Shown: positions 1-64,000 of the stretch, in pieces
Layout of the letters: each line of letters begins with the position of its first letter
Position numbering within the stretch: the first letter of the stretch is position 1
Origin: Nymphaea colorata
Lineage: Eukaryota > Streptophyta > Magnoliopsida > Nymphaeales > Nymphaeaceae
DNA: 64,000 nt
Direction of reading: 5' to 3'
Assembly: GCF_008831285.2 (NCBI RefSeq)
Contig: NC_045139.1
Location: forward strand, 8,836,204 to 8,900,203
Position numbers and translations under genes: made by a program
The notes under the pieces: model-generated
What the model was told of the DNA's origin: nothing
The model's input: the letters and a program-made list of their open reading frames with translations, nothing else
The model's database searches: none

Positions 1-2020
1 TTACTATTGTTATTGTCATCCAATGAATAAGATGATTAGGAAAAGTAAAGGCCAAGTTTTGATTCATCCTTCTTACACTCAAAACCAAGTCCTAAGGATA
101 TTGGTGCAACTGCTTGGGGTAGGAGCAGTCTTTATTTCGAGTATCAGCCAACTTCTTATGTTGCAAAAGGAAGGTTACTGATGTATAAGTTGAATGGTAG
201 CGGAAGGGCAGCACCCAGGGCACCAAAAGCAACCATGTCTCTGCCGGGTGGCAGCTTCAGCTCTCTGCCGGACGGTAGACCTCAGCGCTCACCCTCAACA
301 CTCAAAACCATGTTTTCACAAAACGTGATCTTAGTAAACCTTCTGCTCTTGGCATCCAAACGCTACCTTAGCAGTACCCAAATATTTCCATGATGGTTTA
401 ACGACTCAGTTTTGCCTTTCGACATGGTTGTTCATTTTGAAGACTTTTAGCATTCTTTTGGTGAGCCTCAACTCAAACGTGAACTTTCATAGCGCACTCG
501 AGGACTAATAACGTCTTAATATTAGAAAGCTGTCAAGAACATGTTCCACTTTTTGTTTACCAGTTGCAGCTCGTTATCATATTTACACTAGCACAAGCTA
601 CTCGACTCCTCAATTTTTTTATATGAAGATCAGTTATTTCCCTATGTACATGAACAATACAGTCATCATATGAGTTCTACAGTCCAGCATATAATTCAGA
701 CATGCAATGCAAATATATTCATGACTCATTTTTATTACAAATAGCTCACCGAACAATTTTCCACGTCTATACTAATTACACATTGCTCCAGCAAGTGCAT
801 GCGCTCACTCCGCATGTCCTACTTATCATATTTATATAAAAGCTATCAGAAATACTGCTCCCCTTAAACTTTAACTCCCGTTAAACTTTGGCATATACCT
901 CTGACTACAAAGCCTACTTTGTCAAGACGCATAGAATTTCCTCAACATTGAAATGAGGCCCAATTGATTTTACTTCCTCGATGGTTTTATTGAAACTGTC
1001 AACTGAAACCAAAGTAGGACAATCAGACCATTTGCGTACAATCAACACCAACTGATGGTATAATCCTACAATAAGTGTACACCTTCCAAGGACATGTCGA
1101 CTGAATTCGAAGGTTGGTTTTATCCAAGATACAAAGAACTGGCTTTAAATTTAGGGGAGACAATGCCGATGTCTATACCATAGCTCCATTGGTTCCAATT
1201 ACGTCAGCGTTAAGAATGAAATTCATGTCGGAAACCAGGCATTGAGATATTATTAGCAAGCAACGATGAGCGTGGGTTTCTGTATCAACTAACAAAAAGA
1301 AATGCATTTACCAGAAATTTGTATTCCTGTCCAATCATGCATTGTCAGATCACACCTTTGAATGCTAAATGGCAATCAATTATGTAGATCAAAAGCGATG
1401 GCCAGCAGACACATATTCATAATATATCCACCTTGGAGCCATTTCCTCCACCCTTGATATTATACACTAAGCCCACCAACTAGTTACTTGGACCTATCAA
1501 GTGAATAATAATAATTTGTATTAGAAATGGATGCTTCCACAACCACCTAGATCAGGTCCAGAACATGGATCAAACAGCATGAATTGTAATAAGAAAATGA
1601 TTGTCCAGAAAAGTGTACATAGGAAGCTAAAAGCAAATGAAACAGCTTTCGGAAGCTATGGTGCAAAACATCAGAACTTGAGGATGGCAACAGGTTTCAG
1701 GCCAACCATTTTCATGCTGCTGTTCATAGAAAGCTGCCTTACACCTCTATGGAATGTGTGCTTTTTAACTACCCACAAACTGTTCATAATTCACTCAAAG
1801 GGCAAAGGTTAACGATGAGTTATGTCTCTGCGAGGCACGATTCTTTCTAGGATCAATAACAATTCTACGTAATGTCATGACATTCAGCAACCTGCTTTTA
1901 GCTGAGCTTGTCCCACCTAGCAGCTAGAGCAAATAACTGTTAGGAGCAGGAGGATGGATTGGTTGTTCTTCCTCTTCAAAATTTTCCTTTTCTTTCTTCT
2001 GCTGAGAAGACGTGCAGCAC
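1..2020. other. Intergenic or 3' flanking DNA, no gene recognised
   Basis: Only short ORFs without recognisable domains. A more GC-rich patch at 190-300 contains two similar CTGCCGG-centred motifs (CTGCCGGGTGG and CTGCCGGACGG). The segment next to 2020 may be 3' UTR of the protease gene. Confidence 0.5.
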
Positions 2021-2024
2021 CCTT

Positions 2025-2030
2025 TTTATT
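2025..2030 (-). promoter_or_regulatory. Candidate polyadenylation signal of the aspartic protease gene
   Basis: AATAAA on the minus strand about 50 bases after the TAA stop at 2079-2081. Position and motif fit a plant poly(A) signal; not verified by transcripts. Confidence 0.5.
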
Positions 2031-2078
2031 AAGTGATGCAAATCAACAAAATGATCAAGTTGCTTCAAACAATAGAAA

Positions 2079-5000
2079 TTAAAGAATCAAATGAAGAATG
2101 ATAATTAGGAATAGTATTAATGGTGATCGAAGCGAATCAAGGTTACAGGCCAAAGAAATGTTATGGGCTCCAACAGAATAAACAGCTCCAGTCTTAGAAT
2201 CTTTCACTTTGATGCTGGTCGAGCCTGAAAAGGTCAAAAGAAATGTTTCATCTTAAAAGAAATGAAGCCAAAATACTTTGACTGTGAAGCTTTTAGATAC
2301 ATGGCAGAAACAGAGCTTCTCCAGAACAAGCAGTTACTATGTGTATCCAATCAATTTGGATTATAAGATGGTATTACTGCATTTCTACAGTTATTATGAG
2401 GAAAACCTGCATTTCTCATTAGTTGCAAACCCACACCCACGTAATTTCCTTTTCCAGGAACTCAAATCCCAACATGTTATACAAATCCAATACAAACTTT
2501 TTAATAGGTTTTGTTTTTTTTATTTGGTATCTTGTGTGTTTACCTTTTTACTATTGAATAATAGTGATAACATACCCAAGACAACCTTGACTAAAATTTG
2601 GAAAAGTTGACATATATTGAGACACAAGAAAATCACTTACAATCATAGTCAGTCCATCCGATGGCTTGGTTCTCAAGATCATAAAAAACCAATCTATTAG
2701 CCAAAACCAAATCTGCATGAACAATGAAAAAAAGTAAAATAATATGATTAGGAAAGCATAAATGCATTGACAGATAATGACAATTTTTTACTTTATTCGT
2801 ATACGGTCCAAGGAATTGAACTCTTGACCTCCTTCAACTTGAAGGTCTTAAGCCAACCAATACATCCAGGTAAACAAACACATGGTGGAAAGCTATTTAG
2901 GGCCTCACTATCAGTCTCAACTCCTGGTAAAGTAAAATATCAGGCTAAACCAGACAGAAGGATCTTATAGACCACATTAATTTCTGGGAAATATACATAC
3001 TGGTAAAGAACCATGTCAAAAGTACAGCCTTCATGACCTTTAAATAGTTCATAGATGAAATGGCAACACAGCTTATCACTTATGCACCTGTCAGTTTTGC
3101 ATGTGCAATAGGAGAGCATAGAAAACTGTTTCTGGACCCTCTAGGCCATCATAAAGAGTAGATTTAGCTGCTGGAATAAGGTTGCACGTGCAGTAGTGAA
3201 GAGTTTGAAGGGAGAAAAAATAAAGACAACAAGAAGCAAAGAAGTGGGGAACGAACAAAGGAAGAAAAGTGATGGGAACATGAACAATTAAAAGAAAAAT
3301 GGTCAGAAAATCACACATGAAAAAAAAAACAAATTGGAAATGAATTGGAAGCTAGTTTTACAGGGTTCTATTTGGTCTGGTACCATGTAGACCACCCAAG
3401 TGGTTTTCTGCAAATCCCAACTGATGAAGTGAGTGAGTAGGAAGAAGTGAGGACAAAAGTTTTCAGTAAAACAACCATAATTTCTATTAATTTTCTTGTA
3501 TGTAGGAACTATAAAAGACAGCCTTACTAAGTAAATGGCAAAACAACATAACAAGGCTAACATTGAAAATTGAGGTATGCAGAGAGAAACATTAAAAGCT
3601 ATTCAACAATCTAAGATTCAAATGATGGACTCATATGAAGAGATCAGAACTAAAATATTATGCTTAGAAGTTTTAGTTTGTCATTAGAAGTTAATTAAAC
3701 CTCATTAACTTGTTCATATTAATATGTGTTATGTTGCTTACTGGTAGGCACTGCCTGCCAAAGTAGTTCACACCAAGCACTAAGAGACACGCACACAAAT
3801 TAGGGTTATCCTGCCCTAATTCTTCATTAACCAGAAAATCATAAGTCGAGTGTTTTACAGCTAGCATTATATATGGGCTGACAGAAATGGATACTCAGTG
3901 ATGGACCCGACCCAAAGATACCCTTATTCAATCGTATACCCTAATACAGACTATTATCATTTAACGGCTCTATCAATCACCCCTCCCTTGCAAGCAACAC
4001 CTTGTCCTCAAGGTGTAACATCTGGAAAATGCTGTTGGAGCTCAGTAGAGTCCTCCCAAGTGGGCAAAGGAAACTCAGGACCTTGCCATTCGATCAGCCA
4101 ATCAGTATTGGAAGTCCCCTTTCCCTTGGTGGACCTTCTCTGCAAAATTCTGAAGGGAGTGACTGCATCCTGTTGGTGTTGGGGTAAATTTACGTTTGCA
4201 GCAGGTGGTGAGACGTCTGGGTAGTGTGGTTTCAGATAGGACAGATGGAACACTGGGTGCACAGTCGAATCCTCTGGCAGCAGTAATTTGTAGGCAACTT
4301 TGCCTATCCTCTGTATAATCTGATAGGCCCAGAATATCGGGCTGAAAGCTTGCTGTTGCCTGTCCCCTTTTCAACAAACCTTCCCTGAGGGATGTGTCTT
4401 CAAATATACCCATTCTCCTATCTTGAAATCCCTCTCTGCGATGCTTATTATGCTGTTGTGCGATCCTATTGTTGGCAGCCGCCAACCTCTCTTTAATCAC
4501 TTTCAGTACATGGTCCCTGGTGAGCAGCTGTAGTTCAACCTCCTCTAATTGTTGTGACTGATTTTGAAAGCGTCATAAATCAAGGGGTTTCCTGCCATAT
4601 ACGATTTCAAAAGGAGACATTTTAATAGCAGTGTGTGGGGCTGTATTTTAGGTGAATTCAGTCCAAGACAGAAATTGTGTCCAATTGAGGGGTTGAGCCT
4701 CCACATAGCACCTTAGATATGTTCTTAAGGTTCTGATAATTGCCTCCGTTTGACCATCCATTTGATGATGGTAGGCTGTGCTCATCTTAAGTTGGGTACC
4801 CTGCAGTTTAAAATAACTTTGCCAAAACTTACTCAAGAATAGTGAGTCCCTATCACTTACTATTGAGCGTGGCATTCCATGAAGCTTTCCCACCTGCTCT
4901 TGGAAGGCTTTGGCTACATCCGGTGCCGTGAAAGGATGGGCTAGGGCAATAAAATGTGCATATTTGGATAGCCGATCAACCACCACCAGAATGACAGACT

Positions 5001-8000
5001 TTCCCTTCGACTTTGGCAGTCCTATATAATCCACGGATAAATCTTCCCAAATGCAAGCTGAAATTGGAAGTGGCTGAAGCAAGCCTGCTGGTTTCAACGT
5101 TTCATACTTATGTTTTTGGCAAATGAGACAAGCACGCACATAATCCCTGATTTCCCTTTTCATGCCAGGCCAATAAAAGGTTCTTCTAACCCTCCGATAT
5201 GTGTTTTCCACCCCTCAGTGACCAGCCTCTTTGCTGTCATGGAAATTTACAATTGTGGTCTCTGTAAGACCAGATTCAGGGGAACCATAGATCCGCCCTT
5301 TGTAATGTAAGTAGGGTTGCCTCCACTTATAACCATATGTCTGCGTCTATGAGGTTTGTAGCCTCTATTTATTTCCTGCACAGATTTAGCCTGCTGATAT
5401 GCTAATTCTAACTGAGCCCAAAGGTCTGCTGTGGGAAGCAACAGTGTATTCAATTGGATATGTAGTTCCTCACCTTGCTGATCCTGCCCAAACTGCCTTG
5501 ACAGTCCGTCTGCAACCACGTTTTCAGGTCCTTTCTTGTACAATATTTCAAAATCATAGCCCAACAGTTTAATTACCCATTTCTATTGTGTAGGGTTCAA
5601 TACTTTCTGCTGCAGGTAGTGTTTTAAGTTGCGGTGGTCTGTGTAAATCTGAAGTCATTTCCCCACTAGGTAATAGTGTCATTTGCAGACTGCTAACAAT
5701 CAGTTCTCTCTCACAAACTGATTTCCCATTGAACCTTTCACCCATGGCCTTGATGAAGAATGCTAGAGGGTTGCCTTCTTGAATCAATACCACACCCACC
5801 CCTTGCTCTGATGCGTCAGTCTCAAGCTTGAAGGCTTTCTTGAAGTCAGGTAATGCTAGGATTGGAGCACTTATTATGGCCTACTTAAGTCTTTCAAATG
5901 CTTCCTTGCCCTCCTCCTTCCACTCAAATTGCTTTTTCTTGAGTATCTTCGTAAATCTGAAGTCGTTTCCCCACTACGTAAGAGTGTCATTTGCGGACTG
6001 CTAGGACAATAGCAATCAGTTCTCTCTCATAAACTGATTTCCCTTTGAACCCTTCACCCATGGCCTTGATGAAGAATGCTAGAGGGTAGCCTTCTTGAAT
6101 CAATACTGCACTCACCCCTTGCTCTGATGTGTCAGTCTCAAGCTTGAAGGCCTTCTGAAGTCGGGTAGTGCTAGAATTGGAGCACTTATTATGGCTGACT
6201 TAAGTCTTTTGAATGCTTCCTTCCCCTCTTTCCACTCAAATTGGTTTTTCTTGAGCATCTTCGTAAGGGGCGCAGCTATGAGTCCAAAACTCTGCACAAA
6301 TCAACGATAGTACCCTGCAAGCCCAAAGAAGGCCCGCAGGCCTTTTATGTCTTTGGGCGGCTGCCACTCCTTAATGGCTGCCAACTTGTCTTCTTCCATG
6401 TGTACCCCATTAGTTGATATAACGTGACCCAAATAAGTGATATGGTCACTGCCGAATAGACATTTAGAAGCCTTGTCCTGCAGTTTATGCGCTCTCAACC
6501 TGCTAAGAACTTCCTTTAGCTGCTGCACATGTTCCTGGATGTTAGAACTATAAATTAATATATCATCAAAAAACACCAAGACAAACATTCTCAAACCAGG
6601 GCAGAATATCTCATTCAAGAGGGCTTGGAAAGTTGCTGGTGCGTTGGTAAGCCCAAAGGGCATAACCCTAAATTCGTAATGACCTTCATGGGTTTGGAAG
6701 GCTGTTTTAGGAATGTCTTGGGGAGACATCCTAATTTGATGATATCCTGCTTGGAGATCAAGTTTAGAAAATACGTAGCCCCTTCTATTTCATCCAATAG
6801 TTCTTCCACAACCGGAATTGGATATCGATTCTTGATGATTATTGTGTTCAACCCCCTATAATCCACACAAAATCTCCATAACCCATCCTTCTTTTTTTAC
6901 CAATATCGAGGGGGAAGAGTATGGACTTCTGCTGGGCTGAATTACTCCCTATGAAAGCATTTGTTTCACCAATTGTTCAATGGACTCCTTCTGAGTATAG
7001 CTGTACCTTTATTGTCTAAAGTTAACTGGTTTTGACCCTGGTTCCACTGCTACTTTTGATGATCTAGGCTTCTTCTTGGGGGTAACCAGGTTCAGCAAAA
7101 ATATCAGTAAATCCCTGTAGAAGTGGTTTTAAACTTTTAATGGCTGTGGCATGCCATCCTACGAGTCCTCATTCTGTTCTGATGTCCCCACTATTAACAT
7201 GAGTAGAATATGTAACCCTGCTGCTGTGCTTTCAGTTTTGGTTGTCAATGTATCCAGCTGACCCTTTGGGCTGGTCAGTGTTGCAGCCTATGTTGTTCTT
7301 CACCTCCATCACCACCAAATCTCATTTTCATTGCCATGAAATACCATTCAACCCATCCCAGCTGCTTCAACCACTGAATACCCAAAACCAAGTCTGCTTC
7401 TCCCATCGCAAGTGGGTGAAGTTCTACCTGATATTTCTGTCCTTGGATTTCCACCAGTTCTTGTGGGCATTTGCCTTTACATTCAAGGGAATCACCATTC
7501 CCCACCAGCACTTTAAAACCCTGTGTCCTATGGTTTTACATCCACAAATCTTGGTTGTGTGCTCGTTCACGAAATTATGTGTGGAACCCGTGTCCACTAA
7601 TATGCTAACCCTGCATCCTTTTAATTTCCCTTATACACGCATCACTTGTGGTGCTTCCTCTCCCGCCAGGGCATGAAAAGATATTTCCGGCAGATTGGTT
7701 TGTTCAACCCAGTTCTATTCTTCCCCCTTTTCCACTGGCTCCTCTCCTTCTTCCTGCACTTCGCTGGACAGTTCTTCCACTAAGTACATGTGCACTTTTT
7801 TACACGCGAGGCTTGGAGACCACCTCTCGTCGCATTGGAAGCACAACCCCTTGCATCTCCTGTCCTTAATCTGGTCTGGGCTCAGCCTTCTCACTATTCC
7901 TTGCTGTTTTTCTGCGCTGACTCTACCCGCTGGTGGCTCTTATGCCTCCTTACTCAGGTTCTGCATTTTCCATATAGGGGCTTTACTCTGACGACCCTCT

Positions 8001-11000
8001 CAGTGCAGCATGCCCAAACACTTCCCTTCTTTTCTGCAATCCTGGCATACTCAAACGCCTCCAGTAGTGATTGAGGTCTATTAGACTGGACATCCACTCT
8101 GATTTCATCTTTCAAACCTCCAACAAAAGTTCCAACAAGAGCTTCCACCGGCCACCCACGGACCATGTTGCTCTTTTCTTCAAATTCGGCCTGATATTCT
8201 ATGACGGAACCTTTCTGATGTATCTTGGATAGTTCGACATTAAAATCCAAGTAGGCAAAGGGCCCAAAATGCACGGTCATGGCAGCCACCATCTCTGGCC
8301 AGGTCGGTTTCCCTTAATGTGCTATAAGCCATCAGTACCATCTGATAGCCATCTTCGCCCACGGCTTGTCGTGCCTCTTCTATCTGTTTCTTGAAAGCCT
8401 TCATTGCAGCAAGCATTTCCGTGTTTGTCATCGGTGTGGCTCTAATACCAATTTGGTAGGTGCCGCCTACCAAAGTAGTTCACACCAAGCACTAAGAGAG
8501 ACTCATGCACACAAATTAGGGTTACCCTGCCTTAATTCTTCATTATCCAGAAAATCATAAGTCGAGTGTATTACAGCCAGCCATATATATGGGCTGACAG
8601 CTATGTCACACGGATACGGCAGTCTGGGCCACATACCAGCGTCGACACGCCAACACGCGGAACCCGACACTTGGACACGGCCGGATACCTTTTGGATCGG
8701 GTCTGGGTCAGACCCAATCTGAACCACTTTCATAACCTGTTTTAACTTTAGTTTTTAACCCTCGACGCTCATTTTATGCTCGATGCTCGACCCTCAACTC
8801 CTTGTGGTGACAGCAGAGTAGGCAATGGCGGATTAGGGCGACGGCAACAAGCTCCGGCGATCGATGGCGGCAGACAGGTAAGTGTTTTTTTTTCTTTTAG
8901 AAGTTAGGGTTTCAACTTTTGCCGATTTGGGGATTTGGGGATTTTGCCGATTTGTTCCATCTATTTCATTCCTTTTCTTTCTTATTTTGTTCTTCCGTTT
9001 CAGAGTTCTTCCTTTCCTCTTTGTGTTTTCTTTGCCGTAACGAACTGCCGTTTCAGAGTTCATGCCCTCGTTGCCATCGTTTTTTCTCCTTAACTTATTA
9101 TTTTGTTTATTGGATATGTCCTTCTATATTTGAAGAGTTGAATCCATTAAACATGTTATTGAAGTCACAATCTGAAGTCTCTTTGTGTATTTGACTGGTT
9201 CTGGCTTTCTTGATTGCACAATCTGAAGGCTCTTCTTTTGTTGCTGAATCTCGTTTTTACATTAAACTGCATTTCTTTTTGTCTTTCTAATTTCCTGCCT
9301 TATGATTAACTGAATATGTATTTCTTCTCCTGAACTGGAAGTCTGGAATTCTTTGATCTGCCTTATGAGATTGGTGATGAAAAAACAATGTTTTGTTTGA
9401 GACTTTCTTTTGTATGATTTATGAGATTGTAAGAGTGAATTATTAATTGCATGTTTTTTTTTATTATCATTTTTAATTTTTTTGAATATAATATTCGCCG
9501 TATCCGCGTATCCTAAAATTTTGAAAATTTCCGTGTCCCCATACCCGTAATGGTACCCATACCCGTATCCATGAGACATAGGCTGACAGAAATGGATCCT
9601 CAGTGATGGACCCGATCCAAGGACACCCTTATTCTATCGTATACCCTAATATAGACTATTATCGTTTAACGACTCTATCACTTATGTTCTTACCAGTTGC
9701 CATCAAAGACTAGACAAATCATTCCTGAGATTCCTTTCACAATATTCTTCAAAAAGTAGATAACAGCACAAAATATGGAAAGAGGAAAAGAGAATTAGGC
9801 TGATAACCAGTGGAAGATAAAAATGGTAACAAACACTAGAACTTTCCATAAATCTAAACATGAGAAAAATTAAAATGGACAATCAGAATGGAAAGAAACT
9901 TGTCCATCAATCTAGGAGTGCAATGCAAGTACAGGAACATAAAAACTGGTAGACCATAGTGTAAAAATAACAAGAAAAGTTGAAGAACATTTCATAACTA
10001 AGAGTTTACTTCCTCTCAAAAGGTCTTATCAGATCATACCCCCAAAAACGGCCCAAAGTTTTGCATCCTTACTCTGACTTCCACTTGTTTGGAAGCCAAT
10101 ACACCATTCAAATTCCTGCAAGAGAATATTAAGAAGCAAAATACTCAGTTGCAACAAAAAGAAAGACCAATAATAACAATCTAACCTCAAATAAAATTTT
10201 CACCAGGCTTTAATTGCAAATGTACAGCTCTAAGAAGGATAATCAGCACTACTGATCTACTATGTTTGCCACAAAGCTGAACAAGATTCCCTCAACATTT
10301 CCTGGAAAGAGTGGCATAATATATGTCTAGCTTTGGTAGTCATGCTTTAAGTTTTCTTTTCCTGACAATCAACATCAACATTATCATAATCCCAAGTTGC
10401 TTCACTCGCAACTGTAAAGATTTGACACAGGTCCTGCTGTTTCCATTTGTGTGCTTCAACAAGGCTATTTTTCCTTTTATACCTTCAATGTTGAAATTCT
10501 TAATGTGAGCCAAGCACAGTCCAAACCAGTGTTGTACGTATCGTACGATATGGGGCCGTATCGTACGATACGGGGCCGTATCGTACGATACGTATCGTAT
10601 CGTTTGCAAAATACGATACGATACACCCCTGTATCGCAAATGGGGGTGTATCGTACCTGTATCGTACGATACGTGCGATACGGGCCCCCGTATCGTGCGA
10701 TACGGGCTGATTTCTAAAAAGGAGACTTGCACCCCATTTTTTCGAGTTTTTTTTATAAAAACCCACCCCTCGATTTCCATTGTGAAATCATCGATTGTCA
10801 CCGTGAAATCATCTATTAAACCATGGATTTGTGCATGGGTGGCTGATTCCCATTGAGAGGAAATGGTTTTTTTTTAAACTATGAAGATAAAGATGAAAAA
10901 GAATGATATTGTTATGAATTTTGATGTCTATGAAGTATGAATGATGAACCGTGAACGTGTAAGTTTATAGCATTTAGCAAAATAATAAGTCTATCATTAT

Positions 11001-14000
11001 CTAAAAGACTAAACCATGTTTTCTATGAAGAATTTATTATTTTTATTTTTTTCTGATTTTTTATGTTTTTTTTTAATTTTTTCTGATTTATTTTTTTTTT
11101 TTAAATTTACGATACGGTTACGATACGTTCTGATACGGCGTATCTTAAAGTCCGACCGCTACGCTTTTTACAACATTGGTCCAAACAGTGAGTATTCATT
11201 CTCAAACAAGCCAAGCTTGAGGTTGGCAGGTTACAAGCCAAGGCTGAGTAACCTTAAGCTCATATGCCCCCATGTCACAAAATTTGTGTAAAATAATTAG
11301 GACCCAGAAATCTCTCTCTCTTCCCCCAACCAACCCCCCACCAACCACCCCCCCAACCCTCACATACATACACATAGCTGTTCTTCTTCTCGGCATGTCT
11401 AGTGAACTTTTTATGGAACACTTATACGAACTTGCGAAGCATGTTCCTGAGCCAGCTTGAACCTCAGCTCAATTAATTTAATTTTATGAGACTAACTGAG
11501 AGGAGCTTGGCTTCTAAAGCTCGATTCAAGCTCAAACTGAGTTTGAGCATTCTAATATATGATTCAACCTGAGTTTGAGCTAGTTCAGCTCAAGCCCAAC
11601 TCAACTAGTGCAGCCCCACTAGACACTAGTAATAGCATAGATCCACATTAGTATATAACTTGAATATCTCATCACTCTGTCTTCAAGAACATGCTAATTT
11701 GAAATTTTGGAAGAACAAATTGTGGCTGGGTTCAATTCATGTAGGGTTAATCAACATATGAATAGGAAACATTACATCAGAATGATTAGTCACTAGACTG
11801 GCAGCAACTGTGCAGAATGTGTAAGATAAACTTGAACCAGTTCATCGACATTACCACCATTTCATAACTTTATGCAAACAGCTGTGCTACTGCTGCCCTT
11901 AAATAAATAAAAAGTCTGAGAGAAGAATACTTACACCTAGTCGATAAAGATACTGATGTGGATAAACCTTCATGCTAACGGAATTTTCAAAATAGAATGT
12001 GACGTACGGAAAGGAATCATTAACACTGCAGTAGAATCATGGATCAGAAAATTAATGTCTAAGATACAGGGCTTCCACATTCATCAAAGAAAAAGTTTCC
12101 ACAAATATCACCCACAGGTTAGGGGTTCTGCTTTTAGTTGGCTGTCAAGAGGCTCATAAAGTACCTGCCCTTTAGTTGGCCAAGCACCCATGGCGCTCAC
12201 TTATCTAGGTTAACTGGGCAGACTACACATACAGAATCAATATCAAGAAGTCAGCAGTTGTTCAAAATATTTACCTTCCAGTGAACTGAAAGCAGCTTGA
12301 CCCTTGAACTGTAAAATATTCTACGCGGGGTCCATTTGACCGAATCTGAGAAATAACACAGGAGCAAGCAATTACCACACCAAAGAGAACCAAGTAAACA
12401 CTCAGAAAGTCCTACTCACTGCATTCATCAAAGGACTGTAGATATCCTCTGGAATATAGGCCAAAGTAGTCCCACTGTCTATGATTGCTCCCATCCTATC
12501 TTGCGCTGCAGCTCCAGAATCAGCCACACCTGAAGGAAGTTGAAGCATTACCCCGCCAACATCAATTCCCTTCATGTACACGTTATAATGTGACCTATGG
12601 TGAAGATTAGTTAGTGATAATTCAAGAAATCACCAGTCTCAATTTATATGGAAAGGCATAATAAAACTGTTCAACGCAAAAGTATTTTAAGACGAGGAGG
12701 CCAAATCACAAATTTTTTGCATACTCAGTTTTCACTAATTCCCAAAAGCTTTCTCTTTTCAACATAATTCCCCCCAAAAGCTTTATCATTTCAACATAAC
12801 AAATTCTGGAAATTAATCTGATACTAACTTGACATTGACATTTATACACAGAAATAATATTTTTTCTTAATTTTCGCATTTCTTACATTCCATTCCTCAG
12901 AAGCTTTATCTTTTCAACATAAAAGCTTCTGGAAGATAATGTGATACATATATTAACTTTTATATTCCTTTGTGTAATTTTATTTTTCATTGTGTTTCTG
13001 CTTTTTAAATTTTAAACCTTTAAGTGAACATGCAACTTTTTCATATTTGTAGTTGTTGACGTTCCTAAAAATTTTCCTTCACCCAAGAAATCTAGATGCC
13101 TGTCCGACTGCTGTCATAAAACGGTGGCAGCACAGTGAACTTTGCCCTTTCTTTAGGGGCACATTTGGATGAAAAGCAAAAGAAACAAATGGTTCCGTAA
13201 AATCATACCAGAGAGAGAGAGAGAGAGATCACTGCTAGGGCATTGAGAGGGGTAATATATCTTATTTTTATTTGTAGCTTACTTAAGTTAATGGGTAACT
13301 TTAGTAGCTTAGATAGTCTTAAACATGAAGATGTAAGTGCCCTAACATCCAAAATGAAAGGGAAGGTTTTGGGAAAACCCAAAGGCAAGGAGGAACTTAG
13401 AAATATGCCCACAAGAAAGGGAACAATGTGGAAAACTGCCTATTATAATTGACCATAAGAAAAGCATGATAAGTTGTTCAACCAAAGGTTTTCTCTAGAT
13501 GCAACAGAGAACCACCCATCCAATACAACGATTCATTATGAATTTTCAGCATCTTAATTCCTCAACTCTTTGTTCAATGTAGAAATAAGAAGCTTGCTAA
13601 GACTATATTTTTAATCTTCAAGCAATTACTAGTTCCATTGTTGAGGAACAAATTTTCATATCAGTCATCGAGATTAGCTGATTAATAATTTTATACCTTG
13701 AGCAACCGAATCTGTCAGAACACCCCAAAAGACAAAGAAGCTCAGAGCACCCCAAAGGACAAAGAAGTATCAGGAATGTGTTCACACCTATTGCATAGTT
13801 CCCCATTTACCTTGCTAAACATGACCTTTGAGGAAAACTTTTTCATATCAGTCATTGTGATTAGCTGATTAATGATTTTGTACCTTGAGCAACCTAATCT
13901 GACAGAACATCCCAAAAGACAAAGAAGCTCAGCACACCCCAAAGGACAAAGAAGCATCATGAATGTGTTCACACCTATTGCAAATTCGTCGAATCACTCA

Positions 14001-14099
14001 AACAAATAACAGTTACCCATGGGGCCAAAATAAATCAACCAATTTCAATCAATGGAGTGCTACCAAAAAATACTTATAATCTCTCTCTCTCTCTCTCCC

Positions 14100-14141
<42 letters not shown>

Positions 14142-17100
14142 AATATTATATATATATATATATACACACACATTGGAAATAAAAAGTAACATGACCCAAA
14201 TCCAGTTCTAATGAGGATAGTGCAATATAAATAATGTTTATATAAAATTCGCTAACAATAGAAATTCTCTGACCCAAATATCATAACCTGGATGAAAACC
14301 ATCAATAACTAAAACAACTACTATTTAGTATTTTCCATGCTCCTCAACAAATTAGAAAGAATTAACATACTCATTAGCGACCATGGGAGTTGTCTTCACA
14401 TGGGGATACACCACTTGTCCAATAGCAAAAATTCCACCACCATTAATCCCATCCAAGCAATGGGCAAACATCTTGTCAACTTCTCCAGCAGAAGCTAATT
14501 GAGAAATCACAGAACTATCCGACTGCCCAAAGCCAATGATCCCATCTAGTGCCTGCCTAGTGTCATCAAGTTGCCCAGTTTGACGAACAGAGCATCTGCA
14601 CAAGTATCACAAAAATATATTATTGATTCAGTAACTTTTTGAAACAAATTAACTAGTAGAATCAAACAAATGAAATAAAATTCCAATCTTCTGTCCAGAC
14701 ACATGACTGGAAATTCAGGTGAATGTGGTTACCAGCTTATGTATGAATCACAATAAATAATTATCTATGCTACAAACAGCATATTGCCAAATACAGACAA
14801 AAACACAAGTGGCTCAGCTCATATGTGACCAACTGTGCAAGATGACTAGATATTTAGCTTGGCAAGAAAGAAGCCCATGGGACTGAATATCAGGATACTA
14901 CAACTTTAAAGTTAAATTACAAATTAGGGTCAGGAACCTAAGACAAGAAGGAAGATGAGAAAAATGACACATTCCAAAGAAGAAATGTTGGAGACTGAGA
15001 GGAAAGAACTAGTCACAGTGAAGATTCCATTGAGTTTCCCATGCAGGGATGCATGGCACTGATGCTAAAGGATGCAGGCAGGCCTACTTAACATAATAAA
15101 ACCCCAAAGAGAAAAACTAATATTTTCATTTTGGGATCTTGGTACCAAGTACCAACCTAAAATAGACTGAGTGAATAAACACATACGAATGAAACAGTTG
15201 AGAAAACCATAAGTGTTATGACTGTATAGAACCAAAGAAGGAATGCTGAACATTGAGAGGAAAGAACTAGCCATAATAAAGATTTTATTTGAGCTTCTTA
15301 TCCAGGGATATGTGGCACCAATGCTAGACAGGGTGTGAGCAGGCCTACTTGACCTAATAATGACCCCAAACAAAAGCTAAAATTTTCATTTTGGGATTTC
15401 AGCATCAACATAAAATATAATGAATGAATAAATCCATATGAATGAAACAGTTGAGAAAACCAAAAAAATAGTTTGACTCTATACAACATCAAGAAGGCAA
15501 GAAAAAAGAAAAATCTAGTGAAGAAAAGTACCCAGGTGCTCAGTTAAACATGAAGTAAATCCTAGGTGCCAGGCTAGTGCTTAGGGGAAAACCTGCCATG
15601 TATATTAAGTAATTATTTGATTTATAAACATGATTACAAGGTGTCCAGTTCCCTACAAATAAATGCACAAAATTTTGCATGATATTATTCTTCATTCAAA
15701 TGAAGACGTGAGGATCAGCAAAATCCAATATCTCGTAAAATACAAGACACCAAGCAAAGAATAGCAAGTTCATGAAACTTCCAATTGGGAAACAAAAGGT
15801 AATCCAAACCAAAGAAAACATGAGGTTCCTCCAGCTCGCTGCCAAAGCAGAGATGAGGTTCCTCCAGCTAGTGATTGCTCAAAGAGCCAGCAATCATGAA
15901 GCATATTCAAATCTCCATATTGATGAGTTGCATCCATGTTCAGTTATTTAGTGAAAACACTTCTATAGATGTATATTCCATGTTTGACATATGTCCTCAC
16001 CAACCATCAGGCTTCAATACAAAAGTACCCATCACAACACCTCTTTCTACGATTGTTTTCCAAAGCAAAATTAGTCAATCATGTTGATCATAAATTTATG
16101 GCACGTGAAACAGCACCTTAAAGTGTCAAAACTACAGCTTAACATCAAAGCAAATGTCAAGGTCTTTTCTTTTATTTTTATTAACCTCAAGGATTTAAGA
16201 TAGCACATTCCTAGTATAAAAACTACTTTTATGTTATTAGCTCGTATTATTAGCATCAAACAGTTACATGGGGAACTTACCCAAACACCACGCTTGCATT
16301 GACAGAGCGTGTTTGCAAATTGCCAATAACTTGGTTGTACTGTAAGAAATCCTTTATGAAGTAACCCATACTTGTGCTACCATCCCCGTATTGCAAATAA
16401 TATTGGCAGGGGAGAGCAGGAGTGCAGCTCGAAAGATGACCCCTATAAAGCGTTGAACAAAAATCATCCCTACATGAAACCAAAGACCCGCTGCTGGACC
16501 CACTTGGATCATAAAGAGTCAACTCCAACTGTATGAAAAGCATTTATAATGAACTTCAGAACAGCCGAAAAGCAATTATAAACTATAACAAATCCAGAAA
16601 TACAGACAATTTTGTTTATCATTCTGATTACAGTCGGCACATGTACATGAATTTGCAATATGCAAATCCTGCTCTAGAATGCATCGTCCATATCTAAACT
16701 GATGATAGGCATGGAGATTCCGACACCACCAGATAGACAAGAACTAAACAGGTAGCTCTTCGTACGTTAACTTAAATGTCAAACCTCACGATCTGCATGG
16801 GTGCAAAATATCGTGAAATAAACTACCAGGAGAAAACAGAGCAGTCGAAATAAAAAATTAAATAACTTACTCCAAGGCCGCTCTTTTTAGGACAACCCTG
16901 ACATTGAACGCAATTCACCCAAAGCTGATCGCTGCCTGTATCAACCTGCACGTAGTACTTCTTCGATGGGTTGCCAAGCCAAATTTCAGTATAATACAGC
17001 CTAGCGACAACAAATGCCGATCAAAAAACCAAAACTACAATAAAAAACAAAAAAGAAAGAAAAAGCATGCATAAAGAAATCGTAATCCGACGCAAAGCCT

Positions 17101-17705
17101 ATCTCAAGAACCCAAAACCCAGGACTGCATCAAATCAGCATATAGAATGGAATGAATTGTTCAAAAGAATAAACATAAAATATAGTGAAAACAAGTAAGC
17201 ACTGTTCAAGAGAACATATAAATGGCGTCCCCAAAACCAGACGAACAAATTCCACAGCTAAAGTACTAAAAAACGAAATATTATACCTATTCACAAGTAA
17301 ACCAAAACATCAGGCCTCGATTCAACAGTTCTCTAAAGAACAAGGAAGTCCAAGAACGAAAATGCAAATTACACAACTCTCAAGGAAAAAAAATAAAAAC
17401 CGCAAATTACACAATCCCCGCTCAAATACACTAGAACTGCGGAAGAGATTCCCGAATAACCACAGGCGCAGCTACACTCACCCGGCTGCAGTCGCTCTAC
17501 CAATGCCGCCCAACGGCAGGTCAACATCGCCGAGCATCCGGCCGTGCCTGCTGACGTCATGCGCCCTCAACTCAGCAATCTGGCTCCCCAGACCGGCGAA
17601 CTTGCTCTTGACTCTAAAAACTCCGTTAGCGGATGCCCCGCCAACACAAAGAAGAACAAGGCAGAGGGCGAACGCCGGAAGAAACACCGGCTTCCTCGAG
17701 CCCAT
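2079..17705 (-). CDS. A36/A39-like GPI-anchored aspartic protease (A1 family), 10 exons
   Basis: Pepsin-like (A1) aspartic endopeptidase of the plant A36/A39-like group, expected at the cell surface. Exons on the minus strand: 17482-17705, 16871-17000, 16281-16528, 14371-14595, 12420-12594, 12275-12345, 11935-12025, 10040-10115, 2641-2712, 2079-2224. They join in frame with GT-AG introns to 486 codons including stop, a normal length for the group. Seen: signal peptide starting MGSRKPVFLPAF; first catalytic motif VDTGSDQLWVNC (exon 2); flap region QYGDGSTSMGYF (exon 3); second motif IIDSGTTLAYIP (exon 5); conserved VYPHQYL (exon 7), GDLVLANRL and ENQAIGWTDYDC (exons 8-9), SIKVKDSKTG (exon 10). 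The last roughly 20 residues are hydrophobic (SPLILFLIIILHLIL), as in a GPI-attachment signal. ATG 17705 is chosen because the upstream extension has no ATG. Intron 8 (about 7.3 kb) holds a chromovirus and intron 7 a hAT element, yet no coding lesion was found. In exon 8 KLWAVFGD replaces the usual MTLLGD-type sequence. Arabidopsis A36/A39 act in pollen and pollen tubes; that role here is inference. Confidence 0.92.
3742..3975 (-). repeat. 3' LTR of the chromovirus
   Basis: 234 bp, TG at 3742 and CA at 3974-3975. Matches 8454-8600 plus 9590-9680. Preceded by CTTAC, the candidate target duplication. Confidence 0.9.
3976..3992 (-). other. Polypurine tract of the chromovirus
   Basis: The minus strand reads AAGGGAGGGGTGAT directly before the 3' LTR, the expected site for plus-strand priming. 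Confidence 0.65.
4008..4262 (-). pseudogene. C-terminal chromodomain of the chromovirus integrase
   Basis: Reads MHPVFHLSYLKPHYPD followed by WLIEWQGPEFPLPTWEDSTE and LQQHFPD. The aromatic and TWED positions of plant chromovirus chromodomains are recognisable. In chromoviruses this module steers integration toward particular chromatin; here it is a relic. Confidence 0.88.
4648..5211 (-). pseudogene. Integrase core of the chromovirus
   Basis: Contains the zinc-binding CLICQKHK, the catalytic-core segments DLSVDYIGLPKSKG and SIVSDRDSLFLSKFW, and DGQTEAIIRTLRTYLRCYV. Asp, Asp and Glu of the catalytic triad are each visible. It runs into a stop after TQFLSWTEF and continues in other frames to the chromodomain. 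Confidence 0.9.
5247..6297 (-). pseudogene. RNase H / connection region with internal duplication
   Basis: 6112-6297 reads FGLIAAPLTKMLKKNQFEWK, the RT-RNase H connection. 5569-5799 reads MGVVLIQEGNPLAFFIKAMG and 5247-5564 reads DFEILYKKGPENVVADGLSR, the end of RNase H. The region is interrupted by stops and by a roughly 308-bp tandem duplication (5643-5950 repeated at 5951-6265), so it cannot encode an intact enzyme. Confidence 0.85.
5643..6265. repeat. Tandem duplication (about 308 bp, two copies) inside the chromovirus
   Basis: Copy 1 starts GTAAATCTGAAGTCATTTCC at 5643 and copy 2 starts GTAAATCTGAAGTCGTTTCC at 5951. They stay collinear, with scattered differences and small indels, to about 6265. 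Confidence 0.9.
6301..6880 (-). pseudogene. Reverse transcriptase domain, frameshifted
   Basis: The first part (6615-6866) reads MDYRGLNTIIIKNRYPIP, the classic RT start. After a frame change 6301-6729 reads FRVMPFGLTNAPATFQ, then the catalytic FFDDILIYS and the downstream YLGHVIS. The polymerase Asp pair is preserved, but the domain is split between two frames. Confidence 0.92.
7275..7511 (-). pseudogene. Retropepsin-like protease fragment of the chromovirus
   Basis: Contains LVGNGDSLECKGKCPQ and ADLVLGIQWLKQLG, the conserved second half of the plant gypsy protease. An intact catalytic motif was not located in frame. Lies between gag and RT, as expected. Confidence 0.75.
7780..8430 (-). pseudogene. 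Broken gag with zinc-knuckle remnant
   Basis: Structural-protein remnant. 8240-8430 encodes the start (TEMLAAMKAFKKQIEEA). 7954-8292 carries the conserved capsid stretch with GSVIEYQAEFEEKSNMVRGW, ALVGTFVGGLKDEIR and SLLEAFEYARIAEKK, typical of plant retrotransposon gag. The two parts are in different frames and the segment between them is shorter than usual, suggesting an internal deletion. In a third frame 7780-7860 reads CKGLCFQCDERWSPSLACKK, the chromovirus-type zinc knuckle. Confidence 0.85.
8437..8450 (-). other. Primer-binding site (initiator tRNA-Met type)
   Basis: The minus strand reads TGGTATTAGAGCCA three bases inside the 5' LTR. This is one base from the TGGTATCAGAGC start of the usual plant initiator-Met PBS. 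Confidence 0.8.
8454..9680 (-). repeat. 5' LTR of the chromovirus, split by a DNA transposon
   Basis: LTR halves 8454-8600 and 9590-9680 are collinear with the 3' LTR. The interruption is the 980-bp MULE-like element and its repeated 9-bp target. Ends at CA 9679-9680 and is followed by CTTAT. Confidence 0.9.
8601..9580. mobile_element. MULE-like non-autonomous DNA transposon nested in the 5' LTR
   Basis: Splits the LTR exactly and is bordered by a perfect 9-bp direct repeat GGCTGACAG (8592-8600 and 9581-9589); 9 bp is the Mutator hallmark. The ends are imperfect inverted repeats: left CTATGTCACACGGATACGG, right end reversed TATGTCTCATGGATACGGG. No transposase is present. The inside is mixed: GC-rich near 8600-8720, then a stretch with an exon/intron-like junction near 8879, then T-rich DNA. 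Confidence 0.78.
10527..11178. mobile_element. Non-autonomous hAT element 1, in intron 7 of the protease gene
   Basis: 652 bp with a perfect 8-bp target duplication GTCCAAAC (10519-10526 and 11179-11186). Terminal inverted repeats: left CAGTGTTGTACG, right end reversed CAATGTTGTAAA. No transposase. The left 180 bases are an array of palindromic GTATCGTACGATAC variants, and the right end has related CGATACG motifs. The 8-bp duplication and CA-TGTTGT termini indicate the hAT superfamily. Confidence 0.87.
10535..10710. repeat. Nested palindrome array GTATCGTACGATAC in hAT element 1
   Basis: At least six copies or close variants of TATCGTACGATA/TATCGTGCGATA, with GGGGCC spacers and also head-to-head. 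Strong hairpin-forming potential. The position just inside one terminus resembles the subterminal binding-site clusters of hAT transposases (inference). Confidence 0.8.
13210..13228. repeat. (GA)n microsatellite
   Basis: Short uninterrupted GA run in protease intron 4. Confidence 0.9.
13654..13981. repeat. Tandem duplication (about 187 bp) in protease intron 4
   Basis: TTTCATATCAGTCAT occurs at 13654 and 13841. Both copies continue in parallel through CCCCAAAAGACAAAGAAGCTC to GTGTTCACACCTATTGCA, with scattered substitutions. Confidence 0.88.
14081..14171. repeat. Compound (CT)n(TA)n(CA)n microsatellite
   Basis: About 60 bases of CT with CCCT/TTCT interruptions, followed by (TA)n and a short CA run. 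Lies in protease intron 4. Confidence 0.95.
14980..15490. repeat. Tandem duplication (about 258 bp) in protease intron 3
   Basis: GAGAGGAAAGAACTAG occurs at 14997 and 15255. Both copies carry CAGGCCTACTT, TTTTCATTTTGGGAT and GAATGAAACAGTTGAGAAAA in the same order, with many differences. Confidence 0.85.
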
Positions 17706-17985
17706 TGGAGCAAAAATCAGCTTTATTACCAACCAGAAGAAGGAAGAACAAGAATAACAATATCTAATCAGGATCAAGGACAGGAAGAAGAAGTTGGAGT
17801 CTAGGTTACGTGACCATGGGGGAAGACCTCGGAGGACGCAGTCTCTTTCTCTCTCTCGCTCTCCTCCCCCCTCCCTCTCTATCTCTCTCTGTTTGAGAAA
17901 TAAAAAGGCGGGTGGGGAGCCTTTCCCGTTTCCTTGTCTTTCCCTCTAATTCTTTCCCCCCTCGGTCTCCCTCTCTCTCTTAACG
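17706..17985 (-). promoter_or_regulatory. Leader and proximal promoter of the aspartic protease gene
   Basis: Directly upstream of ATG 17705. On the plus strand 17840-17985 is strongly CT-rich, so the sense strand of the leader is GA-rich. No ATG in the coding frame lies between it and the chosen start. The transcription start is not determined. Confidence 0.4.
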
Positions 17986-17989
17986 GAAA

Positions 17990-18890
17990 ACTGCTAACAA
18001 TAGAATTGACAGCTTGGGTACGGATTACGAAAGGAACCTGAGGTTGATGGACAGCACATTCATGTTTTTACCCCCTCCCTTCTTCAAAATTCCATCATCT
18101 CCCTTGCACGCTGTCAGGAATTCGTCCCCTGTTTGCTCATTGCTGCATCAAATCTCGGTTCATTTGGATTCGAACCGTGAATGAGGAGTTCCGTTATTAA
18201 CCTTGTCAGATTCATGAACGTCATCATCTTCATCTTGGACTGACTGGTAAATAAGGGATGCCATAAGGGACGGACAGGTAAATAAGGGATGTCATAAGGA
18301 ACTGGCTACTGTTGAAGCATGGTATGGTAACAAGTTTGAAGCATTCCATGTCACCAAAATCTGGTCTTAAACATGGGGCCGGATGAACTCTTCGAGTCCT
18401 CATAGCTACCATTTTCAGGATCAATTTCACGATGACTAGTTCGATTCTTGTACTGTTTCAAGCATGTTTGAAATGCCTGATCTTAACGGCGACTGCTGCC
18501 TAAACATCAGGTCAGATGTCTTTTCTTCCTCTTCGATGAACCTTCGTTTGCGTATATAAACATCAATGTCATAGTGCCAACAACAAAAGGCCATGATATA
18601 TCTGTAAGCAATCTCGAAGGCCATTGGTGTCATTTAATTGTAGGCAATAGCACTAATTGCCCCATTTCTCACACCTAATGTACATCCAATTTGAACATTA
18701 ATAAATGTTACAATAACTCAAATGATACAACTCAGTGACGGATAATCATTATAGGCTGGCATCTTCATGTTAAGCCTCCAATGTTGAAGAATACATTTGA
18801 CTGGAGATTGGGCAGAAAGTTGCCAATCAAGCGGCACACTCAGCCCAGGCATTTCTGTCATCTTAGCCTATAGAATCAGCGGACCATGTT
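17990..18890. other. Intergenic region between protease promoter and Trx f 3' end
   Basis: No gene seen. A direct repeat of about 27 bases, AAATAAGGGATG(C/T)CATAAGG, occurs at 18250 and 18282. The part near 18880 is probably Trx f 3' UTR. Confidence 0.5.
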
Positions 18891-18897
18891 CCGCATG

Positions 18898-21456
18898 TCA
18901 ACTTCTTACTGCTTCAAGTGATGCCAAAAGTTCATCAAACTTTGCCCCCACCACCTCTTTCACAACCATACCGTCCTTCAGGATCTTGAAGGTTGGAACT
19001 ACTGCTACGCCCAACCCTTTGGCCAGAGGCTGCAAACAGAAATGCACATCAAGTTACCAATGACAGAAATAAATACATGATGTGTCCAAAATAGATTGTT
19101 CACAATAAATTAGCGAGAAGGCAGACATGCAAGCAAAGAGCATCCATTGAACAGGAAAAAGATGGGGTGCTTGCAGTTTTTCCCGGTTGATTTGTTAGGG
19201 AGAGGGATCAAAGTCAAGGTGAAAGCTAAATCACTCTGCTGAGTGAGGACCAGGTGCCTAACATAGATGTTCTGTGGTCATCACGTTTACAACAGTTATG
19301 GATGCACATTGGAAGACACAAAGAAGCAGGGTCTCCGGGAAGATCTGCAACCCAGCACCAAAACAAAAAAAAAAGTTCTGCGTGTACCACCAACATTTCA
19401 ATAACTAAGCAATTTGAACTGTTCTGCAATATCACCTGCACTAAGTATGAAATATAATCAGCTATGACAGGCGCAATTGACTGGACTGACTCAGGCATTG
19501 TTCACATCGAATTAGTAGCAGATGTAGTCAATGTTCATGAGACTCTAAACTTGGAGCAACGCCAGAATTCTGAGCTACGCTTAGAAACTACAATAAACAG
19601 ACAGAAATAAGAAATTATCCTGACCTTGTTCTCTTCATTGCAGTCAAGCTTTAGAAAGACAACGTCCAGACATTTCCCTGACAGTTTCTCGAATTTAGGG
19701 GCCATCACCTTACACGGACCACACCTGTAAATACCAACTCTACAATAAGTACCAAATATAAATGATGCGCGGCTTCATTAGATATTGTTACCAAGCTTCG
19801 TTTTGAAGTCTACCAGATTTTTTTATATAGAAAGGATAGGTAGCCTGCAAACATCAATTGATCTGCTCTGAATGTCTGATTTCATATGTCAGAAAAATAA
19901 CGAGGTAGAAGGTCTGAAAGTGCCATCGATTGAAAGATTGACAAAGTATTGAATTTACTAACTGAACTAAACCTAAAATCCTACAAACATATCCTAATAA
20001 GCTTTCTTTAGTTCAAAACGTTAATATCACAATATATGTGAAATGATAACGAAATAAAGATATTGCAATACCGTTATAGTGTTCACAGTTTTCGTGCTTT
20101 TTCCTCTTCTTACGTAGATAATTTTTTTTTTATCAATCTCCAATTTTCTGCTACTAAAATATTCTTTTTATAATTTATTTATTTTAAGGATGTTTAACAA
20201 GAAACTCCGCAGGCTTTGTAGAAAATACAAATATGTACTAAAAAATTACCTCATATGTGGCATTCCTTCGTAAATTATCGCTATAATTTGTATTCGTGAA
20301 TCGTGACATACATACTTTGAGGAGTTCAATGCACAACGTTGCACAAACTAAGCATCTTGGGGAATGTTAACTGGATGATTCAAAAAAGCAAAATTTTGAG
20401 GTTTCTTTGTACGACTTCCTGCTTTAGCATGCCATACTTACCTACATTAATAGGTGATTTTGATTTTTCCTCCATTCGAGAATGGCAGGTTTTCATCATT
20501 CTCGTTCAAGAGCAGAACTGGTTTTTAGTGCGTTAAAGAAACAGCAGGTGAGGACTTCAAGAGGACATAAAGATCTGTTCTTCCGATAATATTTCCAAAC
20601 GATAAATTAAATATACTGATACTTGCATAAAAGTGAAACCCATACTTGGTCAATATCACAGGATACAACTTCTTTTTTGCTTGTCAGATCTTCAAATGTT
20701 GTCTATCTTGTTTAACTTTCCCGGCCTTCTACATGTGTAAATTGTAGAATGACACTTGGTGGCACCCCAAACTGTTTTCAGACGGGATATATAGAATCCT
20801 CTGAAATTGAAGAGGGATCGTCTATCATCCGAAAATATGATCCTCAGCTTTTTAACAACACTACTCCAGCAAGGATGAAGAGCAGGAAGCATGTGAGCAT
20901 GTGGATCATATAAAAACTATGCTTCTTTGTTAGGGAACGAGCGCAATTGGCCGGAAGAGTCCCTTAATTGAGCAGCGCTTGTAAGTCTATATACGAGTAG
21001 AGAAACGACGAAGATAATCGAGGGAACAGAAATAATATGTGAAAGCTCGTCTGAAACAAAGGAATTCCAAACGAGAACATCAAAAGACGAAAAGGAGAGA
21101 TCGTTTTCCGATTACCTTTGAGTGTACATATACAGAACAACGATCTTCCCCTCCGCGGCATTTACGATCGGCCAGAACGTGTCCCCATTCACCTCCGTCA
21201 CCACTCCGGTGGCCGCCGCGGCTCCGGCAACATCCTGGTTGGCGGATGCCAGAACCCTAGCTCCTCTTCTCTTCTCGGTCCTGCACCCCATCCGAACCCG
21301 AGTGCAACCAGTGGCCTGATTCCTCCTTCCACTCGGATGATCAATGGACAGTCTGTGCTGGACAAAGGGGAAAGAAGAATTCAATTGCATGCCACGCGAA
21401 GTCATCTGACAGGGACTCATAGACGAAGGAGAAATGATCGGAATCCTCAGAGCCAT
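18898..21456 (-). CDS. TRXF: Thioredoxin f-type, plastid, with altered active-site surroundings
   Basis: Plastid thioredoxin of the f class, which normally passes electrons from ferredoxin-thioredoxin reductase to Calvin-cycle and other stromal enzymes. Exons on the minus strand: 21116-21456, 19625-19724, 18898-19029. Introns are GT-AG and the product is 190 aa. Seen: Ser/Arg-rich transit peptide over about the first 75 residues; VTEVNGDTFWPIV at the start of the mature domain; CGPCKVMAPKF; the f-class third cysteine in VFLKLDCNEENKPLAK; the cis-Pro loop VVPTFKILKDG; the end VVKEVVGAKFDELL. Odd: the redox motif is RCGPC, not WCGPC, because the codon split between exons 1 and 2 is AG plus G. 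The Asp found five residues before that Trp in known thioredoxins is Tyr here (VVLYMYTQR). Cys replaces the usual Tyr in SGKCLDVVF, and Ala the usual Arg before VVPTF. The reading frame is intact. It may be a divergent paralogue or a copy under relaxed constraint. Confidence 0.92.
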
Positions 21457-22416
21457 TCCTCCCCCTCCTCCTCCTTCTTCTTCTTCTGCAAAATTCTTTG
21501 CTCAAGCAATTCATGAGAGGGCGACCATGGTAGCTGTGCGGATCATAAGCCGAAAAAAAAAAAAGTCATTGTATTCGTGGGAAAGTTAAGCTCTCCGTGT
21601 CTGCTTTTGCCACGTGGATAACGCCGTGCATCTTGCTTTAACCTTCATTGACTGGAGACAGTTGTCGAGGTGGCGTTGACGGCTGCGTTATCCATGGCCA
21701 CCCATTTCTGTCGCTTTTTTCCATTAGGTTCACCATTTTATGGTAATTGTGGAAAACAACTCATAATTTTCTGTTAGCTCCAGTTTAAATATTTAGGATT
21801 GACATTGGTGCTCGTGAAATTTTTTTTGTCGCAAGCTTTAGTTTTATTAAAAATTGACAAATAAATGTCTCTTCTCCCAACTATCTTGGATCCTTGCTTG
21901 TGACTTTGAAGATTTTATTTTTTCAAACTTACCTTTTGCTTATAGTTATATAATCTGTGGCTCTTTAGACAAGGAATTTACTTAGTTCACTTTTCAGAAC
22001 AATTATCATCAAACAAGAGCATGACGAGAACTTTCTTAACATGAAAACAAAAAAATTTAGCTTTTTTTTTTCTCAACATTGTCCTATCCAAATTATATTA
22101 TCTCTCTTTTATCAAATCTCCGATCTCGGTTCCAAGATTTGGATCAGCCCTAAGATTTGAGGCTTTATGAGCCACTATTTTTTCATTGCAGGGACCAAAC
22201 TAAAGCTTCAAAATTTTAACATGGATCAAAATATAATTTTTAAATTTATATTTATTTATGTTAAATTGAATTTTTTTTTAATTTGTATGTAAAATTTTGA
22301 ATTTTTAAAAATTTGAGAGAAAGCCATGGGCCCTAGCAGCCTCTTGTCTCTGCCTCTAGATATGCGATCAGCAGATTTCAGATCCGAAAGCTCCGATTGA
22401 TTTATGAAACCATAAA

Positions 22417-22660
22417 GGTTGTGTTTGATTCCCTATGGATCTCATATTCAAGGGAATCTCAAATCCATGACAGTTGAGATTTACATATTCAAGGGAATCT
22501 CAAATCCATGACAGTTGAGATTTACAGTTGTGTCAAACTGTGGATTTTAACATCTACCCTCAACGTGGATTTCAAATCCACTTTTTAGTAAAAAAAAAAA
22601 AAAATTATGGATTTGAAGTCATATGGAGGGGGAGGGTTGGACTTGTAATCAAACGCAACC
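22417..22660. mobile_element. MITE-like element with internal 41-bp duplication
   Basis: Terminal inverted repeats: left GGTTGTGTTTGATT, right end reversed GGTTGCGTTTGATT. Flanked by TAAA on both sides (22413-22416 and 22661-22664). 244 bp, no coding. The termini resemble PIF/Harbinger (Tourist-like) MITEs, where TAA is the usual duplication. Confidence 0.7.
22443..22524. repeat. Perfect 41-bp tandem repeat (two copies)
   Basis: CATATTCAAGGGAATCTC starts at 22443 and again at 22484. The copies are identical to TTGAGATTTACA, so the duplication is recent relative to the element carrying it. Confidence 0.93.
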
Positions 22661-24059
22661 TAAAAGAGAGAGACCCTTGGTCACCAAAGGTTGACACGGT
22701 AAAGAGAAAGGGCGCTTTTGGCAATAGCAACAAGAAGTTGCGATAATGTTTAGATATCTTGGGCACATAATCAGCATTGTCGTCCCACATTTAAAAGCTT
22801 TGTCGATTATAGTTTTCTTAAGCGGTGAATGCTCTTGAATATATTGAGCTGTATGGTGGTACAGCGACAGAGACGGGACATAAAATAAAGCACCAGGTCT
22901 TTCCAATGCTCACCTTCTTCGTATCATTCCCTTGGCGTGAACCGTGGAAATTGGCAAATTAAGATCGATCATTTATTTGCCATGTGTATATCTTGTGACT
23001 AGGGCTGAGCATTTCTTGTGACTAGGGCTGAGCATTGAACCCAGCCGAGCCCTCCGTGGTTCGACAAAGTCAGGTCGGACAGGCCCAAAGGCCAAAATAG
23101 AGGAGAGAGAAAGAAAAAAATGAAATAAAAAATAAGAAGGATGACGATTGAAGGCGTGGCGTGTATCCCCAAATTGAGCCCTGTATATCTTGCCGGACCT
23201 GTTTTTATTTTTTTGCTTTTTTTTTTCTTAAATTTAAGATGGGTGACTTGGGTCTTGAAGTTGAATAGTCAGCTCAGGCCCAACTCATTATGGGTAGGTA
23301 CCCTACTACTCAATGGGTAAGTTTAAAAAAAAAATACATCTAAGTTTTAGAAAATTTCACTTGTTTTATATAAAATTTTTAAAAAATAATATTTCGGTTT
23401 TTATCAAAATTTAAAAGTTTTAATTTAGAAATTCTAGCTATACCGCTGCTTGACATGATGTCCACCGGTACTTGTAGCTTTCATCTTGTCTTTAATGTAC
23501 TTGAAACCTTAGTGTGACAATGTCTAGTGACCCAAACTTTTATGGGATTTAAGCCGAAGCTACCATCACTATTACTGCCGCACTTACTTCAAATAAACAA
23601 GTAAACTTGATAGCTTTCTCTCTCTTCTTTTGGAAGCAAACAAGTAAGTTATTCACTTTAATGACATTTTGTTAAAATTGAGTTTCTCACAAACTTAGTT
23701 TTGATAATCTTCCAAACACATTTTAATTATATTGTCATGTCTAACATCCGACTAAATTTAAAAACAATATTCATAGTTAGATCGTGTTTGTGTAATTTAA
23801 AAGAATGTGATTTCTACGCAAATGCAGGCTGTTATGGCCTTACGTTGGGAGAGGGAGATTTGGTGTTTTGGGACAGAATTCTTTTTTGTCTAAGCTAAAT
23901 GATATTAAAATATATGCTTTAAAGAGTGTAGCATAGTTAGGTGAAGTAAGGTATATATATAGAAGGGTACCTCGGCTCGGTTTTTCATAAATGTTACTCT
24001 CTTACGCTGTACACAAGTGAAAGGCTATTAGTTAAACTGTTCACCTAAACCTAGGGGTG

Positions 24060-24480
24060 AAGAGAACTCGAGTTTAGTCAGTTTGAACTCGGCTTGACTA
24101 ATGAAACCTTGAGCTCGATAATAGCTCCATAGAAGCAACTAAGTTTGACTTGGTAGTTATGGGTTGAGGTTGACCTTGACTCGATTAAGACTCGATAAAC
24201 TCGTTTGAATAGAATTGATATTCATCGTTATATGTTGAGTTCGAATTTGATTAAGGTTTGACAGATTTGTTTGTATAGAATTGATATTCATCATTACGTG
24301 TTGATCTGCAGCTCAACTCGATTAAGACTTGACAAACTTGTTTGAATAGAATTGATATTCATGTTGAGCTCGAGCTCGACTCGATTAAGGCTTAACAAAC
24401 TTGTAAGCTCGTTGAAATATATCGACTTGATTAAGACTCGACAAACTCGATTAAAGCTCGAGCTGGACTCAATAATTACG
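24060..24480. repeat. Degenerate minisatellite with about 70-bp period
   Basis: Recurring block: CTCGATTAAGACT, then GACAAACT(C/T)GTTTGAATAG, then AATTGATATTCAT. At least three adjacent copies (about 24180, 24250, 24318), with diverged flanks rich in GAGCTCGAGCTCGACTCG-like palindromic motifs. Confidence 0.75.
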
Positions 24481-24932
24481 TGTTGAACTTGAATTAAATT
24501 TGATTATTTGAATGAATCAACTCATGAAAACTCAATCCATTAAACAAATGATTAAGCTGGAATTCGTTCAGGAGCCCAGCTTTAACGAGAGTCAGCTGGA
24601 TGCACAGATTTTGAAGCGATAGTGAAGGAGGAAAGGATGTTTTCTAGTCGTTGGCGTGGAAAAGGGCTAGAAGGAGCTGCGGAAAAGACTAGAATACGTC
24701 ATTGAGGACAAATTTGTCATTTTCTTCGGAAACATGAGGCCCCACGCTCCCTTGGTGTCTCATCCTCACTGAGTCCCCTAAGCTCGGCGTCGTCAAAGAG
24801 GCGAATATCTGACCGTTGATTGGTTCGGATTTAGCGCGACCGATTCCCCCCCTCTTTCTCTCTTTCTCTCTATCTCCCTCTCCACCCCCGAAACAAACAG
24901 AACCGATTTCTCTCCCGATATCCTCGCACTTC

Positions 24933-24935
<3 letters not shown>

Positions 24936-24972
<37 letters not shown>
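24936..24972. repeat. (CT)n run in the BCCP 5' leader
   Basis: Uninterrupted CT repeat about 80 bases upstream of the BCCP ATG. Pyrimidine-rich patches are common around plant transcription starts. Confidence 0.9.
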
Positions 24973-24974
<2 letters not shown>

Positions 24975-25053
24975 GGGACGGCGCAGGTAGGAGGGGGAAC
25001 TCGCCGCCCTTGTTCATCATCATCATATTCTGGTGTTTGTTGTTGGTTTGGTG

Positions 25054-28000
25054 ATGGCGTCTTCGTCTTCGATCACGGCGGCATCTGCCGCGCCGGTGGC
25101 TGCCAAGACGTCTCGACTCGGAGCTCAGTGCCACCTCGTTCCCTCGAATCTGTCGTTCCGGCCTTCCCCGAGGCCGAATCTCGCCGTCGCCGCGTCAACT
25201 TTTTATTCTCAGGCTAGTATTTTCGTTGCATTGGGTTCTGATCGGTTCGTGAAAGGATTGCATTAGCTGCATTGAGGAAGCCGCCTTCTTAAATTTAGTT
25301 GGTTTTAGGCTTTCATCATGGTAGAAGAGCTCTTCTTTTGCCGGATCTAAGAGGGAAAAGCAGAGAGAAAGTATGTAGTTTGTACATTTGCTACGACGTG
25401 TATTTGCAAGATGAGAGTGAGTATAACATGATGGAGCTCAAAGAAGCTTCCTTGTCTTTTCCCCTACTCTATGCGGGCATGGAGTTACTTTATCCCCTGT
25501 GGATGTGGGTACTTAGCTTTTTAGTGGCCCCATTTGGATTACCGACGAACCGCATCGAAGTGGGAACAGATAGATCCTCTTCGGCGTGCAACCTTTTCTG
25601 AATTTGGCACTGTTTCATTCGCCTCGGAAGTCGTACTCAACTAGTGGTACTGCTTCACATTGTGTCTTTTCCTTTTCCTGATTCAATGTGAAAGGAAAAG
25701 ATTGGGACTGGACAAGGAAAGAGAAAAATACTGTAAGTACTCCTAAACATGCACAGAAATACGGTGGTTCCCCTCAGTGATGCCGCAAACTGAAGGCTAT
25801 TGCAGTTAGTCAGTAATGCTCGCCACGCATGTGCCTGCACACCATGTGCCCCCATTTCTACATCTAAACTAATTTATGTTCATTTTCATCTTGCAGGGTT
25901 CCCTTCAGCATCGATCTACTATTATGAAATCACAGTTGAATGAGGTGATCGCTTCTGCAGCTAACTGTGTATGATTTTTTTACAACAAACTGACTAGTTT
26001 TGATCTTCTAAGGTTCCTGTTGAAGGATCTTCCCACCCGTCGAACTCTTCTGCAGATAACTCAAGTGTGGCCAAGCCTCAAAAGGAGGATATAGAATCAG
26101 AAAAACAGAGTGTTTCAACTGCTTCTGTATCAGACTCATCAATAACCGAGTTTATGGCTGAAGTAGCTAACCTTGTCAAGTAATAAGCCGTTGCTTCATT
26201 TATTGTTGAATAATGGATTGGACGTACTTTTGTTTCTGGATGCATTTGCGTTTTCTCAAACTATTCTTACTGTGGACGAAACCAAGTGTTTTTCTCCCCC
26301 TCTTTCGAAGAATCTCTAATATGGTTGAAGCTTGATTGAGGTTGCTAATGTTGTGTTTCTAGGCTGGTTGACTCCAGAGATATTGTAGAGCTGCAGTTAA
26401 AGCAACTTGACTGTGAGCTTGTTATCAGAAAAAAAGAAGCTTTGCCGCAGCCACCATCTCCAGCTCCAATGGTCATGATGCAGCCACCCGCTCCACAGCC
26501 CATGGCTTCAACTCAACCGCCTCCTTCTCCAGTGGCTACCCCAGCTCCTGCCCCCTCAGCAATCCCAGCTCTTCCACCTCCTGCTGCCAAATCAAGCCGC
26601 TCATCTCATCCACCACTTAAGTGCCCTATGGCTGGAACATTTTACCGAAGCCCAGGACCTGGGGAGCCACCATTTGTAAAGGTTGCTTCTTCAAACTTTG
26701 TATTATCTCTTAGCTTGTTTGTTCTGCATAATTGTTTTCTCTGTTTTTATGACGGCATTTTTCTTATGCAGGTTGGGGACAAGGTTAAGAAAGGGCAGGT
26801 TCTCTGCATTGTTGAGGCAATGAAGCTGATGAATGAGATTGAAGTAAGCGCTGAAACTTATTACCTATTGTCCTTTGTCAATTCCTCTTGCCTTTAAATT
26901 TCATCTCTCTCTTGAGAGTTGAGAGCAACGTTTGTTGGAAAGCTTGAAGTTGCTTCCCAAAGACACCGTATGCCTACCTTGTTTGAGGTTGCCAATAATT
27001 TGTTTGCTTAAGAGTAAATTGGTATCAGGTGAGCAGTTCCTAAGATAACCACAAGTTACCATTATCTTTCAGTTAGAGTATCTATAGATGGAAGGAGACT
27101 TTGAGCTGACAACCTGGCTGAAGATAGTCAGACTAGGAATACTATTTATATCTGCATGTTTAGTTTCAACCCGCAAGAACACTTGTATTCTTTGGATGCC
27201 AGCATTCTCCGATCAACCATGCTATCAATGGGACAGAAAATCCAGGAACACTGTTTTAAGTAAAAATTGCACTAAAAAAAGCGATAGAAACATAAAAAAC
27301 AGGTCAGCCGAATAAAGCTGGGAAAAATGTGTCTTTTGAAAAGGATGCCAAAACAAAAAAGCACGAAAAAAACACATCTTGTCACATTTTTCATAATTTT
27401 TTTCATTTTTGATTGCTGAATTTTCCCCTTCTTTTTTGTGTTTTATTTTCTAGAATTTCTTTTTAAAATTTTTTAAAACAATTTGCTGAGATTTTTCTGA
27501 GAAAAATAACTTTTCTGTATTATACCCAACAAAAACATTGCTGTTTAAAACACATAAAGAATATTTGTGATTCTGATTCCAACTATGAGCTATCACATTA
27601 GAGCTTTTCTCTATTAAGTCTGCAGCAACATGTTTTTTTTTATTATAAACAATGTCAAAGTAGCTTAGATTGGACAATCATTGGCTAAGATGGCATCACA
27701 TACGGCTATCCAAATGGCATGCGCTGGTGTCTAAGATGATAGGACAAACTCATTGGAGGGTGGAAGGTGGGTCAGGGGAAGGAAGGAGTGAATTCATTTT
27801 TAGTCGGTGGCAGGGGGTGAACTGTGGTTGGTATATGTGTTACCTTGCCGATATGGTTATTTCAAAGATGGTTCTTTCCAAGTCATTGTTCCCTGTCCTT
27901 AAACCATCCCCAATCAAGTGATCAAACCTCAGAAATAATTTGATGTGTGACATGGACATAGTTTATTTGACTAGAAACCTTTTGGAGCACCTTATTTCAA

Positions 28001-29742
28001 GGTGGAAGGAAGATTAAATGCATAAAAAATTCACAGATCACACTGTAGCAAAATTTTGTAAGTCAAAAATGCAATTTCTTCCACAAATCATGATCTGAGC
28101 CATAATTCGCAACAAACAAGCTAGGCTGAATTTATATGCACTGTTAAACTAACTGAAATCATTGTTTTTTAACTTGGAGCAATGAGGGCACACCAAAATA
28201 TGGGGAATACAATTCAGTATGTATGTAATCTGATTATGCGTCTTGGTTGTATAATTAGTTGATCTATAGTTTCTGATAGTTGTAAGCATGCTTACATATG
28301 TTGTGACCAGAAAGACCTGATGTCATAAATCATAACAACATATTCCTGGTTGCATTGTACATCTAGTTGTTTCATTCAAAACAGGTTCTTTTAAAGTACT
28401 AATAATCAGGTTCCAGAGAATCTGATGAGGAGAGAGTGTTAATATTCATGTTTCTTTACTAACATTTATTAAAAAATTCAGGAGCAAGATGACAAATTTC
28501 ATGTATTGTAAGTTTGTAACTGACCGCATGGTCATTATTTCTCACTGTTTCTTTCCAAATGCATGGCGTTTTTAATATGTTATCTTCACACTTATTAAAA
28601 TGCTGATTCTGGTTACAAACTGAATTGATGGTTGAAATGCCATTCTGACTTTTGAGTATGGTAGTTGCTGGGTGTAATTTCTTGTGAACCTACTAGTGGC
28701 TGTGTGAATGAGCAGCTTCTTAAACATGATCAAGTGGTTGCCTTTCTTTTTGAAGGTCAGGCTTGTATAGATCAAAGCATGTAACACCATAATTTATTAT
28801 GTATTTAACACACAATCGTATGTACATACTCTATGGAGTCTATATTCCATAGCCACAAATATCACCATATTTTTTAAAAATATCGTGATATTAACGAAAA
28901 AAACAAAGAAGACAATAAAAAAGGGAAAAATTGCGATATATTGAAAAAATGTTAAAAATGAATTCATCACAATTTTTTTCACGATTATTTATTTATTTAT
29001 TTCATTTTCTGTATTTATTTTTTTCAACTTTTGTTTCACTGTTTTATTTCCTCTTGTTTTAGGTATTTAACATGACCTCCTAAATGCAATACAATATTTA
29101 TTAGTTTTTCATTTCTTGTATTTTTACCTAACATGTCGATGTTTTATTTTTTAAAAAACTGAGTCTTTCCCAAGGAAAACAGCTTTGGCGATGAATACTG
29201 GAAAAAAACCTTGCTGATAAAAACCTAAGAACGATGTTGGGCATATGCTATACTCTACACTCTAGTGGTAGTACAACACCCAATAATTTATGATTGTATA
29301 TACTTTGATTTACTAAAAAAATTTACTTTTCGGTCATCTTTAATTGTTTTTTTTTTTTCCTAGCATAGAAGTTGAGGGCCAAAGAAATTTTTGACATCAA
29401 TGAAGCACCTGAAGAAAATGACTGAAGAATGTGAGGCATTTTAAAGAGCTAAAATGAAAGATAGTAGGAAGCCTCTATACATACTGTGACAAGCAATCAA
29501 GAGATATGTACAATAACTGCACTGAAGATGCTCTTATGTTATTATAATCCACGGATATCCCAGTAAACTAGGAATTTGGGAACCTCAGATTTGGATTTGA
29601 TTGCATGATTTTGAGAAAATTGTCTGTTTTCTTGTAAGAAAGGGAACATATGGTGACAAATAAAGTTTGTTGCCCAATTTCTGGCTATGATTCAGCAATT
29701 GTACCTCTGGAAGAAATTTGATCAACAGAAATCATCAAGCAT

Positions 29743-29801
<59 letters not shown>

Positions 29802-30268
29802 ACTTTTGTGCACAGAGATGCTGTTCATGCGGTGCATACAGGTGTGTAATGTGTCTGCATGTATGTGTCTGTATGTGCATATGTGAGAACTTATTTATAC
29901 ATCGAGCCAACCATCATTATGAAATAATTTGCCATGTAATTTGGTACGACTTGGATTACTCAAGTTTGAAGCTGATTGAACACATAACATGGTTCCTGTG
30001 ACATTCTTTATAAGTAGGATTTATCTTTTGCCGTATTTCTTGTTTTTACTATTCAGAAACTGACAGTGAGCTAACTGTAGATGCATTTGTAATTGTCTAG
30101 GCCGATCAGTCAGGGACAATAGTTGAGGTTCTTGTGGATGATGGTAAATCAGTCACCGTGGACATGGTACACCTTGATGTCCTTTTTTGATTCTTTGTTT
30201 TTATGTTAAATGTTTTTTCTTAGCTCACTAATTCCTCTTTGCAGCCTTTGTTCATAATTGAGCCATGA
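25054..30268 (+). CDS. BCCP: Biotin carboxyl carrier protein of plastid acetyl-CoA carboxylase
   Basis: Carries the biotin that shuttles CO2 between biotin carboxylase and carboxyltransferase in heteromeric plastid ACCase, the first step of fatty-acid synthesis. Exons: 25054-about 25212, 25897-25944, 26013-26179, 26363-26681, 26772-26843, 30101-30166, 30245-30268. Product about 284 aa. Seen: Ser/Ala-rich transit peptide (MASSSSITAASAAP); conserved VKLVDSRDIVELQLKQLDCE and LVIRKKEALPQP; a Pro/Ala-rich linker; CPMAGTFYRSPGPGEPPF; the biotinylation site EAMKLMNEIE (Lys carries biotin); and the C-terminal end PLFIIEP. The end of exon 1 is uncertain. Only phase-0 junctions fit exon 2; CAG|GC at 25212 (GC-AG intron) gives the smoothest protein, and GT alternatives follow at 25225 and 25249. 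Intron 5 (about 3.3 kb) holds (CT)n(AT)n repeats. The full-length domain is intact. Confidence 0.95.
29747..29799. repeat. (CT)n(AT)n compound microsatellite in BCCP intron 5
   Basis: About 20 bases of CT followed directly by about 33 bases of AT. Confidence 0.95.
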
Positions 30269-30353
30269 AGCTGTGAAATTGGTTTGCTGAATGGAGAACA
30301 TTTTTGTTGGTAATATACATCCAATCCAGGCATGCTGCAGGACAGAAGCTCTA

Positions 30354-30374
30354 TGTGTGTGTGTGTGTGTGTGT
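30354..30374. repeat. (GT)n microsatellite
   Basis: Short GT repeat just downstream of the BCCP coding end, probably in its 3' UTR. Confidence 0.9.
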
Positions 30375-30599
30375 CCACAATCTAGACCTAGAGTTGGAAA
30401 GGCAAGGTAACTGTTCATGTCTATTTATTGTTAGATAGGCGGACGGTCTGCTTTGAGGGAAACCGACTGAAGAGAAGGATATTTTCCAATCTCGTTTTCC
30501 GTGACCATGGGACTTTTATTGTTCATCAAGACAATAATTACTAATTCAGATTTGTATTTTCTAACATTCTGATTGAATCAAAGACTGAATTACTTCTTA

Positions 30600-30605
30600 A
30601 ATAAA
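30600..30605 (+). promoter_or_regulatory. Candidate polyadenylation signal of BCCP
   Basis: AATAAA about 330 bases after the BCCP stop codon. Plausible 3' UTR length; unverified. Confidence 0.4.
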
Positions 30606-31899
30606 GCCATACAGAAACAGGATTTGCTTGTCTGACAATGTCTATTTGCCCCCAACTTAAAACTTTCCTACCAGAGTTCATCCTCAAGGGTGGTGACATC
30701 CTTGACTTGGTGTAGGTTGTGTTCTAGTGTCTAAGCCACAAGTATGAGACGATCTGCTCGTATGTTATGTAGAGTCAGGAGTTTCTTACCACTCTTGGTT
30801 CTTTCATCGTTTTTTCCCTCTTGCAACTTCATGTTAATTTACTAATCCATGCTGATTTTTTGGTGGTTGATGAGATTGGCGAATCAAATGAGGGGCTCAT
30901 GTTTGGATTCCATTTAAAGTGATAAATGCGCCAAAAAGAAAAAGCAGATGCCTTTTGAGGGAAACTGACACTAAAGTATCTATCCAATAGCTCCCCATGC
31001 TTTACTATTATGCTTTGACAAGATGTTCTTCACATATTGGTGTCACTGCTAAGGTCAACAATACCTACATTCTCCTTCCAATTTTTGAAGCTAATTCTCC
31101 CAGCATGATTTCATTGGAAGCTAATCCTCCCACATTGTTGGCAAATTTCACAGCATATGCAGCCCCATTTGCAGCGGTGACCATGTGACTGATCTTATCC
31201 ACTTAACAATTTGTGTAAAAGTTGGTCATTCTTCTATTTATTGGACTAGTGAGCTCCTGAACTTCGGGAGAAATTTTGTGTTCTGGGGAACATGGCAGAC
31301 ATATCACTTATTTTGAATTCTAAACTTTAACACAGGAGTTTTTAGGCCAGCCAACCTTCCAAAAGTTTTCTTCTGGCTTTGTTTGCATGTCTAAATAATA
31401 TGGTATATGAAGGGATGTATTTATTTTTATGATGGGTCAAAAGTTTGCCCATGTTTGGTTAGTTTGTTATTCTTATTTATAAGATTATTACCTGCTTACT
31501 TTTTGTTTAGGCTTGCTCGAGATATTAGTTTGTCATTCATATTTGAGAAGTTTACATATCCTTCTAAATTTTGTCGAAGTTTTCGAAACCCATTAAATCT
31601 TTCTGTTTAATGAAGAGCCACTAGTAAATTTTCAAACACCCACCTCTAGATCAGAGAAGGTTTTCTTATTTGAACAACATCTCAAGTCGGTAGAACTCTT
31701 AGTTACGAGCCTTACTTTAAAAAGAAAGACACGCAAGGACAAAGCTCTCTGCCCCGTTCTATTGACTGGAAAAGCTATTTTGCTGCAAATAAGCAAAGAT
31801 TTTATTGTGAATGGTCCTTTGATCTAGTTGGGTAGCAGCAAATGTACATGCTTGCGAAAGGCGATTAACTTTCATATTGAAATTTATTCATAAATAAGT

Positions 31900-31990
31900 G
31901 TGACTTGCCCATCTTGACCCCCACCTTGATCTCCAATCAAGCAGCCTTCCTTAAAGGTGGAGATATCCATGAGAGCATGCTACTACGTTA
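31900..31990 (+). pseudogene. Possible LINE reverse-transcriptase fragment
   Basis: The translation contains LISNQAAFLKGGDIHESMLL, which resembles the conserved non-LTR RT segment with NQ-AF-KGR-I. It is only about 30 codons long and the frame then loses similarity, so this would be a small relic. Confidence 0.45.
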
Positions 31991-32249
31991 CTTGGACATG
32001 AAAAATGGTGCATCTTCTGGAGTTTCATATTACGTTGAAGCTTCCTCCGACCTTTTTAGGTACTTGGGATTCTTAGATGGGTGTCAGCGGCACCTGATCC
32101 AACAAACCCTAGGATGCAACAGAAAAATTGAAACACAAATAAAGAAAATGGACTAAAATATGGACTGAGTAGTACTCAATAGGAGGTCAAATCCATTGTC
32201 CTTCCTCTCGCTCCCAGGGTTTAGGGCTGCTTTGGGACCTGATATTAAC

Positions 32250-32480
32250 TAGAGCATAGTGTATCATCTGTTTGCAGTTCAAAAGGGTAACATTCATAGA
32301 AATTGAATTGGCGGATAGTTTTTTACCGGCGGTCAGCCCAAGCAGCAACGCTGCACCCCTCAGGGCTAATACTTCTGTACTATAGAGATGGAGTGGTTCA
32401 ATAGAACATACAAGCACTGTCAAAGCCAAACAAACACTTGCAAATATTCTGGATTCATTCTCAAACAAATATGGAAGAGT
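32250..32480 (-). pseudogene. Possible RNase H (RVT_3-like) fragment
   Basis: The minus strand reads LVCSIEPLHLYSTEVLALRG and AALLLGLTAGKKL, which resembles the E-LALR-GL-LA-G core of plant LINE-type RNase H domains. Catalytic residues are not convincingly present. It is opposite in strand to the RT-like fragment at 31900, so the two would not be one simple element. Confidence 0.35.
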
Positions 32481-33639
32481 GTGATCAATGGGTGGAAGAG
32501 AGCCCATGCAGAGGCTTCAAAGGGAAAAAAGTTTTGCTACACAAGCCAGGCCAAGAATTAGCTCTAAAGATGGCAAATGGAGAGTTTTTGAAAGGAGAGA
32601 TTGTGAATAGAGGGAAGCGATTCACAAAACAGACTTTTGGCCCACTAAAAATTTGGGTGAAATTTGACTGGAGAAGGTCATAACTAAAGCTGGAGCCCTT
32701 AAAACAGAAATGGTCAAACAAGAAGCGCGCACCAAAAGGGCTGTTGAGATTCTTATAAACTATTGCAGAAGCTGCAAATCTTTAGAAATTAATTTATTGC
32801 ATAAGGAATCATACGGTTGCTTAAGATTCACTTGTACCAAAATTTTGACATTTGATTACTACAGCAAAAATACCATGCCAAATACATTCGTCAGGTGCAG
32901 CAATAGGACCCATAGATCAAAACTACATAATACCTATCAAATGGTAAGGGGAACAATTTCTTTTTTTTTTTTTTTTTTTTTTTTTTTCAATATGAGGCGG
33001 CTCTAAAGAATCATGCACCAATTCTTCCAAGATTTCCCACAGCGGGAAATCAGGAAATTCCATATAGCAGTTCATCTAAATTTTTTACATTTGATTCGAA
33101 TTTGGTAGTGTATATGAACAACGTTGTTGTGGAGGTGAGTATCAGCTGGTACACATACAACACTTTGCGGAACAAATTCATGAAACATTGCATCCAAAGA
33201 ACACAGCGTTCCAGTTACAAGCCTTTGTTACTCAAATGGTACAAAATGGACGATTTGGCCGTGCCCTGATCAAGCAAAGACTTTAGACTCCGACCGAGCC
33301 GATCGTTGTGCTCATGCATTCGAACCCGTTAACTGAATCCTCATAAATGCGATTGTAGATATCCAAAACTCCAATCCAATTATATGTAAAAATTTAGATC
33401 CAATTTTGCGTTTTCTACATTTAAACGTGAATCTAATAACCCAACAGTCAAAAGATGCGGTAATAGCTATACCAAATCCAAATCCGATCCAACTTCCGTT
33501 GCTGGACATAGTTATGTCTTATCCGGGCGAATTGGATCCATGGTCCGCCGAGTACGTGCATGTCCAAATGCTCGTTGATCGAACACGAAAAACCCTGGTT
33601 TCTCTCCTCTCGTCGTTTCGTCCGGCGAGCTTCTTTTTT

Positions 33640-33764
33640 AGTTGTCCTAAAACCTGAATTTCTCTCGCTCTCTCTGTCTCATTTTTTCCCGGCGCTCTTG
33701 ACTTATAATCACGCCATCTCTCTCCGATTCTTCCTATTGGAGGGTCGCAGAAGCAGCGTCCAAG
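33640..33764 (+). promoter_or_regulatory. 5' UTR exon of the bS18 gene
   Basis: The CT-rich leader ends CGTCCAAG followed by GTAAAC (donor after 33764). A matching acceptor TTTTTAG at 35168 lies 8 bases before the ATG at 35177. This gives a leader intron of about 1.4 kb with an (AT)n tract near its 3' end. Inferred from splice signals only. Confidence 0.55.
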
Positions 33765-35042
33765 GTAAACTCCCCATTCCTCCCTCTTTATCTTGTTTTT
33801 TCAGCAGCATCCTAGAAAGCCCCTCATTTCCAGCAACTTGTTTCGGTGGAGGCAGGAGGCTGGTTCATTTCTCAGCGATTCTTCCATCCGTACATGATGG
33901 GCACTTATATTTTCTTCAATTTGTTTTGAGAAGATGACCCTCACTTGCTTATACGACAGGCCTATTTTCTCTAGATCGTATAGCTACAAAAACCAGGCAG
34001 ACAACTTGCATATAAGTTTATGATTCCAGAAACCGGACTTAGACAGATAGAAAGGATTAGGATTTCTTACTGTTTTGATAGGTTATGGTGATTGTTCTCC
34101 AGATTGAGAATGTAAATGTAATCTGCCCTTTTCTGTCCAATACCCTTTACAAAGGAGAGCAATACCTGTACAGGAGAATCTAGGGGCTTAATTTTTATTG
34201 GTCTTAAGAAGCTTACCTTAAAGCCCACTAGCTCCTTTCTGTAATTGGAAAAGGCACGAAAAAAGATTAATCTCAGAAAACGAGAAACGTAGGTGTGCAT
34301 TTAAACAGGCAAGCAGTCAGACATATTGTTTTGAACCATGGATTTGTGCCAAGGCAGAGCTTGGAAAGGAAAATGATCCTCCGTTTGCAAGCTATGGGGG
34401 ATGAATAGGCTTTATATACCTGCAATGCTATTGTACCGTGCAACGAAGAGTCCTTTCTCTCCGGTCATTTCATAGTAGGTTGCTCCCTTGATCTTGTAGG
34501 CCTCAAGTTTACTCTCATCTTCATTTCTATATGCGAACAAGTCCCTCGGTGAATTTCTAAATCTCTATTTATGTTTAACTAGAGATGCCATATTGACGGT
34601 TATAGCTATTTGATAGTTGTTTTCTGTTTTTTTTTTCTTGCTATTCTTTACTACGGTAAATAGCCTATCTGAATATGAAGGTACTGCCATCTTGTCTCTC
34701 AATTTGTTGTTTTTGAAGTATCAGATATTTTATGTCAGTTTTTCTACAGAGGATAAAGCCATCAAACCTGTTGCATATAAGTGGTTAGGATCACTGTGTA
34801 ATGGGTACCCACTTTTTTTTTTTTTGAGAAAAATTCCTCAGGTGCCAAAAACCAAGGAAATTTTCTTCCTCTCCAGCTAACGTGCCTCGGGATTTGGAAA
34901 AGGTGTAACTTTCTCCTGTTGTACAATCTTCTACAATGTTCCTGGATTTTTTTTTTCTAGAATTTTTTTTTCCAGGAAGAAAATTTCAAGGCCATCAAAA
35001 ACTACTCGAAACTGGTTCTGTCTTCAGTATAATTTCCCACTC

Positions 35043-35045
<3 letters not shown>

Positions 35046-35115
<70 letters not shown>
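35046..35115. repeat. (AT)n microsatellite, about 70 bp
   Basis: Uninterrupted AT repeat in the leader intron of the bS18 gene, about 50 bases before its acceptor. Confidence 0.95.
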
Positions 35116-35117
<2 letters not shown>

Positions 35118-35176
35118 GGCTTCAGTTTTTCTTGTCCTAATGGTTACAGTCTAATCTGTTCTTTTTAGGCTCAGGA

Positions 35177-38100
35177 ATGAGACTTAGTTCCATGATGTTG
35201 TTGCGTTGGAGCAAATGTCTACGACAAAGTGATAGTTCATGTGCAATTAGAACTCTGTTCACCAGCCGTCAGTCTGGTTAGTAGCATTTCGATCAAGCAA
35301 GTACTTTTGTTTACTAATTTTCTCTAATTGTGATCTGGTCATTAATTTTCAGAGAACTGTATTAAAGATGGATTTTTCTTTTGTTTCTTACATTTTGATC
35401 TTTTGATAATTTAAGCCAAAGAGGTCAAATCTTACTTTGTCTAGGTTTCACTATGAAACTCAATATTGATTTACTAGTAGGCCTATATTTACCTGAAGTC
35501 ATCATCCTTAGTGCAGACTTCCATGACATGGTTTGAATAAGAATTAGGGTTGTCCCAAGAATGCATATGTATGTCATCTCCAACGTGATTTGTTGGATTG
35601 GCAGAAGCAAAAGCTTATTGTCGTTGGAATGATGGGGAACATTCTAATGTAAGAGAATTATGAATTGATTGCCGTGAGAATATACATGATGATGGTAGCA
35701 CCATGTATGTTAATACAATCATAATCTAAAAATTTACTGCCAGAGGATTCTTACTTGGTCTTACCATCAGCTCTATGGGATACCGACTTTACCATTTTTT
35801 TTTTTTGTCTAAATGAGCATCTGTTTTGAGAGTTTTAAGTTGCAGACTTGCAGTATTCTTTGTGGATTCCACTCCGTTTGGTGGTCTGATGGTTTTGATA
35901 ACTAATCTTATAGTTGCTTGGGGAAGTGTTCTTTGCCATTTCCACCAGAATTTTGTTTGGGAAGGAAGTTCATTTGTATGCTCAGTATGGTATTTAGTAG
36001 CTACTAGTTCCGAGTGTGCTATGTTGTCAAGGTGCCCAGGCTGACGTAGGCGAGCCTAGGCAAAAAAATTGCGACCAATTTTTTTTTTTTTAGTTATGTT
36101 AATATGTCAAGTTATTTTGATTAACTATTACTAATATTTGAAATGTGGAGAGCAGTAATATAACATGCATAATCAACTTAAACAATCAAAAATTAATTGT
36201 TGACTTCATTGAATATGCAAAATCAATAGGAGAAGGTTAACCTTACTCATTAAACGTAATCTATTACAAAAAGAAAAAAAAAATCTAATCTCTAGAATAA
36301 GGAATGTAAATCTGCAAGAAGGCTTTAATCTGTTTGTACTTAAAGAAAGACATAATATAATAAAAAAGACTAACAATACATAATAGTATACATATAAGTA
36401 CACAACAGTAACAATACATATAATAAGTACATAACGATACTAACTTGTATATGTATATATATATATATATATATAAAATATACTCAATTAAGTACACAAC
36501 AATATACTAAATTAAGTGCACGACAATATATAGTTAATTAAGAAACTTTAATTGAAAGGGAAGGTGACTTTTCACTTTTCCATGGGCTAGCCATGTTAGT
36601 GCATAGGCAGCCTAAGTGCCAGCCTAGGTGCCAGCACATATTCTGTCGCCTAAGTGGTGGACTTAGGTGATGGGCGTGGACTCATGCTTAGTCCACGCCT
36701 AAGCGAAGCCTAGGCGAGGCCTTAACAACATAGCCAGTGCGACAGTTGAAATGAGGACCTAGGGTTGCTTCCTCCAACCTAATGCTATAAATCCTATTTT
36801 CCATGTTCCAAACATATTCTGGAGTTCTGGATTCCATAGAGAAAACATTAAAAACACTTCTATCAGTGAAATTGCTGAATCCCCATGTCTGCAGTTGCAT
36901 CCATGTGCCATTGCTTATCAGAGGGTTTGATCCATCTATTTCTGTTAGCTGGGTCCTTGCGTCAATACTATCATTGATGTCATCGCATGCACAAAGATCG
37001 TTCTATTCAATGCTACAAGGAATACATTCTCACAATTCGTTTAGATGAAACTTTTGCATCATTTTCTAATCTCCTTTATAGTAAAAAAGTTTCATTTCAT
37101 TCTGTGCAATGCAAGCTTAGTCTTGTCACCAGTTATATGTTTTTGCATTTTTATATGTTTCTAGTTATGGAAATCAATGTTGTCACTGGGGTATTGTATT
37201 GTGTATCGGTTGGGCCAGCTTATACTCCGTATCGTAATGTATCGTAAATGTACTGTAACGTATCGTAAAATTGATTTTTAATTAAGAATCATGAAAAATC
37301 AGGAAAACTCAAGAAAAATAGCCAAAACATCAAAAAAATTAAGAACAATGTATTTCCTATAAAAAAAAAAACTCATCACACATAAAGCACATTAATGATT
37401 CATCATTCACCATTCATCATTCATAAACCATAGGCATATATAACAACAACAAATTCAAAAAATGAAAAGTTTGACTATATATTCAAAATAACTTATTAAA
37501 ACATTCATGATCTATCACAAGTTTAAAGAGCATCTATCACATATGAGTTTAGACTTTAGAGTGTTGTGGCGTTTAGTAAACTACGTTGCGAGTTCATCAA
37601 ATCGATGGTTTCTTCCTCAAATCAGCATTTTTTTGGAGAAACCAGCAAAATCTCTCCCTCTCACAGGCTTTAGAGAAGTTTAGAGAGAGGGAGAGAGGGT
37701 CTCGGTTTAAAAGAATGAAGCAAAAAGGGACCTCAGGCTCCTTTTTTAAACTTTGACCCCATGTCATAAGATACAAGGTGTATTGTGTGTATCTACTGAT
37801 ACAGCTCCTGTATCGTATGATACACCCGATACAGGTGCCATACGTAGGCGTATCTCGTATCAACCGTATCGTCTAGGTTTTCTTCACCCAGACGAGTCGT
37901 ATTGTATGATACAGATAACACTGATGGAAATAAATGACTTTTTTGCTTTTTCCTATTGTTCTAGTTATGGAAATAAATGAATATTTTACCCATTCTTGGA
38001 CTTTAGTCATCTTCCCCTTCTGCATTTTTTTTTCCCATATATGTTAGCCCTGAGTCCTTTTACTTGGTTGTGAAATTCTTTCACCAGGTAGCAACACGTC

Positions 38101-41100
38101 AGACAGTGGAACTAATAACCTAGGTGAGAGTGTAGAATCTGCATATGATTTTACACAGAGAATATTTGGAGGATTCGGTGATAGCACTTCAGAAACAGAT
38201 CCCTTTTATCAGAAATTGGACAGGTTGGAAAAGGCACGTGGAAGGGCTGGATTTGGTTCAAGACGCAACAATGGATACAGTTCAGGATTTCAAAATACAG
38301 ATGATATGGAGACTTTTGATACGTTGTCAGATGGAATGGATGGCAAGTTGAAGAAGGCTGCCATGTCGTATCCTTACAGTGATGAGATCAAGAACGACGA
38401 TTATGCATTCAGGCCAGATGTGAATTTTAGGCAGGGCGTGACATATACTGTCAAGGTATACATACATGAAGCTTCTGTCTTTTTTTTTTTTTCAGCTTTA
38501 CACTAATCCAAAATTTATGTTCTATACAAACCATGGCATGGCAAAGGTGAAAACACAAAATAATGTTTGATGGTTTTCTTCAGTTTACGTTGTTTATCAT
38601 AAAAGAATCAGCAGATATTGAAGTACTCAAGACAAATACATATTTTTTATCTAAATTCTGATATTTTCCATATTTTATGGTTCACTCAAATGAGAGCAAT
38701 GGTGTTTCTGCATTTCATCTGTTGACATTTCCTGGGTTTATGGGTATATGTATGTCTATGCATGTGTACGGTCTATAAAGTATATGGATTGTGGAAAGGT
38801 ATGAAACTTATGGACCACTGCCCATCATCCATTGCATGAGATTTGATGAATAAAATCTCAAAAGTGAAAGGTGAAGAAAAGGTGTGGGCGTTTGAATTTG
38901 TAGCACACCGGAACTGCCTCTATCTCAAGAATGGGAGATGAAGAAAAAACATAAGCAGTTTGGACATGTCACCAATTTGAATGTGCTTGCCATTTTTTCA
39001 TCTCCCACTTTTGAGATCCCATCCATTAGATCTCACATGATAGGTGATGGACTGTGGTCCATACAGTTCATGCTGGGGGCCCTATAAAATGGTTCAGAAA
39101 GTAGGTACAGTAGGTCAACGTTGGATAGGCACGATTCATGCATACAAACATACATTCTAGATAGGAAACTCAAGGGACTTCATACAAATGCTGGAAGCTC
39201 CTACATTTCAATAGGAGGTAGGACAAAAAATCAAACAATTCCAAAATGGTGGGTTGGGCCAAAGTTGCATGGAAAGCATTCTTCCAACTGTCTTAACCAG
39301 ATAAACTGGACAAACTAAAACTCACTTGTGGAAGGCCAGTCATGTGCATGAGAAATTATCTTCAACAGCTATCTCATCATTATGCGTATTTGAAATTGCT
39401 CAACTTTGTCTACAAACAAAATGAATAGCTTATGAACGTTATGAATTGTAATTTAGGTCATTGTCTGTTATCAGAATCAGCCTATCTGAATCAAATCCTT
39501 GGCAAATCAATTCAATTCTACAGCCAACTCAAAGGCACCATGCATCCACTTTTAACTACTTTTAAAATATTTTGAGTTTTTTGTACTTTACATTAATAAA
39601 ATTTGCACATTTTTTTCTATTTAGCTTTCTGAAAAATATTTTTTTAAATATTTTGGGCAACTCACATCACAACTGATTCAGCTGAATGGTGAATCAGCTG
39701 ATTCACCGAATCAGCATCCCTTCAGTTCACAGACTGATTTTTCCAACACTTGTGTGCACGCGTGATTGATTATTGCACAAATAATGTATATCACTATGTT
39801 CAATGTGAACTAATGTGAACTGCCTTCAGTCATTGATATGAAAATCTGTTCACAAAAAGAAGTGTTCAATTTCCCATAAGAAAAGGATATCTCTCAATTT
39901 TTTTGGCAGTTCTGTGAACTGGAAAAAGGGCAGTTCACATTAGTTTACCAATGATTGTCCCTTTCTAAAGCTGGAACATGACAAAATATAGACTAATTTT
40001 AATCAAATAAATTTTAGTGGTAAAGTGATAAATGCTATAATAATGCCTTCAGCTTTTATTTTCTAATAAGAAATAATTATAATACATTTGGGTCTTCACT
40101 GTAGAAAACTCACCATGGTTTCATGACCACATTGTGCCTATCCTTGTTTGATTTTCAATTTGGAGAACATCTTTTTCTGACAAGGTATTTACTATTTTCT
40201 GATTACAGCACTTGTTTGTGTTAGCCTTATCGGTAACTGGCCTACGTGTGTTGAATGTGACTAATAACCCCAAATGTCTATTTATACTAAACCTTCTTTG
40301 TGAATGTTAAGGCCACTTGATACTGGTGTAATGATGATCATTTTGCCTTTACTCAGGATCTTGATCTTACAAAACCAGGTGTTCAGAAGCGTGCCCCCAG
40401 GGAGGAGTTTGAAACAACGACTGAGGAGGTCTTAAGAAAAGCGGATTTTCGGGTATATCTCTTTTCTTGAGCTGATAAAGATTCCAGGAGTTTTCACCTT
40501 CTTTCCTCACTGATGAATAATAGCTTCTTATGGGTGCAGAAGTTGAGATTTTTCACTTTATGGGGGATTGAGCAACCTTTTATGTCTGGTCAGATTTTTT
40601 TGGCCAGTGTATTTTTTTTTGTTGGACTAGCGAAATTCTTCTGAAACTTTAGCTGCTAAACTCAGTCAGGGATATATATAAACTGGAGGTTGGAATCTGA
40701 TCTAATATTATCGTGAATATGAAAGGTGATGGTTTAGGTATGCCAAAGTTGGGCTTCCCTCACTTTGCAGACACTGAATTTGGGTTCCCCATGTGACTTC
40801 CACCTGTTTTCAGGCTGAAGCTTTTATGATTCGAGGATTTTAGATCTGGCTCATCTTGCATGCTGGGCCTGGTGTCATATCCAATTCTCTAGTTGTTTAT
40901 CCTATGGTTTATCATGCTATTTGGGTGCAGATCCCAGTTCATCGTGGTTGGCAAAACCTGATTTGTTCATGGGCCTGTAAGTGTTATATAAAGTATAAAA
41001 AACATTATTCCACATTTTTAGTTACTTGCGTATTGTTCATAGGCTGTGAACAGGGCAGATCTGCCCTCATGATTTGACCTGGGTGAATGGATCAATGCTT

Positions 41101-41590
41101 ATTTGATTTGGCATCTGGAGAGGAGTCCCAGTTGAAGAAGCCATGTATTTGAAGCTTGTTTTAGTATTTTGATTGGCAGAATGAAGTCAATCTGTGCTTA
41201 CATACTCATAAACCCTTTTGCAGAATGTCAGATTCCTTTCCAATTTCATCACTGAAGCTGGAATTATTATCAAAAGGAGCAAGGTCAGCTACCCAAATAC
41301 TTGGTTAGCAGGAAAACATGTAATAAAGTGATCTTAGTTGTGTATCTGAAGTACACTTTTTTCTCTCTTTCATCTCCTTGCTGCAGACTGGTATTAGTGC
41401 CAAGGCACAGAGGCGTGTTGCTCGTGAGATCAAGACAGCTCGAGCTTTTGGCTTGATGCCCTTCACTACAATGGGAACTAAACCATTTGTTTTTGGAAAG
41501 AGCGTAGAAGATCTTGATGAAGATTATGATTTCGAGTACTTCGGAGGAAACTTTGTTGCTGGTTCTGGAAAGGGGGAAGCTGCGACCTGA
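35177..41590 (+). CDS. bS18-type ribosomal protein, probably mitochondrial
   Basis: Small-subunit ribosomal protein of the bacterial S18 family, nuclear-encoded and organelle-targeted. Coding exons: 35177-35276, 38088-38455, 40357-40452, 41224-41283, 41387-41590. They join in frame with GT-AG introns to 276 codons including stop. Seen: an N-terminal Arg/Ser-rich, acid-poor presequence (MRLSSMMLLRWSKCLRQSD); a long plant-specific middle region with SAYDFTQRIFGGFGD and FYQKLDRLEKARGRAGFG; then the S18 core NVRFLSNFITEAGIIIKRSK and TGISAKAQRRVAREIKTARA, ending FGLMPFT. The C-terminal DLDEDYDFEYF tail is acidic. The presequence favours mitochondria, but plastid targeting is not excluded. Intron 35277-38087 carries two hAT relics. 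Confidence 0.9.
36019..36733. mobile_element. Non-autonomous hAT-like element 3, in the bS18 intron
   Basis: 715 bp. Terminal inverted repeats: left CTATGTTGTCAAGG, right end reversed CTATGTTGTTAAGG. Flanking octamers CGAGTGTG and CCAGTGCG match at 6 of 8 positions, a decayed target duplication. The ends are rich in GCCTAGGCG-type motifs and the middle is AT-rich, including (AT)n at 36455-36475. No transposase. Confidence 0.68.
37175..37923. mobile_element. Non-autonomous hAT element 2, in the same bS18 intron
   Basis: 749 bp with a perfect 8-bp target duplication ATGGAAAT (37167-37174 and 37924-37931). Termini: left CAATGTTGTCACTG, right end reversed CAGTGTTATCTGTA. Like element 1 it carries subterminal GTATCGTA/TACGATAC-type motifs at both ends (37200-37265; 37780-37915), and its termini match those of element 1. 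No transposase. Confidence 0.86.
38780..39081. mobile_element. MITE-like foldback element in a bS18 intron
   Basis: Two inverted arms of about 65 bases, 38803-38866 and 39006-39072, sharing TATGGACCAC and ATCTCAAAAGTG with intervening mismatches. The outer ends are flanked by CTATAAA on both sides (38773-38779 and 39082-39088). Non-coding. Confidence 0.62.
39805..39948. mobile_element. Short MITE-like element, 144 bp
   Basis: Left end GTGAACTAATGTGAACTGCC and reversed right end GTAAACTAATGTGAACTGCC, inverted repeats of 20 bases with one mismatch. Flanked by CAAT on both sides. Lies in the bS18 intron before the exon at 40357. Confidence 0.7.
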
Positions 41591-43010
41591 ATGGAACTTG
41601 TGCACATGGAATAGTTTTGGGATGTTCTGACCAGCATTACAACATGGGGACAGCTGAAGGAGATACTCATGTCTTGGAGATGCAAAGTGTTGTCAGAGTT
41701 GGTGTAGGCTATGCAAATTCCTTTTTTCTCTTAGTGTATTTCTTTTGCTTTCTGTTGCTTGAGCACCTGGTTAATGATCCACTGGGTAGTAGCTCCAGCT
41801 CTTGGCAAACGAATCAACTTAAAAAAGGGAAGGAAGCATATGGTAATTTCGAACTTGGGAGATTCCTGACTGCATTTGGTAGCGGTTGGGAAGCCAGGCT
41901 CTGTGCTTATGTGTTGGCTCATAGTGCATATTCATAAAACAGGTTCAAAGGCCAAGGAACAGCTATCGGGCTTTGTTTTATAGGTTCTTTCTCATTGTAA
42001 CGAATTGTTCTACGTTCTACACTATACGTTGGATGGTAGAATCCATGGTTGGAAACGTCCGCTTGCTGGAAGGCGATACCACATAGCTTCTACCCTTTCA
42101 TTTTTCTTTCTCATCACCGGGGGTCGGGGCATTCTTTGTTAAAAGAAAGCTGTTTCGTTCAGTTTGTGGTTTCCTGTTGCTATCAAATTTGCGACATCAA
42201 TATCTTCTTCTTCCCCTTTATACGATGCGTGCATGGCCTGTTAGGCTGTCTGGTCGAACGGAAAAAGGCGACCGCTTTACTGGGCGGAACAAGCTATCGC
42301 CCTTGTCATAAGGAAGATTTTCTTGTTGGGGGCTCCTAGTAAGATAAAGTAAGAAGAGTTCCACAATCTTGCGGAGGAATAACAATTTCCCAATGAGAGC
42401 AAGGAATGGGCGAGCATCCTCCCTGCACTTTAAGATGAAAGAATATGTTTGAAAGTGCCATGTATGATCAGAAACAGAGAGGGTCAGTACCTGTTTGGCG
42501 TCTGCTGCTGGTCAAGGTCAGTTCGTCTGTTCTCAAAACTTTGGGGTAAATGTTTTGACAAACTTCCTCCAGATCCCCAGCTGTGGTTTATTTAAGGACA
42601 GGCTGAGCAAAGCTACTCAAGGGGAGACAGGCAGCCTGGGTCAGCACTCTCAAGTGATGAAGCATATCAAAGGCTTAAGAATCGGCAATCAACAACCTGC
42701 TGTTGAAACTGTCGCATGATCCTTTTGTGTTCCGCTGATATGGGATAGTATGGAATGTGAGATAGGCTAGGTTGGCTGGGATTCTAGCCAACTGAGTTTT
42801 TGGTAATATTGCCATCCAAGTTGGATTTTATTTTTGTCCTGTAAATATCTCATTTTTTGTGAATAAAAGGTTGAGGGCCTATCCCTCAGCAAATTTTCAC
42901 TGGAATGTGCCAGGTATCAAAAAGAGCGAGGAGTCAAGACTGCATTAATAATGACATCCAATACAGCGATCCTTCTGAACAATTTCTCCAAGGTTTAATT
43001 CTGAAGATCT
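41591..43010. other. bS18 3' flank, no further gene recognised
   Basis: The proximal part is likely 3' UTR. An AATAAA at 42862-42867 could end a long or separate transcript. ORFs of up to about 106 codons here show no recognisable domain. Confidence 0.45.
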
Positions 43011-43015
43011 CATAA

Positions 43016-43243
43016 GGGTGTGTTTGTTTCATCATGGATTTGAGATCACAGTGATCTGAGATCATCCATGGTTTTTAGGTCAGACACCTTCTTCTGACCT
43101 TAAATCCATAGTTTTCTTTACATGTAATTTGCATTTAAGATCCATAATACTAAGACCCTCAGTCTGTTTAAACTGAGAATCTTACAGTACTCACTGTTTA
43201 ATGCAGCCTTGGATATGAGAAACTAAGACTGTGAAACACTACC
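43016..43243. mobile_element. Tourist-like MITE candidate
   Basis: Starts GGGTGTGTTTGTTTC and ends GTGAAACACTACC, which reversed is GGTAGTGTTTCAC, an imperfect inverted repeat. Flanked by TAA on both sides (43013-43015 and 43244-43246). 228 bp, non-coding. Confidence 0.55.
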
Positions 43244-43249
43244 TAACGG

Positions 43250-45890
43250 ATCAGCACTTCTGATACATGGTGATTTTTATTGGGAAGAAGAGAACGCAAC
43301 CCACATTAAAAAACTATTCATTTCTAAGCAACATTTATTGCCACCCACACAATGGTTAGATCAGATGCTTGTAAATTGGTTGATCAGATTGTTTAAATTA
43401 TTCAGCAACAGAAATTCGTTTAGATATCAATATGGAGGTTTGCATTTGCAGATAGAATTAGGCGCAGTCTTGCCAAACTCCCATGATCAGAATTACAACT
43501 TCATGCTTTCAACTATTCGAGCTTTCCATACATATATTCTGGTAAACAGCCAAAATCAACATCTCAGAAGACTGAATGATATATTTTTTCCCGATTCCTG
43601 CCTTTTGAAAGGCACAAAGTAGTTTGTTGTGATTCAAGAACAGAGTAACAGTTGCCTCCGTCTAAATGCAACTGACTGAATTATAAAAAATATACTGTAG
43701 GATGAGCGCGAGGCTAATTCCACTGTCCGACTGACGGCCATAGCCTTCTATCCTTCAGGGTCCAGCTTTGGGCACTATGAAAATGAAAATTTACTGTAGG
43801 ATGACTTCTTTCTGATAGTTTTTTCAGAAAAAAAAAAAGAGACCTAATTAGGACGACATTTACATCCCGAGCAGATCTGGTCATTCTCCGGATGACATTT
43901 TTAAAATGAAGCTTCATTCTTGCCTAGTTGGTATTATTCAATAACTTCAATGCAAGTGGTAAGGTTTACATTATAAACTACGTTCCTATTGCTCATGGTT
44001 CGGATTCACGTCAGATCAAGCATGCTTTTATTGATTCGACTTACTCATCAGATTTAAATTCAAATTCAGACCTTGTTCTTTAAAGTTGGATTCAGATCCT
44101 ACTGGCATAAGGTCTTTATGAGATGGGAGTCAAGATTCAAACTCCAAGGAGAATTCGTTTATGAAACTACCAAGGCTATATGGAGCCAAAAAATTTTTTA
44201 ACAAAGAGGCACTAGTTATATAATTTAGATTTTTAAGGGGCAGTTGTATGAAAATCTAAAAAACTGCCATGAAATTTTAATATAAAATAGCCATTTTTTG
44301 TGGGCATGTGTGGGCAATTGCCACACTATGCCCACACCTTCCTCTGCCCTGCAAGGCCGTCCACTCACACCATTGTCACAACCCAGTATGTTTTTTTTTG
44401 AATCATAAAGTTTGTTTTCCCAAGCATGCACTATGAACCCTGAGGGCGAGAGGCACAGGGGAAATGCCTCTCTTTGGGGTGATGGAAAAACCACTTCCCT
44501 TAAGAAAAAAAAAAACTAATCCAATTACATAATTAGTCCAAATCTCTTAACCAGATCCAGCAAAATGAGTTTGAGCAAGTAGACACCCTAGATTTCTTTT
44601 AAAATGTGATTTGACAAAAAAAAAAAAAAAATCTTGATCTCTCATATCCGAATGTAAGTATTTAATGTTACAATTTCCATTGCTAACATGGTTTATTTAT
44701 GGTCGACCAAAAAGCTCTCCGACTGAGCCCACTACTGACCCAACATCCACATGGACTGAACCTTCAGGCGACCCCGGCCATCATCTTTCCAGTTCACATA
44801 AAAAACGATTGTTGACTCGCTAAAGCAAATACAAAGGCTGATCCCTAGGCCTCGTTCATTTCTAAGAGAACAAATGGTTTACAGCCAAGGAATCTTCTTC
44901 TGCCGATATTAAGGTGGTTTTCCTCATATATTTTAATGAAACATTTTGAAGATAACTTTTGGGTATTGTCAACAGCCTGTTCTTTGTTGATTATACATTT
45001 TAAGCATCTCCACTCTTCCCAACAAAACACACATGGACACCTGTATCCGAATAAATATGTCCCTAGCTACCATATATTATATAAAAAATAATCAAGTGTC
45101 GTTTTCTTCTAGATTAATAATAATGGAATATAGTAAACTTTTCCTTGGATTTTTAAGTGTTACTTTTAAGCTCCCAAATGCAGGCCAACTTGCTTACATC
45201 ACTACCAAGGAATTTAGACAGAGTCATGACAATTATTAGGGATGTCAATGGACAAGCCTGAATTGGAATAGCGTTATTTTTACTTTTTTTTTTATATATA
45301 TATATTTGAATTCAATTTAAATCGGAATTTGGAAGAGTCTAGTATCATATATGAATCTGAATTTTATTTACAATCTGAACCAGATCCAAATATGATGCTT
45401 AGATTTACATTCAATCCGAATCTGATTTTTAAATACACAACCAGGATTAATGTTAGTAACACCACTTTGGCATCCGCTGATTTTGGAATTTGAAGCAGTG
45501 TCATCAGAATCGGCTTGAATCAGTTTGAACAGTAGCAGAAGTAAGTATAGGCTGATGTGGGACACTGCCTGTACCATTCTACAAAAAATGACCCTATTTA
45601 AACATTGACACCTTTGTCATTTTTGTTTATTGATATATAAATGCTCTTTAAAATTTAAAATCTATACTTATAATGTTCTTTAACTAAAAATATTTGACAA
45701 ATTGTATCTCTTTTACGTGAGCAAGAGGTTTACAACCTATCATTCAACGTTCTGACCCCTGAAATCATTCAGAGTTCTGAGCCCTGAATGCCTATCAGTC
45801 TCTTGCCTCAGAAATTTTAAGCTATTTCAACTTTAGTGATGACAATGGTATACCCTCCAACTTAAATGTCACAATTCACAAGTGAGATAT
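43250..45890. other. Gene-poor AT-rich DNA
   Basis: No recognisable gene, RNA gene or transposon end. Contains poly-A/T runs and a short (TA)n near 45293-45305. Confidence 0.5.
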
Positions 45891-45894
45891 TACA

Positions 45895-46075
45895 TGTTAG
45901 CTTGAATATCAAGAGTGATAACAAATTGCATCTCTTTGAAAATGAAAGCAAGTGAGATCAGGTTAAAATCTTTCCTGCCAAGTGAAATGTTAGCTTGAAT
46001 ATCACAAGTGATGACAAATTGCATCTCTTTGAAATTGAAAGCAAGTGAGATCAGGTTAAAATCTTTCCTGCTCTT
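45895..46075. repeat. Tandem duplication (about 94 bp, two copies)
   Basis: TGTTAGCTTGAATATCA occurs at 45895 and 45989. Both copies continue through TTGCATCTCTTTGAAA to GATCAGGTTAAAATCTTTCC with few changes. Confidence 0.92.
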
Positions 46076-46084
46076 AAATATAAG

Positions 46085-46436
46085 CATGTGGCTGGTGACT
46101 GCTTTCCCAGAAAACTGTGCACATGGAGGCGCCGGAACGTGTGATGTCAGACGCTGTTCCGGCACAACCCAACTCATTAAATTCTTCCCGCAGCCATTTA
46201 AAAGGAAGCTGGCTCTCGAGGGCACAGACCTAACAGTGGCATGTGTTGTTGGTGCCATTAATCGTCGACAGACGCTACAGAAATTGATGCCTACATTTAA
46301 TGCATCTGATCACAGCAGCAGGTGGAGAGGTTGTCGTAAAGAGTACCGTTTCGAAGGTGAAATCCCTTCAATCAAGTCGCAACCTCTGCGGCTCTACACC
46401 ACTACATTTTCATGGTCAACTAAAATTCTTCATTAA
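46085..46436 (+). other. Unrecognised ORF segment with GC hairpin
   Basis: An open frame of about 140 codons (from 46008) ends at 46436. The protein has no domain I recognise, and its first part is made of the adjacent tandem duplication. The segment is more GC-rich than its surroundings. GCCGGAAC at about 46132 is matched by GTTCCGGC at about 46158, a perfect 8-bp inverted repeat. Confidence 0.25.
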
Positions 46437-46821
46437 TGTCTATTGTTAAGCTTTTCAGTTGTACTAAAACCTGGTTTCGATATATTTATAGGAAAACAGG
46501 TAGCTACCAAATCTTGGTATGCCACACATCGTTTAAACTGTAGATTTTAAGGAATTCAGATAATGTTGATTAAGTTATAAGTATAGAGTACAAGTTCTTC
46601 TAAGAATCTAAAATACTTTAAAAAAGACAAAAAATTTCATATAAGAAAACTCATTTGTTTCCTCATTTCCTCTCTCTCTCTCTCTCTCACTTCCTTTGAA
46701 GGGTATCTCATACTCTTTAAAAAACTTGTGTTTTATATTTGTAATTGAATCTCTATCATTCAAGCTCCTGCAATTGACAGTGAACATGATTTGGTATATG
46801 AGGGTATGGTACCTACCAGTT

Positions 46822-46822
46822 T

Positions 46823-46878
<56 letters not shown>
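46822..46878. repeat. (CT)n(AT)n compound microsatellite
   Basis: About 19 bases of CT followed by AT interrupted by CA. A second CT run lies at 46668-46688. Confidence 0.93.
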
Positions 46879-48234
46879 AAATTGGTGAATACCATATCGC
46901 TTGGGTAAAAGATAAAAACTAGGCCTCTTAAATTTATATTAAAAAGTGTTTTAAACAAGGCTAATCAACTAATGTGTTTATAAGTACTAAGTTTGTATAG
47001 ATATCATATTGTAGTTCAAGTTATTTTGTAAAAAAAAAAACTTTTCTATTATCAAAATTTTGATGTTGTAAGAGCAGTACATTTTTTTTATCATTAACAA
47101 AATTTTATAAAAATAAAAATGACTAACTTAATGTATCTTACTCATCAAATCATTTTTAAGATCTTGACTATAAGGTTAGATTATAGGAAAGGTACTTGAA
47201 TAATTGATTTTAACTATAAGTTTAGATTTATGTGCTGCACAAATGGCATGGTTTTTGCTAAAGTCTGATCCTTCGGTTGATGCCTGGTTTCCGTCCCTTA
47301 GCATTTACATTCTCTAGGCAGTGCCTCCATGCATACTCTAATGTCTTCTCATGGACTTTAGCTCGCACATCCCTAACATCATTTCCCATGCAGCTTCCAA
47401 ATACACCATAACTGCATTAATGTGATATTAGTCCTTTCAACTTTTGCCATTCTAAACAATGATTTTGCTTCTGCTTGTTGTTGACTGTGAGAAAAACAAA
47501 AAATTGTGCATTCCATCCTATCTTAGATTGGAGAAAGGTCAAGTTTACTCGGAAAATAAGTTAGTGGCTTGGATTTCGTAATCGTTTGTTCAAGGAACTG
47601 TAAAGAATATTTTATGTATGCGTCTTGCCTTTATCATATCTACAGATATAAATGATATATAGGCTTTTGATGTTTTCTCATTTTAGATGGACAAGAAACA
47701 CGGCATCATGGGTATTGAACTAATCATTGTTATCATTATTATTTAATAATAATAATTGTTATTAATCTTCTTAAAGGTCTTAAATTCAATCTGCTCGCCA
47801 AATGGTTCACAGAGTTCTTGTTGGAGATACTCCAAAGAGGTCGAAACCCTACACCCTATTTCCCTTACCTCTAGGGTTCAAAGTGGCTTCGGAACCTAGG
47901 TGGAGAGCTAGGATACGTGTTATTAGAGTGTTGCACATATTTACAGTCTAGAAAAAAACTTTTACTGACCTACCAATCCAACAATTAAGACTTTTGTTGG
48001 CAAACCATATAATTTAGTAGACATATTTATATTTGAAAATTTTGTTGCTGCTTGTCTAAATTTATTATCTGCTTAAATTTGTTTCTTTGGATGTCTTTCC
48101 TACGAGTGAGATCAGGTTACATGTTATGGCCATGACAAGGGGCCATGTGTTATGAGCAAAACGACTAGAATGCCAAAGATTGCCATATAAGGTTAAAATT
48201 GATATGGTAAAAAAAAAAAACCCTATAAAATGAC

Positions 48235-49083
48235 TGAAAAGCCCCTAAGGTTAAATACGGTTTTGCATGTTAGCCGCATAACATGGAAATCGTTGTTCTC
48301 CTTACAACTCTACCTAACCCCAACTTGTCAATTGTCAACTGAAAAGGAAGAAGGAAAAAAAAAAAAAGAACTTCTACATAGAGATTCCACAAAACAATAC
48401 ATACAAGACAGGATGGGCGTCTGCCTCGGTGGGAACACGAACATTGTTTCACTGTTAATGACAAAATGGGCCCAACCCTAAAGTCTTCTTTTAATCTTCA
48501 TTTTCACACACTGTGAGATCGAAGATACCTTGAAGAGGCCAAAGCCCTTCATCCTTTTCCCGTGCTTTTAGAATCTAACACTGATTCGGGAGTGAAGAGC
48601 GGAACATCTGTCAACTAGAGTGTTGTGTATTTATCATTTGCAGAACATCTGAAAAGCCCCTCAAGTTAAATACAGTTTTGCATGTTAGCCGCATAACATG
48701 GAAATCGATCTCCTTACAACTCTACCTAACCCCAACTTGTCAATTGTTAACTGAAAAGGAAGAAGAAGGAAAAAAAACACTTCTACACAGAGATTCCACA
48801 AAACAATACATACAAGACCAGATGGGCATCTGCCTCGGTGGGAACACGAACATTGTTTCACTGTTAATGACAAAATGGACCACCCCTGGTCATTTTGGTG
48901 GGCCCAACCCTAAAGTCTTCTTCTAATCTTCATTTTCACATACTGGGTGAGATTGAAGATACCCTGAAGAGGCCAAAGCCCTTCATCCTTTTTTCCTGCT
49001 TCTAAAATCTAGCATTGATTCGGGAGTGGAGAGCGGAATATTTGTGAACTAAAGTGTTGTGTATTTACCATTTGCAGTTCAGA
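48235..49083. repeat. Tandem duplication (about 415-430 bp, two copies)
   Basis: GAAAAGCCCCT starts at 48236 and 48651. Both copies carry TTTTGCATGTTAGCCGCATA, CTACCTAACCCCAACTTGTC, GCCTCGGTGGGAACACGAAC and end near GTATTTA(T/C)CATTTGCAG. Copy 2 has an extra ACCACCCCTGGTCATTTTGG-type insertion. A weaker relative of the right part lies at about 47760-47950. Confidence 0.93.
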
Positions 49084-49099
49084 TGAGTAGTGTCTATGG

Positions 49100-51330
49100 A
49101 AATCATCGTCGAATCCATATTGTCAGGTGAATCAAACCCGTGCACCTTGATCTTCCTTTGAAAATTTTACGAAAACAAACTCAATCAACTTTTACTGGGG
49201 TAACAAAAGCACGCTGAATCAGACCATGGTAACTACTAATTCCTAACTACTAAATCCTTGTTTATCTACCAAACGAAAGACCTATGTACATACACGAGGT
49301 TTGCTAAGAGTCTGGTATAGGTGAGATTAGTTGCTGTTTCCGTGATTGATTTAATTCAGATCCAGACCTAACTCATCAGCCCGACATGTAAGAACATCAA
49401 TTATGGGTTTCATGATGGATCCACTCCAGATCCGCATCCTACTCTTGAATTGACAAGTAACCCTAAGGAATTCAAAAAAAAAAAAAAGCAGAAGCGTCTT
49501 CCCAACTGGGACATCAATTAGGGGCAGGGTCAAGGGAGGCCCAGCTAGGGCTCTGCCCCCCTTCTTTTTTTTTTTTTTTTTTTTTTAATTTTACATTTTT
49601 TAAAATTATCTTATATAAAGATTTTGAAAAATGATATTTTTATTCATGTCAAAATCTTGAAACTATAATTAGGCCTCTCTCATGAAACTTCCTGGTTTCG
49701 GAACAGCAGTTTTTTCTTGTCATGTAATGTTGCCGGAGGGCCAACCCCAATGGGGAACCCAATTTGAGCTTCGATGACTGAGGTTAGTGAAATGGGCAAA
49801 GATTCTCGGATCTAGAAATTTACCCGGTGAAGGGGGACAAATACGTAAATTTCTAGTTGAGAAATATGAAAGAATACATCGCAAAAAGTGCATAATGTTT
49901 GGGTAAATTGCAGTTCAGGGCCCAAGTTTTAAAAGTAAATACATAAAGGCTCAACTTGTGATAAGTTCTTAGAAGCCGTCAAGAGAATGTTAACTTTTCA
50001 TATAAGATGATAGGAAGGCCTCTTCTAAGAACAAAAATGTTTTTCTTCAGCCAAGAGAAGAGTGGTTTTCTGAAATACCTTTTGAAAATAAACAAAGGTT
50101 TCACTTAAGAAAACTCATTTGATTCCTTTTCTCTTTCTTTTAAAGTATTTCGGTCTCTTAGAAATCAACTTGGTTTATATCTTTGAAACTTAATCTCCAT
50201 CTTTGTTCTCCTGCTTAAATGATTCCTATTAATGTATGGAAATTACTTTTTTTTTTTTTTTTCATGTGTATAGTATTGGGGCCCGTCAAACGGGCCATAA
50301 CTTCCGGGCGACCGCCGTTGGAGCACAGGGACAGGACAAACGAGTCATGGGACTCGTCAATTTTCCTGTAATTTTTCATTAAGAATGGTATGGAACAAGG
50401 ACGCGACGTGAAAGCAGACTGGAGTGTTGTTACGACAGAGCGTGCATTGGAGGTGACGTCCGAGCGGATTTTATTGCTGCCCACAAGAGATCTTTGTCTT
50501 GCACCGGTACTGCCTTGGCCAAGCATGGCAGGACGTCACGAGTCCGAACAGCAATATATATCTGTATCTTTTGTCATAAGCTGAAAAGAAGGTTTCATGA
50601 AGGGTTTTGCCAATCACATATAGTTTCGTTGGCTCAAAAGAGATTGTGCTTATATTTGCATTAAGTTCATGACATAAACATTCATGACGTACCTCACTAA
50701 AAGTATCAGTCACACTATTTTTACTGACATTTTTCTCAATCAGTAAAATGCTTTCTTTTTTTTTTAATGGTATGTTCTTAAAATAATTCGACTGTTTTTA
50801 TAAGCATGAACCAAGTCCAATGTGATAAGGTTGGTTCGTAGAATGGAAATTAGAACTAAAAGGCGTAATTAATCTCACCTGAACCTCATTGCTCTTACCT
50901 TTGCAGTCTGTTGCATTCTGGCCTGACTACACTACAAAATCCCTCTTTTCTTTTCTTTTCTTTCTTTGATCTAGCTTCGGATTTCATAGGAATCGTGGAC
51001 AGTATATTGGCAGGCCCGCTCTTGCAAAATCCTGAACTCTTCTTCTTGTTCTTTTATCTAATAAATGGGAGGTAGCCTGTTTTGTGGCGAGGAACTTTGG
51101 CCATGTGGGTACAAGTCTTGTTCATAAATAGTGACTCTAGTTTTTTAGAGTCACTCAGCCATCTAATTTGTACATTTTAATCAAACATGATGAACGATTA
51201 AGAGAAAAATAAAGAAAAAAGATGATGAACATTTTTGTCATCTAATATTAGTTTACTCTTCTCAACAATCCATCTGCTTTAACTGGGTGGCCTTAGTTAG
51301 GTGGCTAGGTGACACTATATAACTATAATC
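49100..51330. other. Intergenic DNA with one GC-rich island
   Basis: Poly-T at 49564-49587. The island 50278-50545 starts GGGGCCCGTCAAACGGGCC and is GC-rich compared with its flanks; no coding match recognised. The remainder is AT-rich without a gene. Confidence 0.45.
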
Positions 51331-51338
51331 ACCGTTCA

Positions 51339-51456
<118 letters not shown>

Positions 51457-51459
51457 TGC

Positions 51460-53990
51460 TGCACCCACATTTTTTGAAGTTGTAGTACTTTGTACCTACA
51501 TATTATTACATACTTGAACCCATGCTCATGTGACTTAGCGTTGTTACTTTGGCTATTCTCTCTCCCATTTTGCATTTTGCATTTTGCCATAAGAAAGATG
51601 CTGTAGAGCATGTAATATATCATCCATCAAAATAAGTTCATAACACCACCCACCTCCTTTCCCCACAAGAAGCAGATATATATTTAAATAAATTAACAAA
51701 TATTTGTTTACTTCCATGAATTTATTTATTTGTACGTTAGGAAAGTCAAGTCCTGTGTTTGTTATGAGCTGGCAGCCATTGTCTCTTGGTTCAAGAACTC
51801 TAAGATTTCAAAAGCAAACATTGAAAGTCAAGCTCACCCTTATATTTCGAATATTGTATAATGACTGCTTATAAACAGATTATTCTATAAGTTATTTCAG
51901 TAGGATAAGATCGACCGATCCTGCTGACAAGGGCTTCCACTAATCTTGCAAGAGCAACTTGAACAAGCAATGATCATGTCACCGGAAGATTCAGAAATTT
52001 GATGCCCTTTTGAATACGTGAAACTAGAGGTGGAGCCACATATGGGCTGTTTCTGGTGCGGGCAGTTGCCCACACAAATCCAAAAAGTTTTCTTGATTTT
52101 CAAATGAATATTTTTAAAGATTTACTATCTTATTTATATGAGTGCCCCTTCAAACTTGAAAATCTAGGAAGATTAACACATTAAAATGAAATTTTTTCTG
52201 ACTCCGCCACTCGCACGAAACTATAAGCTGCCCTGTATAAGTCAAGAACATCCACTAGCAGATTCAAGTAACTGATCATGGAAGTCTAAAACTGGCTGAT
52301 ACAGAAAAATTAAGTAGCAGGATTTGCGTTATGGCTTACACCGAAAGGATTGCTTTAAAGACTCCAATTTAACTGGTTGAATCAGTTTTAAAATTGGGAG
52401 AAGCAAGATTCAGACCTTACATCGTGACAAATTTCTTTGTTAAATGCTAGTAATAAGCATTTAATGACCACATTAATTTCATCCCAATTGATGAAAGTCA
52501 GGATTGGGCGCCCAGTTTCCTTTAAAATTAATGTTTGGAGTGCATATTTCTTGTCACAATTAGGCCTGGCCCAGCCCAATAAGAGCTGATCTGGGTCGGC
52601 CCGATGTCCAAAACCCGAACCTGGGCCGATGCCCAAAACCCGAGCTCGGGCCCTGCCCGGTCCGGTTATAATTAAAAAAATATTTTTTAAAATATAAAAT
52701 ATATTTATAATGATTGAATTGGAAGTTAATCAACGTTTACGGGATGCATTCATGCTATTCTATTTCAATAGTTTTGGACTTAATTTGGATCATTTGGATT
52801 TGAATGTTTATTTACCAAGAGAAGTGAGAAATTGTGTTCCTAGGTCCATAAATTTTCTCAGGTGCATATGCAATATGTTACATGTCAGAGAGATGGGAGC
52901 AAAGGAGGAAGACTAATTTGGTCCTTGTTTTTTAATTATAAGCAGGCCTTTTTAAAATATTCCTAGATAAGGTCATGTCCGGGTGTGTTCACATGTTCCC
53001 TATATATCATGGTCAATGGGTTTATTTTATTTTCAAACCTATGGTTTCTATTGAAAATTTCCCTGCAACTATTCTTCAAAAAATCTGAAAATGAATTTGA
53101 ACAGAATCTTAAGTGCGGTGCTGGATCCATCGCCCACGACAAACATCAAACACCTTTTTATTGGATCACAAGGGGAATCTGGATTGGATTGGGTTCAAAC
53201 GTAAAAAAAGAATATGGGAATGAAATAAATGATATACACTATAGTGAAAATCAAATACAAGCCATAAAGTTGAAAAATTACCATACTTTTCCACTAAATC
53301 ACTATACTGTCTTCATATCACAATTTGACTGAACTTTCATTCGGGTTTTAAAAGTATCTCTTGAACATGCATCATGGTAAACACACTATGTTTATATAAG
53401 AAATTTTTTATAATGTGGACTGAATTATAATTTTAAAATTTAAATATCATTTTTCAAAATTTTTATATAGTGAAAGTAATTTTTTTCAAGTTTATATAGT
53501 ACGATCCAACATGACCATAGAAAGCACAAACCTTCAGCCTTGACCTCCTCCTCATCCTCATCCAACCATAGAAAACATAGAGTTTGGTGATTGTACTAGT
53601 TGCGGGTGTTAGTAAATTTTATAACAAGCATGCATACATCGTCTATATCAAATTCTTCACATTTTTCAGTAGTTGGTTACAAAATGGACCTTTCAAAAAC
53701 ATATGGTAGAGTGTCATTGAATTTTTTGTATGTACAGCATGATCAGGTTGGGGAGTCACCCGACTTTGGATCAAGATTAGGATCAAATATACTACTGCAT
53801 CCTTCTTGTTTCTCATAAATGGTGAAGTTCCTGGGAAATTTAAAGGAATGAGAGGGTTGAGAAAGGGGGATGCTATGTCTCTGTTGATGTTCCTAATTGT
53901 CATGGAGATTCTCTAGAGAGTGGAAGTTGCAACGCCTTTTAACATTTTAAGCTCTAAATTAACATGCACGCAGAACTTAAAAGTAAGTCC
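51460..53990. other. Gene-poor DNA
   Basis: No gene seen. 52560-52665 is a GC-rich patch of repeated GGCCCGA/CCCGAGC/AAAACCCGA motifs, a common kind of degenerate repeat in plant intergenic DNA. Confidence 0.5.
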
Positions 53991-54017
53991 ATAGTATAAG
54001 CCACATGGGTGCAAGCA

Positions 54018-54329
54018 CTATGTGGGTACGGATACGGAGATATAGGTATGGGAACGGTAGCTTTAGAAAATATGAGATGAAGATACAACATTTTATATAT
54101 ATATATATATATATATGCAACATTTAACTAAACAAATGATATGAATAAAACATTATATGTTAGTGAACGATAACTCTGAAAAACAAAATGAAAATTGAGT
54201 TAGAAAAACTTAAGTCAAGTAAAATTAAGTAGTGTGAATCATTTTCGAGCTAAAAAGTATCCAAGATTGTCAAGTACCCATTTTAGGTATGGTAAGGTGA
54301 CATGGGTACCTGCATACCCTTATGCATAG
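54018..54329. mobile_element. Possible decayed relative of the nested MULE-like element
   Basis: The left end CTATGTGGGTACGGATACGG resembles the CTATGTCACACGGATACGG terminus at 8601. The right end reversed starts CTATGCATAAGGGTATGCAG. No target duplication could be seen. Contains an (AT)n run at 54092-54117. Confidence 0.4.
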
Positions 54330-54339
54330 TCTATGATTT

Positions 54340-56050
54340 TCAATTCAGAAATGTCTTTGTTGGAGCCACCTTTTGGTTGTATTAGGAAAAAGTTCCCCGA
54401 TGTTTTAAACTTTGCTAAAACAACTCGCACTTTTTCCAACAAAACTGATTTATAGAATCCCATTTTTATGATCCTTCCTTAATTTTAAAAAACTGCATAG
54501 CTTAAATTAAATCGTAATAGTGCCTCTTCGTTCACATTTTATGGTGGTGTATGTAATTCTTTTTTGACTTAATGACTATGAAAAAAGTTTTTTTTTTAAG
54601 CAGACTTCAAAATACTTTACAAGGACCACATTTTGCGGTTTCATGGACGCCTGATCTTGGAATAAAAGTTAATAAAAGTAACGTATTAATGAGAACCGAC
54701 GGAACCAGCAAGTGAGTAATCCTCCTTTCGTGCGTGCAGCGTTGGCCGCAACACATGCCGTGCTTTTCCTTTGCTGCACTGCTGATGAGACAGAGAACGA
54801 CCTGCTATTTGATTTTAAAAGAGTCACCCACTAAGTGGTTTAACTTGCTTTCAAGCCTAATGATAATTTTTCTTGATTAACTTAGTATCACCAAAGGCAG
54901 TAAGACGAGAATACGAAGAGTGTTAAAGTTGAAAAAGAAATGAGATCTGGAACCATATGTGTACCTAAAGTGCAAAATGGTCTTGTGGTTAGCCAACAAA
55001 GAGATGAAATGGGAACTTTGTTTGAGAGTGCCCGTGACATCAATCCATTGTAATCCATTGTGTTATTAAAAAGACAGAGAGAAGAGGGAGGAAACACCGA
55101 TATGCAAGTTGAAGAACAGCAGATTGAAGCACTAAAAACAGACCTGGTATCCAAAGAAGATGAGGAGATGCTTTAAGATGAAATATTCCTACTATTCATC
55201 CAAAAAATATAAACTGGGTAGCTGCTTATCCTTGTTCAATTGAAGACCCAGAATCCAGTCTCAGTTATGTTGTTCAGTATCCTGAGTTTTTCACAACATT
55301 GCCTGCCTAAGGTTTGCTTGTGAGAGTTCACCTGCGTTATCTTAAAAACATCTTATTCTAAATTCTCATTTGAGTCTAATCCTAGTAGATCAGGGTGAGC
55401 CACCAGGTACCATCCGAATGGAAGAGTGTAAAATCATGGTAGAATGAACATAAATTTGAAGTGGACTTGACTGAGAAATTTTCTGATCCGAATCTGGATT
55501 CAGCTTGACAGTACAGATCTACTGACTTCTGATGGATGTAGGTTTCACCTCAATGGTACAGGATCAGTTTTTGTAGGCCTGTAGCCCTGCTCAGTGGATG
55601 GAAACCGAATAAAGGAGAAAAGGGGCAGCTAAGTATTGACAGATGCTATCGAGAAAAACCTCTCTATCCCTCTCTGTGTGAAAGTGTATCAGGATACATG
55701 TGTAGAGAGAAAGAGGACAAAGGCAATGAAATTACTAAAGGCGATATGTGCAAGCATAACCATACCCCCTCTCACTCTCTCTGAAGTGCATTATTATGGA
55801 TGTGCTGTGGGTCTGCCACACATGGTGCCAAAGACAAAACCATAATTATCAACCAACCCCCTCCCGTTTCACGTGCTTCTTCCATGTCCTCCTCTCAATT
55901 ATGCAGTGTAAAGAAAAACACATGAGCCAGTTCTCACCTCCCTCATTGGCAACTGGCATTCCACCCAGAACACAAGAACTGCTCTGGACTCTCTGACCCA
56001 TCTTCCCAAAACCCCCCAATCAACCTCCATCCCCCTCATTTCACCCCTCC
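54340..56050. other. Upstream region of the DUF538 gene
   Basis: No other gene recognised. 55940-56190 is strongly C/T-rich, including (CT)n at 56082-56097, and is the likely core promoter and leader. Confidence 0.45.
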
Positions 56051-56214
56051 TTTTCTCCCTGCCGCCTCCCCAGTTTTTACTCTCTCTCTCTCTCTCTAAG
56101 ATCTCCAAGATCTCCAGAGTCCCCATCTTCCTTTTCTTCATTACCTCCACTTCTCCCTTCCGAAATCACACCTTTCTTCTTTCATCCTTCTCACTTGTGG
56201 CAAACCTCATAAAA

Positions 56215-57493
56215 ATGTTTCCTTTCTCTTTCCCACCAAGAATTCTTCTTGCCATCCTCGTCATTCTCCTGGTCATCGATTTCTCAGCCTCCCAGAAAGA
56301 CGCAGAGCCCGAAACCATTTATGACGTCCTGAAAATCCACGGCCTTCCAATTGGGCTGCTGCCCAAAGGAGTGAGCAATTTCAGCATAGATGCTGAGGGG
56401 AACTTTGAGGTCCATCTGGATCAGGCCTGCAATACAAAGTTTGAGAACCAAGTACACTATGAGAAGAATATATCGGGTACCCTGAGCTATGGGCAGATTG
56501 GGGCTGTTTCTGGTATCTCTGCCCAGGAACTCTTCCTTTGGTTCCCTGTGAAGGGCATCAGAGTGGACGTTCCCAGCTCCGGCCTGATCTATTTTGATGT
56601 GGGTGTCATCTACAAACAGTTCTCGCTGTCCCTATTTGAGATACCACGCGAATGCAGGGTGGTTGATCATGACAATGCTCCTGATCTTCTTCAGGGAAAA
56701 AGGATTGCTGATGCTGTTCTTAAGGTATATTGGATTCTTCATTTTTCATGCTCTACGATTCTTTCTTGGCCATCTTGTTGCAGGTGTACTGGCTCTCCTT
56801 TTGCTGTTTCGTTTTTTTTTTTTTTCCTTTTCTTCCTCAATTCTGTATTAGGTAATTGTTCACGCGTTTCTTTTGCTTCATTTCTGCTTCGATGCCTACT
56901 GAAAGATTTAAGTCAATGTCTGGATTTGTTAGTTTTTTCATCACTTCCTGAGTTTGATATGTTTGGTCAAGTAAGTGGAATTCTTCTGTCAGATCTACGC
57001 AACTAAAGAAAGGCGATCATCCGCATCTCCTGGTTCCAAATTGTTCGTGCACTTACAGGACTAAGATTTATTCTCTTCTCCCTTTGTTATGCTATTTTTG
57101 CCACTGATCATCATAAATATGCAACTCTGCTCTTGCCTCTGACTTTCGGTTTTCTATACCATCTTTTAGATGGTAGAAAACATCGAAGTTGTTGGCTGTC
57201 ATAGCGAAAATACTATTACATAGAAGATTACCCACGGAGAGTTTCCAGTTTACATTTGACAGTAGGACATGACTGTTGAACCTTCACTGAGGTCTTATAG
57301 TTTTTGCAGTATCTTTTTGAAGCTGTACATTGTGTTCTGCTATTTGATATCCTCTCAAGTTGATCTATACAATGTTGCGTCCCTAGTTTTTATAAAAAAC
57401 ATAGCTGAAATTCTTAAGATTGTTCTTTGACAGAGCACAAAGGGAAAGCTCCGCTATGAATATGATCAGGATGTTCAAATGGCCGTGCTATGA
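56215..57493 (+). CDS. DUF538 family secreted protein
   Basis: Member of the plant DUF538 family, small secreted or membrane-associated proteins of unsettled biochemical function. Two exons, 56215-56724 and 57434-57493, with a GT-AG intron; 189 aa, within the family's usual range. Seen: signal peptide (FPPRILLAILVILLVIDFSA, about residues 6-25); the family's start TIYDVLKIHGLPIGLLPKGV; FSIDAEGNFEVHLDQACNTKF; the conserved SGTLSYGQIGAVSGISAQEL and FLWFPVKGIRVDVPSSGLIY; FDVGVIYKQFSLSLFE with the C-terminal Cys in IPRECRVV. Exon 2 adds STKGKLRYEYDQDVQMAVL. ATG 56215 is the first ATG in frame. Reading through the intron would give a longer low-complexity tail and is judged wrong. Confidence 0.92.
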
Positions 57494-59780
57494 ACACTAG
57501 AAGTTGCCAATCAGCTGGTTGTGATTCATCAAGCTATAGATATGGGTCTCTCTTGCCATCAAGACAAGTCTCAGAAAGTGTGGTCTAGCAGGTTGTATGC
57601 TTCCACAGTGTGCTTGAACTAGAGTACAGACTGAGTTGGATTTCTGTCAGTGAGAGCATGAAATTTTGACAGGATGAGGATGTGTGCTGCGTGCATTAAT
57701 AGACAGAGGAAGCGGAAGAGATGAAATCATGATGTACAATCAAATTATGTCAAGGTGATTGAGCCAATTAGTTTGATAAGCTGTCCGTTTCAGGTTTTGA
57801 TAATGTGGTATTTTGTAAAAGCAAATTATAATTTTGTGAAATATGGAGTTGAGTCATTTGTGTCAATTTCTCAGGCTCGAACCATAAAAGCCCCTGCTCA
57901 AGTGAATTCCAAATTAATTGAACTCCACTGCCCTAACCTTTGGTCTCTCTGTACAATCACATGTAATTAGATCAAATAAGGAGTATCAAATCATTTGTTG
58001 GAAAAGGAAGTCTATCTTTTTTCACTTGTACAATCATTTTTTGATTCTTTATCATCTCCAACGCCTGTGACAACAGGTTTGGCTTTCGCTTAATGCATTC
58101 ATGTCATTATATTCTTGGCCTTCCTCTTTTGTAATAATGCTCATCTTATCAATTGCAAAATGCAACTTAAAAGTGAGCAATTGCTTCTCCTGATAAGCTT
58201 CAAGAGAATGTTCTTACAGTTTTTAGTTGCTGTTATATTTTTCTAGTGAATCCATGCATTTTTTACCAATTTAGTGACATGCAACGGTACTTGAGAAGCT
58301 TTGCTACTAAAACAAGTGATGATCTTCAAGCGATTAGAGTAGATGCTTCAAATTTCATTTGCTTCAAATTAAAATATTACGTTTAATTCTCCTTTGCAAA
58401 TGTGGGACAGACTTCTTCAAGAGAAAACGATGATGCTGGAATGCTTCAAAAGGTGCGTTTGGTTCTTTATTGCTAATTCACAGTGTGTCTTAATAAATCA
58501 TTTTAGTTGCCTAACTTGGATGGCTTGGATAAAGATCATTAATGAGAACCATCGTCCAAGTAATTAGTAGCAAAACGGATACAGTTCATGTGAAGAACAT
58601 GATTGAAAATTAAATATGCCGAAGACAAACAGAAATGCGATACAGTATAAGCAAATTCTTAAATTTAAGGATGACAATGGTCAATATATTAAGAGTCGAA
58701 ACTGTTGATTGAACATTATTCTTTTTCACTTTCTTAGGATATTTTCCTTTATGATCGTTAGTATTTCAGTTATAAACTGGAAAAGTTGAATATTTCTCCT
58801 AGATTCATGAAGCTTCGATGTGTTTCACTTAAGCTTATCCAGCATGCTCACTACTTCTAAGAAGCAAACGAATCCTTTGACGATGTATTGGTGCTTTAAC
58901 TGCTAGCTGCTGGGCACCATTGCTCGAACTCCGAACCTTTAGAGCAGTTTGATAGGTAATCGATAGTTGCAGGTAAAGAACTTGCGCTACGTAGCACAGA
59001 GAAGCTGGCTGAACTCTGAAGACCATATCTGTGGGCTGAGCTGGATTCTGATTTCAGGAATAGGCAACTTGGTGCCATGACAATAATTGCACTAGGCCTC
59101 AGCAAATTTGGATCTGCCTTCGTAGCTGAATGATGCTTCCAAATCATTTTTCTTTTCTTTCAATTAATATTTATGCCAACAACTGGAATGCTGTGGTTTG
59201 AGCAGCGGCATCAGTATTGTGAACCCATGTAATCCTGGAGGAATTAAGATTTCGAAAAAGAATTGCTATGAGCATTAAGTGATCAATGGTACTCTGGTAC
59301 TCGATTCAAGGATCAATGGTTCAGCAGGACCCATCGCCTTCACACACATGGCTGTGTTATACAGGATGAATCGCCTCCATGCACATGGCTGTGTTATACA
59401 GGATGATCGAGTACTCGGGTACTCGACTTGAGTAATCAACACGCACGGCTGTCATAGGGAAGCGAGAGTGCTCGGACTCGAGCATTTATAGCAAATAGCG
59501 GAAAACCAATGGGCCGCATCTGGAGAATAGCTTGCTGTATGATTGGCCTTCTTCTTTTTCTGGGGTCGGTGAATAAAAAATGGTGTCGCTGATATTTTAA
59601 TGCGGACGAAACTAATTATTAGCAAGAAGACAGCAATGGACAGTGGGCTGACAATAACTAACAATAATTAGTTGGGTCTACAAAATTCAATGGTGGACCG
59701 ACGAAGAGTAAAGAGTCGACTGCTACTGCTGAGAAGAGAAGGTAATGTTTACACCTGCACCCACGTGCCAATGTATCCAA
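57494..59780. other. 3' flank of DUF538 and intergenic DNA
   Basis: No gene recognised. Contains the short tandem repeat at 59333-59405. A TAATAAA near 58490 is a possible poly(A) signal but lies far from the stop. Confidence 0.45.
59333..59405. repeat. Tandem repeat, about 37 bp, two copies
   Basis: CACATGGCTGTGTTATACAG follows ATCGCCTTCACA in copy 1 and ATCGCCTCCATG in copy 2. A diverged third copy (CGCACGGCTGTCATAGG) lies at about 59440. Confidence 0.88.
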
Positions 59781-59781
59781 T

Positions 59782-59825
59782 CTCACTCTCTCTGCCTCTC
59801 TCACTCTCTCTCTCTCTCTCTCTCT
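59782..59825. repeat. (CT)n microsatellite
   Basis: CT-rich run with short interruptions. Confidence 0.9.
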
Positions 59826-60813
59826 AACTATTTACCACATTTGACTAATTGGATAATGGGTAGTGCAGTTCAAAATTGGATTATAATTCAAATGTGTTCA
59901 TGCAAGAATGGTTTCGCCGGTAGGAAACAGCAGCGCCGTCCGGCAGAAATTCAACGTATTGACATCCAGATATCGCCTGTTTTCTGATTTTTTCCAGCTA
60001 CCAACAGTTGGATTCTCACGCCAAAGGTTACCGGCAGATGGATCAAGAAAAAGAAAAGCAGCGAGAAGCAGCGTAAAAATAGGATCCGGCAGCAGGTTTT
60101 CACACGGAGGTCGTTGGTGAGAGAACGCCAGCATTTTATTTTGAGAAAAACGGCTTCTTTCCAGTTAATAAAAGTTATATTTTCCCCTTCTAAAATCGAC
60201 CTAAAAACTCTTACGTTACAGACTTGAATATCTATTGAATAAGAAAATTTTTCCTGTTGTTGTGCTTAATCAGGCTCGATTTTTTTTTTTCTTTCTGAAT
60301 TCAAGTAAGCAAATTTGGCTTGAATTTGAATATTGAAAATAAGAATCTAACAAGGGAAACCGCACCCAAATCAAAGAGATCTTTTTGTAGTATGAAGTCA
60401 AACTTCAACCTGATTCATATAGACCCATTGGTTCTGTTTAGCTCTAAAGACTAAACTCGTTCGGAAAATGGCTTATGTTGGTATGTAACTTTTTGTAATA
60501 ACTTAAATGACCCAAATGGTTCGACGCCTAAGATGGACCCAAATGGAAACGACTTCTATAGTTTCATATTTAATCCTTTTTCTCATCGCAATTCTCGACA
60601 CTGTATCGGAGCTACGTTCATACATCTCAGACCGACCAGTCGGACACACTGAGTCGATGGTCGTCAAGAAGATTGATTATTTACTTGTCATGATGAATCT
60701 AAGATCACAAAAATAGAAATGGCTTTAGCATTTATACCATTGATTTTCTTCATAAGTTAATTTTTGGTCGATAAGCCCTCATAAGTGAGCTGGACGACTC
60801 AGAATCATCATTC

Positions 60814-60817
<4 letters not shown>

Positions 60818-60909
<92 letters not shown>
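60818..60909. repeat. (AT)n microsatellite, about 92 bp
   Basis: Longest uninterrupted AT repeat in the window. Confidence 0.96.
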
Positions 60910-60910
<1 letters not shown>

Positions 60911-61354
60911 GCACACACCATGACAAGCACGGTGAGGCTCTGCCAAATAAGAAGCTACAATGAGATATGAATGATGAGACTTTACCCTGATTTTGATGGA
61001 AAATGAAAAAAATCCAGCCTGTTTTTGCTTCCCACCATGAATTTAATGCAGACATTTTATCAACCAGTTGCATATTATATGGCATGGAATGGCCTTTTTG
61101 GGGAAAAATAAAACCACAACTCTAAAATCATAATCCAGATTTCAAGTATCACCTAATGCAATGGTGTGAGAGACAAGTTAAACTTGAGGAGCCCGCCTCT
61201 TCTTCCTGAAATATACTGTCTGAACTTTCCCCACTTCTTTCTAAAGTATAGTCTCCCAACTTCCCCATCCTTCCCAAATACAAGAAAACCTCCACATTGA
61301 AGTACCAGAAGTAGAACACATCTTTAACTTGGTTAACCAATATGAGCTTCACCT

Positions 61355-61775
61355 GCCTAGCCAGGGGTTTGGACCTAAGACTTTCAAGTTGAAGATCGTC
61401 ACGAGCTCGATGCCTGGAGTCGTCTCCTTTGGATCCACTTGATCACATCTTGAAGTAGAAGATGACTACCTGAGTGAACTTTAGCTAGGCATGTTCAACA
61501 AGAACCCAGCCGACTGGCAAAGGGGTTTGGACCTAAGACTCAAGAAACTTAAGAACCTAGGCCTGTCCCTCCTCCCCTCCCCCTCTGCCACACCAGCCCG
61601 GGGCATGTCATGCCAGGAAGTGGTCAAAGACATAGTTTGGGTTCGAACACGAGATCTCCTGGCCCCAGAGTCCTCTTCATGGGACTGGTTCTTGAAGTGA
61701 GCTACAGTACATAAGAACTTGGTCTCAAGCTCGCCATCCTTGTCAGGAGGTTTTGACCTAAGCTTTTCAAGCTGA
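61355..61775. repeat. Three dispersed copies of a short motif
   Basis: GGGGTTTGGACCTAAGACT occurs near 61361 and 61522, and the diverged GGAGGTTTTGACCTAAGCTT near 61746. Each is followed by a CAAG-TGAAGA-like stretch or a remnant of it. Origin unknown. Confidence 0.55.
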
Positions 61776-61779
61776 AGGA

Positions 61780-63460
61780 CGTTAATTAGGGTTAAAATCA
61801 TGGAGCCCTCGTTTGAGATCAACTAGCAGAGGACCGCTCAACCCTGAGCTTTGGATGCCTGAAAATTTTAAATTAGAAAAATGTAAAAGCATCAAATTAT
61901 GCATTTCTATCAGGCTCGGATCCGTCTGTTCAGTTTATGATCAATACTGCAATTCCGGCCAATACGGGTAAGATCAAAAGCTGGTATCAATGCAGATTTT
62001 ACATGTAAATAGTGTGCTCTAAACCATTTTTTTATGTGACCCAATGTGTGAATATGTATTTCAAATTCAGACCTCGCAATACTCCATCTGATGTTGTCTC
62101 ACTCTGGTTTTAGATTCAGAGTAGATGTTAGAGTCTGCGACTCAGATAGGTGGATCTAACAGAGCAGGACGCTTGTCTAACAGAATGTGTACCAGATGAT
62201 CTTAATGCAGAACAATGTCAAGATTAAAGATAGCTTTCAGAGTATGAATTGAACCTGTAACATACAACTTTTTCATTTACACAATGTAAGATCGATATCA
62301 TACAATACGTTTACTTGTCAGTCAGTTTTGCAGGGTTAAGAAACATTATTCTTGATAAAACCAAATCCAGAGGGCAAGTCTTCGCAATTCTGCCGTCGCT
62401 CTCCTCTCCCCAAACTAAATGCAACTCAGTAGAAAGATTAACCCTCCTTTTCCCAAACTAGCTGCAACCCAGTAGCAAGATTAACCCTTGAGAAATGGCT
62501 TAATTTAAATGCATAAAACAACAGATGCTTAGAAGCCATTTGGCAACAGTAACAGATTGCTAATTCCCAATTAAATATGCCCCCAAAATTGGAACAGATT
62601 CATAAAACAATGTGATTAAGCATTCAATGAAACTGCTCCAATCATTGAATAGTAACAGCCGGTTACAATTGCCAAACACCCTCATAAGATCCATATGCAA
62701 CGCCCTGAAGTATCCTTTAGAGCCATCCAATCCAGATTGAGTCAGTTGCAATCAATGTTCTGTCACTCTCTCCAACATAGCTGAAGGAGCACCACTCCCA
62801 AGCATGAGCAGGTCGATACTTGGACCCCCACACTCCAGAAATAAGAATGAGATTAGCAATATAATACATTTCTTAAAGGGATTCAGTTACGCAAATGACC
62901 AATTAATACATCTATTTATTTCCAAATGTATGTTTTTTCAGGAGTGACACGAATTATTCGGTACTTTGCTGGTAGCTTTAAGCGGGTTTTGCAGTTCTCC
63001 GAGGCACCACTACCATCAGTGCAAGGAGGTGCACCCCTGTGCCGTATGAAAAAGCAAGTGGCGAATCAACGATGAAACACTACGTCACAGGTCTACAGAA
63101 TTTGCAGCGGCAGAAGGCACGCGACACTTTGAACTGCTCAAGGAAAACACAGCAAACGATTGCTCGCAGTCCCTTGTTATGGCACACTCCAAAAAGTCTG
63201 CTACTCACGCCTTGTAGGGTCTCAGCAGGAGAGGGAACAGATTTTGAGGCTGTTACATAAAGCATCGGAGCCCACAAAAGAAAAACGGAAGAGATTAGAC
63301 CCAAAGGCTTGTTTAATAACGAAAAAGCCCAAACGTAAGCATATTGAAATTAGATCCACACTACAGCAGAAAAAAGAAACTCTGATTACTTTCTTAGCTC
63401 TCTCTTCGTTGAGTGTCTTGACATAAACAAAAGAGATAAAAGAGTAGTTAGGAGTGTCAT
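61780..63460. other. Intergenic DNA, no gene recognised
   Basis: CTAAATGCAACTCAGTAGAAAGATTAACCCT-like text near 62416 recurs diverged near 62459. No protein domain seen. Confidence 0.45.
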
Positions 63461-63467
63461 GTATGTA

Positions 63468-63470
<3 letters not shown>

Positions 63471-63501
<31 letters not shown>
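63471..63501. repeat. (AT)n microsatellite
   Basis: About 31 bases of AT followed by a short CA run. Confidence 0.95.
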
Positions 63502-63505
<4 letters not shown>

Positions 63506-64000
63506 ATCCGGTACCTACAAGTTTGCCTGGAGAATCAAGAAAAGAATGTGAAAAAGCATTTTAATCGGCTCCAGAAACTTTCTGTATCAGAAAACAATTA
63601 CCATTTTTAGTGGTTGATCACAATAGCTGAATAAATTCAAAAGACCATGATTCCGTGAAAGATAGTTAGTGTAATGACCATGGGAAAAGAATCACGGTCA
63701 TACTTTCGAAAATTGATCCCCCTCGTGAGACAGCACAGCACATGTAGGCTGAGTTCTGCTCCACTTCGACGGGAAACTAAAATAAAACTTAAATGGGGAG
63801 AATCAATCATTAACTAGCTATTCAGGACTAGGACGTTGATAAAAAACGTACATATTAATGAACCTGATGGTTGATGTATATCCAAGTATGTGAGCAACAA
63901 GATTCTCTCCAGTTCTCGAAACTTTATTACCACAAACCATCTTTCCTAATAGATACAATTTAAACAATTTTTCTGGTAAACATGACTCAACTAATTTTGA

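Follow-up and report, generated by a model that had tools for sequence, protein, structure and literature searches.

A tryptophan directly before the catalytic CGPC motif and a buried aspartate are among the most constant features of thioredoxins, and the f-type thioredoxins of plants tie light to the Calvin cycle. In a window of 64,000 nucleotides (the whole stretch of DNA analysed here), which appears to come from a flowering plant, an intact thioredoxin f gene (TRXF) is found in which both residues have been replaced. The question raised by this locus is whether such a gene encodes a thioredoxin f of altered specificity, an ordinary one whose lineage tolerates the changes, or a copy in the early stages of decay.

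TRXF occupies three exons on the minus strand (21456-18898; Table 1), with a coding sequence of 573 nt that specifies 190 amino acids and contains no internal stops. Its GC content at third codon positions is 57%, compared with 38% GC across the window, and approximately 80 residues, rich in Ser and Arg and poor in acidic residues as judged by eye, stand ahead of the domain. An origin as a retrocopy is ruled out by the introns. The full protein scores 67.3 bits against the Pfam Thioredoxin profile (PF00085, cut-off 23.5), and the best 5 of 225 matched PDB sequences, among the 60 listed, are all Trx f, namely four plant chains (E values of 3.7e-45 to 9.3e-43) followed by Chlamydomonas TRXf2 (CrTRXf2; 4.8e-22). 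An earlier note on this DNA had named the gene a thioredoxin f, and these matches bear it out; the span that it gave, 19625..21456, leaves out exon 3, which holds the cis-Pro loop. In a collection of genome contigs 16 bacterial loci were matched, of which 7 have an in-frame CxxC, each preceded by Trp, a proportion that is not a fair frequency as one of the two search patterns spanned the Trp position. No relatives were matched in a collection of viral contigs.

Residue 114 is assembled across intron 1 and is Arg, so that the active site reads RCGPC, with both cysteines, the glycine and the proline present and the tryptophan gone. The earlier note had derived this Arg from the junction 21116/19724 and had reported Tyr at the position equivalent to E. 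coli Asp26, and both observations are confirmed. Alternative junctions were scanned by altering a single end per trial, using in-frame GT or GC donors up to 80 nt from the end of exon 1 and, around the start of exon 2, AG acceptors as far as 90 nt upstream and 60 nt downstream, and none that is plausible gives back Trp. The sole option that places Trp before CGPC is a GC donor (CTG/GCCGAT) at 21172, which is implausible and costs the domain 19 residues; two upstream acceptors produce in-frame inserts and leave the Arg in place. When four Trx f proteins were compared to the window by tblastn, no second TRXF copy, duplicate or alternative exon 1, or tandem TRXF was found. A short match to CGPCK at 54639-54610 lies outside any recognisable gene and was taken as chance.

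Table 1. Coordinates in the window of the TRXF gene, its altered codons and the neighbouring genes.
Feature	Position	Strand	Detail
TRXF exon 1	21116..21456	-	ATG, putative plastid transit peptide, domain up to TQ, AG of codon 114; open frame
Intron 1	19725..21115	-	1391 nt, GT..AG; GT donor at 21115; interrupts codon 114 after base 2
TRXF exon 2	19625..19724	-	Final base of codon 114 (Arg), CGPC, C132, third Cys C142
Intron 2	19030..19624	-	595 nt, GT..AG
TRXF exon 3	18898..19029	-	cis-Pro loop VVPTF, C-terminal part, TGA stop
Codon 91, GGG (Gly) for Lys of Arabidopsis, spinach and Chlamydomonas Trx f (CrTRXf2 K78, signature lysine)	21184..21186	-	
Codon 109, TAT (Tyr) for buried Asp (E. coli Asp26 position)	21130..21132	-	From alignment
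Codon 114, AGG (Arg) for active-site Trp	21117-21116 (AG) + 19724 (G)	-	From spliced frame
Codon 132, TGT (Cys) for Tyr of Arabidopsis and spinach (Arg in Chlamydomonas)	19670..19672	-	From alignment
Codon 156, GCA (Ala) for Arg of plant Trx f, Lys K143 of CrTRXf2 (signature lysine)	19003..19005	-	Directly before cis-Pro loop
Aspartyl protease gene, downstream of TRXF, same strand	12405..16942	-	Matches to TAXi_N (two ORF fragments) and TAXi_C (one); extent approximate
BCCP gene (plastid acetyl-CoA carboxylase subunit), upstream, head to head with TRXF	25054..26897	+	Extent approximate

Among 66 matched PDB sequences, alignments were obtained for five chains representing three proteins, Arabidopsis Trx f2, spinach Trx f (three constructs) and Chlamydomonas TRXf2, and Trp and Asp are present in all five. 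In its domain length, CGPC motif, C142 and P159 the protein resembles plant Trx f (Arabidopsis Trx f2, PDB 7c2b; spinach, PDB 1f9m, 1faa and 2pu9), from which it differs by Arg for Trp, Tyr for Asp, Cys for Tyr, Gly for a crown Lys and Ala for Arg. Chlamydomonas TRXf2 (PDB 6i1c) belongs to the same class, with 39 of 98 aligned residues identical, but keeps the Trp, the Asp and all six lysines regarded as a signature of the f-type. The extra Cys was described in the earlier note as standing where Tyr is usual, which is correct for both plants but not for Chlamydomonas. The same note considered the rest of the protein to be well kept, and this holds for both CGPC cysteines, for C142, which aligns with the third Cys conserved in f-type thioredoxins such as CrTRXf2, and for the cis-Pro P159 in VVPTF; K91G, R156A and other changes near the active site were not listed there.

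The six signature lysines of CrTRXf2 (K78, K106, K126, K134, K143 and K164) lie in a positively charged crown (PMC11922929), and when the numbering of that article is carried onto the alignment, by an offset worked out in this analysis, four of the six are kept, with Gly at K78 and Ala at K143. The K143 position is Arg in both plant references, so that plants do not strictly have Lys there. Among the remaining crown positions listed in that article, K114, N130 and N133 are conserved, whereas Glu replaces K131 (Gln in both plant references), and the net charge of the 108-residue domain, +1, is identical to that of both plant references. Active-site variants are known among plant thioredoxins, including atypical forms with WCRKC or WCRVC (PMC12294300) and rice OsTrx20 with WCTPC (PMC5396813); as described in those sources, however, they alter the residues between the cysteines and keep the Trp, whereas the present protein keeps CGPC and has lost the Trp. 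A literature search for words beginning with RCGPC together with thioredoxin gave no match.

The genes on either side place TRXF in a recognisable setting. The aspartyl protease gene has both of its catalytic motifs (DTGS at 16942 and DSGT at 12479), and the BCCP gene, whose first exon was placed by eye as it has no Pfam match, has the biotinylation motif EAMKLMNE. The Arabidopsis genes are At3g02730 for Trx f1 and At5g16400 for Trx f2 (PMC10663110); At3g02740 encodes an aspartic protease (PMC2551616, PMC3957024) and At5g16390 is BCCP1 (PMC11926652). The order aspartyl protease, TRXF, BCCP thus corresponds to the neighbour of Trx f1 on one side and that of Trx f2 on the other, adjacency in Arabidopsis being taken from consecutive gene numbers only, and the window carries together both neighbours, of which each Arabidopsis copy retains one. 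Because its neighbours match both Arabidopsis loci, this is probably the ancestral place of TRXF, which is the simplest reading, and a dispersed copy is unlikely.

Several other features were noted in the window. A DUF538 protein gene lies at 55912-57006 on the plus strand (111.3 bits); a DUF538 gene presumably also adjoins BCCP1 in Arabidopsis, which would lengthen the synteny. An ORF fragment at 41327-41587 on the plus strand is a homologue of ribosomal protein S18 (PF01084, 31.1 bits). Remains of a Ty3/Gypsy-type retrotransposon occupy 4008-6789 on the minus strand, in which ORF 4648-5214 has Pfam matches to the zinc-binding and core domains of integrase and the ORF at 6301-6789 resembles, by eye, a reverse transcriptase. 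A tandem pair of units at 48234-49086, approximately 410-434 bp apart and 86-94% identical in four pieces, contains no recognised gene, and long (TA)n-type microsatellites, seen as extended Tyr-Ile repeats when translated, lie at 34900-35165, 51265-51626 and 60815-61042.

Studies of other thioredoxins indicate what these replacements might do. In human Trx-1, replacement of Trp31 by Ala weakens the reduction of insulin, and the mutant protein was well expressed, from which the authors inferred an intact fold (PMC11939457). The Trp of B. subtilis TrxA sits in a shallow hydrophobic pocket on the partner chain of the mixed-disulfide dimer (PMC2896474), and WCGPC is among the few residues fully conserved in the Chlamydomonas thioredoxins compared in PMC6316601. 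That article describes a water-bridged bond of the CrTRXf2 Asp at the active site and calls the residue a determinant of the pKa of the resolving cysteine. According to an older study cited in PMC6356897, activity falls drastically when Asp26 and Lys57 of the E. coli protein are mutated, although PMC6356897 also states that in S. aureus Trx the resolving Cys did not appear to depend critically on the Asp for its deprotonation. The expectation of altered behaviour in the earlier note is a reasonable one in the light of the human and E. coli mutants, with no choice made among the three outcomes it put forward, altered specificity, a redox-dead regulator and early decay. Judged from its residues, the product is probably an impaired or changed thioredoxin f.

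Arabidopsis lacking f-type Trx is impaired in photosynthesis, for which, according to PMC4783373, other redox systems do not compensate, but the plants survive and growth is affected under short days only; relaxed constraint is therefore possible, but would come at a cost. Liriodendron is among the plants reported to have a single TRXF (PMC11207409), and so a backup copy cannot be assumed.

The divergence of the protein was compared to that of three reference proteins. Of 108 residues, it shares 77 with Arabidopsis f2 and 74 with spinach f, and these two have 86 in common, a Ser engineered into the Arabidopsis crystal chain being scored as Cys. At sites where the other two plant proteins agree, it has 20 private changes, about twice as many as Arabidopsis (8) and spinach (11), although Arabidopsis and spinach are possibly closer to one another than to this plant, which alone would inflate its count. 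When sites are restricted to those common also to Chlamydomonas f2, the counts are 7, 3 and 3. Changes with a BLOSUM62 score of -2 or lower make up 7 of the 20, as against 1 of 8 in Arabidopsis and 2 of 11 in spinach (p = 0.16, not significant), and a relative-rate test with Chlamydomonas as the outgroup gave 9 changes against 3 in comparison with each plant (p = 0.146, not significant). Gly is the new residue in five of the 20 private changes, replacing K, D, E, E and N. The domain alone gives the lowest Pfam Thioredoxin score, 69.5 bits, against 87.9 for spinach, 81.8 for Chlamydomonas and 79.8 for Arabidopsis (the crystal chain with its C-to-S change), and again the lowest with NCBIfam TIGR01068, 57.3 bits against 71.6, 66.3 and 71.8 for the three controls. 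The cut-off of the latter profile, 96.8, is missed by all three controls as well and so does not discriminate. Private counts and lower profile scores point to eroded constraint, and the formal tests lean the same way but are weak.

Decay that has been entirely free is nevertheless weakly disfavoured as an account of all the private changes. In a neutral simulation of 28 random substitutions, with assumed rates, a transition/transversion choice of 2 and 0.1 indels per substitution, the reading frame stayed open with a probability of 0.045 with indels and 0.45 without them. On these figures, either the loss of constraint is recent or selection still acts on some function.

The explanation that we prefer, and which we consider evenly poised between right and wrong, is that the gene is a positional TRXF orthologue, or one homeologue from a whole-genome duplication, on which constraint has relaxed and whose product is a weakened reductase. 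Loss of the active-site Trp would leave no partner-contacting hydrophobic side chain beside the catalytic disulfide, loss of the buried Asp would remove a group thought to aid deprotonation of the resolving cysteine, and loss of two electropositive crown positions would weaken docking to FBPase-like targets. Because the CGPC pair, the third Cys and the cis-Pro are retained, the protein is predicted to fold and to act as a slow reductase with poor targeting, which may be heading for loss or reuse, and a canonical TRXF would most likely be present elsewhere in the genome. With both catalytic cysteines and the cis-Pro in place, the idea of a redox-dead regulator is not borne out.

The likeliest alternative, which we nonetheless hold to be rather unlikely, is a retained and specialised Trx f, in which the Arg that precedes CGPC and the Tyr that replaces the Asp would retune redox potential, thiol acidity and choice of partner, giving it other targets or a slow reductase or oxidase role. 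The frame has stayed open and the splice ends have remained GT-AG despite many replacements, the catalytic, third-Cys, cis-Pro and most signature-lysine positions are kept, the net charge is that of the plant references, and several changes fall at sites known to lie next to the active site; however, there are changes elsewhere too, and the quarter that are to Gly resemble erosion. A related view, unlikely and slightly more so, is that the Trx f at the ancestral locus has been kept but recast, its RCGPC motif, missing buried Asp, extra Cys and trimmed crown leading to a different redox potential and different partners, in what is perhaps the only f-type thioredoxin of the plant. As between decay and novelty, relaxed constraint or early decay at the ancestral locus is better supported than a new specificity, short of proof and with formal tests that are not significant.

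It is doubtful that this is simply the ordinary Trx f of its lineage, with substitutions that are tolerated and usual targets that are still reduced. Its identity to the Arabidopsis and spinach proteins, the apparently intact fold of the human Trp31 mutant and the seemingly non-critical Asp of S. aureus are consistent with such a view, but Trp and Asp are present in every aligned Trx f chain and WCGPC is reported as invariant among the compared Chlamydomonas proteins. More doubtful still is a sequence artefact or private allele, by which each of the two codons, for Trp and for Asp, would reflect a single-base error or a rare variant carried by the individual sequenced. Each key codon is one base from a Trp or Asp codon, but two transversions in one small gene would be needed, together with 18 more private changes in the domain, and the TRXF exons are free of frame errors and the catalytic or biotinylation motifs of the neighbours are present.

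The consensus for splice donors is CAG/GTAAGT. The weakest proposal, very improbable as an explanation, is that Trp-to-Arg was favoured at the nucleotide level and that Arg is a by-product, since the change, at position -2 of an intron 1 donor that is without G at +5, brings AAG/GTAATC to 6 of 9 matches from 5 of 9 with the Trp codon; but a gain of one base is weak, a Trp codon is normally under stronger constraint, and Tyr109 and the other changes are left unexplained, so that splicing may have eased the replacement and is a lead only.

A natural Trx f that is without both the Trp and the buried Asp, with its frame open and in its old place, would amount to a test in nature, matching that made with laboratory mutants, of the weight of these residues in redox chemistry and target choice. 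A decaying gene would illustrate the ease with which plants part with an f-type copy, and a sole copy would have a bearing on the extent to which Trx f is required.
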